Source of the DNA: Sipunculus nudus
Lineage: Eukaryota > Annelida > Sipuncula > Golfingiida > Sipunculidae
Direction of reading: 5' to 3'
NCBI GenBank assembly: GCA_026874595.1
Contig: CM049307.1
Coordinates: forward strand, 57,026,870 to 57,090,869
DNA length: 64,000 bases
In this document: piece after piece, positions 1 to 64,000 of the stretch
Layout of the letters: each line of letters opens with the position of its first letter
Position numbering within the stretch: position 1 is the stretch's first letter
Translations under genes and position numbers: made by a program
Notes under the pieces: generated by a model
The model's database searches: none
Seen by the model: only the letters and a program-made list of their open reading frames with translations
Told to the model about the DNA's origin: nothing

Positions 1-235
1 TTTATAGAAACTTACCAATTTTGAGCTGCACTTGCTCGGACATTTCTTTCAAGAATAAAAATTATACAATTTTGTTTGTTATGTAGTACTTTTACTTGTT
101 TAGCAAAATAAATCTGTTATTATCATGCTTTTCCCTTATCATTTCACATTTTTATCGAATCATACCAAAAAAAAATAAAATAAAATAAAAAAAAACCGCC
201 CGCCCGCATTGATTTCTGAAAAAAAAATTGCCTGA
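1..235. repeat. Dispersed repeat copy, uninterrupted
   Basis: This stretch resembles the DNA on both sides of the 6.3-kb element at 48.0-54.4 kb. Shared landmarks are the motif around TTTAGCAAAATAAAT, then TGCTTTTCCCT, then TGATTTCTGAAAA. Here they follow one another without the 6.3-kb insert, so this copy serves as a related empty site. It contains A-rich runs and no coding potential that I can see. The family of the repeat is not recognised. Confidence 0.55.
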
Positions 236-749
236 GAACCATACCTTTTTTTTTATTTTGGCCTTACGCGACAGACTTATTCGTTTAAACTGCCTTGCAT
301 AGCCAGCTTCCCATTATCGCCTAGTGCGGGCCGGGGGGGGGGGGGGGGGGGGAGGGATTGTGAATGCTTGGCGACTGCAACTAGTTCAACGTTCCCTTTA
401 CAAATAAGATTAATAATTAACTAAAATGTGTTAGGTCTCTGGTTGCGTGTTGTCAAGGCTGTGTATTACACCTGGGTCGAACAAAACACTGATATTTAGA
501 TATCAATAAATCACGCATGTACAACGTAACAAGCATGTAAGTCGGAAAGGAAAACATTTAATTCAGAGGTTATGGCATTAAGGGTAGATAAATCAGACTG
601 CAAATCAAATTATCTGTGAAAAGGAGTAAATTGAATGCATTGTATCAGACTGACTAAACAAAATTAGATATATTCTTTATCAATGGTGCCTGAAGGACGG
701 CATTTCAATCCTTTTCTTAACAATCACATCCATAACCATTTATATAATG

Positions 750-818
<69 letters not shown>

Positions 819-3456
819 TATTACTTTTACTATTATTAGGAGAATCGTATATAACTTGTAGATGATTCAAAGTAAAGCATTACATGATGTATAAATAGAC
901 ATAAATATTCCTTTGATAAATTATTTAGCGTTTAATTATGTTTCCTCGCAATTCCCGCTTCAAACGTGTAGTTATTGCGAACATACATCAAATTAATCAA
1001 TACTTAATTTTGGGAATTTAATTAATACGTGAATAAGAAACGCTATATTATCAAAAGGGAGGAGTATTTTATCACTGCAAAGCAAACGTAGGGTTCCCTT
1101 TAATCAGACTTTGTGACTAGATTAATACACTAGAGTGACTGATTAAATGGTGGAAAAGTTATGACCTGATGACTGCACCAGTTAAAAAAAATCAGGATAG
1201 CACAACACAGGTTTGGTTATGATTAACATAATGGCTTGAAAATAATAATAAAACATACAAATAAAAAGGTCAGAAAATATCTACTCTGTTTAAATTTGAT
1301 TGACGATAGAATGCAGAATTTTCAAGGATGACTAAAAGGAGATTTGTGCAAACTGAATGTGAAAATGACAAAGTGTAGTGGAGAGTTTCATTAATCGTGG
1401 AGATATTGAGTACCATAGCGCGATTTTTTTATGTACTGAGGGTAAAAATTAGCGAAAGCTGTCATCTTATAATAGTCGTCATCAAATAATTAAGGTATAT
1501 ACCTGCCCCTAATTTTTCATTTCTTTGACAAAAGCATAAAGAGAAATGGGTTGAAAGGGTTGTAAGAAGATTTATTCAAACAGAAAGTGTAAGTGGCATA
1601 GAGCAGCGAAGAGTTTCATTAAGCGTAGAGGCGGATGCGACGCCTATATATCACTATATGCCAGCAGGCAGTTTGAAACCACTTTCCTGGGAAGTTTTTT
1701 TTTAAAACATGGGCGCGTGAGGGGAGAAAGCCCGTCCTCTCTATAGATTCGATACTGATGGCACAGTGAGCTAATGGGCCACTGATGATACACCGGGGAA
1801 AAAGGTGATGCCTTCCACGCCACCATCGGGGCTCAAAACGGATCAAAAGGGTAAGATGCGCGCTTAATGTCACTGTAGTGTTTTTCTTTCCCGTCATCAT
1901 TAGATCTGCCGTTCAAAGGGTTCACTCTTTACTCAGTAAGCGAAAGAAGAAGAAAAGGGCAAAGAAGAAAGGGTGGTTTAGTTTTCACGGAATCCCCCTT
2001 TCCCCTTTCATCGATATTGGGTCCTTATCTGAAGCGAAACAAGACCCTGGAATAGCTTTCCTTTTGCTGGTATCCAGGAATGGTTGCTTTTTGCATTTTT
2101 TTTGGTTTATAAAACAATGTGCATCCTCACACAATAGCACATCAATAGTCGAAAAAAGACTTCTATTTCATATGCAATATATATATCTTTCAGCGACCTA
2201 AGGTCTAAATGATGGTACAGTAAAGACAGTAAACGCCAGTTTGACTGTAGTTTGTAACAAGGCATGTGAAAAATTTTCTCGAAAAATATATAGCCATTTC
2301 GGCTTTTCGTTGGTGATCTTTTCAAATTCCTGATATACGCAAAATGGAAATAAGGAGGAAAATTAATTTTCATGTTTATATGCCTCATCTACACAAATTA
2401 ACGGTCATTTCTAATATTACTTTATTGGTTTTTATTTATGTTATAAATACCTTTATCATCAAATTGTTTATATTATAAATTAAATCAAGGTTTACAATTA
2501 CAAATTCCAGATCTTAACTGTCATTTTAAAAAATACACAAAAAAATTTCCGCTGGACATGTTTACTTGGGTCGTCGACAGTTTTTTGTTGTTGAAATTTT
2601 GGGCGCATATTAAATAATAACTTTAAGTATGAATAGAAACTGAGTAGATTACTGTATGGTGAGATCGCGAAAATCTAACCCGCAAACATGAAACGTGACA
2701 CAATTTTTGAACTGTTATGCAACATATGAAATAAGGGTACAATTATCAAATGATATCAAGTACAAAGTATAAAGTTCTGATAATACTGGGTTATTAAGGT
2801 GTATTAAGAATAAACATGTTATTTCAGGCATCTTTGACGTCAGACACATTTCTTCAGGTTCTTTCTGTTGTTAATGCGACAGCAGACCACACCCAATCAA
2901 AAACACCGAGCTGGCTATTTTGAGAATCAGTTTGCAAGATAGTTGGTGGCATTTGTTCACTTGTCACACAGGAAAGAAAACGTTTTTCGTCAAGACCAAA
3001 AAACTCCACCAAGGTAATGTTCGCTGCTGGAGATGTTGTTGTGTTTTTTTCCGCAACACTTGCTTGAACTATCAAACGTTATGATGATTTCATATTAATT
3101 GTGGTTTACAGATTTGACTGACATATCTTCTAAGGGTTAACTGGGTGCGTTTTCGATCTTGTTATAACAGCTGAAGGGACACAAATGCTGCCACGCTTAA
3201 TTAAGCGTCTGCTTACATCAGACATCTTATGAAACGACTGTTAACTGTAATTATATATATAAAAGTGATAAGAAGGTATTTTTCTATATATTTAATGCTC
3301 GATTCCAAATCTGCCAAAGGTGAGTGACCAATTAACCAGAAAGGGCTCTTTGGGAAAAAGAATAGCCTTCTTTTAAACAGAAAGTGAAAAAAGAGGAAAA
3401 TTATGAATAATTCCCATTTTTTTATGATTTACTGAAAAATGATGTGCTTTACACAG

Positions 3457-3511
<55 letters not shown>

Positions 3512-4273
3512 CTTCCTATGTCAGAAACATGCATGGTTCACATGCATGAAGATAATGATATTTTCAACATGATGTGGTACATTTTGGACATTGCACACAC
3601 AAAAAAGAGAGGAATGTCCCATTTTTTGCTAACTGGACAACTAGCATAAGAGTAATAGTGTGTCTCAGAATTATTTTACTGAAAAAAAGAGGAAAAAGGG
3701 AGAAAACTGGTGAAATATAGAGCAAAAAAGTACTTAGCGTCATTTTCAATAAATCTTAAAAAAAAGAGACTTTTAAGTTAGAGTGCTTTTGCATGAGTAT
3801 ATTAAATACACTGTTCGGAATTCACAGGGAGGTAATCACCAGTGATTGTCGGCATGACTTTGTGATGCTGTCCTAAACTATACGGCGAAACATCAGCTGG
3901 TATTATTAGACAGGCAGCCTCAGTTATGCAGTGAACATTTATTTTGAAGGGGCCTATGGCGATAGCTGATGACAATGAATTAAAGATGATCCCTTGAACC
4001 CTTATTCGATAAAAAAAAGGTCAGCAAACACCGATCCCGTCACACAGGCCGTTTTTTCTGTTTATATCCGTGTCTAAACAGTGGCGTCAAGTTATCTTCA
4101 AGAATGGGCGGGGGGGGGGGGGAGTTTTCAAATATATTACAATTGAATATAAGTTTTGAAAAGGTTTTAAAAAATAAAGATTTATGGTTCCATTATAGGT
4201 TTATTCTAACCCAGGTTTAGATATATATATTTTATAGTAAACTCAGAAATGGAACGAAAGCCTATAACTCTCA
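236..4273. other. AT-rich non-coding stretch with microsatellites
   Basis: No gene can be supported here: open frames are short, overlap on both strands and show no recognisable motif. Simple repeats include a G run at about 333-352, TA tracts at about 751-815 and 3460-3508, and a G run near 4107-4122. The open frames that cross the TA tract only translate the microsatellite. Confidence 0.6.
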
Positions 4274-6215
4274 CTAGACATTTCTTGGCACGGCAGGTGC
4301 CAGAGTATCCCCAGATATAGTAGCCCCCCCTTTAGGAATAGGCCCCCATTTTTAGCAGCATATACTGACACTTGGCAAGCAATTATTGTTTCTTCCATCT
4401 ATCAATCCACAATCTTTTTGAAGATGTTGGTCTGTGGCCTTGACCTTTTTTGCACATCACAAGGCTATTTAAGAAATTGACAGACGTCTTCCTCTATTGG
4501 CAGGGGAACTGTATGTGCAAGATGAAATATCTCAGATGAAATGTTTGGCTGAAAATGCATCCACAATCTTTTTAAAGATGTGTCCTGTGACCTTGACCTT
4601 TGACCTAATGACCCCAAAATCAATTCGGGTCTTGCTTTTCCAATGGGACATATACAAGTCAAGTTTGAAATTTATACATCAATAAAAGCAGGAATTATCA
4701 TCCAGAAACTAATTTTTGGACAAATGGCTCCTGTGACCTTCAACTTTGACCTTGTGACCTCAAAATTTATAGGGTTCTTCCTCTCTTGACAGGTGAACTA
4801 TATGTGCAAGATGAAAGATCTGAGATGAAATGTTTGGCTGAAAATGCATCCACATCTTTTTAAAGATGTATCCTGTGACCTTGACCTTTGACCTCATGAC
4901 ACCAAAATCAATTCGGGTCTTGCTTTTCCAATGGGACATATATAAGTCAAGTTTGAAATCCATACATCAATAAAAGCAGGAATTATCATCCAGAAACTAT
5001 TTTTTTGACAGATGGCTCCTGTGACCTTCACCTTAGACCTTGTGACCTCAAAATTGATAGGGGTCTTCCTCTATTTGCAGATAAACCCTATATGTGCAAG
5101 ATGGAAGGTCTGAGGTGAAATGTTTGGCTGAAAATGCATCCACAATCTTTTTAAAGATGTGTCCTGTGACCTTGACCTTTGACCTAATCACCCCAAAATC
5201 AATTCGGGTCTTGCTTTTCCAATGGGACATATACAAGTCAAGTTTGAAATTTATACATCAATAAAAGCAAGAATTATCATCCAGAAACTAATTTTTGTAC
5301 AAATGGCTCCTGTGACCTTCAACTTTGATAGGGTTCTTCCTCTCTTGGCAGGTGAACTATATGTGCAAGATGAAAGATGTGAGATGAAATTTTGGCTGAA
5401 AATGCATCCATATCTTTTTAAAGATTTATCCTGGGACCTTGACCTTTGACCTCATGACCCCAAAATCAATTCGGGTCTTGCTTTTCCAATGGGACATAAA
5501 TAAGTCAGGTTTGAAATCAATACATCAATAAAAGCAGGAATTATCATCCAGAAACTAATTTTTTGACATATAGCTCCTGTGGCCTTGACCTTTGACCTTC
5601 TGACCCCAAAATTGATATGAATCATCCACTATTGGCAAGTGAGTATGTATTCAAGATGGAAGACCTGGGATAAAAGTTTGACTTAATAGCATCCACAGTA
5701 TCTTTCAAGATGCGAGTCCAGTGACCTTGACCTTTGACCTCATGACCCTAGAACCTATAGGGTTCTTACTTTAGTGGTGGGCCATACATAAGTCACGTTT
5801 GAAATATGGCTATCAACACTGGAGATATCATAAGAGGTCTGTGATTTTCACCAAATATGGACACATTAAAGGTCAAGGCCACTCTAATGGTAAAGGTCAT
5901 GACCCAAATGTAAATAGACCTCATCCCGTAACCCATCTCTCTACATGTGCATAATATGTAGGAAATCTATTCATTAGTTTTTGACTTATAATGCTTACAG
6001 TACTGTCAAGTGGCAATTATGGGGGTATTAAAAGGCGTAAAAACAAGAAAAGGAAAATAGGTGGCGCCACCAGTTTCCGGTATATCACAAGGCTATCCAA
6101 GATCATCGGTCACCTTGATTTTTGGACCAGTCCATTCAAGCTTACTTGAGATATTTAAGAATTTGTGCTATTTTCACCAAAAATGGACCTATTCAAGGTC
6201 AAGGTCATTCTCCTA
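4274..6215 (-). mobile_element. Family I Helitron-like element, 5'-truncated copy
   Basis: Read on the minus strand, the right-hand terminus is CTAG (4274-4277) preceded by a hairpin made of TGGCAC-type arms around a GCA loop, then a GGGGATAC-type motif and a poly-C tract (plus-strand view). Inside lie alternating array units, each carrying a TGACCTTGACC/TTTGACC block, at about 4.59, 4.73, 4.87, 5.02, 5.16, 5.31, 5.43 and 5.58 kb. Past the array is the family's GGTGGCGCCACC module (about 6060-6075). The copy stops near 6215, before the usual CGG-rich and GTATCCC end, so the 5' end is lost. No transposition protein is encoded. Confidence 0.6.
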
Positions 6216-9200
6216 CAAGGATAAAAGGAGTTTTTTGTTACATTGAGAAGTTATCCTTTTTCCTGGGATATTTTCTTCCGTATATTGGATGCAATTACCG
6301 ACAGTAGCATTATCAAGCCGGCAGATTTCAATAAAACAATTCCACTTGGTGTAATTGTTAACCCTGATTGCGTATCATCAATCAAGGTGTATTTTATTGT
6401 CCTTCGCTTAAATCATAAAAATCTTGGAATTAGATTTAATTAATCTTGGGATCAGTGCAAACCGGGGAACAACCGGGGAAAATAAAGAAATCTCCGCAAA
6501 TCTCTGGTTAGTCAAGGCATATTACGATATCGCCCACGGGCTAATTCCCAGTTTATTATTGGTTCTTACACAGAATCGCTTCAGTTATTTCTAGCTTAAT
6601 TCTTTTGAACGCAAAACACCTACCTACATTTATCATTTCTTTGCTGTCCAACTTAGACGACATAATTCGTCTTCATTAAGGGTAAATAAACGGTTTAAAT
6701 TTACATATGTTTGAAATGCAAAACATATTTTAGTGTAATTAAGAAGTCCATATGAAAACAAACATGAAAAAACGTGTGTACAGTTTGATCCGATTATTGT
6801 GGAAGAAGATAAGAGTGCATTCACTAATGTTTAACCATGAAAACCAAAGTAAGGGTATTGTTAAGAAGACAAATTGCTCAGGGGAAAATATTGGGCCCGA
6901 TCCCTGTTTCGAACCCATGTTTGGGGCGCACAGTCCGGCGTACCAACCGCTTTGCTAGCAAAGCAAGCTTCACTAGCGAGACAGTTCGGTCCGCTTTTAT
7001 GACACCCCTTAACTGATATAATCATTTGTATATTTCCCGGACATTTGTGATGCCAAATGAGTACAGGCGGGGTACTAGTGTAGTGCCAACAGCGTCTTTA
7101 ACGGTTAACACAATAGAGTTAAACATATTTCCTCCTTACTGACAAGGAGTAATTAAGACAATGCAGGGCGAAAACATGATATATGGATGAATTGACCACA
7201 TAATTATATAATCCATATATGTCATGTTGAACTTCTTTCTTCTTTAATTAAAGGTTGTCAATTTTATGATTTGGGTCATCTTTCTTTAAGCTTAATAAAA
7301 CCAACATCAGTTCCTTTATTCTTTTATACTTTTCTTCTAGTGACAGCCGGTGTGTGCTTACTTTTGGCCTGAAGAGCACGTATCGTATATCTAATGGTTA
7401 AAACCGTTTGGGGAGGCTATATTCCAGAAATGTCCGAGGGCAGAGTATAGCGGGCAGACAGGCAGCTCCCTCGTTCGGAGATCTCTCAGTTGGCTGCCGT
7501 CTCTGTTTACCACATACTTTTGTCGTTTACCCAGTGTGTACGGTGATTAGGGTAGCGGCCGTAATCATCGGGTATTCCGGTCTGGCGTTGGCGGAATCCC
7601 AAATAGCACAAGATTAAGTTAAGGCAGGCCTGTCTGCTCCCTTACTGGCCCGAACAATCTGTCTCTGTCCCGCGCAGAAAGGACCGTCCAAAAACCCTAC
7701 CAGCAACATCAGAAAGCCCGGTGCAGCAATTAGGTACCGGCCGGGGGACTTTTTTTTGCGGAGAAAAGCAAGATGGTGATATCCGCTGTTGCTTTGAGAG
7801 TTTAAAAGTGTTAGCTCCCGCTGTCCGGCCGCATCTTATATCTTCAAAGGATGTCAACTGATGCGCTCCTCGGCTACTCTTTTGAAGTCCCGCCATAATT
7901 ATTTCCGGGATGTAAATACTGTGAGACATGGCCTTGTTGGTTACTTTGCGGTTGTAAAATTTCCTGATCTTTTGTCAAACGGTGTACACCTCTTTGATCT
8001 TTTACTTATTTAAATAACATTTAATACACTAATTATAGTCGTTTATATAATTGTTAATCTGTCCAGGTTCGCGTCACTGTCTGCCACGCGTCGATTCTCA
8101 CGATAAAATCGAGTTACTTTAATACATATATATTATTCTTGGTAAAACAAGCATGGGTGTAGGTATACGTACATTCGACTTGAAGTGAAGCTTCGGCGGT
8201 AAGGAAGAAGATATTGGAAACTGTTGTCAAATAATGATATGAAGATTTTTTTATTTTTTTTTTTATATAGAACTTTATTGCCCAGTTGTCAGAGGTACAA
8301 AGAGGGGGGGGGGGGGGGGAGAGAGAGAGGGAGGTAGAGCAAACTAGAAGAATAATAATGACCATTTGCAAGTTGAAAAAAATAAAATCGTAAAAATTAT
8401 GCTCGCCAAAATAAAACTTGTTTCGTAATTTTGTTACGGATAATTTTAAAATGAATAACGCTTTGCGAGCATCCTGCAACCACCGCCGTTATTCTTTTTA
8501 TTCGAGCCTTGTGGAAGATCCGTATATTCTGAACAAGCCACCCTGAATAAAGATATATTAATAATAAATAATGATTTTAATGCCATTTTAGTGATTAATG
8601 ACTTAAAATAACGAGAAACCCTGCATTCGGAACGGCAGGCACATTTCCAGGCCCCAGTGCTAAAGTAGTGCAACTTATGCGACCGCAAAGTACTGTACAT
8701 AATACCAGTGGTTAGAGTTGAATGGCTGCTCTCGGATCCACGTCACTGCCGCTTAACTCATCGATAAATCAGGTCCGGTCCCATTCTTAATATAGTCCCG
8801 CTAATAACTTTGCTGTTGAAGGTAACCTCCATGTTTTAAAATGACCTTTGAAAACAAGAGGTCAAAGAGGTAAACACTGCTAACTAATTAATCAGCCGCT
8901 CTCAATGGCTGACCGTCCTGGGCGGTAAAGCTAGGTATTTGCATCTTGTAATTACCTATTGATGTTATCTATACTCAAACGTAATCGTCTCTACGGAATC
9001 TGCTATCTCCCGGATGCTCTGCCGGTACTAGCTTCCTGCAGCAGCAGAGCCGCAGTTTTCTGCTTTAGAAGTCAAACCGGGCTCTTTCATTAAAATTAAC
9101 ATGTGTAATATATGTAAGTGCATGTAATGCACAACATGATTTCTTTTTATTACACACATACATAAAGTGCAGGAAGGCATGTGGTATACTTGATTAAATT

Positions 9201-9632
9201 TTAGGTTTTCTTGCTCTTTTTAAATTTCTAAAATATCCTCTATTTGTCACTTAATTATCCTATATATACATGCATTAATTTTTTACCATTTTTAATACTC
9301 TCAAAAAGCATGTTTTTATTATAGAATTACATATATTGCTCCGACATATCAAGTCTGTTGTTAGCATATACATTATACAGATAAATCAGACAAAGAAAGA
9401 GGCGTGTCATATTCAAATTTGGGATTTTGATCGAGGTCATAATTTCCAAAATAAAACCATCCCAAAAATCCCAAACACTCTGCTCAGCTCCTAGGGTAGT
9501 CGTAATTTTGATTTCCAGTTGTACTTTCGAAAAAATTTTAAACCTTAAATATTTTTTTAGTTCCTGGTCCAACACCCAGGACCCGCAGGTGCGGTAGACA
9601 CCGGGCCTGGGTGTCACCAGGATACAAAATAA
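6216..9632. other. Non-coding stretch, no gene supported
   Basis: Short overlapping frames only. A GC-richer patch at about 7340-7930 has frames open on both strands but no motif or splice pattern I recognise. A G run followed by GA repeats lies at about 8307-8330. The tRNA-like segment at 6908-6965 is listed separately. Confidence 0.5.
6908..6965 (-). repeat. tRNA-derived SINE head (A and B box)
   Basis: On the minus strand a TAGCAAAGCGGTTGG segment fits an RNA polymerase III A box. It is followed about 30 bases later by GGGTTCGAAAC, which fits a B box. Spacing and order match a tRNA or a tRNA-derived SINE. A complete cloverleaf is not convincing, so a SINE head is more likely than a working tRNA gene. 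No second copy or tail was identified nearby. Confidence 0.45.
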
Positions 9633-10903
9633 CTAGGGACCCATGGGTCTCGAAGCTCAGCTACATATAGCAAAGGATATATGTTTATGAGGTTTTCCAA
9701 AATATTGGTCCTGTGATCAGTTTGAAGCCAACCTGTCTACCCAAACTGGAGTTATCATCCATAATCTAATTTGTGAATGGATTGGCCTCGTGACCTTAAC
9801 CTTTGACCTTGTGACCTAAAAATTAAAAGAAAACTTCCCCTATTGGCAGGTGCACCACATGTTGATGATGGAAGGATTGAGATGAAAAGTTTGGCTTAAA
9901 ATGCATCCACAATCTTTCTAAAGTAGTGGGTCCTTTGACCTTGACCTGTGATCTCATGACCCCAGAATCAACAGTTCTTACTTTAGTGGTGGGCCATATA
10001 AAAGTCAAGTTTGAATCCAATATTTCAAACCAAATTGGTGTTATCATCTTGAACTAATATGTGGATTGATGGCCCCATGACCTTGACCTTTGACCTTGTG
10101 ACCTCAAGATCCATAAGTTACTTCCACTATTGGCAGGTGAGCAACATCTGAAAGATGTTGATGGGTTATTGGTGGGTCATATATAAGTAAAAATTGAAAC
10201 CAATGTGTCAATCCAAAATGGAGTTATCATCCAGAAACAAATATGTGAACAGATGGGCCCCTGTGACCATGACTTTTGACCTTGTGACCCCTAAATCAAT
10301 CAGGTTCTTCCCCTATTGGCAGGTCCGCTATATGTGTATGATGGTAGGTTTGGGATGAAAAGTTTGGCTTAAAATGCATCCACAATCTTTCTAAATAATG
10401 GGTTCTGTGACCTTGACCTTTGATCTCATGACCCCAAAACTGAACAGAATCATCCCCTATTTGCAGGTTAGGAATATCCTGAAGATTGAAGATTTGGGAT
10501 GAAAAGTTTGGCTTCAAATGCATATGCATTCTTTTTAAAGAATTTGGTCCTGTGACCTTGACATTTGGCCTTATGACCCAAAAATCAAAAGGGTTCTTAC
10601 ATTATTGGTGGGTCATATATAAATCAAAACTGAAACCAATATGTAAATCCAAACCGGAGTTATTATCCAGAAACAAAAATGTGAACAGATGGACCCCTGT
10701 GACTGTGACCATGACTTTTGACATTTTGAGCCCCAAATCATTCAGGTTCTTCCCCTATTGGCAGCTCAGCTATATGTACAAGATGGAAGGTTTGGGATGA
10801 AAAGTTTAGCTTTAAATGCATCCACAATCTTTCTAAATAAGTGGGTACTGTGACCTTGACCTTTGACCTCATGACCCGAAAACTGAACAGAATCTTCCCC
10901 TAT
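9633..10903 (-). mobile_element. Family II element, 5'-truncated copy
   Basis: The left end is CTAGGGACCCATGGGTC followed by GCTCAGCT. On the minus strand this is the 3' end: inverted repeat, a palindrome of GACCC/GGGTC arms, then CTAG before T. The body is an array of units with TGACCTTGACCTTTGACC blocks from about 9.79 to 10.87 kb. The array is cut off inside a unit at about 10903, so the CAGCTGAGCTAAAA end is missing. No protein is encoded; the open frames simply run through array units. Confidence 0.6.
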
Positions 10904-11400
10904 TTGGTTTATTTACAAAGAGCTCCAAAGGAATACCTTAAGTTTATAAAGGTCGGATAGGTGATTGGGCCTCTTTACTCGAGTGTTCTTGACTAGGACT
11001 TATACTCGGACTTGGAGGTCAGGACTGAAAAAATCAGGCCTAGTCCATCTGAGCCTAGTAGGCCACGTGAGGCCTCAAGACCTACCATAAAGTCTTATCA
11101 GTTGTAACTTATGACAAAATATTACAAAACAAGATCAGACTATGTTCCAAACACAGTATTGGAAGTAAACTGTAAATCAATATTAGAGTAAAAGTTAAGT
11201 GAAAATTTTCATAAAAATACACATGGTTATATCTGATTCTTATTTTAAAGTGCCTTTACATAACACGTTTGGGTTCGGACTCGAGTTCAAAAAAAGAGTC
11301 GAAGAAGACGGGCTTGGACTCGAACCTCGTAGACTGGTCCTTGGACTCGAGTGGTTTTGACTTGTACTCGGACTCAGTTATTGTGGACTTTAACCCATCA
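10904..11400. repeat. Degenerate GGACTCG/ACTCGAG-rich block
   Basis: Between about 10970 and 11395 the motif GGACTCG or ACTCGAG recurs irregularly on the plus strand, for example near 10980, 11005, 11278, 11320 and 11345. It is split by about 200 bases of unrelated AT-rich DNA. It looks like two decayed clusters of a short-period repeat. No coding signal is seen. Confidence 0.4.
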
Positions 11401-13426
11401 TTGTTGTTAAATATCCTTTCAATGAAAAAAAAATTCTTTATTTAATTTCTTTCCATAGCGGCATTTGTCCTTCGTAGGTTTGTAATTCGCTTCTTCGCCA
11501 TTACAAGCCGTTGATGGTCGACAAGCATGTAGGCAATAGGGACGTGGGCACGAGTAGTGTAGTTCACTTTTAGTGTAAATTAGCCATTCATATCATAGAA
11601 GCAAATCTATATGGTGCGGAATTTATTATTTTGCAGGCTTGCCCTAAAATTGGCCCTATCATCATTGTTTGACGAGTCGCGAAGCAATCCTAACAAATCA
11701 CGATAATGTTTGCAAGGAATATTCCCCAATACCCCTCCTCCAATCAGTCACCGATATCCTACCTCACCTCTACCGGGTTACCCGAAAATATGCAGTAGTA
11801 AGCCAAATGGATATGCCATGGAGTTTGAAAATTAGGTTAAAGTCCAAAAAATAGCAGGTGCAAATATGTTATCTTTGACTATTATTCTGATCAAAGGCCA
11901 GGTTTGGAAAATGAGCCATATTGGAAATATAGCGCAAACACGAGCAGAGGAAAGAAAATAAATGTATAAATATTGCCTTTGAACTCGAGATTTGTGGGAA
12001 AGAAAGTTCACCCCCCCCCCCCCCAAAAAAAAAAAATTGATCCAAATATTGATATACATGTAGATATAAACTCATCAAACAACCATCAGTTTCCCCTCCT
12101 ATATGGAGAGTCTTGGCAAGGTTGAAGTTGAATGAGTATACGTGAATGTACAAGTAAGTTCAAAATCTACGTAATATGGTGGAAAACTTGAGTGTAGATA
12201 TTTCCACTGCAAGTAAATAAGGATACTTTGCATTATTGACTAAAATCAGTTTTAATTAGCATCAACACACGTCATTTCCGATCAATTCACGGTCGACACA
12301 TATCTGGACTCCGAACCTTTAACTCTATGAAAAGCGTCTTTTATGTTGCAGAAATGCAGTGCGAAGTTTGGTTACAATATCTTTATTACCTTTTGTATAC
12401 TATGCAAATTACGAAAACGTGACGTCACCATAGTAAGCTCTTCCTAAAAAACTCTAGAACGCACGGTTAAATGTCACTCCTGTTTCACAGAACCATCGTA
12501 CTTTCTAGACTATTTAGGGGGAGATAAATAAAGGTTATATCCGTGGGAATACCCAAACGGTGGAGAAATATTGGGAAAGGTGGCGATCTGTGACTGTCGT
12601 ATGACAGTTACAGGAGTCTAGTTCATTGTAAGGTCAGGTTTAGTTAAGTAATTAATATACGAATAACAGCAATATCGTCTGCATGGGGTCGCCTTATATC
12701 AAACAACGTTTCATGCAGAACCACCGTTTAATGAAACAAAAATAGAAGGAAGGAGTCCAAATGTCAATCTGGATGGATAGGTCATGACCCTTGACCCCAG
12801 GACCTTCCATTGGTGAACATTGGAACGTGGGGTGAGTCACCCAGGTGACAGCCAGACCGAGCCCTGTGTGTAACCCGAACCCATCATTTCGCGAAGATTG
12901 AAACCCTGTATGTACCATCAGTCACTGATCGAACCTAATTGTGACCCAGCATTGATATAGAGCCAACCTCTGCCCTCGTATATGTCCTTGCGTGACACTG
13001 TCACGACTCCGTCAAAAATCGTCCAAAGCCTTGGCCCAACGGTTGTCGTTCGTTATTTTAAAAAGTCAGACTTCCGATAAAAAAAAGGTCAGCAAACCCG
13101 CCTCATGCCATCTGTATAGAGGTCATCTTTCGTGACAGCCATCTTAGTTAAAATAGAGAATTTAATATTTGAACCACCTGTCATTACCATATGAGTAATG
13201 GCGCACCTTTCACAAGAATGATGTATTTAATAAATCACACATACCTCCTCGTATTATGATGGTACTCAAAACCCAAAGGTAAGAGATGAAAAATGTTACA
13301 CTGCTTTACAAATTTGAGTCTTAGGATCATTTTCAACTTCAGTAGTTTATAACCCTAACATGATATATGGCAGCCAGGGTGCCATAGCAAAGACAAGAAA
13401 CGTACGTATCAAAGTTCATATCCAAT

Positions 13427-13470
<44 letters not shown>

Positions 13471-16400
13471 TTGTTTGTACTCAAGGTTAGAAAATATTAC
13501 TGCTGGACACTTAATAGTTAAATCTGTTGATCTCGGAATTCTGAATTTATACTTGTAGTGTATTAAATTAACTTGTATAACAGGAACGGCAAAACAACAT
13601 TCTTTATTTATGCATTATAACGAAGCTTGGGCAGATGACGGGTGGTTTCTCGGCACGACTGCAACAACTTGAATCGCGGTATATAACAACAGCTCGCTGC
13701 CTGTGTGGTCTCGAGAACAATCTGGAGAATTTTGCCACGTCATCGCCACCTATAAACAGAAGCTTACCTCACGCTGTGTGTTTCCAGACTAGAGAGTCAG
13801 CACGTGTCAATGTCTATAGGGATCGCAAGGTTGTTCGGGTTTTGCTTCTGTTCCATGGCCCGAACTGATGCGTGCCCGTGTCCAGTAACTCGGATAGACC
13901 AGTGTTTTCTAACGTTATTAAGATCATCTATTCATCTGCATTATCTGTAAAAATGGTGTGCTTATTCCGGCTCATTCTGCATAAATATTGATGTACATAT
14001 CGATTAACGGTAGGTAAGAAGGGTTCCTTTACCGCCTCCTTGACGGATGTGTGGCCCTGTATACAAACTGTTAGTAAACACAGCACTTTCGCCAATGTTC
14101 ACAAACAGAAGAACCACGTAACTGATTTTGGTTGGTTGCATACGTGAGGAAGTTGAAAGGCAACCAGCTGCCAATAACCAATTTGTAAAACTCGATAAGT
14201 TCGAGTGACTTGATGCCTGATGTCGTTGAATGTTTGAATCATTTTGCCCCCCCCCCCCCTCCGCGTTATAAATACGTCGATATCACCAAACGAACAGTCT
14301 GTGTATCATCAGTAACCAGAGACAACCCTTTGAACCTGTCGTAAAAATAAGCCTGTAAAACGCTTATTTTTACGACAGGTTCAAGGCACACTGCGCAGAC
14401 TCGGACTCTCAAGAGTACGACACTGCTGGCAGGGGTTTGTTGGAGTCAAAATCTGACTCTAACAATGCACCGCGCGGCATCAACATGTATACTGACAGCG
14501 GAAATACACAAGTGGTTGAAAGGAGCCAATGTAGTCCGTTAAAATGCGTTAAATTTTCTGTAAAGTAGTTCTATGTCATGTAAAACGAATTTACTTTGCG
14601 GCTCTTTTGCCTTATTTATGCTGAAATACCGTGGTTGGCGTCTTATCGGCACTGCTGGACAGTACATTCCTCCATGGTACACTTTCAGTGTCTATGGCTG
14701 AGTTTTGTGTTCGTTAGAAACAGTGACGTCACAAAGACGTCACAATGTTCGATCGCGCGTCACCTTCAATTGACTGACGTCTTATGTTTGACTGGCTTTT
14801 TTATTATAAGTTCTCAGACAAGGAATAATTCGTAAACGCTGTAATCTGTTTTGTCATATTTTAGATTGTCTCATACAAAATCAAAACAAGGTAAGGCATT
14901 ACTTTTTACGCAGGTAGTCGGCGGAATAGCTCCTGCAACCTGTGGACAAGAAAGGTTTACACTGCTTTACACGTATGAAAAATTATCCCAGAAAACATGT
15001 TGACACGGGTACTGGGACGTACTATATATAGTCCGTTCCTGTACCCCTGTCCACCTAATTTTTCGCGATTATCTCTACATAAGACAAACTTGGCAAACAA
15101 AATTTGCACCATTGGCAAAGAGGCAAAAGCGTAATTTTTGGTACCTTACCTACTCACGATATAAATATTATTTACTTTACGGCCTGGTTGACATGTCTCA
15201 AATATATCCGTGGTTGATGGCGTCCCTAATATGCGGCCATTGTTTATCCTCCTTGGATATGGATATAAAGTAATGTGATGTAACAGTGAAGCGCGTGCAC
15301 GATGAGAATACAAGTCTCGCTTTAAGCAGAGGTCGGCAGCTCTTGATTATTTTGTACCATGAATATGGGCGCCTCTTTAGTACGTCACGTCTATTGTGAC
15401 CTCATCACTATCCCCTGATATGCCCATTTAACAGATTAGTGGCAAGATGTCGCTAAAGAATAGACTAGTTACTCATAAAATGGTTTTAAATTGTTTACAG
15501 GAAAATTACATAAGGTAGGCTATTATTTCCATATTAGTTAATTACGCTTTTTCCTCTTTCTACTCCAAGGTCAAACAGTTTTGGCGTTCTTTGATTCACA
15601 TATAAATAATCGCGAAAAAACAGGTGGACAGGGGTACTGGAACGGACTATAGTTGCATAATATATACGGGGCTGAACTTCGGCAAGTTAAGGGAACCCAC
15701 AATTTTAGCTCAGCTGACGTCTGACTATTAGCTGATAAGTAACCCGGTATATATGTGCTGTAGTTATGGTTAATCGTCCGTCCGTCCGTTAATTTCGTGT
15801 TAAGAGAATTTGGTACCAGGCTACACTTGTCAAGTAGTTCGGTCCTTCCCACAGTGCCCAAACAGAAGAGATTCGTTTTGAGTAGAAACGACCTCTGGCA
15901 GAAGGGTGAGGTTCAAGGAATTATCTCTTGTTACCAGACATCGGTATCGAAATAGGCGCCTTTAATATTTACTGTTAACAAACCGTCTGTGTGATTGCTG
16001 AGTTGCATGTTACAGTTGGAAGACACGCCCTTATCCAAAAGTACTAAATATATACCTTTTAGACGATATTCCAGACTAATCTAAAAAAACTCCGGATTGT
16101 TATGCACTGTGTAATGATTAAATGTGGATTTTCAGACCAAGGATCATTATATTGGGTAAATTGACTTATTATGAAAAACTTTCCCCGCATTATTATGCAT
16201 CATTGTTAATAGTCCTGTAAGATTATAAAGAGGTACGACACAATGCCAGGAAGATAGCAGAGTTAGGGCGGGCAGATTATTCAAATCTTTAATATAGCTG
16301 GTTGAAATCCCTTGCGTGTTTCATCCTTGCGTTAAAGTAACGCGGTGTCGTTCCATATTAAGCTCTCTTGTATATAAGATGTTCATTCATGCAATTTTAA

Positions 16401-17510
16401 TCTTTGATATCTGCGGTCTTTGATAACAGCACTCTAACAGTGGTTAGATTACGAAGATCTTCCAGACACATTACATATGCATCCATTTCATTATGATACT
16501 GGTGTTTTCCAGTCTACATATTCAGCACTTTCAATATTAAATGCTTACCTTCGCTGAAAACAAGCAGGCCATACACAGAAGAGACGAGACAAGATCGGAT
16601 CGGACCACACAGGCTGAGAATCCTGCCGAGTCCGCCGCAATCTTTCCCAGCCCGGCTCTGTCCTGGAGGGGCCCACAGAGTGGACCGGATCGGTTTAATA
16701 AGAATCGAAACAAAGGGATACAACATGTATATCTTTGCCTCAAATTTCTTCTTCTTTATATACCTGCTATGTATCACAGTTATTGATCAATAATTGCAGA
16801 CAATAACCTATTTCTTTTTGTTAATATTATATCAGCACAGAAGCTGTTGTACTCCCGATGAAGAGACTTTCGTGCCGTAAAGAAGTTACGGTAAAACATC
16901 TAAAATCTGAATTTTTATCTTCCTTTTATTGAAAGTAAAAGAAAAACACGGAGCGCTGTAAAGTTCAAAGTGAAGACATAGTACAGATATAACGGCGGAG
17001 GGGCTTCGCTTTCTGGAATTTTTAATGAAGCAAGGTTTTTTTTCAATTACTCATAGTATATTCAAGCTGTTTCGAGTGGTCCATGTGGGGAGAGGATCTA
17101 GTGAAGTGATTAAAGGGATATGTAATATACCAAACTGTCTGCGAACAAGGACAGTTCCAATAATGGAAACCATAACGAAAATAACCTCTTTTTATCCTTC
17201 GGGCTCATTGCGAGTTTGGATTTACCAGATGGTACATACATTCCAGATTGGAGCAAGAAGTATCATCAATGATTGCCTCCATATCGTCCCGTGGTTTTAT
17301 GCGTACAGTTTCACAACCCGAACACTTAATCTACACTAAATATATCGGTAAGCAATGGAGAATCACAACCAAAGCCTTTAATTGGAATGAATGACAAAGT
17401 GGAGTCGGGGATCGAGCTGGTAAAGTTGACTCCAGCAAAATGAAGGACGCAAAGGCTGACTCAACAACGAAACGTCGGACAACAAAAAATCTGCAAGCAA
17501 TCGTCCACAA
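11401..17510. other. Non-coding stretch with simple repeats and a hairpin
   Basis: No gene can be supported. C runs lie near 12010-12024 and 14245-14258 and a TA tract at about 13431-13466. Two CRE-like TGACGTCA-type sites and a third partial one lie at 14724-14780. Open frames at 13635-13868, 14596-14835, 16514-16786 and 17025-17339 lack recognisable domains, and several overlap frames on the other strand. Confidence 0.5.
14330..14384. repeat. Perfect 23-bp inverted repeat with 9-nt loop
   Basis: The left arm at 14330-14352 begins TTGAACCTGTCG and the right arm at 14362-14384 ends CGACAGGTTCAA. They are exact reverse complements, with loop CTGTAAAAC. As RNA this would form a stable stem from either strand. 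No flanking terminator-like or transposon end was recognised. It could be a short fold-back element or a structured RNA. Confidence 0.85.
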
Positions 17511-17705
17511 TTGACCTTACATTTGAGAATATTCTTTGAAGACGTTCCCGAATCCGGGTCATGTACCGATTTCACACAAAAATCTAACAGATTATTTACT
17601 GGCCTATTCACGAAATGCTCTGAAACTTTCATGAGGTTCTGTTTATGACTGCGCGAGTTATGTTGTGAAGAAACACACACACACAAACACGCATGCGAAC
17701 GGAGA
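17511..17705 (+). repeat. Dispersed repeat, copy 1 of 2
   Basis: This segment is clearly related to 20490-20668. Both contain GAATATTCTTTGA, then GAATCCGG, TCTAACAGATTATT, GGCCTAT, and GAGTTATGTTGTGAA followed by an A/C-rich tail. The end of the repeat, GAGTTAT followed by a repeated ACA-type tail, resembles tails of invertebrate SINEs or LINEs. The two copies translate to similar peptides on the minus strand, but that follows from shared descent and does not show a gene. Confidence 0.6.
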
Positions 17706-18158
17706 TGAACGCATACCCTCATTAGGAGAGTTAATAAAGATAAGTTTATGGTGTGATTCCAAATATTATTACAGGAGAGATAGAAGAAAGTCAGGTCGAG
17801 AAATTAGTATGATGGTTCACTAATTCACGGTGGCCGAAGACAAGTTTCGTTCTACGATCTTTCTCAGGCGGGAGTCAAACGAGAAAGGTTGGAATTAATT
17901 CTCCTTTTCGCTACTTGGTGGCAGTGTTGGACCATCAATCTTTGTGTTCGTCTGTAAAGATTAAACGTTATTTCGTGAGTCAGATGCTGTTACGTAACCT
18001 GTATTGATTTATGAGGGTCGATAACACTGTGTTGATGAATAAATACATTACTTTTCTTACGTATTTTGTTGGATACAAAATGATTGAAATTATTTTGTTA
18101 CTGCTATTTATTATTTAACTTGTTCCCCTTTGCTCCACTCTCTTTCTCTCTCTCTCTC

Positions 18159-18201
<43 letters not shown>

Positions 18202-18300
18202 GAAAAACAAAGAAATATACACATAATTAAAATGATCCTAAAAGATTCTATGCAAGCATGAAGGATATAATAAAAGATGGAATATGATCAAGTTTTTAAA
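17706..18300. other. Non-coding gap with CT microsatellite
   Basis: AT-rich sequence with a CT-rich microsatellite at about 18136-18199, partly interrupted. Nothing else recognisable. Confidence 0.6.
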
Positions 18301-19845
18301 CTAGGGATCAATGGGTCTCGACGCTCAGCTGCATTTGTCTATAATGATTTACGCTTATGAGGTTTTCCAAAACATTTGCCCTGTGATCAGTTTGAAGCCA
18401 ACCTGTCTACCAAAACTGGAGTTATCATCCATCAACTAATTTGTGAATGGTGCCCTTACCTTTGGCCTTATGACACCAAAATCAAAAGGGTTCTTACATT
18501 ATTGCTGGGTCATATATAAGTCAAAATTGAAACCAATATGTCAAACCGAACTGGAGTTATCGTCAAGAATCAAATACGTGGACAGATGGGCCCCTGTGAC
18601 GATGACCTTTGACCTTGTGACCCCTGAATCAATCAGTTTTTTTCCCTTTTGGCAGCTCAGCTATATGTGCAATATGAAAGGTTTTGGATGAAAATTGGCT
18701 TAAAATGCATCCACAATCTTTCTAAATAAGTGGGTACTGTGACCTTGACCTTTGACCTCATGACCCCAAAATTGAACAGAATCTTCCCCTATTGGCAGGA
18801 TGGCAATATCTTGAAGATGGAAGGTTTGGGATGAAAAGTTTGGCTTCAAATGCATATGCATTCTTTTTAAAGAAATGAGTCCTGTGACCATGACCTTTGC
18901 CCGTAGGCCCCAAAATACACGGTTCTAACTTTAGTGGTGAGTCATATATAAGTTAAGTTTGAAACCAATATGTCAAACTAAACTAGAGTTATCATCTGGA
19001 AACTAATTTGTGAACAGATAGCCCCTGTGACCTTGACCTTTGACCATGTGACCCAAAATCCATTAATGCTCTCCCCATACGGGCAAGTGTAGCTAAATGT
19101 GCAAAATTGGTAAGTTTGGGATAAAAAGCTTGGCTTAAAATGCAGCCATAATCTTTTTTAAAAAATGAGTCCTGTGACCTTGACTTTTGACCTCATGACC
19201 CAAAAATCATATAGCTTCTTACTTTAGTGGTGGGCCATATGGAAGTCAAGTATGAAATCAATGTGTCAATACAACCTGGAGTTATCATCTGGAAACAAAT
19301 TTGTGTGGATTGACGGATGGACAGACAAACAGACAAACAGACAGGGTGATAACTATATGGCATCCACTTGTGATTAATAAACACACCGGGTTTTGGGACA
19401 CTAGATGTAATTACAGCTGAGAACCTGACAAGATTGTTGTCATTTAATAGTAAAAAAAAATTAAAATATTCGTTAAAATGACAAAAAAATACAGGTGGCG
19501 CCACCACTTTTCTGGATCTGACAAAACTAATCATGGTCAATATTCAAGTCAAGATTTATGACAATCCATTCATTAATTATCAAGATATTGGAGGTTTTGT
19601 ATTATATTTTTGATTATTCTGGGGGGGGGGGGGGTACTTTCAAGCCCAATATCTCGGAGGACATAAGTCGCAGTGACCTAATTTCAGGTTTCTAAGGAGA
19701 TTTTTATTGACCTACCTGGATATTCACTTAGAAGTTTCTAGGTCCAGCAGTTACGATTTGTGCCCTGCTAACGGACGGCCGGACGGACGACGGACAAAGC
19801 GCCATTCCTATACCTCAGTTGACTTACAGTCAGCTGAGCATAAAA
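18301..19845 (-). mobile_element. Family II element, both ends present
   Basis: The left end is CTAGGGATCAATGGGTC and GCTCAGCTGC; the right end is CAGCTGAGCATAAAA. Array units with TGACCTTGACC blocks run from about 18.45 to 19.25 kb. To their right is a 5' module with AAGTCGCAGTGACCT, a GATTTGTGCCCTGCTAACGG segment and a short GGAC-type microsatellite just inside the terminal inverted repeat. A GGTGGCGCCACC palindrome lies near 19495. Read on the minus strand, the order is 5' inverted repeat, GGAC tract, array, 3' inverted repeat, palindrome, CTAG. It encodes no protein. Confidence 0.65.
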
Positions 19846-20280
19846 ATGAGCTTGCAAACACATGATTACACACTGCGCGATTATTATATTAAAAAGCGAC
19901 CACCTGTTACACAGTAGTGAAAAGAGTCGTTAGCACACGATTTCCATGTGGGCGGGTATATTAAAAAAAAAATAATTTTCTGGTGGAAAATTAACAAAAG
20001 CAGTTCATAATTACAAAGGGTCTTCCCTTTCGCCTTCAACTTTCAAAGCCGACTTGACTGAATGTCACGTTTTCAGAACAGAAAGCGTATTAATATCCCT
20101 TTCAGAAACTTCCCACAAAAACTAACAACAAAACATTGCTTCCGTCATATATTTCCAATTCCTTCTTTTCAATATGTAGAAAACCTGTCTTTCTTCATTT
20201 CTATAATATCTCGGATTGTGACAAATTAAACTTAATTCATTTTACATGGATTGAACAACTAGTTATTATTACTAATGCAT
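19846..20280. other. Non-coding gap
   Basis: AT-rich sequence with no recognisable gene or repeat boundary. Confidence 0.5.
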
Positions 20281-20359
20281 GGCACTCTCCATGGTTCAGG
20301 GGGTGGCATTCGGTTGTGTCTGTTGGTGGAGGGAATCATCGGCCTTGGACGGACCACCA

Positions 20360-20435
20360 TACAACCCACTCTCATAGCCATGCAGGGGATCTAACCCGTG
20401 TCGCCAGCGGAGAGAGCCGAGCGTTTACCCCTCGA
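20360..20435 (-). repeat. tRNA-like SINE head
   Basis: On the minus strand a GGGGTAAACGCTCGGCTC segment resembles an A-box/D-arm region. About 30 bases later, ACGGGTTAGATCCCC resembles a B box with one change from GGTTCGATCC. Order and spacing fit a tRNA-derived SINE. The next 100 bases (to about 20290 on the plus strand) would be its body; the boundaries are not clear. Confidence 0.4.
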
Positions 20436-20489
20436 CTGTCCCGTATTGAACCTTGGCCCCATATTCTTAGGTTCAATCGTACACAAGTG

Positions 20490-20668
20490 GCTGTACATAT
20501 GTGAATATTCTTTGATGTTCCTGAATCCGGCTCATATGCCGAATTGACACCAAATTCTAACAGATTATTAATTGGCCTATACACAAAATGCCCTGAAAAT
20601 TTCATGGGATCCCGTTCATGACTACACGAGTTATGTTGTGAACAAACACACGTACAAAAACACATACG
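20490..20668 (+). repeat. Dispersed repeat, copy 2 of 2
   Basis: Related to 17511-17705 through the landmarks given there, ending in GAGTTATGTTGTGAACAAAC and an A/C-rich tail. It directly precedes the 75-bp satellite by about 50 bases. Confidence 0.6.
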
Positions 20669-20720
20669 AACGATTTTATTTCTCTTTCTTCAGGATAGAT
20701 GCGACCAAAGTATATATGTA

Positions 20721-21920
20721 TGATATATTTGGCATTTCCAGACTACTTCAAAAATAACTAGGAAATAGCACACAGAGGACAGACCACAGGTGGAATGATA
20801 TATTTGGCATTTCCAGACTACTTCAAAAATAACTAGGAAATAGCACACAGAGGACAGACCACAGGTGGAATGATATATTTGGCATTTCCAGACTACTTCA
20901 AAAATAACTAGGAAATAGCACACAGAGGACAGACCACAGGTGGAATGATATATTTGGCATTTCCAGACTACTTCAAAAATAACTAGGAAATAGCACACAG
21001 AGGACAGACCACAGGTGGAATGATATATTTGGCATTTCCAGACTACTTCAAAAATAACTAGGAAATAGCACACAGAGGACAGACCACATGTGGAATGATA
21101 TATTTGGCATTTCATGACTACTTCAAAAATAACTAGGAAATAGCACACAGAGGACAGACCACAGGTGGAATGATATATTTGGCATTTCCAGACTACTTCA
21201 AAAATAACTAGGAAATAGCACACAGAGGACAGACCACAGGTGGAATGATATATTTGGCATTTCCAGACTACTTCAAAAATAACTAGGAAATAGCACACAG
21301 AGGACAGACCACATGTGGAATGATATATTTGGCATTTCATGACTACTTCAAAAATAACTAGGAAATAGCACACAGAGGACAGACCACAGGTGGAATGATA
21401 TATTTGGCATTTCCAGACTACTTCAAAAATAACTAGGAAATAGCACACAGAGGACAGACCACAGGTGGAATGATATATTTGGCATTTCCAGACTACTTAA
21501 AAAATAACTAGGAAATAGCACACAGAGGACAGACCACAGGTGGAATGATATATTTGGCATTTCCAGACTACTTCAAAAATAACAAGGAAATAGCACACAG
21601 AGGACAGACCACATGTGGAATGATATATTTGGCATTTCATGACTACTTCAAAAATAACTAGGAAATAGCACACAGAGGACAGACCACAGGTGGAATGATA
21701 TATTTGGCATTTCCAGACTACTTCAAAAATAACTAGGAAATAGCACACAGAGGACAGACCACAGGTGGAATGATATATTTGGCATTTCCAGACTACTTAA
21801 AAAAATAACTAGGAAATAGCACACAGAGGACAGACCACAGGTGGAATGATATATTTGGCATTTCATGACTACTTCAAAAATAAATAGGAAATAGCACACA
21901 GAGGACAGACCACAGGTGGT
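20721..21920. repeat. 75-bp tandem satellite, about 16 copies
   Basis: The unit starts TGATATATTTGGCATTTC and recurs every 75 bases (20721, 20796, 20871 and so on), with one 76-base step near 21771-21847. Copies are almost identical. A marked variant with CATGAC in place of CCAGAC starts at 21096, 21321, 21621 and 21847, so it is spaced by 3, 4 and 3 units. The TTAAAAAA variant recurs 300 bases apart (21471, 21771). This indicates multi-unit duplication. Because 75 is divisible by 3, the minus strand stays open as a 25-residue repeat; this frame is not taken as a gene. Confidence 0.95.
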
Positions 21921-22033
21921 ACCATCTGCTGGTGAAATACCAAATAGCAGTCAAAGATGATTGTGTCCGCCCAACATTGTTAAAATCTTTGCAGCAGCTC
22001 ACAAGGTAAAATATCGTTGATTTTGTAAAAAAA

Positions 22034-23620
22034 CAAGGGACCACTGGGTCACATCGCTCAGCTGAATTTTGGAAAATAATAGTAACTGCAAAATATTTTT
22101 TATTTCTTTTGGTTTTTCATGTAGAAAAGCTATGAGAAAATGGCCCTGCTAAAATGAAACTCTGTAAATTATAGAATAATGGACATGAGCTAAACCATTT
22201 AGTGATGCACCAAGGGAACAAACAGGCCTACTGTAAGTGTTACATAAAAGTTACATTTTATAAACAAATAATGTGTGAAGGTAATTCAGTTTTCAAAAGT
22301 TAAATATATGGCCATATGAGTTAAAAATTAATCCCACAAAGTTTGACCAATATTCCTAATTTTAATACTAAGTTAACAGTGTTATTCACACCTAGGCCCC
22401 GCCAACTTTAAGAGATATGAATGAAATGCTACGAAGTATTTATATCTTCTCAAATCTTGTCAGTTAGCACTTACATTAGGTCCTAATATTTTATCATTTG
22501 AATATATTATATATATATATATTATATAACATATTTGAATATTAGGATTAAATTCCTGAAATCTTTTTCTTTAAAAAAATCAAAATTATCCAAGTCTCAT
22601 CAAAAAGAATTTATTTAACATTAAAATTATTAAGATTCATCTTGTTTATTAGTCCTGTGTATTGAAGGGGTGGGTGGGGGGAGGGGTCTCCGTTGTTACT
22701 GCTCGTTGCTGAAAAAAAATGTTAGTTTTAAGATTCATCTAGTTCATAGTACAGGTCTGTCAACATAATGGGGAGGGGGGGGGGGGGAGAGAAAAAGGCT
22801 CCCTGTGATATGGTATTAACTGCAGCAGCCTGATCAAGCTCAACTCAGTGGAGAGAAGGCTTGCAGTGGTGATGGGATTGCATAACATTATGCCAAAGTG
22901 GACTGCTTAACAATGTAAGGGAATACAACGAGAGCCTCCAAAAAAATTCAATAACTAGCCTAATTTTAACAGATTAAATACTTATGTGCACATGCTGTGA
23001 AAATTAAATCCATAGTACTAACAGGAAAAAAACGTGCCATGGCCAAAGTTGGGCAAAATTTAAGGTACCAATTTTTTATTTTTGCTAATATTAAAAAAAA
23101 AGGTAAAAGATTTTGATCTAATTTTGGGTTACCAATTTAATTTTGATTAATTTAAGTTATATTATTGGAAAAAAAGTCCTTAGCTTTAACATGTTTTGTG
23201 TTAAGCGATGAAATACCTTTCCTGATTTTTTACAAAATGCATTATGTTTGAGCTCATAACTTTTTTAAATTATATAATACAGACCTAATTTCTGGCATGT
23301 ACATAGGAACTATAAAGAGGAATATTTATGGCAAATATGAGGAAAAACAGATGAGTGGTTTTGATATTAGGCGGTCCTGAAGTGTGAAAATAGGTATTTA
23401 ATAAAAAATTGAGGTTTTCCCTTAATTTCTCAAAGGAACGAAGTCGCAAAGACCCAGTTTTCGGCATGGTCGGAGATCTTGGGGACATCTAACATTATGC
23501 TGAATTTTGGATTCCTAGGTCTTACGGTTTCAAAACGTGCTACATCTACGGACGGACGGACGGACGACGGACAAGGGACCACGACTATAGTTCAGAAGAC
23601 TTACAGTCCGCTGAGCTAAG
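22034..23620 (-). mobile_element. Family II relative without the standard array
   Basis: The left end CAAGGGACCACTGGGTCAC plus GCTCAGCTGA and the right end CCGCTGAGCTAAG match family II. The body from about 22.89 to 23.56 kb is unlike the TGACC array but is shared with 46.38-47.19 kb, which shows a distinct subfamily. A GGAC microsatellite lies just inside the right terminus (about 23548-23575). G runs lie near 22671 and 22772. There is no coding capacity. Confidence 0.55.
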
Positions 23621-23892
23621 AATATTTTACGGATCTTTACCATACTTGACATGCGCATAGATATGGGTGAGAGGACAAAGTCTATTGAAAATGGGGTCAT
23701 TACCTTTATTGGATAGTGTCTTTGACCCTTGAATAGGACCATTTTTGGTGAAAATCCCACAACCATAGATCTTGGATACCATTGTCATGTATCAGAAACT
23801 GGTGGTGCCACCTATTATCCTTTTCTTGTTTACACCCCTTCTAAAAAAAACCATCATTGGCACTTGATAGAACAGTGAGCATTATAAGTAAA
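23621..23892. other. Fragment with family I-like sequence
   Basis: The sequence around 23680-23880 is, on the opposite strand, similar to the family I module near 6060-6240: a short GGTGCCACC-type motif, the terms TTTGACCCTTGAATAGG and CTAGATC-like neighbours. It appears to be an inverted fragment of that module. No gene. Confidence 0.35.
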
Positions 23893-24537
23893 CAAGGGAC
23901 CCATGGTTCACGTGGCTCAGCTGATTGTGATTGGACCATAAATGTTTCTCCATTGTGATACTATATCGATAAAGCTTATGGATATTATGGACATGTAGGG
24001 CTATTATAAAGGAATGTAATGTAATATGTGAGTATATAATAAATGGAATAACCTGACTGATGGATTAATAGAGTAAAATATAGTGGTTTATTTTTTATTT
24101 ATTTAGAAGGGGTTGAAAATTGTGATATATCTGAGCAAATATGAATGCAATGACAGCAGTAATAAGCAGTAGTAGAATGATGAATAGGCTATTTGTTGAA
24201 GGATCTATAGTGTATGGAAGTCTGCAAGATTTCAATTTGACAAATATGATGTTATGATTTACTATGCTGATGAGGGGATTTATGAATTTGTTACTGTATG
24301 ACAATATCTCTACAGTCTTGACAATGTACATTATTTTGATGCCCACTATGTCTACATATTACACAATATTGACATAATTTCTGGCATGTACATAGGTACC
24401 TATGGAAGAATAGTATACAAAATATTAAAGTATGAATATATATGATTCATCTTGTTCTTGTTTACTGAGGCTGACATTGAGATGGGGCTCAGAGAAGGGA
24501 ACAGTGAGGGCAGCAAGGAGGTGGATGAAGAGAGAAA

Positions 24538-24593
<56 letters not shown>

Positions 24594-26304
24594 ATGGAGC
24601 ATTCAACAGTACTTAAACACCTGGAAGGTTTAAATCTAATATATTATGAAAAGCAGATAAAGTCTGATCGGAAAAGGTAATCTTGGCCATGGCTGGTTGA
24701 TATGATTGAAGAAATTGTTGCAAATAATATTTTGAGATCTGATCATGTGTTTCCATTGGTTACCTTTTTGATAAGCTGTTGACAGTTCAACAGTTTACAG
24801 ATTTGTTTAATGAAATCCAATTATTTTAATAAACATATTTTCTATTTTATCATATGTATACAGTAGCCATAAAGTCCGCACTTAACAGGTGGAAGGATTG
24901 ACGGGGGGGGGGGGGGGTTATGATGGGAGTTAAAACGCCTCAGTCTTTCTGTATATATCATCTTTAATTATTAAATTTTATGGAAAAGCAATAGAACTAT
25001 TGTTCACAGTGCCAAAGAGCAAGGACTCTATGGGGTGGGGGAAGGGAATGGTTGGAGTAACAGCACCCTTGCATATTCATACAGGATATTAAATTGAATT
25101 CAAGTGCTTACAGAGAAAAATGTTTATTCATAATTATTAAATATCTAAGCAGGCAGAAAGGTGGAGAAACAAAGCAAATCATTTTTATTCCCATTCTACT
25201 GAGCCAGGAAAAATTAACAATACTTGCCTTTATTCCTTTTTTTCAATACATCATTTTTTCCAGGTTTAAAAATGTAACTACACATTTACAGTGTAACATA
25301 TATATATGAATATTTCAGTTGATTCACATTTCTAAATTGCTTCAACATTCATAGCTAATTAATCTGGTTTATAGTACCTGTCAATAAAATGGGGTGCAGG
25401 GAGAATGGGAGGCTTAAAGAGAGAAAGAGAGAGAGAAAGAGAGAGAGCAAGAGAGAGAGCAAGAGAGAGAGCAAGAGAGAGTGAGCTAGACTGTCATGGA
25501 GAGAGAAAGAGAGATCATGAGAGAGAGAGAGAGAGAGATAAACTGCCAGAAAGAGAGAGAGAGAGGCTCTCTGGTAATTACTGTCTGACCAAGCCTGACC
25601 CAGACAATCACAGAGGCAAGTGGCTAGGTCAGAAGTTGAACAGGTTATGTAATACTGCCCAAGCACACATTTCACTGACTAGACAAAAACAATCAAGGCA
25701 TGGTGCTTGAAAACTATAATGACATCTACAGTTTTTTAACAATTGGTTTCAAATTTCAGATTTTAACAGATGAATTGCTTATGTGTACATGCTGTGAAAA
25801 TTAAATCCACAGCACTAACACTAGTAGCAGGAAATAAATGTCTACTGTAAGTCATGTTTATTATCATGCATGCTTTTTACAAAGGAGTTAACTGTTATTC
25901 AATAATTTCAGGTTGAATAGGATTCTTCTCCCACTTAGCAGGTGAGCTATATGTGAAAGATCAAAGAATTGGGATGAAAGGTTTGGCTTAAAATGCATCC
26001 TGAGGCTTTTCAAAGAAGTTGCTTCTTTGACCTTGACCTTTGACCTTGTGACCTCAAAATAATTATGGTTCTTCCCCTGTTGGTAGGTGAGCTGTATGTG
26101 AAATATGGTAGGTTTGGGAATTATTTCTGGGGGATGCAAACACACCCCATAACTTCGAGAATATAGGTCGCAGTGACCTTATTTCAGGTTTGCAAGGAGA
26201 TCTTTTTAGAACCTCTAAGACTGCATAGGACGGACAGACGGAAGGACGACGGACAAAGACCCATCGCTATAGCCCAGCATGACTGAAAGTCAGCTGAGCT
26301 AAAA
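23893..26304 (-). mobile_element. Family II element or nested pair
   Basis: The left end is CAAGGGACCCATGG with GGCTCAGCTGA and the right end CAGCTGAGCTAAAA. The interior is mixed: sequence related to the 23.28-kb region near 24375, two GA microsatellites (about 24538-24590 and 25418-25566), and one or two TGACC units plus the AGGTCGCAGTGACCT module at 25.9-26.2 kb. The two ends may belong to one long element or to two nested ones; I cannot decide between these. GA-tract frames on both strands are artefacts. Confidence 0.45.
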
Positions 26305-26434
26305 ATTGAGTTATGAAAATACAGAATACGATGATCAGTAAATTGAAAGGCATATTAAGCCATCACTTTAATAAGAATCCTATCAATCTTTGACACACCA
26401 CTTAAGATGTGAACGACCAGGTTCTTTTAAAAGT

Positions 26435-26519
26435 CAAACCAACCGACTGAAACACTCACATACGAACACTCCAATCACTGAATAAGACATATGTTAACAA
26501 AACAAGTCAATATATTAAA
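26435..26519. repeat. 85-bp flank shared with 56998-57082
   Basis: From CAAACCAACCGACTG to CAATATATTAAA this sequence is nearly identical to 56998-57082. In both places it abuts the CTAG end of a family I element. It is therefore a flank that has been copied along with the element. Confidence 0.8.
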
Positions 26520-27706
26520 CTAGACATTTCTTGGCACCGCAGGTGCCAGAGTATCCCCAGACATAGTAGCCCCCCCCCCCCCCCCCCCCGCCCCCCTTTA
26601 AGAATAGGCCCCTATTTTTAGCAGCATAAACTGACACTTGGCAAGCAATTATTGTTTCTTCCATCTATCAATCCACAATCTTTTTGAAGATGTTGGTCCT
26701 GTGACCTTTATCTTTTTAAAAATGTGTCCTGTGACCTTGACCTTTGACCTCATGACCCCAAAATCAATTCGGGTCTTGCTTTTCCAATGGGACATATATA
26801 AGTCAAGTTTGAAATCAATACATCAATAAATTATCATCGGGAAACTAATTTTTGGACAAATAGCTCCAGTGGCCTTGACCTTGTGACCCCAAAATTGATA
26901 TGGATCATCAACTATTGGCAGGTGAGCTATATATTCTGGATGGAAGACCTGGGATGAAAGTTTGGCTTAAAATGCATGGCTTAAAATGTATCCACAGTAT
27001 CTTTTAAGATGCGAGTCCAGTGACCTTGACCTTTGACCTAATGACCCTAGAACCTATAGTGTTATTACTTTAGTGGTGGGCCATACATAAGTCACGTTTG
27101 AAATCCATATGGCTATCAACACTGGAGATATCATAAGAGGTGTGTGATTTTCACCAAATATGGACACATTAAAGGTCAAGGACACACTCATGGTAAAGGT
27201 CATGACCCAAATGTAAATAGACCTCATCCCATAACCCATCTCTCTACATATGCATAATATGAAAGAAATCTGTCCATTAGTTTTTGACTTATAATGCTTA
27301 CAGTACTGTTAAGTGGCAATTATGGGGGTATTAAAAGGCGCAAAAACAAGAAAAGGATAATAGGTGGCGCCAACAGTTTCCGGTATATCACAAGGCTATT
27401 CAAGATCTTCGGTCACCTTGATTTTTGGACCAGTCCATGCAAGCTTACTTTAGATGTTTAAGAATTTGTGTTATTTTCAGCAAAAATGGACCTATTCAAG
27501 GTCAAGGTCACTCTCCTAGCACAGGTCATGACCCCATTTTAAATAGGCTTCGTCCCCTTACCTATATCTATACAAATGTAAAGTTTGAAAAAGATCAGTG
27601 AAATATTTATTTGAGTTATCCGGCTCACAAGGTTTTTCTGCGGCGGCGGCGGCGGCGGCGTGACCGTCATGAAACCATAGTATCCCGACTTTGTCTGGGG
27701 ATACAA
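26520..27706 (-). mobile_element. Family I Helitron-like element, both ends
   Basis: On the minus strand the 3' end is a 7-bp-stem hairpin (arms 26532-26538 and 26542-26548, loop GCA), about 8 bases, then CTAG at 26520-26523 followed by T. Internal to the hairpin is a GTATCCCC motif (plus view). The other end has GTATCCC...GGGGATAC (about 27679-27704), preceded by a run of CGG repeats. A poly-C tract of about 20 lies at 26569-26588. Array units are few. The ends are inverted repeats at unequal distances from the termini, as in Helentron-type elements. No Rep or helicase is encoded. Confidence 0.65.
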
Positions 27707-27930
27707 TAAAAGCAAGAATTATCATCCAGAAACTAATTTTTGGACAGATGGCTCCTGTGACCTTCACCTTTGACCTTGTGACCTCAAAATTGATAGGGGT
27801 CTTCTTCTATTGGCAGATGAACTATATGTGCAAGATGAAAGGTCTGAGATGAAATGTTTGGCTGAAAATGCATCCACAATCAAGTATAATCAAGTATATA
27901 TATATAACCCCCCCCCCCCCCCCCCCCAAC
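27707..27930. repeat. Single array unit and poly-C
   Basis: Directly after the GGGGATAC end, the standard array resumes at AATAAAAGCA and runs for about one unit (TGACC block near 27756-27785). It breaks off at 27890 and is followed by a TA stretch and a C run (about 27909-27926). The same junction occurs at 58704. Confidence 0.7.
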
Positions 27931-28708
27931 CTGTATTGACGCCCCTGAACAACGGAAAACGGCTAAAACATGTACACATTGTGGGATTTATTTATTAATT
28001 CATGCTCATGTCTAACGTGTTTATCGATATCTATCTATTGACCATGTTTGCTCGCGATGTACTATTTATTATCTCCGCCAGGGTATGCGTTCAATCCCTA
28101 TCCTGTGTGCTTAATCACAAGATAGCTCCCACAGTCATGAACAGAATCACGTAAATTTTTTATGCACCTAAAAAAATGGCCAATGAAGAACCGATTATAT
28201 GTTGGTGTGGGTCCAGTTGTGATCCGGATCCAGAAAGGACTTCCATGTATTTTCACATATGTGCAGCCACATATGCCTGACTGAACATGGGAACACGGGT
28301 TAAAATAAGTGAATGCAAACACTTGTTCAGGAAATATATTATGCACCTTTGGACATGAGAATATGGGCCAATGGGTAGAATAAAACACAGGTCGCGGAGT
28401 ATCTCACATTATGGACCACCAACATGCATTCTAGAGAAAGCATATTTCTAGTTCGATGCTAAATCATCCAAATACAACTATTTCACGGCATGGTTATACA
28501 ATGCACTGGAAGGCCACATGACATAATTTGAACCTGACAGCGCACACGGAGCCACCTGTGTGAACTATTTAAAGTGAAATATACATGTCTGAAATGTACA
28601 CACCCAACATTCCTTATCCAGGGCATGTCTGAAATGTACAATCGTCTCCGGAGTGACGTCATAAATCAGCCAGCGTTTTGAGAAACACAGCATATGGCAC
28701 ACCACGGG
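27931..28708. other. Non-coding gap
   Basis: No recognisable gene or repeat. A 96-residue minus-strand frame at 28098-28388 shows no domain. Confidence 0.5.
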
Positions 28709-28834
28709 TAACCAGACTGTAGTCCATCTCTGGACCCTTGTGTCCTATGTTAGACCTGATGGACGGACACCTACGTGTCCGTCCATCAGGTCCAACATAG
28801 GACACAAGGGTCCAGAGATGGACTAACCAGACTG
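28709..28834. repeat. 50-bp-arm palindrome with flanking direct repeats
   Basis: The left arm 28721-28770 and right arm 28775-28824 are reverse complements with a single mismatch and a 4-base loop CTAC. The 11-base sequence TAACCAGACTG (left copy 28709-28719) recurs without its first base mismatch on the other side, at about 28824-28834. The layout looks like a fold-back insertion with target duplication, or a template-switch event. The transcript of either strand would be a long perfect hairpin. Confidence 0.9.
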
Positions 28835-29156
28835 ATAACACGTACTGCCATGTTAGGCATAAGCATATAAAATTACAACTACAACCACAGGGAATATCTT
28901 TTCATATTGAGGTATTGAAAACAGGGACTTCAGAAGGGGGGGGGGGGGGGGGGGATGGACAAGGTTTTACCCCTCAACATGTTTTAGCTATAGGGGCGAT
29001 GGTCAATATAATCACCCGTCCCCCTGCTATTCTAAGATTTTAATTTATATATTGGAAAAGAAATATATTAATAATTAGAATTATAGATTTTGAAATTATT
29101 TATAATTGGGAAATATTATGTATGCCTATATCTAAAACCTGTGTAGAATAAACCTA
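28835..29156. other. Non-coding gap with poly-G
   Basis: AT-rich, with a G run at about 28937-28954. No gene. Confidence 0.6.
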
Positions 29157-29484
29157 AACTGGAAACATAAGAACTGGACTTCCGGTTTGCCTCCGGTGTT
29201 GGTAGGCAGCACTCTTCACAGCTCTTAATGTTACATTGGATTATACCGCGAATAAGAACAAGTACGGATACCTAAAACACATTCGGATATTAATCGTGAT
29301 CCTGGATTTTATTATCTACTGCCCAATAGGCCTAGTGTATTATCGCAGTGCAAACCTTTATACCTACAACTTTAACTCCTCAAGACTGTAGCCCACGGGG
29401 GCTTAGTTACCACAGACACCTGATAACTATATATCCACTTCTGAACGTTGCCAAGCAGCCGAAAATTCTGCCGGACATGGCAGC

Positions 29485-30063
29485 ATGGACGGGGCACAGA
29501 GAATACGGGGCCTGTGGAGGCTATACCCAACCTCAGAGCAGGCACGTGCACACCTTCTTGTCAATGGTTTGCAGGTACGTGGCATTACTGTGTCACTACT
29601 TCCAGAGAACCCCTTTACTGCGAGGTATGAGGGCAAGGAACAAGTAAGTGTTACAAAACTTATTGTAATTGACATTCCATTGTCATACAGTAATGCGGAC
29701 ATAATGAAAGCCCTTGAAAAACTAGGTTGTAAAGCCCGATCGGAGCTAATGTATGAACGCGATCGGGACACCAACGGAAAGCTTACCCGCCGGAAAACGG
29801 GCCGACGTTTTGTGTATATTGAAACTCCCACCACGCCAATTGCCAAAACGGTGTCAATTGGTTTATTTTAAGTTTAAAGTTTATACCATAAAGAACAAAA
29901 AGAGGCCGAAAAAAGGAAGAATGCAGTCTGTGGAAACTGCTTTGAAAGCGGCCACTACAAGAGCGAATGCAATAAAAATATAAAATGCCGAGTTTGCCGT
30001 GAGGAGGGGCACCGAGCCGGTGACCCGGCCTGCACACTACAAGCACTTGATACAACGAGCTGA
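29485..30063 (+). pseudogene. LINE ORF1 (gag-like, CCHC) with internal stops
   Basis: The ORF1 protein of this LINE group binds the element RNA. The start at 29485 opens a frame with RGLWRLYPTSEQAR and a middle region of the kind seen in Tx1-like ORF1 (residues about 1-125). The frame then meets stops at 29869 and 29875, and continues in the same frame with YHKEQKEAEKR and two zinc knuckles. The first is C-x2-C-x4-H-x4-C at 29929-29970 and the second C-x2-C-x4-H-x6-C at 29986-30033. Since the frame is unchanged across the stops, these look like point mutations. The true initiator may lie upstream. Confidence 0.7.
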
Positions 30064-30445
30064 CCCAAAACAGTACTGTTACGCCCGTGTCTGTACACAC
30101 AGAAATGACACAGGAGACAGAGCTGAACAGCCAACAGACGAGGAAACCTGAGCTGGCCGCCCCTCGCGGTAGGCCTAACAAACCGTAGGACGAGACGCAA
30201 GCGACTACTCGCGGGGATCGTCAAATGACAGAGTGAAATATGAGACCACCACAACAAACAGCAAGCGGCGAGCATCACAATCTCCGCCCGCTGCCGCACA
30301 AGAACAGAAAAGGTACAATAATAACAGCGGCCAGAGCGACGATGGTGACACTTGACACAATTTTATTGACAGTTACCGCTGACTTCTTGGAATGTGATTA
30401 GGAACTGGACTTGGACTATGAATAATTATACTATGATTTTATGAA

Positions 30446-32870
30446 ATGGAGCCTCTGAAAGTTCTTACGCTAAACTGCAACGGTTTGCGAAATAAAATGA
30501 AAAGGCAAGGAATATTTAGAAAACTGAAAATGGATAATGTGCATGTCGCATGTTAACAGGAAACCTTCCTAAACAAGCATCTACTGAATTATGCTGAAAG
30601 AGAACTCAATGGTAAATTTTTGCATGTAGAAGGTACGAATAACAGCAAAGGAATTACTATATATCTACACAAAGCACTCTTATACGAAATTTCAGATATG
30701 GAAACGGTAACTGAACAGGAACGTTTACTAGGGATAAGTTTTACCTACAAAAAAATACTTATTGTCTTTTTAATATATATGCCCCATGCAATGCCACAGC
30801 GAAAATTGAATTTTTAGACAGGGTTAAATCCGTTATCAACAATACAACCACAAAAGGGAAATATGATCATGTGATTGTGGTAGGGGACTTCAACACTGTG
30901 TTAAGTAACGATCTAGATATTATTTCTGGTAATCCCCATCCTAGACGAGAAGTAGCTGCTTTCAATGAATTCATAACTGATATTTCTTTAAAAGATACTT
31001 GGCGAAAAAAAAAACATAAACACACTAAAGAATTTTCATGGTCTAGAAACAACCCTTTCGTAGCTCGCAGACTGGATTATGTTCTAATGGATGATGAGCT
31101 TACAAATTGTACTAAATCCGTGGAAATTATTAGATACCCCTTTTCGGATCATAAAGCAGTCCTTGCTGAAATAGACATTGACGGGGCACCTCGAGGCCCG
31201 TCGTATTGGAAATTCAATAAGTCATTCCTATACACAAAGAGTATGTCAACATGATTACCAAATTATTTGATGAGTTCCGGGACGAATCTAAAGGTTTTCG
31301 GGATAATCCACAATTGTCATGGGATCTGTGTAAAACAGAAATTAAATCAATATCCGTAAAACTTGGTACACATAAAGCCAAAGAAAAATCCAAAAGAAAA
31401 TCAAACCTTGTGAATAAATTACACGATACTGAGTGTCTTTTGACTAATAATCCAAGCGATCCTGACCTAATTCGACAGCAAACAAATTTTCGTAAAGAAC
31501 TGGACTTAATGGCTTCATATGAAGCCCGCAGTGCTCAAATCCGCTCCAAAGCTGCGTGGAGAGAGAAGGGTGAGAAAAATACTAAATATTTTCTCATATT
31601 AGAAAAATCTCGTGTATCTAGAAAACTTATTCGAAGTCTAAAGACCACAGATGGCCGTATTATATCCGAACAAAATGACTTAATAGAGGAACAGAGCAAT
31701 TATTTTAGTACTATATATAAGAAAAGGGAGGCTAGCAATCTTACTAAAACATTTGAAAATTTTGTTAAGGATATAGATACGCCTAAATTGGATATCACTG
31801 ATCGTGAGCAATGTGAGGGCAAAATAACCACAGATGAACTAAACAAAAGTTTTCTTAAAACGAAAAATAACAGTAGTCCGGGATTAGATGGTCTGACTAC
31901 AAAGTTTTTATTATTCTTCTGGAGCAAAATAAAACACATTTTACAGAAGGTTTATGACATTGCATTTGTAAACGGTGAACTATCAGCGACTCAGAAACGC
32001 GGTATTATTACTCTAATACATTTAGGTAAGGACCTACCGGAGGATGAGCTTACTAACTGGCGCCCTATAACACTAACAAATACCGATTACAAAATATTAG
32101 TGAAATCACTTGCTCTCAGGCTTGAAAGCATTTTACCAAAAATAATAAACTCAGACCAGGTTGGTTTTATGAAGGGCCGAAGTATTGAATCAGCCATCAG
32201 AATGATTGACGATATTAACTTATACTTAAATGATGATGATAAACCCGGGGCTTTTGTTGCGGTAGATTTTAGAAAAGCATTTGATACTCTTTCTAAACAA
32301 TTTATGAAGTCATTTCAGCACTTTGGTTTCGGAACGGCCTTTGTAAAATGGCTAATAATTTTAAATGAGAATGCTTATAATTGTATACAACATAATGGCT
32401 GGATCTAAAAAAGTTTCACATTAGAAAGAGGAGTAAGACAAGGATGTCCCCTCTCTCCACTAACTTTTATAGTTGCAGTGAAATTGTTAGCTTGTAAAAT
32501 ACGGCAAAATAAAACCATAAAAGGAATCGACCCCCCACAAGGGCTATATGCGAGAAACAATATCAAAATCCTACAATACGCCGTCGACACCACCCTTTTC
32601 CTGCAAGACAAGAAGGACATCACAGAGTCCTTAATTGTACTCAATGAGTTTGAAAGAATTGCAGGATTACAAATAAATTTATCCAAAACTGAAGCTTTAT
32701 GGCTGGGTAGAAATAAGAAATGTCAAGACACAGTTGCCGTTCTGAAGTGGCTACGTCATCCAGACAACGAAATAAAAATACTTGGAGTCAGATTTAGTAA
32801 GTGCAAACCAGCGTCTAACATCCAATCAAATTGGACAAGCAGAATGGAGAAAGCAATAACGGAGATTAAA
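30446..32870 (+). pseudogene. LINE ORF2: endonuclease and reverse transcriptase
   Basis: ORF2 would nick target DNA and reverse transcribe the element. The start at 30446 begins MEPLKVLTLNCNGLRNK, the first motif of an APE-type endonuclease. The QET motif follows directly after an in-frame TAA (about 30554). VVGDFN (about 30882) and SDHKA (about 31147) follow. Frame changes occur near 30770-30860 and 31230. The RT region (31251 onward) has PGLDGL, WRPI, VGFMKGR, FVAVDFRKAFDTL and GVRQGCPLSPL, with a stop at 32406. The catalytic box reads QYAVDTTLF where the family has Y-A-D-D, so one catalytic aspartate is lost. The frame then runs into a family II element. Confidence 0.8.
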
Positions 32871-35298
32871 CAAGTGACCCATGGGTCATGACGCTCAGCT
32901 GCCAAGCATGACCTGCGACATCATGGGCTGAGATTCACAACTTCCAGTCAAATTTTGAAGAACCAATTTGCCAATTTGTTGAAATTTTCTACGACAACAG
33001 AAATATATATCACCTATGTCTGGTTAAAACACAGTGAATTGATGGTCTGAGGAAAATGTATGATTGTTAAGGTATCCAGAACTATTCCCATAGCTTACTT
33101 GATACCTGTCCGTCTCAAAAGGAACACCACAAAGGGCAAATATAAGATCAAAATATATAGCAAAAAATCAAGGAAATCCATGCAAGAATTATTGAGAAAC
33201 ACGTGCTTCTGTATGAATTTTTATTCAATACAAGCCAACTGTACTGCACTTTCATATATGATGATAATATTTATTAAGAAATATTTGACCCAAACTTTTG
33301 CAAGATTACATTAATATACGTCCAACTGCCTTCATTTTAACAGTTCTTGAGATAATATGATCAAAAGGAATTTAAAGATGGTTGCCTCGTGGCCATTTTG
33401 GACTTCTGACAGGTCTGAAATCAGACAACAACCATTCTCTAAATCGGACCAAAAATTGAAGGAAATTTACTGAAATTGCACTGAAAAAAGGATTTCTAAG
33501 GTGGCTAACTGGCAGACATAATTGATTTCTGACAAGTCTGATATTTGATATCACACATCCTCCAATAAGAGACCAAACTTGGGGCAAATTCTCCAAATGA
33601 TGTTACAGTAATGAATGTCCATAACAATTCAAAAGGCATGTTCAGGCGCTCATATCATCTATATATTTATAGATATGCAAATGTAAAAGTGTAGGTCCAA
33701 TATTTTTTATTATCACTCTGCTTTTCAATGGGGTCAGCAGGGTTGGTAAACTGCAAAACCTGAAAGAAACGAAATGCAGAAAGCATGACTAAGAGTCTTG
33801 TAATAAAATAAAGCCATCCTAAATCAAGTACACATCCACATATTATGAGAACAAACACTTGCTTTTATATGTGGTGATTTATATAAAAATATTCAGATAT
33901 CTAGGAAACTAAGTTTATTGCTTTGATTCCATAAAATAAACTGCAAAATGTTCCTATCATCTTATAAATCAGTAGCTAAACCTTAATACTATACTCTCAT
34001 AGTGTTAATTCCTGGCTGAAGTATTCCAACAACAGTGTTTTGTTATGCAGTAACGAGGTACTTATCACTCAGCCTTATCACTGAATAGCCTGATACAAAA
34101 GGGAGTCATATGTCACCAGTGTCACTCACAATTACAGCCACACGGTGAGATGCACCAGCCTGAGTGCAAGCTTATATATACAAGAAAAATAGAGATGGTC
34201 TACAAAATAGTTGACCTGACCTATGACCTTGGCATTTTGCCCACATATCAACTGGATTCTTTCTAAATGATGGGTAACTACTAACCAATTACATCTGGCC
34301 GGGTGTAATTACTTGGCAACCAATGAGTGAATAACTTAGACCTGCAACCTTTAACCTCCTGACCAGCTGACCTCAAAATCAATTAGTTATTTCTTCATGC
34401 AAAAAGACCCATAAATATGAAGTTTGAATCACACTGAGTGATGCATAGATGTGGAATATGTGAAAGACTGAAGGTTTGGGTTGAACAGTTTCACTTGAAT
34501 TATGTTCACAAGCATTTAGAACAATATTGTGACCTTGACCTTTGAGCTTTTGAACTCAACATCAATAGGCTTCTTCCCCTATTGGTAGGTAAGCCATATA
34601 TGACAGATGGAAAGAATAGATTGAAAAGTTTGCCTGAAAATGAGTCCACGCAAGAAGAGGGTGCTGTGAACTTGACCTTTGACCTCAGAATCAACAGGTC
34701 TTTTCCCCTGTTGGCAGAGAAGCGATATCAGTGCTGAAAGGTATGGAATGAAAGTTCAGCTTGAAATGTGTCCACAACCTTTTCAAAGAAGTGGATCCTG
34801 TGACCCTGACCTTTCACCTTGTGACCTCAACATCTATAGGATTCCTCTCCCACTTAGTAGGTGAGCTAGAAGTGAAAGATCAAAGAATTGGGATGAAAGG
34901 TTTGGCTTCAAATGCATCCACAGGCTTTTCAAAGAAGTTGGTTCTGTGACCTTGACCTTTGACCTTGTGACCTCAAAATAAATATGGTTCTTCCCCTGTT
35001 GGTATGTGAGCTGTATGTGAAAGATGGAAGGTTTGGGATGAAAATTTTGGCTAAAAGAATTATTTCTGGGGGGTGCAAACACACCCCATAACTTCGAGAA
35101 TATAGGTCGCAGTGACCTAATTTCAGGTTTGCAAGGAGATCTTTTTAGAACCTCTAAGACTGCATAGGGTTCATAGCCCTAGCCCCTACGGTTACGATTT
35201 GTGCCCTGCTAACGGCCGGCCGGACGGACAGACGGAAGGACGACGGACAAAGACCCAACGCTACAGCCCAGCATGACTGAAAGTCAGCTGAGCTAAAA
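32871..35298 (-). mobile_element. Family II element inserted in LINE ORF2
   Basis: The left end is CAAGTGACCCATGGGTCATG with GCTCAGCTGCC; the right end is AGTCAGCTGAGCTAAAA. It is very similar to the copies at 44065-46348 and 54454-56858, so these form a young subfamily. The left 1.6 kb is unique to the subfamily. TGACC-type units lie at 34.2-35.0 kb, then AGGTCGCAGTGACCT (about 35104), GTGCCCTGCTAACGG and a GGAC tract before the inverted repeat. The LINE reading frame resumes at 35300 with a gap of a few codons, so target DNA may have been trimmed. Confidence 0.75.
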
Positions 35299-35299
35299 A

Positions 35300-36062
35300 T
35301 GGGAGAGACGCAATCTCTCTATCATGGGCAAAATAGTCATCGTTAAAACATTTGTTATGTCGCAGTTTATATATTTAATGCAGTCATAATCAATGCCTGA
35401 AGACGTCGCCATTGAACTCAACCGCATTATTTTCCGGTTCATATGGAAAAAAGTTACAACAATAAAAGAGCTTTCGAAAAAGTGAAAAGAAACACGATGA
35501 CTCTTGATTATGATTATGGAGGTCTAAAAGTCATTGATGTGAAAGTTATGCAGAAAGCGCTATTAAATAAATGGGTCAAATTGTTTACTGATCAATCAGA
35601 GGAAACCTAGAAAAATATTCCGGAGTACTACTTCAATAAACTTGGTAGAAATAGTAGCGTTTTACAAGCAAACACTTTACCGAAAAAATTTAAAAATTTA
35701 CATGTAAACAAAAACGAATTTTACCGTAACGTATTAAAAACGTGGCTTTTAACGCAAAAACGAGGGCCTGCAGACCCAGATTCACCGGTGCTATGGAACA
35801 ACACCGCCTTTACATATAGAGACAACATTCTTTTCTTTAACGACTGGGTACAAGGAGAGCTTATCTACTTTTCTGATATAGTACAAAATGGTCTTATCAT
35901 GAGTTTTGAAGACGTGGTCAGAAAACTCGGTAACAGTCCAGCAAGAATGCTGGAGTATAATGTAGTACATACGGCAGTTAAAAATTTTATACGCAGGAAT
36001 GGTTTCCCAGTTTTCGAGCCACAAGTTATTCAGTTTCGAGGCGTGCCAATCTCCGCGCTTAA
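35300..36062 (+). pseudogene. LINE ORF2, part after the insertion
   Basis: The frame begins WERRNLSIMGKIVIVK, the conserved segment that follows the RT thumb in L1/Tx1 elements, then PEDVAIELNRIIFRFIW. An in-frame stop and frame changes occur at about 35390-35490. A later open stretch (35788-36062) reads NNTAFTYRDNILFFNDWV and PVFEPQVIQFRGVPISALN, which again fits the C-terminal region. Homology ends there. Confidence 0.7.
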
Positions 36063-36841
36063 TGTGCCCCCTCCAACACCACCCTACTCCTTCGAGTCAT
36101 CTCCAAGCCTTGAAGATAAATTGACGCCACTGTTTAGTGTTACAGACGTCTTTTTTATTGTGTGACACGGGCGTAACTCGTGTTGTAGCGGCCTCGCCTG
36201 GCAGGGTGTTGCACTCTCAGTTAAATCCGTACTGGTTGAACTCTCGTTGTCATGCTAGCTTGGGGCTTTCTCGCCTGGCCGGGCCGGCTCACAGTTGAAC
36301 CCTGGCGTGTAGATTCACAGTGTTCTTTGTTCTAGTCTGTTCTTTGAGCGTGTTTATTATGTCGGGTTCTTTAGATTGTTCGAGAAATGGAAAATTCTCG
36401 GCTTGAGGTGAAAAGTTATTAAAGAGGCTATGTTTTAAAGTCGAAAGAGGTGAGAGAATATTCCAGCGGACAGCAGAAGTGTGCAAGTCAGTTTGTGGGA
36501 CCTATTCCGATAAGTGCGGCAATTATAGATTTTCTTCTGATTTTCTTCTGGATTTGTGACGAATCTTATTTGGTCTTCAGTTTACTTTCGGGATTTTCAC
36601 AAGGGCTTTACATTGGATTGTTATTCTCCGAGAGAATTTGTGTGAATTGTTCGTCTGGCTTATACATTTTAAGGGACATTTCGCTGTGACAGTGGTGGTA
36701 CCAGGTATTGAGCACTTTGTTTATTTTACTGTGTGATTGTATTGATTTTCTGTTATACTGCTGTTATACTGTATAATTGTAGTGATTTAGTGTATTGTAA
36801 TGTTAGGGTTGTTTAAGAATAAATTATAGTTATTTGTTTAC
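36063..36841 (+). other. Unclassified GC-richer segment
   Basis: This segment differs in composition from its surroundings. It begins near TGTGACACGGGCG and ends with AATAAA and TTTACA, so it superficially resembles a solo LTR. No matching direct repeats at the ends or internal retroelement sequence were found. It could be a 3' transcript end, a solo LTR fossil or unrelated DNA. Confidence 0.2.
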
Positions 36842-38732
36842 AAAAAAACACTGACTTCTTTATTCATTCCCCTAGACATTTCACGCTTCCTAGTAATACA
36901 GAATCTGATTTTTGTTGTCTCAACTTTGACAAAGTTTATGTTCATTACGCATACGTGATTTGTTGATATTAGGTTCCGTAACAATAGAATAATTGAAAAT
37001 GAGTTAAATACCATGCGAGCCTCATGAAGAATTACCCCCAAAACCTTGTCTCCATTTTTTTTAATAATTTGTACTGAACTTGGCGATTCCAATAGCAAAG
37101 ACCTCTGCTCAGTTTCTCAGCAGATTTTGCATGGATAAATGTAGAGTAATCAAAATCATACACATACAGATGAAAAGGAATTACATTATTATCCTGTAAA
37201 ATTTTTGTACCGAAGTACACGTGTGCTACCATTGACGGTTGAAATTCCTATATGAATGCCTAATGTGCATATATACCCATCACAATTAAAAATTTATTAT
37301 CAGTCCCCAATGGCATGTTAAAGTTGTTGTCTGCAGCTTCATTGTAGTAAACAGCTCCTTTAATTATTAACCCAAAGTCTAGAACTCATTTTGCCTTTTT
37401 TGCGCCACCATGGCAAAGGCGCAAATGACACTTTATGCCTTCAGTTTAAAAGAGCTTACAGTAAGTAATGGAAAAAGTCGATCCCCGGACACGAGTATTC
37501 TTCACAACTAGCGGCAGCCTGTAACCCAAACGTCAAATTTTAATGAACTGAAGACGTCGCAGGTCCCTATCAGGGTTTTTTAAATGTCATGTTGTCACGA
37601 CTATCTTCCCAATACCCTTGATGTTACAGGTGAATTTAGTTGCTGAGCAAAGGGACAGACTGCGCCACCAGCCTGGCCGGCAGCAATTGAAAAATGAAAT
37701 TATCCATAATCTATTTCCCATTACCACGGGGAAAGGGGTATGGGGCAAAATTCGTAAGTCGTTTAAGTATTTTTTTATAAGAAAACGTTTTGTACATATT
37801 TTGACAGAAATATTTGTCTTGAAGGGGAAATATATGATAGTCGAGCTAATAAGAATAAACCTTTAATAGGAATGCCACTTGACAGTTTCAAAATCCTTTA
37901 AGTTTCTGATGTCCCACAATTGTAATACAAAGGGTAAAACTAGCAAAGATCAACAAACACAGTCAATTATAATGTCAAAGTGGAGGAAACTCATTCATCG
38001 GTATTTAAAGTTTAGATTATTCGCCATTGACAGAAATCCAACAGCTGTTACACATCTGAACAGAACAAAGGGGATTATATCAACATGTAACCAAGTCCTA
38101 CCCTTATCCATTTATAACAGACCCTATTGGTGGTCTGGTTACAAACATTTTTTAATTTGAGAAAGTGTGAATAACTTTCAGGTGACCTCGATCCTTGATT
38201 CAACAGGGACCATTACCAGATGATTGTTTATACATATGTGGAATCTTAATACCAAGACACAAATAAGATACAATGACCACGTGCCCCCCCCCCCCCCCCC
38301 TTTCCTGCCCCATCTGACTTTGCATGTAATATTATAGATAGACTTTCCACCCACTAAATATCTCCTTGGAAATTACCAGGTATGAGACAAATTTAAAAGA
38401 AATAGGAATATCAGTCATGTTCGCAACATGTTTTATCATTCATTTGAAACAGTTTATATACATAGAGGTCTTTCACGGGGAAGGTAGTTCTGAATTTGTC
38501 CTCTGATAACTCATTCACTGGAGATAAGGAATCATACACACCAAACAAATTCTTAATTAGCGAATAGTTGCAACTGACACTTTTGTTCACCTATTGTCAG
38601 TTTTTTTTTGTGTATGCTTTTGCAGTTATTTCTCTAGTTTTGAATATTAGAATTTACATGAATATTGACGTACTAGCTTAATTCTTAGTAGAAAATTTCA
38701 TGGGTTCCATGACTGTGTTACACACACACACG

Positions 38733-38767
<35 letters not shown>

Positions 38768-39050
38768 ATATATATGCGTGCGTGTATGTGCACCATTTGT
38801 CCAGAAGGTATGACTGTAGCTACAATCCCCTCCCCCTATACATAACATCCTTGCTTTACGCCCCCGATGAGAGCTCCTCAACGAACAATACTGTCCATGA
38901 CACACCTCTGTCTCACGTCGATGGGGCCTGTAGTCCGTCCCACCAAGCGATGCCCATCGGTTCTTGGAGTTCTTTATTTACAAATTTATTTTGAAACAAT
39001 AAATACCTGTAAGTAAATCAACCAGCCACCCCGGTAATTTCTCACATGAA
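36842..39050. other. Non-coding stretch
   Basis: Short frames without domains. A C run at about 38284-38300 and a CA/TA/CG-type microsatellite at about 38719-38790 are present. No gene is supported. Confidence 0.5.
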
Positions 39051-40656
39051 CTAGGGACCCATGGGTCTCGAAGCTCAGCTGCATTTGTCTATAAGGATAT
39101 ATGTTTATGAGGTTTCTTTCCAAAATATTGGTCCTGTGATCAGTTTGAAGCCAACCTGTCTACCCAAACTGAAGTTATCATCCATAAACTAATTTGTGAA
39201 TGGTGGGGCCATGTGACCTTAACCTTTGACATTATGACCCCAAAATCAAAAGGAAACTTCCCCTATTGGCAGGTGCACCACATGTTGATGATGGATGGAT
39301 TGAGATGAAAGGTTTGGCTTAAAATGCATCCACAATCTTTCTAAAGTAGTCGGTCCTGTGACCTTGATCTTTTATTTCATGACCCCAGAATCAACAGTTC
39401 TTACTTGAGTGGTGGGCCATATATAAGTCAAGTTTGAAACCAATATTTCAAACTAAACTGGTGTTATCATCTGGAAACTAATATGTTGATTGATGGCCCC
39501 CATGACCTTGATCTTGTGACCCCAAAATCCATCAGTTACTTCCAGTATTGGCAGGTGAGCAACATCTTGAAGATAGAATGTTTGGGACAGACAGTTAGGC
39601 TTAAAATACATCAACAATCTTTTTAAAGAAGTGGGTCCTGTGACCTTGACCTTTTGCCTTATGGCCCCAAAATCAAAAGGGTTCTTACATCATTGGTGGG
39701 TCATATATAAGTCAAAATTGAAACCAATATGTCAATCCAAACTGGAGTTATCATCCAGAAACAAATATGTGGACAGATGGGCCCCTGTGACGATGACCTT
39801 TGACCTTGTGACCCCCAAATAAATCAGTTTCTTCCCCTATTAACAGCTCAGCTATATGTACAAGATTGAAGGTTTTGGATGAAAAGTTTGGCTTAAATTA
39901 CATCCACTATCTTCTTAATAAGTGGGTACTGTGACCTTGACCTTTGACCTCATGACCCCAAGATCGAACGGAATCTTCCAGGGGTTAGCAATATCTGGAA
40001 GAGGGAAGGTTTGGAATGAAAAGTTTGGCTTCAAATGCATATGCATTCTTTTTAAAGAAATGAGTCTTGTGACCATGACCTTTGACCGTTGGACCCCAAA
40101 ATCCACACGGTTCTTACTTTAGTGGTGAGTCATATATAAGGTAAGTTTGAAACCAATATGTCAAACTAAACTGGAGTTATCATCTGGAAACTAATTTGTG
40201 AACAGATGGCCCCTGTGACCTTGACCTTTGACTTTGTGACCCCAAATTCATTTATGCTCTCCCCATACTGGCAAGTCAGCTAAATGTGCAAAATGGAAAG
40301 TATGGGATGAAAAGCTTGGCTTAAATTGCAGCCATAATCTTTTTAAAAAAGTGAGTCCTGTGACCTTGACCTTTGACCTCATGACCCCAAAATCATATAG
40401 GTTCTTGTTTTAGTGGTGGGCCATATGTAAGTCAAGTTTGAAATCAATGTGTCGATACAACCTGGAGTTATCATCTGGAAACAAATTTGTGTGGATGGAC
40501 GGATTGTCCTCCCTGGATATTCACTTAAAAGTTTCTAGGACCAGCAGTTATGATTTGTGCCCTGCTAACGGACGGCCGGACGGCGAGACGGCCGGACGGA
40601 CGACGGACAAAGCGCCATTCCTATACCTCAGTTGACTTACAGACAGCTTAGCTAAA
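39051..40656 (-). mobile_element. Family II element, both ends present
   Basis: The left end CTAGGGACCCATGGGTC plus GCTCAGCTGC and right end CAGCTTAGCTAAAA enclose an array of TGACC units from about 39.2 to 40.4 kb and the GTGCCCTGCTAACGG and GGAC module. The copy parallels 18301-19845 unit by unit, so the two share a recent ancestor. There is no coding capacity. Confidence 0.65.
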
Positions 40657-40663
40657 ACACCTG

Positions 40664-41484
40664 TATGTCTCCCCTGACTACAGGCCTCACATTCCCAAAT
40701 TTGAGGGGGGAAAACCCCTTCAAAAGTTTGGTGTTAACTTAAATTCTGGACTTCTAAAGATTTGACCTTGCATGATTATGATCAAGGTACCCAGGTTATG
40801 AACTGATCTGAGATTTTATTTGGCTGTATGAACTTGGAGAGCCAGGTGAAGGTCACCTGGTTTCGAGCTCCTCAAGGAAGTTGATTATAACAATCAGTGT
40901 TTCAAGTTTTAGGAAAAAATATGCGCTACTTCTAAAGCTATGAGATTCACAAATAATTCTATTTCGACCTATTTGACCTTGATGATGAAGGTCAAGGTCA
41001 CCATTTTTTCTACTTGTGTGAGATATTGGTGGAGACAATTCACAAGTTGAATTTCGTGAAAATATATCAAGTGATTCAAAAGTTATAGCGTTCAAAATTA
41101 ATTTCTATCCGGGCTGATTTGACCTTGAAGATACAGGTCAGGTCTCCAGTTTTCGAGCTCCTCAAAGAAGGTGATTAATGTATCAAACATAAATGTTTCA
41201 AATTTGAAGGAAAAATATGCGATACTATAAAAGTTATGGAATTCACCAAAAAATTATATTTTGACCTATTGGACCTTGATGATGAAGGTCAAGGTCACCG
41301 ATTTTCAAACTCCGACGAGATTTTGGTAGAAACAATTCATACTTAAAATTTCATGAAAAAAAAATGTTCACTTGTCCAAAAGTTATCGCGTTCACAAGAT
41401 ACGACACAAACGACGCCACCGACAGACGACAAACCAAAGTACACCCCCCCCCCCCCCTTCTCCCTTTGGAAGGGAGACATAATT
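40664..41484. mobile_element. TIR element with a 291-bp dimer
   Basis: The ends are TATGTCTCCC at about 40666 and GGGAGACATA at about 41474, an inverted repeat. Just inside the right end is a small hairpin with CTCCCTT/AAGGGAG arms, after a C run (about 41443-41457). The interior contains two related units whose shared start CGAGCTCCTCAA lies at 40864 and 41155, 291 bases apart. Each unit has a GACCTTGATGATGAAGGTCAAGG block. It is non-autonomous, and its family is not recognised. Confidence 0.5.
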
Positions 41485-42014
41485 ATCATAATATATATAG
41501 GGTGTTACAGCGGTGAAAGCACAAAGACGCCTAGTATCTTCAAACCCGGTTATAATGCACAAATTTTGCGGGAAATCGAAATTTATTATTGGTAAATATT
41601 TGTTGGCAAATTATTTTTTTCAAAGAAGTTTCTGACGTTTAAAAATCGGATAGTTTACAATTCCTTCCAAAATCGACATTAAACAATTCGTTCCACAGAC
41701 TGTTTTATCGCGGCGAAGAAGACCCTCAAATGACTCCTCACAGTTCTTTACATTGTACATTTCATACCTCACAGTTCTTTACATTGTACAAATGAATCAT
41801 GTTGGAACTACTAACCCTTGATCTCTGCATCTTCAGCGAGTAAGCTTCTGATTCATGTAATAGTATGTAGTAGTGTGTTAAACCGTAGCATGCAGACATA
41901 ATTGCCTAGCAGTAGAATATCAATTAACACTATAGTCAACAACATTCAGTTTCAGTAGATTCTGTACAATAAAAACACTTGCAAAATTATATGAGGTATT
42001 ATACTTGCAGTAGG
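41485..42014. other. Sequence downstream of the minus-strand gene
   Basis: AT-rich DNA after the stop codon of the gene read on the minus strand, so it would hold its 3' untranslated region. The 20-base CTCACAGTTCTTTACATTGT occurs twice (about 41740 and 41769), a small tandem duplication. No clear polyadenylation signal was singled out. Confidence 0.4.
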
Positions 42015-42723
42015 TCACTTTGTTTTCTTCGCCATTATTTGCTCCCGCCAATCTTGAAATGGGATCCGGTTGGGGTCATTTGGGCAGTACCAATTCCCAT
42101 ACAATTGAGAATGGCCAGTTGCTTTCGTACGGTCCTCGTTGCACTTCTTACATGTGTAGTGTAACTTGTATTTGATGTATCTTTTCTTTGGTGGCTCTCC
42201 TTTCTCCGCTCTCTCCAAATCTTCCCTTTCAGCTTTACGTTTGTACCACAAAGTGGACCTGCTCAGCGTCTCCTCTCTCTGGCTGTGACTCTCAGTGGAC
42301 ACTTCTGTGCCTCGAGTTGCCGCCAGTTTTGCAGCCGCAGCTGGACCATCATATATGGCAATGGACACTGGCGCACGATCTCCTGACTGCAGAACCAGCA
42401 TCCGAGATGGAAGAGGAGAATCTGAGGAGCTCTGGTTTGTACTCATTTGATGTGGAGGGGTACTTGTGGAAGTCGTTGCTCTGCTCCCTGCAACAGATGT
42501 TTGCCCTGAATAAATCAATCGCCGCCTTGCCTTCCCAAGTCTTGCTTCTCCTGCAGTGTTTTCTGGTTCCGTGAACTTCAAGAGATCATGCTGCTGTTCA
42601 TGAGGAACCGAAGGCAACACCTTTGCAGGTGGAGGCGAATTTCTGCTAATTCGGGTTGTATCTGGCAGATGTAAACCTTGTACCAGGAGTGCCGTTTCCT
42701 CTTTGCGCTACACGGTGTCATAC
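42015..42723 (-). CDS. Last exon: linker and C-terminal zinc-binding domain
   Basis: The acceptor TTTCGACAG precedes 42723, and the exon joins the previous block in phase to give ISTWYDTV, then an in-frame TAG (42708-42710), then RKEETALLVQGLHLPDTTR. A serine- and proline-rich linker of about 90 residues follows. The C-terminus contains LWYKRKAEREDLERAEKG and a zinc-binding pattern: C-x2-C in YTCKKC, then GHSQ and WYCPND, ending MAKKTK at a TGA (42015-42017). In the family this Cys/His domain is terminal. The stop could be CAG changed to TAG. About 200 residues after the stop remain open, so the loss is recent or the TAG is an error. Confidence 0.65.
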
Positions 42724-43083
42724 CTGTCGAAATTAATATATTACTAAATGTTAATACAGGTAAATGAAAGTAAATTATTATTGTTAATTTTATCTCAACG
42801 CTTTTTTTACTGGATTAAAGAAAATCTTGACAAGCCCCATGACTGAATTTATAACATATAAAGAAACATGCAAAACATAAATATAACCTGAAGATTATTT
42901 GCAAGAAAAAGTAATAATAAACTAATAATAAACTTTAATTCCCAATGACAAAAACCTTTCAGCATAGATAGAATTGATGTAACCTTAAAAGACGAAAAAA
43001 TAAAAGGATTCATTTGGTTATATATATATATATATATATAAGACGAAATATAAATAAATATATATATAAATAAGACGATATAT

Positions 43084-43130
<47 letters not shown>

Positions 43131-43140
43131 GAAAAAATAC

Positions 43141-43391
43141 CAGGTGCTGATCGTGCGTTGGTTAATATGTGGAAGAACCAGATTGGTTGCATCCATCAGG
43201 GCAGGGTTGCCGACCACCAGATTGCGGATCATCTGGTACCGCTCAAGCACTACACAATAACGGGGTTTATACCTCCCTCCACTCCTCCTCGGAGACCTGT
43301 AGGTGGAGCATAGCTGGCGGCACAATGCCTCCACAATCCTGTTGCAGGAAGGGTCAGCGGCAGGTGTTCCTGGGCCAAGTAATAATTTGAA
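43141..43391 (-). CDS. Exon: helical DNA-binding-like region
   Basis: The frame reads LLGPGTPAADPSCNRIVEALC, then RRSGGRYKPRYCVVLERYQ, MIRNLVVGNPALMDATNLVL and INQRTISTW, ending at a donor before GTATTTTTTC. The series of helices and the NQRTISTW segment resemble a helix-turn-helix end of the family. Two acceptors are possible (before 43391 or 43369), and neither joins the previous exon in phase. A TA microsatellite occupies the downstream intron (43020-43125). Confidence 0.6.
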
Positions 43392-43740
43392 CTACGGTAA
43401 CTAAATCACCAAAGAATTTGTGAATGCAACAGATAACACCTAGGTGAACCTTTAGAAAGGTGGCGAATCTTTTTATATTTTCTTGTTTTCATTTCAGTCT
43501 TTCCTGAAAATGTACCTTCACTGTGAATGCGATTGGAGAACTTTTTAAGAGATTATAAATAAATCAAATATGAATATATAATTAAAACTATATATTATCT
43601 AATGAATGTGACATATCTGGTTAAAGAGAATGTCAGATTGACAGTCCTTGGCGTAGGAGTTTGTACTTTATCATTTTTTAGGATTTATTATTAAAGGTAG
43701 AATGATGAACAAACGTTTTAGTTTTGTTTCACGATGTTAC

Positions 43741-43955
43741 CTTTGAGTAATCTCAATCCTGTGGGCTGTCTTATCTGGGATGCATCTGGATGTGTATGTT
43801 GTCGGCTTTTTGTCGTAGTCATGTAGACCCTCATACAGACTGATGATCTGTGACACCTGCTTACTTGAGAGTGCTATGCATTTCAAGTTTATCAGGTAAT
43901 CTGCCAGCTCAAGTACGCGATCCAATCCTGCAATACCTCGCGAGTCAATGGTCAC
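43741..43955 (-). CDS. Exon: conserved helical region
   Basis: The acceptor TTTTTTTGGCAG and donor GTAACATC bound an open stretch reading GIAGLDRVLELADYLINL, LSSKQVSQIISLYEGL, HDYDKKPTTYTSR and ITQR. The pattern VSQIISLYEGLHDYDKKP is the part I match best to the family. It starts in phase 0, which agrees with the previous exon once its frame change is discounted. Confidence 0.65.
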
Positions 43956-44064
43956 CTGCCAAAAAAAGGTTTTCATTCTTCCATACATGATATAAAATAT
44001 ATTAAAATACTTCTGCCCAATGCCTGTGTGTACGAAATCAAGCCAAGTGAATATTACAAAATAA

Positions 44065-46348
44065 CAAGTGACCCATGGGTCATGACGCTCAGCTGCCAAG
44101 CATGACCTGTGACATCATGGACTGAGATTCACAACTTCCAGTAAAATTTTGAAGCTATCAGGAACTATTCCAACAGCTTGCTTGAAACCTGTCAGTCTCA
44201 AGAGGAACACCACAAAGGGCAAATATAAGATCAAAATATATAGCAAAAATCAAGGAAATACATGCAAGAATTATTGAGAAACATGTGCTTCTGTATGAAT
44301 TTTTATTCAATACAAGCCAACTGTACTGCACTTTTATAAATGATAGTAATATTTATTCAGAAATATTTGACCCAATCCTTTACAAGATTACATAATGTAC
44401 ATCCAACTGCATTCACTTTAACTGTTCTTGAGATAATATGATCAAAAGGAATTAAAAGATGGTTGCCTGGTGGCCATATTGCACTTCTGACAAGTCTGAA
44501 ATCAGACAACAAACATTCTCTAAATCGGACCAAACATTAAAGAAAAATTACTGAAACTGCCCTGACGAAAGAATTTCTAAGGTGGCTAACTGGCAGACAT
44601 AATGGATTTCTGACAAGTATGACATTTGATATCCCACATTCTCCAATAAGAGACCAAACTTGGGGCAAATTATCCAGTAATAAATTGTAAAAAGTGTAAG
44701 TCCAATATTTTTATTATCACTCTGCTTTTCAATGGGGTCAGCAGGGTAGGTAAACTGCCAAACCTGAAAGAAAAGAAATGCAGAAAGCATGACTAACAGT
44801 CTTGAAACAAAACAAAAAGCCATCCTAAATCAAGGTACACATCCACATATTATGAGAACAAACACTTGCTTTTATATGTGGTGATATATATTAAAATATT
44901 CAGATATCTAGGAAACTAAGTTTATTGCTAGGATTCCATAAAATAAACTGCAAAATGTTCCCATCATCTTATAAATCAGTAGCTAATCCTTAATACTATA
45001 CTCTCATAGTCTTAATGCCTGGCTGAAGCATTCTGACAACAGTGTTTTTGTTATGAAGTAACGAGGTACTTATCACTGAGCCTTATCACTTAATAGGCTG
45101 ATACAAAAGGGAGTCATATGTCACCAGTGTCACTCACAATTACAGCCACACAGGGAGATGTACCAGCTGGAGTGGGATGGTTATATATACAAGAAAAATA
45201 GAGATGGTCTATAAAATAAGTAATTGTGAACATCCCTGACCTATGACCTTGGCCTTTTGCCCATATATCAACTGGATTCTTTCTAAATGATGGGTAACTA
45301 CTGACCACTTAAATCTGGTGTAATTACTTGGCAACCAATGGCTGAATAACTTTGACCTGCAACCTTTAACCTGCTGACCAGCTGACCCCAAAATCAATAA
45401 GTTATTTATTCAAGCAAAAAGACCCATAAATATGAAGTTTGAGTCAAACTGAGTGATGCATAGATGTGGCATATGTGAAAGACTGAAGTTTTGGGTTGAA
45501 CAGTTACACTTGAAATATGCTCACAAGCATTTAGAACAATTAAATATTGTGACCTTGACCTTTGACTTTTTGACCTCAACATCAATAGGCTTTTTCCCTT
45601 ATTGGTAGGTAAGCCATATATGACAGATGGAAGGTACAGATTGAAAAGTTTGCCTGAAAATGACTCCACGCAAGAAGTGGGTGCTGTGAACTTGACCTTT
45701 GACCTCAAAATCTACAGGTCTTTTCCCCTCTTGGCAGAGAAGCGATATCAGTGCTGGAAGGTTTGGAATATAAATTCTAGCTTGAAATGTGTCCACTACC
45801 TTTTCAAAGAAGTGGATCCTGTGACCCTGACCTTTGACCTTGTGACCTCAAAATCTATAGGATTCTTCTCCAACTTAGTAGGTGAGCTATATGTGAAAGA
45901 TCAAAGAATTGGGATGAAAGGGTTGGCTTAAAATGCATCCACAGGCTTTTCAAAGAGGAGGCTCCTGTGACCTTGACCTTTGACCTTTTGACCTAAAAAA
46001 ATTATGGTTCTTCCCCTGTTAGTAGGTGAGCTGTACGTGAAAGATGGAAGGTTTGGGATGAAAATTTTGTCTCAAAGAGTTATTTCTGGGGGGTGCAAAC
46101 ACACCCCATAACTTCGAGAATATAGGTCGCAGTGACCTAATTTCAGGTTTGCAAGGAGATCTTTTTATAACCTCTAAGACTGCATAGGGTTCATGGCCCT
46201 AGCCCCTACGGTTACGATTTGTGCCCTGCTAACGGAGGGACGGCCGGCCAGACGGCCGGCCGGACGGCCGGCCGGACGGACAGACGGAAGGACGCCGGAC
46301 AAAGACCCATCGCTATAGCCCAGCATGACTGAAAGTCAGCTGAGCTAA
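44065..46348 (-). mobile_element. Family II element, both ends
   Basis: Ends CAAGTGACCCATGGGTCATG with GCTCAGCTGCC and AGTCAGCTGAGCTAA. It belongs to the same young subfamily as 32871-35298 and 54454-56858, and most of its sequence is shared with both. A GGCCGGCCGGAC-type tract (about 46235-46275) is longer here. The AGGTCGCAGTGACCT module is near 46126. Confidence 0.75.
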
Positions 46349-47099
46349 TTATGCCAACAGCCTCGGGAGCATAGAGATGTGCACTGAATGACCTACAGTC
46401 ATCAAAGTGGACTGCTTGACAATGTAAGGGAATACAACAAGAGCCTCCAAAAAATATTCAATAACTAGCTTAATTTTGCAGCTTTTATTTTCAAATTTCA
46501 GATTTTTACAGATTAAATCCTTATGTATACATGCTGTGAAAATTAAATTCACAGTACTTACAGGAAAAAACGTGCCGTGGCCAAAGTTGGGCAAAATGTA
46601 AGGTACCAATTTTATATTTTAGCCAATATTTAAAAAAAATTAACAGATTTTATTATAATTTTCGGTATACAATTTTGATTAATTAAAGTTGTATTACTGG
46701 AAAAAAGTCCCTACTCTTAACACTTTTGGTCTTAAGTGACCAAATATCTTCCTGATTTTTTTACAAAGTCCATTATGTTTGGGCCCATAACTTTTTTTAA
46801 ATTATATAATACTGACTAAATATCTGGCATGTACATAGGAACTATATAGAGGAATATTTATGGTAAATATGAAGAAAACCAGATGAGTGGATTTGATATT
46901 AGGCAGTCCTGAAGTGTGAAAATAGATTTTTAATAAAAAATTGAGGTTTTTCCTTAATATCTTGAAGGAACGAAGTCCTATTGACCCAATTTTCGGCATG
47001 GTAGGAGATTTTGGGGACATCTAACTGTATGCCGAATTTCAGATTCGTAGGTCCAACGGTGTCGAAACGTGCCAGTCTTACGGACGGACATCCAGACGG

Positions 47100-47134
<35 letters not shown>

Positions 47135-47198
47135 GACGGACGACGGACAATGGACCACGACTATAGCTCAGATGACTTATAGTCAGCTGAGCTAAAAA
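46349..47198 (-). mobile_element. Family II partial copy
   Basis: From about 46381 this matches 22.89-23.62 kb (AAGTGGACTGCTT, AATGTAAGGGAATACAAC and onward) and ends in AGTCAGCTGAGCTAAAA. The GGAC-rich tract lies at about 47083-47145. The CTAG or CTTG end is absent, so only the 5' half remains. Confidence 0.6.
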
Positions 47199-47940
47199 AG
47201 CATAATTGGACCTAACACAGTGAAAATGACTGATTACCTTCCATGGCTGAACATCGTACACAGTCCATCATAAGAAACACAAAATTGAAAGACCGTCAAG
47301 AAACATGAATTTCAATTCATCAGCAACAAATGATATACGACGGGAGATTTTTTTAACTCACAATTGAAAGGAGAAAGAAAAGTCTTATATGAATACTACT
47401 TTTATGTTAGCCATTAACGCCATTGTTGAACACAGGTAAATGTTTACTGCACACAGAAATTTGCTCAAATTTTCTCAATAAAGAGAATGGATCTACTTCG
47501 ATGCAAGTCCCAATTAGACCTGATGATGACAAATCTCTAATGTTGTTTTATTATAGTTTACACAATAAAACAGTATGGTACAGTACAAATCAAGTCTGAA
47601 GTTATATGTAAACTAGGAAGCTGTACTACAGCAGCTCTGTAGTTAGCTTGAGAAAATAGATCAAATACTGAACCTTGAAGTTGAAGAAACAGTCACTGGA
47701 AAATGCGGAATGATTAAGCAGTTAGCATAAACTGAAATATTTGTTAAAAGTCAGCTTAACAAAAATAGGATATCGCCCAACATACAACTACAAGAGAAAT
47801 GATGGTCATTATTAACTAGACAAGGACAGTGACATGACATTAGTATATTTATTCATAAGGCCAAAAGAAAAGGTTCGGTTCTCTGGCACTGCCTGCATCA
47901 ATTTTAACCCCCCCCCCCCCCCCACATTAGAAATTGTAAT
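47199..47940. other. Intronic gap
   Basis: AT-rich sequence with a C run near 47908-47924 and no recognised element. I looked for an additional exon here and found none that fits. Confidence 0.5.
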
Positions 47941-48032
47941 TTGGAATTTAATTTCAAGAATAATACAATTTTTCATAAGATTTCCTATGTTATGTAGTGC
48001 TTGTACCTGTTTAGCAAAATAAATTCTATTAT
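47941..48032. repeat. Dispersed repeat, left part of interrupted copy
   Basis: Matches window positions about 47-107 and continues after the 6.3-kb element at 54365-54453. This is the target DNA of that insertion. A second insertion, the family II copy starting at 54454, interrupts the same repeat. Confidence 0.6.
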
Positions 48033-48164
48033 TGTATCCCCCGAAACAGAGTTTTGCGGATACTATATTTTCAGATGGACGCCCCGCCGCCGCCGCTGCG
48101 GTGTCTGGAGAACTCCTCCGTAACCGCTGGGCAGAATTTTACGAAACCCGGGATTTAGTGGGTG

Positions 48165-49356
48165 AGTTAAGTGCATAAAATAGGCTGTTGACTTCATTTC
48201 ATGATGCAAAGGTCCCCTTTGGCATAAAAGTACCTTAGGGTCATAGGATTAAATTTATCCAAAGACACAAGTTAGATCTCCCTTAGTATGTGAAATATAT
48301 GCAAATTATTCAAAATGGCCGCCGAAAATACTCCAAACCCCATATGCTTGCTGCTGTTACAGCTATAATGACAAATGTTGTGTCAAAATATACATTTTCT
48401 TGGTCAAGGAATCCAATGAAATAGGTTTCCAGATTGAGAAAACAATAGTTTTCTCCTTAACATGAAAATCTGGGGTAAAATGGGCACATTTCATAAAATA
48501 TCAATGATTTTCTTTCATCAGGGTAACCTGAGACACTTGAGACATCTATGTCCTTGGCATTTGGGAGGTATTAAACAGTTGTGAATAGACCACGAAGACG
48601 CGTCTAACTGAACACAATCCTCAGTCGACATACATAGAGCATGAAACCACAGGAAATTTAAAGCATTAACTAGAGAATTTCTGGTACGTGGCACTTACTT
48701 AATCTGAGTTTAGGCAGTACAGCAAGACCATGGTATTACAAGGACAGATATACAGTTTTTTTTCTTTTTTTTTTAGGAATCACCCAATGAAATACCCACA
48801 TTCTTGCTTTATCACCCGATCAAATACCCACACACGATGCTCTATTACTAGGAAATATACATAAGGCCTTGGTTGTGGTTTTTCCGCATGTACTGTTATT
48901 TCATTTGTATACATTATCTGGGTAATACGGCATAAAATGACCTTTCTCGAAAGTACAGCCTGCATGAGATATATATAAAACCAGAGTACCAGTACACACA
49001 GGAATGGGTAGACATTCCTGTAGGAGAACACAATAAAGTTGCCAATTGTGGTTCCTTCCCAGAATCTAAAATTTTGATTCGACAGAATATATTGCTTGAA
49101 ATACATCTTATCTATCTCATGATCTATCTCATGATGGCCAACCCATAATAGTAAATGATCAATGCTGAAAACTAAAAAGCCATCAGTTCTTGACATTCTT
49201 GGTGTTTATGCTTCGCCAATTAGTTTAGGGTTTTATAGTGAAATATCCTAAAAACTTTGTTCACATTTCTATTTTTACAAGTAATGTTAGGGAACTGAAG
49301 GAATTAGATGTCTTATATTTTAGTTGTGGGTGAAATGATTGTTGAAGTAATGGTGG
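48165..49356 (-). repeat. Left arm of 1.2-kb inverted repeat
   Basis: It matches 51820-52997 in inverse orientation with scattered differences. It contains a minus-strand frame of 138 residues (48780-49196) with TQIMYTNEITVHAEKPQPR and HRVWVFDRVIKQECGYFIG. No known domain is recognised. The spacer between the arms is about 2.5 kb. Confidence 0.85.
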
Positions 49357-51819
49357 CAGTGCTGATTGTTCAGGATGTGATGCAGGTTATATCAATGAAT
49401 CCAGTATTGTTCACAAAAACTGCAATAATGCCACCGATCATCAGCATGTTAATGATGCAATAATAAACTTGCAACCGAAGTATAAGCACAGCAAGAAGGC
49501 GAGATGCCAAGTCCGCCTAACAGGCTTTACCTCTCACTTCCGTGCTATATAACCTTTTACACTAGTCATAACAGAAAAACAGAAAGTGTTGAATGTAATG
49601 TCTAAATGTAATTCAATAAAGTTTAGAATTTGATAAATTGTAACTTTATCACTTTACATGGACCCAGAGAAACTACTGACCTGGAAAGGGTCACTGTCAT
49701 CTAATCTCATAGCTTTCCCGGGAGTGGAAACTGGGTATAGCCAGCACAGAGATCAAAGTCTATTACCACTCGACTCCTATGTTCCATGTTCTCAGTGATT
49801 AGCTCTTTATTTAAACATTGCGTCCAAAGACATTTCTTTCCTTTGCCTAAAATCAGCTTTAATCTTTGGGCAAAAGGATCTCACATGTACTCCCTGAGGA
49901 TCCAGTCACCTCTTGGTCCACATATGTTCCTGGTGTCCAATGTCCATGGGGAAGTAAATAATTTTCTTCTCAGTAAGACCCAGATTGAAGTGGAATAGAA
50001 AATTGGTAGTGTCCTTTGTCATATAAAGAGATTAAGACACTAATTTACTTACATCATGCAATGAAAATACATCTTAAACCTTGAAATGCACAAGTCACGG
50101 TAATGCATAAGTGAGAATAATATGTCATTTAACCTTAACAATACCCCGAACAGACCTAGGAAATTAAGTTATCAGTACCTGGGAGTATACAAGTGTCAGG
50201 GCTTACACCAAGAAAATAACCCTTTTAGATCCATCAGTGGAAAACAATTTTTTTAGGGTTGTAAAGCTGACCATTTGTCAATGATTCTCCAAAGTTAGGT
50301 AATCTCTGATGAACTAATTTAGCAAATCCCATTCAGTCATGTCGCACCAGCAGCTTTATGTTACTATGTATAACCCTTTCAGGCATGGGCCACGTTGATA
50401 AACAGCAGCAGCGCCCGTCATGTTACTTGTCTCTGACCTCTTCAGCAAATTCTCTCACATTTCCAATCAAACAAATAATCTGGTTTTTTTTTCAGAAAAA
50501 ACTAATTCTTGCTCATAATAATTTAATAAAATGTGTATGTTATACTTTTACAGTTGGTCACAACTAACCTGAAAAGGGGGCTCAAACTGCTTTGACGTCA
50601 GCAAGACACGCCACAAATGTCACTTAAAATTCGAAGGGCCTATAACATAAACAGTACTGGACATTTTATTTAACCTATAAGCAAGATATAGGTTTTCTTT
50701 AATTTATGCTGTGGTACCACCATGTGATAATTCCTATGCACACAATTCATTAGTTTTAATTGAAGTGCAATGCTCCTACGTTTTTCAGGGTCACCTGCCG
50801 ATATTCTGCAGATGAATTTGGCAAGTAGGGCCTACCAGGTCACATTTGGGTTTTTAGGGAGATTTCTAAGATTGTAATACATGTTGTGCTTACTCGTTAG
50901 AATTTCAACGGATATCAGACGGCTATTAAGTTCATTATAAATATTAATAAACACCAAAGTCCAGGAATCACTCCAATCTAAAAGATAGATGTTTGAGGAT
51001 TTGGCTTCAGAAGTATACACACATTCTCAAATGCAGTTTGACTAGATCTGTAAACAAGCAATGTTTGGCCAAGTTTATCAATTTGTGACTGTCCTGTGAC
51101 AACTCTGATAGTATAGTACTGACTTTCTGGGCATAAGGAACTTTGACTAATGTGATTCGTGCAATGGACTTCACTATCCAGAATGCTAGATTCTGGGAAA
51201 TAGGTGCTTCCATTTTTATCAAATGCACATCTTAAATAGATTATGTGATGATTATATCGCACAAGACCTAAAAGTTGTACATTGAAGCTCAAGCAGACGA
51301 TAATCTTTTGTTGGCAATAAAGAAATTCTCATGTCCACTTTGTACAGCTGCCAATACCTCTGTGTACTCCGTCTGTGACAGAGTGAAACATATGTAAGCC
51401 GTGCAAAACGTATGGTTTAAGGGGTATTAAAGAGATATTGTATTCCAGAACATGGCAGTAAATTTGAAAACTTACGGAAGCAAGACTATGGACGTGTGTT
51501 CTTACGTTCAATTAAATTATATCTGATCATAAGCATAATTATAGATTATTCGAATAGCATGCAGCTTAATTATTTCTCCACGTAATACAAATATGTTTAT
51601 CACTTTGTTGTGGTTTTATGCTCTGTATGCAGTGAATCGCACACATCGGGTACATATACACTGGTATTAAATGCTCCCCTGTCTATATAAGGATAATAAA
51701 CAAGAACTTATAAAGGAATATAATACAAAACCAATCAAAGATATTAAAAGTTTTCATGATGATACTAAAATTTATTGAAATTTGCATACTTTCCCCATAA
51801 TTTCAAGGTAGGATGAATA
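49357..51819. other. Spacer between inverted arms
   Basis: AT-rich DNA without a recognised gene. Frames of 60-104 residues are scattered on both strands. No repeat was identified. Confidence 0.5.
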
Positions 51820-52997
51820 CTTTTACTTCATTACTTCAACAATCATTTCATCCACAATAAAATGTAACACATCTAATTCCTTCAGTTACCTGACGTTACT
51901 TGTAAAAATAGAAATACGAACACAACTTTCAGGATACGCGTATTTCCCTATAAAACCCAATATCTAACTGGAGAAGCATAAAAACCAAGAGTGTCCATGA
52001 CTGATGGCTTTTGTGCTTTTGGTATTGATCAACTATTAAGGGTTGACCATCATGAGATAGATAATATGTGTCTCAAACAAAATATTCTGTTGAATCAAAA
52101 TGTTAGATACTGGGAAGAAACTACAGTTGGCAACATTATTGAATTTTGTTACAGGAATGTCTTCCCATTCCTGTGTGTACTGGTACTCCTCTTTTGCCAA
52201 GTAAATCCCATGCATGTTGTGTGGTCCAGAAGGGTCAGTTTATGCCGCATTACCCAGATATTGTATACAAATGAAATAACAGTACATGCGGAAAAACCAC
52301 AACCAAGGCCTTATGTATATTTCCTAGAGCATCGTGTGTGGGTATTTGATCGGGTGATAGAGCAAGAATGTGGGTATTTCATTGGGTGATTCTTAAAAAA
52401 AGGACTGTAAATCTGTCCTTGTAATACCATGGTCTTGCTGTACTGCCTAAACCCAGATTAAGTAAGTGCCACGTACCAGTAATTCTCTAGTTAATGCTTT
52501 AAATTTCCTGTGGTTTCATGCTCTATGTATGTCGACTGAGGATTGTGTTCAGTTAGACGCGTCTTCATGGTCTATTCACAACTGTTTAATACCTCCCAAA
52601 TGCCAAGGACATAGATGTCTCAAGTGTCTCAGGTTACCCTGATGGAAGAAAATCATTGATTTTTTATTAAATGTGCCCATTTTACCCCAGATTTTCATGT
52701 TAAGGAGAAAACTATTGTTTTCTCAATCTGGAAACCTATTTCATTGGATTCCTTGACCAAGAAAATGTATATTTTGACACAACATTTGTTATTATAGCTG
52801 TAACAGCAGCAAGCATATGGGGTTTGGAGTATTTTCGGCGGCCATTTTGAATAATTTGCATATATTTCACATACTAAGGGAGATCTAACTTGTGTCTTTG
52901 GATAAATTTATTCCTATGACCCTAAGGTACTTTTATGCCAAAGGGGACCTTAGCATCATGAAATGAAGTCAAAAGTCACTTAACCCACCTACTAATT
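51820..52997 (+). repeat. Right arm of 1.2-kb inverted repeat
   Basis: It contains a plus-strand frame of 132 residues (51991-52389) homologous to the left-arm frame. The two frames differ by three indels of 12, 6 and 3 bases, all multiples of three, and end at the same position. This suggests past coding constraint, but the arms may simply be too similar to judge. Confidence 0.85.
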
Positions 52998-53089
52998 ATG
53001 TTCGGGTCATATGTAAACTGCTGCGCCCCGATTTCGTTTTGACCTCTGACCTTTCCTCTGCGCTCTGCGTCCATTTGTGCGTCTGTTAA

Positions 53090-54245
53090 CATAAACCCAC
53101 ATATCTCGGGAACCGTTTGACCGATCAGGCTAAAAATTTTACACAAATGTAGCCCTTGGATAGATTTATAACATACACTAAAAATGGTGGCGCCACCTGC
53201 AACCATTTTTGAACTGTGTCCATCTGTTCATCTGCCTTGGGATAAAATCAGTCATATCTCTGCATTGGTTGTACTTATTCACCTGAAATTCGGCATGCGT
53301 ATACATCCTGGATAGCTATTTCGATTTTGTGACAGGTGGCGCCACTTACATTCATGTTTACGCTGCAGACATCCAAGCTCATATCTTGGGAACCGTTAGA
53401 CCGGTCAGGCTAAAAATTTTATACAAATGTAGCCCTTGGATAGCTTTATAAAATACACTATAAATGGTGGCGCCACCTGCAACCACTTATGCATAGCGTC
53501 CGTCTGTTTGTCTGCCGTGGGATAAAATCACTTATATCTCGGCAGTGGTTTGACATATCCACCTAAAATTTTGCAGGTTTATACATCCTAGATAGCTCTC
53601 TTGATTTTATGACAGGTGGCGCCACCTATATTCACGTTTATGCTGCAGACATCCTAGCTCATATCTTGGGAATCGTTTGACGGATTGGGCCAAAATTTTG
53701 CATGTGTATAGATCTCACATAGCTCTCTATCATATGCAAAACTGGTGGTGCCTCTTGCAACCATTTTTGCACCAAGTCCATCTGTTTGTCTGCCTTGGGA
53801 TAAAATAACTCATATGTCTGTAGTGGTTTGACATAACTACCTAAAATCTTGCAGGTTTATACATTCTGAACAGCTTTCTGGATTTTATGATGGGTGGCGC
53901 CACCTACATTCTAGTTTACGCTGCAGACATCCAAGCTCATATCTCCGGAACTGTATGACCAATTAGGCCAAAATTTTGCATGTGCATAGATATCACATAG
54001 CTCTTTATCATGCACAAAACTGGAGGGGCCACCTGCAACCATTTTTTCACAGCTTCTGTCTGTTTGTCTGCCGTGGGCTAAAATTACTCATATCTCTGTA
54101 GTAGTTTGACTTATCTGCCTAAAGATTTTGCATGTTTATACATCTTGGATTGCTTTCTCGATTTTTTCTGGCAGGTGACAGCTTTCTGCATTTGTGGTAG
54201 ATGGCGCAACCTACATATACATTTTGGCTGCAGACATCCATGCTA
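53090..54245 (+). repeat. Tandem block of four ~280-bp units
   Basis: The phrase CATATCT(C/T)GGGAACCGTT or close variants starts units at about 53099, 53381, 53660 and 53938, steps of 282, 279 and 278. Each unit contains one or two GGTGGCGCC-type palindromes and CTGCAGACATCC. The units diverge progressively. They lie directly inside the hairpin end of the 6.3-kb element. Confidence 0.85.
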
Positions 54246-54453
54246 AGTTGCAACACACCTTACTCTATTTTCCCTTGCCACTCAATCCATGCCTCACTTC
54301 ACCCGTTCCACTCTGATTTTTGCGGATACACGTAGTCGCTTGTCGACTACCCGTATTCTAGTAATATCGTGCTTTTCCCTGATCATACAACATCTTTATC
54401 AAAACATACAAATACGGGTTAAAAAATTGCCTACCAGCACTGATTTCTGAAAA

Positions 54454-56858
54454 CAAGTGACCCATGGGTCATGACGCTCAGCTGCCAAGCATGACCTGTG
54501 ACATCATGGACTGAGATTCACAACTTCCAGTCAAATTTTGAAGAACCAATTTGCCAATTTGTTGAAAATTTTCTATGACAACAGAAATATATATCACCTA
54601 TGTCTTGTTAAAACACAGTGAATTGATGGTCTGAGGAAAATGCATGATTGTTAAGCTATCAGGAACTATTCCAAAGGAACACCACAAAGGGAGAATATAA
54701 GATCAAAATATATAGCAAAAATCAAGGAAATACATGCAAGAATTATTGAGAAACAGGTGCTTCTGTATGAATTTTTATTCAATACAAGCCAACTGTACTG
54801 CACTTTTATAAATGATGGTAATATTTATTCAGAAATATTTGACCCAATCCTTTACAAGATTACATAAATATACATCCAACTGCATTCACTTTAACTGTTC
54901 TTGAGATAATATGATCAAAAGGAATTAAAAGATGGTTGCCTGGTGGCCATATTGGACTTCTGACAAGTCTGAAATCAGACAACAAACATTCTCTAAATCG
55001 GACCAAACATTAAAGAAAAATTACTGAAACTGCACTGAAGAAAGAATTTCTAAGGTGGCTAACTGGCAGACATTATGGATTTCTGACAAGTATGACATTT
55101 GATATCCCACATTCTCCAATAAGAGACCAAACTTGGGCAAATTATCCAGTGATGAATGCCCAAAATAATTCAAAAGGCATGTCCAGGCCCTCATATCAGA
55201 TTTATAGATATGCAATTGTAAAAAGTGTAAGTCCAATATTTTTTATTATCACTCTGCTTTTCAATGAGGTCAGCAGGGTAGGTAAACTGCCAAACCTGAA
55301 AGAAAAGAAATGCAGAAAGCATGACTAAGAGTCTTGAAATAAAACAAAAAGCCATCCTAAATCAAGGTACACATCCACATATTATGAGAAGAAACACTTG
55401 CTTTTATATGTGGTGATATATATTAAAATATTCAGATATCTAGGAAACTAAGTTTATTGCTAGGATTCCATAAAATAAACTGCAAAATGTTCCCATCATC
55501 TTATAAATCAGTAGCTAAACCTTAATACTATACTCTCATAGTCTTAATGCCTGGCTGATGCATTCTGACAACAGTGTTTTTGTTATGAAGTAACGAGGTA
55601 CTTATCACTGAGCCTTATCACTTAATAGGCTGATACAAAAGGGAGTCATATGTCACCAGTGTCACTCACAATTACAGCCACACAGGAAGATGTACCAGCT
55701 GGAGTGGGATGGTTATATATACAAGAAAAATAGAGATGGTCTATAAAATAAGTAATTGTGAACATCCCTGACCTATGACCTTGGCCTTTTGCCCATATAT
55801 CAACTGGATTCTTTCTAAATGATGGGTAACTACTAACCACTTAAATCTGGTGTAATTTCTTGGCAACCAATGGGTGAATAACTTTGACCTGCAACCTTTA
55901 ACCTGCTGACCAGCTGACCCCAAAATCAATCAGTTATTTATTCAAGCAAAAAGACACATAAATATGAAGTTTGAGTCAAACTTAGTAATGCATGGATGTG
56001 GCATATGTGAAAGACTGAAGGTTTGGGTTGAACAGTTACACTTGAAATATGCTCACAAGCATTTAGAACAATTAAATATTGTGACCTTGACCTTTGACTT
56101 TTTGACCTCAACATTAATAGGCTTCTTCCCTTATTGGTAGGTAAGCCATATATGACAGATAGAAGGTATAGATTGAAAAGTTTGCCTGAAAATGACTCCA
56201 CGCAAGAAGTGAGTGCTGTGAACTTGACCTTTGACCTCAAAATCAACAGGTCTTTTCCCCTGTTGGCAGAGAAGCGATATCAGTGCTGGTAGGTTTGGAA
56301 TGAAAAGTCTAGCTTGAAATGTGTCCACAACCTTTTCAAAGAAGTGGATCCTGTGACCCTGACCTTTGACCTTGTGACCTCAAAATCTATAGGATTCTTC
56401 TCCAACATAGTAGGTTGGCTATATGTGAAAAAATCAAAGAATTGGGATGAAAGGGTTGGCTTAAAATGCATCCACAGGCTTTTCAAAGAAGAGGCTCCTG
56501 TGACCTTGACCTTTGACCTTTTGACCTAAAAAAAATTATGGTTCTTCCCCTGTTGGTAGGTGAGCTGTATGTGAAAGATGGAAGGTTTGGGATGAAAATT
56601 TTGTCTCCAAGAGTTATTTCGGGGGGTGCAAACACACCCCATAACTTCGAGAATATAGGTCGCAGTGATCTAATTTCAGGTTTGCAAGGAGATCTTTTTA
56701 TAACCTCTAAGACTGCATAGGGTTCATGGCCCTAGCCCCTACGGTTACGATTTGTGCTCTGCTAACGGACGGACGGCCGGCCGGACGGACAGACGGAAGG
56801 ACGACGGACAAAGACCCATCGCTATAGCCCAGCATGACTGAAAGTCAGCTGAGCTAAA
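54454..56858 (-). mobile_element. Family II element, both ends
   Basis: Ends CAAGTGACCCATGGGTCATG with GCTCAGCTGCC and AGTCAGCTGAGCTAAAA. Nearly the same sequence as 44065-46348, and it includes a section at 54540-54700 that is lacking there. It interrupts the dispersed repeat after TGATTTCTGAAAA. Confidence 0.75.
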
Positions 56859-56949
56859 AATTGGGATGACTGTGTAATCATATCATAATAATATTTTTAA
56901 TTTCAAGTAAAGGTGCTTGATAAGGAATGAAATTGAAACACAACAATAA

Positions 56950-58704
56950 CTAGACATTTCTTGCCACCGCAGGTGCCAGAGTATCCCCAGACATAGTCAA
57001 ACCAACCGACTGAAACACTCACATACGAACACTCCAATCACTGAATAAGACATATGTTAACTAAACAAGTCAATATATTAAACTAGACATTTCTTGGCAG
57101 AGTATCCCCAGAGTATCCCCAGACATAGTACACCCCCCCCCCCCTTTAAGAATAGGCCCCCATTTTTAGCAGCATATACTGACACTTGGCAAACAATTAT
57201 TGTTTCTTCCATCTATCAATCCACAATCTTTTTGAAGATGTTGGTCCTGTGACCTTGACCTTTTGGCACATCACAAGGCTATCCAAGATCTTCTGTCGCC
57301 TTGGTTTTGGGACCAATCCATGCAAACGATCTTGAGATATTTAAAAGTGTGTGTAATTTTCAGCAGAAATGGACCTATTCAAGGTCAAGGTCACTCTCTT
57401 AGCAAAGGTCATGACCCCATTATAAATAGGCTTCGTCCTCTTACCTATATCTATACATGTAAAGTTTGATAAAGATCCGAGAAATTTTTTGAGTTATCTT
57501 GCTCACAAGATTTTTCTGTGGCGGGACCGTCATGAAACCATAGTATCCCGTGCATCCAAAATCTTTTTAAAGATGTGTCCTGTGACCTTGACCTTTGACC
57601 TCATGACCCCAAAATCAATTCGGGTCTTGCTTTTCCAATGGGTCATATACAAGTCAAGTTTGAAATCCATGCATCAATAAAAGCAGTAATTATCATCCAG
57701 AAACTAATTTTTAGACAGATGGCTCCTGTGACCTTCACCTCTGACCTTGTGACCCCAAAATTGATAGGGTTCTTCCACTCTTGGCAGGTGAACTATATGT
57801 GCCAGATGATAGATCTGAGATAAATTGTTTGGCTAAAAATGCATCCACAATCTTTTTAAAGATGTGTCCTGTGACCTTGACCTTTGACCTCATGACCCCA
57901 AAATCAACTTGAGTCTTGTTTTTTTCAATGGGACATATATAAGTCAAGTTTGAAATCAATAAATCAATAAAAGCGAGAATTATCATCCAGAAACTAATTA
58001 TTTGACAGGTAGCTCCTGTGGCCTTGACCTTTCACCTCATGACCCTAGAACCTATAGGGTTCTTACTTTAGTGGTGGGCCATACATAAGTCACGTTTGAA
58101 ATCCATATGGCTATCAACACTGGAGATATCATAAGAGGTGTGTGATTTTCACCAAATATGGACACATTAAAGGTCAAGGCCACATTATGGTAAAGGTCAT
58201 GACCCAAATGTAAATAGACCTCATCCCATAACCCATCTCTCTACATGTGCATAATATGAAAGAAATCTAATCAAACGTTTTTAACTTATAATGCTTACAG
58301 TACTGTCAAGTGGCATTTATAGGGGTATTAAAAGGCGTAAAAACAAGAAAAGGATAATAGGTGGCGCCACCAGTTTCCAGTATATCACAAGGCCATCCAA
58401 GATCTTCGGTCACCTTGATTTTTGGACCAGTCCATGCAAGCTTACTTGAGATATTTAAGAATTTGTGTTATTTTCAGCAAAAATGGACCTATTCAAGGTT
58501 AAGTTCACTCTCCTATCATAGGTCATGACCCCATTTTAAATAGGCTTCGTCCCCTTACCTATATCTATACAAATGTAAAGTTTGAAAAAGATCAGTGAAA
58601 TATTTTTTGAGTGATCCCGCTCACAAGGTTTTTCTGCGGCGGCGGCGGCAGCGGCGCGGGACCGTCGTGAAACCATAGTATCCCGACTTTGTCTGGGGAT
58701 ACAA
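56950..58704 (-). mobile_element. Family I element with two successive 3' ends
   Basis: On the minus strand the element runs from GGGGATAC (about 58703) through array units to a first CTAG at 57083-57086. There the hairpin is deleted and GAGTATCCCC is duplicated. It continues through the 85-bp flank shared with 26435-26519 to a second terminus at 56950-56997, where the hairpin and CTAG are present. This fits read-through of a damaged terminator, or a nested junction. The GGTGGCGCCACC palindrome lies near 58361. Confidence 0.6.
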
Positions 58705-58955
58705 TAAAAGCACGAACTATCATGCAGAAACTAATTTTTGGACAGATGGCTCCTGTGACCTTCACCTTTGACCTTGTGACCTCAAAGTTGATAGGGGTCT
58801 TCCTCTATTGGCAGATGAACTATATGTGCAAGATGAAAGGTCTGAGATGAAATGTTTGGCTGAAAATGCATCCATATCTTTTTAAAGATGTGTCCGGTGA
58901 CCTTGACCGTTGACCTCGTGACCCCAAAATCAATTCGGGTCTTGCTTTTCCAATG
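58705..58955. repeat. Array units next to an exon
   Basis: One and a half array units follow the GGGGATAC end, with the same junction as at 27706. They stop within the phrase CTTTTCCAATG at 58955, about 9 bases from the splice donor of the exon at 58966-59187. Confidence 0.7.
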
Positions 58956-58965
58956 AAACTTAAAC

Positions 58966-59187
58966 TTCAGCCGTTGCCTCAGACTCTGATGGCTGCTGGT
59001 CACCTGTCACATCTTAGCTGGGTCCCTCGACTGGTACCAACTGAGAACATGATGTTTCAGGCCCATGTGGACTACTTGATGATAAAACAAAGTCCCTCCG
59101 TAGCATTTCCTCAAAAAGCTGTCACACTGACATCCTGCATGCTGGGCACAGTATGGTCAACCACTTCATCGTCGTCTGCTTCAGCAT
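58966..59187 (-). CDS. Exon: acidic and serine-rich linker
   Basis: The acceptor TTTTTATAG is followed in phase by DAEADDDEVVDHTVPSMQ and DVSVTA. An A5 run (59113-59117, plus strand) shifts the frame. In the alternative frame it reads FEEMLRRDFVLSSSSPHGP and LVPVEGPS, a TAA (59014-59016), then DVTGDQQPSESEATAE. Removing one base would make the exon end in phase 0 at a GTTTAAG donor, which agrees with the next exon. The two lesions indicate decay or sequence errors. Confidence 0.5.
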
Positions 59188-59650
59188 CTATAAAAATGTG
59201 AAAATTGTAATAAAAACTGTCAGCACATGAAGTTCTGACAAATAATTTCTAATGTATTATTATCATTTTATTTGAGGTTACATTTTAATGATAAATAGTT
59301 GCATATTATAACAGTAATAACATAGTAACACCCAACGCCTGAAGCTGACTAGTTTATTCAATCTATTTTCCCCAATATCTTATTACTGTATATGTATAAA
59401 TTTTTAATACTAGGTTAATTCGAGGATTTGGAAAAAATGAAAAAAATGACACATTTTCTAGAATGGTATTTTTGAAATAAAAAATAACAGCATTGAATTC
59501 ATGAATACGTTCCATTGTATTTAAGTAAGGTTATGTGGTAACTGTGGAAAGTTAGAGATAACACGGTTCTGAGAAGCCATATCTTTGAATAATTTAGTAG
59601 TAAACACTATACACAAGGAAAAGCTTTAATCAAATTTAAGTGTAGTTAAC

Positions 59651-59776
59651 CTGATGTCTCCTCTGTGTCATCCTCATCTCCGTCGTCCTCCTCGATCATG
59701 TCCTTTGCCTGCTCAGTCAGCAGAGTAAGATCAAACTCAGACTGCGGCAATAGGTACTCCACCCCGATCCTCTCTC
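59651..59776 (-). CDS. Exon: conserved GVEYL segment and acidic tail
   Basis: The acceptor CTTGTTTTAG and donor GTTAACTAC bound 126 bases. Joined in phase to the previous exon, the product reads PPGKYTGERIGVEYLLPQ, then EQAKDMIEEDDGDEDDTEE. The GKYTGE-GVEYL link is the family's typical transition from the core to the linker. Fully open. Confidence 0.7.
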
Positions 59777-60059
59777 CTAAAACAAGAATAGAAATGATTC
59801 ACCATATATATGGAATAAGCATTGATTAGTTTAAATATGACACTTCGTGTTTTAAAATTAACTCAAAACATCATATCATGGCTTATCATTTGTCTTGAAC
59901 ATTTCTATAATTTTCAGGAAGCTTAAAATGCTGAATGTATAAATTGCTTTATGGATGAATGAACTATGGTTAAACGAACTTATTTCCCAAATTAACAATT
60001 AAGATGTCTAGTTTTAAGTTCTTGTTTAATGTCTTTCATTCTAATAGACAAATAAATAC

Positions 60060-60271
60060 CTGTGTATTTTCCTGGAGGCCGGTACTCCTTGAACTGTTCT
60101 GTATTCAAGACAGACTTGCTGAGTTCATTCACTCTGTTCTTTAGTCTGGTGTCATAGCAACGAACGGTTGAGGGTGGGCTGGCTAGAGCTTGTGTGGCCC
60201 GACTTGAATTCCACCGAGCCAGACCTTCCAGGAGATACACTTGAAAATTCAGGGCGCTGGCACTATAGTGC
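60060..60271 (-). CDS. Exon: core region, ARWN motif
   Basis: The exon reads HYSASALNFQVYLLEGLARW, NSSRATQALASPPST, CYDTRLKNRVNELSKSVL and FKEYRPPGKYT, and ends at a GTATTTATTT donor. ASA-NFQ-YLLEGLARWN is characteristic of the family. Its start is one base out of phase with the previous exon. It is otherwise open and joins the next exon correctly. Confidence 0.7.
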
Positions 60272-60573
60272 CTGGGATACAATTTTATTTTCATTCAACA
60301 GGCAAGAAATGAAAGGTACAAGTTACCAAGAAAAACTCGGTGATTATGTTAAGATTTAAGACATTCTGGATATCTTAGTTGGTTATTTATATATATGAAA
60401 TGTATGTAGCTAATAGTCATGTGATCGAGGAAGTACACAAATTAAAACTAAGCCGAAATTGTAGTAAAAAAGGGAGTGCCGATTCATGGTGGTTGACCTT
60501 TACTGATGTTCCGGTAATTAGTGCAGACTGCATTCACCTTATCACTATTTTTAAAACAAACCATTAATTTTAC

Positions 60574-61372
60574 CTGGGATGAACCGGTTAAGGTGTAGAT
60601 GGAATGACCTTAGTGACGCGGTTCCCATTGCGCACCTGTAGACATTCAGTTCCACCCCGCCTTTGTGCAATGTTCCGACCCTGGTGTACAGCTGTACCCC
60701 TTGTGGGTCCTGGATGCATTCGATATGTTTCTTCTGGGTTTCCCAAATCTTCACCATCCGGTCTTTGTCAAACAATGGTACCCCAAGAGAATCTGTGGCG
60801 TTAGCCATACTTCTCAAGAGTTGCTCAATTAAGAAAGTTGTCCGTGACATACCTCTTGTCTCTCGTCGGCAGTGCCTCGCCAACTCGTCACGGCTGATTG
60901 ATCTGTCAACAAGTTTGTCCGTGACATGCTTTGGATTAATTCCCCGAGTTAGCAGCTCTGATGCCTTGGCTTGACGGAGAATGTGAAGGTCACCCTCATC
61001 CCACTTGGAGATGCATGAAGACAGGCGTGACATGAATGTTCCATACAGTGGATGGGCGTCAGTTGTACAACCAACACTGAACCTCCGGATGAAGTGCCAG
61101 ATGTCTAAGCGCACCTTGACCTTCCATGGAGTGAATAGCTGGCTCATGAGTGGCTTACCCTCCGAGGTACAGCAGTCCCTGTCCACATATATAAAGCAGG
61201 GTGGTTCTTCCCCTGCATTCTTGTAACGCCGGACAATTCCCTGGGCCATGGGTCGGAGGCCAAGGCCCTCAAAGGTGGTAAGGACCGACATCAGAATCTC
61301 GCCACGTTCATTTCCAACATTTGTGGTCCAGGCAGCAGTTCTAGCAACCTTGTCTGCAATCTTTTTGGTAAT
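60574..61372 (-). CDS. Exon: transposase-like core, VDRDCC motif
   Basis: This is the longest exon (799 bases), with acceptor TTTCTCCGGCAG and donor GTAAAATT. It is fully open in one frame for 266 codons. Motifs in order: AAWTTNVGNERGEILMSVLT, FIYVDRDCC, VRLDIWHFIRRFSVG, HPLYGTFMSRLSSCISKWDEG, HIECIQDPQGVQLYTRVGT, LRSFHLHLNRFIPG. The spaced acidic residues in VDRDCC, RLDIWHF and HIECIQD suggest an RNase H-like transposase core, but this is inference. The upstream exon with the start codon is outside the window, beyond the family I element at 61587. Confidence 0.75.
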
Positions 61373-61586
61373 CTGCCGGAGAAATAGATAAATCCTTTAA
61401 TCATTTCGAAAGGATTATTTTAAACAAACTTTAAGTGTATGAATACTGACGAAAGGCCGGTCTGACCACTGACCACTATTTAATCCCGTTAAAAATGTTA
61501 TGTTTTAAATTATAATGGCATATTTTAAGTTTCCGTGCGTTTATTTAAATATTGAATAACATAATTTAATATTATCATTATATAAA
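61373..61586 (-). other. Start of intron beyond the core exon
   Basis: AT-rich intronic DNA before the family I element. No further exon was found in it. Confidence 0.5.
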
Positions 61587-64000
61587 CTAGACATTTCTTG
61601 GCACCGCAGGTGCCGGAGTATCCCCAGACATAGTAGGCCCCCCTCCTACAAGAACAGACCCCCATTTTTAGCAGCATATACTGACACTTGGCATATTTAT
61701 TGTTTATTCCATCTAACGATTCCACAATCTTGTTGAAGATGTTGGTCCTGTGACCTTGATCTTTTAAAAGATGTGTCCTGTGACCTTGACCTTTGATCTC
61801 ATAACCCCAAAATCAATTTGGGTCTTGCTTTTCCAATGGGACATATGCAAGTCAAGTTTGAAATCTATACATCAATAAAGCAGGAATTATCATCCAGAAA
61901 CTTATTTTTGGACAGATGGCTCCTGTGACCTTCACCTTTGACCTTGTGACCTCAAAATTGATAGTGTTCTTCCTCTCTTGGCAGGAGAACTATATGTGCA
62001 AGATGAAAGATATGAGATGAAATGTTTGGCTGAAAATGCATCCACATCTTTTTAAAGATGTGTCCTGTGACCTTGACCTTTGACCTCATGACCCCAAAAT
62101 CAATTTTGGTCTTACTTTTCCAATGGGACATATACAAGTCAAGTTTGAAATCCATACATCAATAAAAGCAGGAATTATCATCCAGAAACTAATTTTTGGA
62201 CATATGGCTCCTGTGACCTTCATCTTTGACCTTGTGACCTCAAAAGTGATAGGGGTCTTCCACTCTTGGCAGGTGAACTATATGTGCAAGAGGAAATATC
62301 TGAGATGAATTTTTTGGCTGAAAATGCATCCACAATCTTTTTAAAGAGGTTTCCTGTGACCTTGACCTTTGACCTCATGACCCCAAAATCAATTTGGGTC
62401 TTGCTTTTCTAATGGGTCAATAACAAAGCCAAGTTTGAAATCCATACATCAGTAAAAGATGGAATTAAAATCCAGAAACTAATTTTTGGACAGATGGCTC
62501 CTGTGACCTTCACCTTTGACCTTGTGACCTCAAAACTGATAGGGTTCTTCCTCTCTTGGCAGGTGAACTATATGTGCAAGATGAAAGACCTGAGATGAAA
62601 TGTTTGGCTGAAAATGCATCCACATCTTTTTAAAGATGTGACCTTGACCTTTGACCTCATGACCCCAAAATCAATTTGGGTCTTGCTTTTCTAATGGGTC
62701 AATAACAAAGCCAAGTTTGAAATCCATACATCAGTAAAAGATGGAATTAAAATCCAGAAACTAATTTTTGGACAGATGGCTCCTGTGACCTTCACCTTTG
62801 ACCTTGTGACCTCAAAACTGATAGGGTTCTTCCTCTCTTGGCAGGTGAACTATATGTGCAAGATGAAAGACCTGAGATGAAATGTTTGGCTGAAAATGCA
62901 TCCACATCTTTTTAAAGATGTGACCTTGACCTTTGACCTCATGACCCCAAAATCAATTTGGGTCTTGCTTTTCAAATGGGACATATATAAGTCAAGTTTG
63001 AAATCCATACATCAATAAAAGCAGGAATTATCATCCAGAAACTAATTTTTGGACATATGGCTCCTGTGACCTTCACCTTTGACCTTGTGACCTCAAAATT
63101 GATAGGGGTCTTCCACTCTTGGCAGGTGAACTATATGTGCAAGATGAAAGATCTGAGATGAATTGTTTGGCTGAAAATGCATCCACAATCTTTTTATAGA
63201 GGTTTCCTGTGACCTTGACCTTTGACCTTATGACCCCAAATTCAATTCCGGTCTTGCTTTTCCAATGGGTCAAATACAAGTCAAGTTTGAAATCCAAACA
63301 TCAATAAAAGAAGGAATTATCATCCAGAAACTAATTTTTGGACAGATGGCTCCTGTGACCTTCACCTTTGACCTTGTGACTTCAAAATTGATAGGGTTCT
63401 TCCTCTCTTGGCAGGTGAACTAAATGTGCAAGATGAAAGATCTGAGATGAAATGTTTGGCTGAAAATGCATCCACATCTTTTTAAAGATGTGACCTTGAC
63501 CTTTGACCTCATGACCCCAAAATCAATTTGGGTCTTGCTTTTCCAATGGGACATATATAAGTCAAGTTTGAAATCCATACATCAATAAAAGCAGGAATTA
63601 TCATCCAGAAACTAATTTTTGGACATATGGCTCCTGTGACCTTCACCTTTGACCTTGTGACCTCAAAATTGATAGGGGTCTTCCACTCTTGGCAGGTGAA
63701 CTATATGTGCAAGATGAAAGATCTGAGATGAATTGTTTGGCTGAAAATGCATCCACAATCTTTTTATAGAGGTTTCCTGTGACCTTGACCTTTGACCTCA
63801 TGACCCCAAAATCAATTTGGGTCTTGCTTTTCCAATGGGACATATATAAGTCAAGTTTGAAATCCATACATCAATAAAAGCAGGAATTATCATCCAGAAA
63901 CTAATTTTTGGACAGATAGCTCCTGTGGCCTTGACCTTTGACCTTGTGACCCCAAAATTTATATGGATCATCCATTATTGGCAAGTGAGCTATATATTCA
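61587..64000 (-). mobile_element. Family I element, runs off the window
   Basis: CTAG at 61587-61590, then hairpin arms TGGCACC and GGTGCC around GCA, then GTATCCCCAGACATAG and a short C run, the same order as at 26520. Alternating array units of about 140 bp, paired into dimers of about 282-288 bp, fill the rest. Long segments near 62384-62665 and 62666-62947 are nearly identical. A block near 62984 recurs at 63554, 570 bases away, so recent multi-unit duplication has occurred. The 5' end is outside the window. It sits in an intron of the minus-strand gene. Confidence 0.65.

Follow-up and report, generated by a model that had tools for sequence, protein, structure and literature searches.

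Seven coding blocks on the minus strand

The window analysed here is a 64,000-nt stretch of Sipunculus nudus DNA (GCA_026874595.1, CM049307.1:57,026,870-57,090,869, forward strand), and paralogs were sought in the same 1.43-Gb genome. Seven minus-strand blocks lie between window positions 61372 and 42015, and all six junctions between them are GT-AG. The parts of this copy, in reading direction, are as follows.

61373..64000, minus strand: a portion of the intron that precedes E1; the same intron is 346 bp in the paralog C9
60574..61372, minus strand: exon E1, 266 codons, 93.7% DNA identity to C9; YVDRDCC with the second catalytic Asp at codon 64, DxxH (DIWH) at codon 90, and at codon 255 an Arg that is Glu in four paralogs
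60060..60271, minus strand: exon E2 (ALNFQVYLLEGLARWN), recurring in C9 and C11
59651..59776, minus strand: exon E3 (GVEYLLPQSEFD, with an acidic tail), recurring in C9
58966..59187, minus strand: exon E4, coding for an acidic linker; it contains one frameshift and one TAA
43956..58965, minus strand: intron 4, 15,010 bp, of which 10,989 bp have matches elsewhere in the window
43741..43955, minus strand: exon E5 (SLYEGLHDYDKKP), 39 bp shorter than its C9 counterpart
43141..43338, minus strand: exon E6 (NQRTISTW), recurring in C9 and C11
42015..42723, minus strand: exon E7, with a CCHC finger (Cx2Cx9Hx8C) 22 residues from the protein end and a TAG near its start
41483..42014, minus strand: 3' part of the element, with patchy C9 homology; the last matched piece is 74% identical over 160 bp

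The blocks code for the C-terminal part of one protein, because the stop-free run holding block 1 reached 281 codons (maximum 236 in 100 simulated windows), the GC content was 0.46-0.54 in exons and 0.20-0.33 in introns where measured (107 bp only for intron 4), the dN/dS against the C9 paralog was 0.37 (705 codons; blocks 1, 2, 5, 6 and 7), and the blocks recurred in C9 and C11, which carry all seven in the same order (block 3 partial in C11). The CCHC finger matched once in the window, against a chance mean of 0.03 in 150 simulations. The preliminary description had read the blocks as one split gene for a single protein; the split, the borders and the coding character were borne out, whereas an intact protein was not, and a plain join of the seven window blocks yields internal stops. 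The 'VNGE-type start' of that description is TNVGNERGE, a motif within an internal exon; the exons for the N-terminus are located past window position 64000.

The predicted joining of 58966 to 43955 across intron 4, on which the preliminary reading depended, scored badly by itself (the donor reached only the 19th percentile among the 3727 GTs), and the 3' border of E4 abuts a repeat edge, with repeat coverage up to 58964. The identical E4 border is present in C9 and C11, which share both borders of the predicted junction with introns of only 342 and 341 bp, respectively. The intron had also been described as filled with elements, and 73% of it indeed matches elsewhere in the window. A tandem repeat of ~289 bp occupies 61759-63995 in the intron upstream of E1, up to the window edge.

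Searches beyond this genome yielded few matches. No relative of E1 or E7 was found in viral contigs; a viral match to E5 (L001, 41% over 38 residues) was dismissed as chance, the other frames of that contig being bacteriophage-like. GTDB genomes gave nine pattern matches and no E1 relative, phages and plasmids gave no match to E1, PHROGs and NCBIfam gave nothing for E1 and E7, and PDB returned one match (E 0.88). Pfam gave nothing for five window ORFs. Structure prediction of the 266-codon exon, proposed earlier as a check, was unusable (AlphaFold pLDDT 33.7 on E1 alone).

Paralogous copies and lesions of the window copy

Four paralogous copies in the same genome account for the window blocks. 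The C9 copy has 10 predicted exons with consistent phases and reads through 1341 aa without an internal stop. Residues 231-475 match the full DUF6729 profile (PF20499, E=4e-74), which Pfam describes only as a domain of unknown function; it sits immediately ahead of the first catalytic Asp. Four cysteines (C300, C303, C349 and C352; Cx2C-x45-Cx2C) precede D496, D564 (68 residues from D496) and DIWH at 590, and the CCHC finger Cx2Cx9Hx8C is followed by 22 residues. Glu 755, which lies 191 residues from the second Asp, is present in all 11 covering rows (one is the query's own locus and two overlap) and is probably the catalytic Glu. Glu 741, at an interval of 177, was rejected for this role because it is poorly conserved (2 of 12 rows).

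The DUF6729 match that had been offered as a lead was thus recovered in the C9 protein, while the joined window blocks had none: with E up to 10, Pfam returned no family for the 826-aa protein and only DUF6729 for the 1341-aa protein. The upstream exons of the window copy, including its DUF6729 exon (C2:57094125-57094859, 3.3 kb past the window and carrying a stop), lie beyond the window, and the domain is therefore not inside it.

The C9 and C11 copies are located on two contigs with unlike flanks and share 98.1-98.7% identity over about 10 kb and 94.9% over the 5' 1.9 kb. The C9 element is 12.26 kb long and has CCCGGC at both ends, a candidate 6-bp duplication, where C11 has CACGGC and CCCGGC. 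No long terminal inverted repeat was found in the C9 element, no Rfam-recognised RNA gene was present at the C9 or C11 insertion sites, and a search for the subterminal repeats published for Dada-U6 gave none. Two such near-identical copies with definable ends outside recognised small RNA genes are apparently new. The window copy lacks both ends, and no match to the final ~730 bp of the C9 element was found on its 3' side.

Lesions were called by comparing the window copy with C9 and C11. A 2-bp difference from both paralogs at the start of E2 shifts the frame, E4 carries one frameshift and one TAA, a TAG replaces Gln at the start of E7, and the probable catalytic Glu (C9 755) is Arg. Read against its paralogs, the window copy is dead: its frame is shifted twice and stopped twice, its DUF6729 exon outside the window holds one more stop, and the probable catalytic Glu is replaced by Arg. 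It is extremely improbable that the gene still works and that its breaks are either errors of the assembly or bypassed through other splice sites. One break does lie beside a run of T, and some alternative joins are in frame, such as donor 59132 for E4; these joins were dropped because C9 and C11 keep the original borders, and the changes of Gln to TAG and of Glu to Arg are not products of single-base insertion or deletion errors.

DUF6729 relatives and a U6 fragment

The genome search gave 39 DUF6729 matches. A diverged copy on C15 has a core 57% identical, and its first two Asp residues are also 68 residues apart. At a distance of 7.4 kb from this copy is a 3' fragment of U6, which starts with GCGCAAGG, at the GCGCAA that is the published target duplication of Dada-U6. 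No 5' part of U6 was found in L053, on the opposite side of the C15 copy. The homology of the window copy starts 157 bp from a tRNA-Met array, and the intervening stretch is another repeat.

Two further candidates were set aside. A tRNA-Arg array on C13 (L031) was not accepted as a clean insertion, since its spacer holds only a DUF6729 fragment of ~0.7 kb and the 5' end of the third tRNA is changed. A second U6 gene in L052, whose fit to U6 ends at position 66, was rejected as proof of a second insertion, as decay would give the same picture.

Comparison with the Dada superfamily

Published Dada elements are 4.7-11.0 kb long, with target site duplications of 6-7 bp; they usually insert in multicopy small RNA genes, although 18 of the 36 families in Table 1 have names that give no target (PMC3706591). 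The transposase of Dada-U6_DR has 1402 aa encoded in 11 exons, with D567, D635, C1359, C1362, H1372 and C1381, an interval of 176 residues from the second Asp to Glu, and an N-terminal CCCC zinc finger with its cysteines spaced Cx4C-x34-Cx2C (PMC3706591). C9 agrees with it in the 68-residue Asp interval, in DxxH after the second Asp and in a large multi-exon transposase gene (1341 aa, 10 predicted exons), and both C9 and the window copy have the identical CCHC spacing, 21-22 residues before the protein end. The lack of a detectable long terminal inverted repeat in C9 is likewise Dada-like, and its candidate 6-bp duplication would fit. In contrast, the interval from the second Asp to Glu (191 versus 176) and the spacing of the N-terminal cysteines differ from Dada-U6_DR, the C9 element exceeds the published length range, and C9 and C11 lie outside recognised RNA genes.

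The data suggest that the seven blocks are very probably seven of the ten predicted exons of a decayed DNA transposon copy that fits the Dada superfamily, in agreement with the transposase-like core noted earlier. Membership is inferred from motif spacings, DUF6729 relatives and the U6 context, the comparison being made by published spacings. That mode of comparison, together with the differences above, leaves some room for a separate superfamily sharing DUF6729 and the DxxH core with Dada; we consider it quite unlikely, given the exact 68-residue Asp interval, the exact CCHC spacing and the C15 relative, which is close to a U6 fragment broken at the Dada-U6 site. A C/DxxH signature is common to Dada, hAT, Kolobok, MuDR and P (PMC3706591; PMC8869645), and no Pfam model of a transposase of any kind matched the 826-aa or 1341-aa protein at E up to 10.

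The preliminary description had also proposed a domesticated transposase. Such a Dada-derived host gene, with introns kept and catalysis lost, would resemble dDada, a domesticated Dada-U6 of carps in the same superfamily, which is described in PMC8869645 as having an altered catalytic residue, lying at conserved loci and being transcribed. The replacement of the probable catalytic Glu by Arg and the dN/dS of 0.37 against C9 would fit, though that average also spans the time before the breaks. A dDada-like host gene requires an intact reading frame; that of the window copy is broken twice by frameshifts and twice by stops, with one more stop upstream, and near-identical sister copies lie at different places. 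We regard domestication as scarcely credible here.

Nor did the proposal of acquired introns hold. On the compared sequences, the introns are ancestral, because the paralogs share their borders and introns are usual in Dada transposase genes, all but those of Perkinsus families (PMC3706591). Later repeats enlarged the Dada-like window copy from roughly 12 kb to more than 30 kb, and the 15-kb intron is part of that growth; nested repeats can make a 340-bp transposon intron resemble a 15-kb host-gene intron.

Splicing of the transcript from an open copy would give the message for a transposase of about 1340 residues, with an N-terminal DUF6729 bearing paired cysteines, a DDE core containing DxxH and, towards the C-terminus, a CCHC finger. 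This enzyme would excise the element and insert it at another site, with a short target duplication as the trace.

We tentatively suggest, at somewhat less than an even chance, that the lineage branches within Dada and no longer lives in small RNA genes, as C9 and C11 lie at unlike sites without a recognised RNA gene and with a GC-rich candidate duplication, and that DUF6729 as a whole marks Dada transposases and genes derived from them. If so, the lineage would be well suited to comparisons of how target choice is determined by the DUF6729 and CCHC domains. The link between DUF6729 and Dada is apparently new in the literature searched. The position of DUF6729 just ahead of the first catalytic Asp and the U6-associated relative suggest that the domain is a zinc-binding part of a transposase from a target-choosing family; on that view, a gene model carrying DUF6729 should first be examined as a possible transposon and only then be assigned to the host.

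Exon blocks and the reading frame of the window copy

The seven minus-strand blocks of the preliminary description were present, and GT-AG borders were found at 6/6 junctions.

Coding blocks of the window copy, in gene order
E1: 61372-60574, minus strand, coding block 1
E2: 60271-60060, minus strand, coding block 2
E3: 59776-59651, minus strand, coding block 3
E4: 59187-58966, minus strand, coding block 4
E5: 43955-43741, minus strand, coding block 5
E6: 43338-43141, minus strand, coding block 6
E7: 42723-42015, minus strand, coding block 7

A stop-free run of 281 codons contains E1, while the longest run among 100 simulated windows was 236. GC content was 0.46-0.54 in exons versus 0.20-0.33 in those introns where it was measured. 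Searched on their own, the blocks yielded no match in Pfam; E1 and E7 yielded none in PHROGs or NCBIfam, and E1 none among phages, plasmids and GTDB genomes. Against the PDB, E1 matched a single chain at chance level.

The blocks, previously read in order as one protein, do not form a single open protein: their plain join stops shortly past the E1-E2 junction. The protein-like frame shifts a second time in E4 and is interrupted by stop codons (TAA in E4, TAG at the start of E7). Alternative in-frame splice joins can be constructed, but the paralogs settle the matter in favour of the original borders. To recover these paralogs, a 1001-bp query spanning E1, intron 1 and part of E2 was searched against the 1.43-Gb genome, in which the window occupies C2:57026870-57090869. 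It yielded the window itself and at least four further copies with 87-91% identity: one each on contigs C11 and C9, and two in tandem on C8. All seven blocks were present in C9 and C11 with 85-96% DNA identity, E3 being truncated in C11; E4 and E5 were looked for in the C8 pair and not found. The 2-bp difference of the window E2 was absent from C9 and C11, E4 is open in both, and both have Gln at the position of the window TAG. In C11, separate breaks affect E1 and the exon encoding the Pfam domain DUF6729. Over 705 codons of E1, E2, E5, E6 and E7, the window and C9 copies differed with dN 0.054 and dS 0.145 (dN/dS 0.37), indicating that their ancestors were under protein constraint. The data do not support the proposed domestication: the frame of the window copy is broken, and near-identical sister copies occupy different places.

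The predicted protein and its likeness to Dada

The C9 copy gave ten predicted exons with consistent phases, no internal stops and 1341 residues, in a model whose first three exons were picked by eye and which may have one more small exon. DUF6729, named as a lead in the preliminary description, was matched over its full profile (residues 231-475, E=4e-74). The window copy's own DUF6729 exon lies at C2:57094125-57094859, with one TGA at the position of C9 Cys 352; the profile search of the genome gave no match within the window. In C9, Asp 496 and Asp 564 are separated by 68, DIWH is found at 590, and a C-terminal finger, Cx2Cx9Hx8C, is followed by 22 residues to the end. Among the DUF6729 loci that were retrieved, residue 755 (SLESFH) was Glu in 11/11 covering rows, which include the query's own locus and two mutually overlapping rows, and residue 741 was Glu in 2/12; residue 755 was therefore taken as the putative catalytic Glu. 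The window copy has Arg there.

The published description of Dada-U6_DR gives 1402 aa, 11 exons, D567, D635, E811, DxxH, an N-terminal CCCC finger and a C-terminal finger of C1359, C1362, H1372 and C1381 (PMC3706591). Judged by these positions and descriptions rather than by sequence alignment, the Asp-Asp interval and CCHC spacing of C9 are exactly equal to the published ones, whereas the D-to-Glu interval is 191 versus 176 and the N-terminal Cys spacing is unlike that published. The window element fits Dada, in line with the earlier transposase reading, and very probably the window holds a dead copy of a transposon of this superfamily, the remaining confidence being shared among rival explanations. 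No earlier link between DUF6729 and Dada was found in the literature searched, which excluded subscription papers, preprints and Repbase notes.

DUF6729 gave 39 matches in the genome, several being pieces of a single copy; 14 control genomes gave no match. The best match, on C15, was 57% identical to C9 in the core, again with an Asp-Asp interval of 68. Five loci on C6 form two sets with equal scores and a spacing of 13.1-13.2 kb within each, and are apparently tandemly amplified copies.

Insertion sites and RNA genes

As independent evidence for the Dada reading, a U6 3' fragment starting GCGCAAGG was found on the 5' side of the C15 copy, at a distance of 7.4 kb from its DUF6729 exon. Its initial GCGCAA equals the duplication reported at that U6 site for Dada-U6, and a gene oriented opposite to U6 is the arrangement reported in zebrafish (PMC3706591); the link to the C15 element is one of proximity. 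No U6 5' part was detected within 8 kb retrieved from the opposite side of the copy. About 1 kb beyond the fragment, a second U6 gene (L052, a fetched stretch, 6999-7120) agrees with the model no further than position 66, which may reflect either insertion or decay.

The C9 and C11 elements have abrupt ends and unlike flanks; CCCGGC is common to both ends in C9, and C11 has CACGGC and CCCGGC. Published Dada target duplications are 6-7 bp (PMC3706591). Around C9 and C11, Rfam gave no tRNA, snRNA or rRNA at gathering scores or permissively, the permissive scan returning only weak microRNA-type matches far under the cut-off. Rfam revealed no gene at the C6 stretch, nor in those C8 loci that were scanned.

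Just upstream of the window copy, a tandem array with seven tRNA-Met genes and one tRNA-Trp gene was detected within C2:57100000-57109999. The homology of the window copy begins 157 bp from the end of this array, and the junction is lost because the intervening 157 bp is another repeat. tRNA-Met is listed among genes targeted by Dada-tR or Dada-tN (PMC8869645), which makes the array suggestive, no more. ARAGORN, run on 23 of 30 DUF6729 loci fetched, detected tRNA genes at the C13 locus alone, where a DUF6729 fragment (L031 1109-1790) lies in the spacer of a tRNA-Arg(ACG) array and the following tRNA has an altered 5' end.

Introns, extent of the element and other repeats

Intron 4, between E4 and E5, has identical borders in the three copies but measured 15,010 bp in the window, whereas C9 has 342 bp and C11 341 bp. 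It had been described as element-filled, and 10,989 of its 15,010 bp match elsewhere in the window. Acquisition of introns, also proposed, is not supported, since these borders are common to all three copies; on this comparison, the introns of the window copy are ancestral. Introns are reported in every Dada family except those of Perkinsus (PMC3706591). The intron ahead of E1, 346 bp in C9, contains in the window a tandem repeat of about 289 bp running to the window edge.

The C9 element spans 12.26 kb; its identity to C11 is 98.1-98.7% across about 10 kb, and 94.9% in the 5' 1.9 kb. Homology of the window copy to the C9 element is piecewise and runs from window position 41483 to coordinate 72039, past the window end; about the first 810 bp and last 730 bp of the C9 element were not found there.

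A 2.4-kb repeat occurs three times, at 32868-35303, 44146-46348 and 54451-56864, with about 90-96% identity among the copies, and a related piece is found at the 5' edge of the window transposon copy, next to the tRNA-Met array. Inside intron 4, inverted arms of about 1.17 kb (48185-49352 and 51829-52975, 89.6% identical) resemble the long inverted ends of an element. Tandem arrays occupy 53100-54165 (278 bp, 3.8 copies) and 61759-63995 (289 bp, 7.8 copies). A LINE-like retrotransposon (30715-36162, plus strand) has two adjacent frames matching RVT_1 (PF00078), its coding region broken near 32.9 kb by the 2.4-kb repeat. An array of 75-bp units at 20720-21919 (16 copies, 97% matches) is open as a 268-codon frame.
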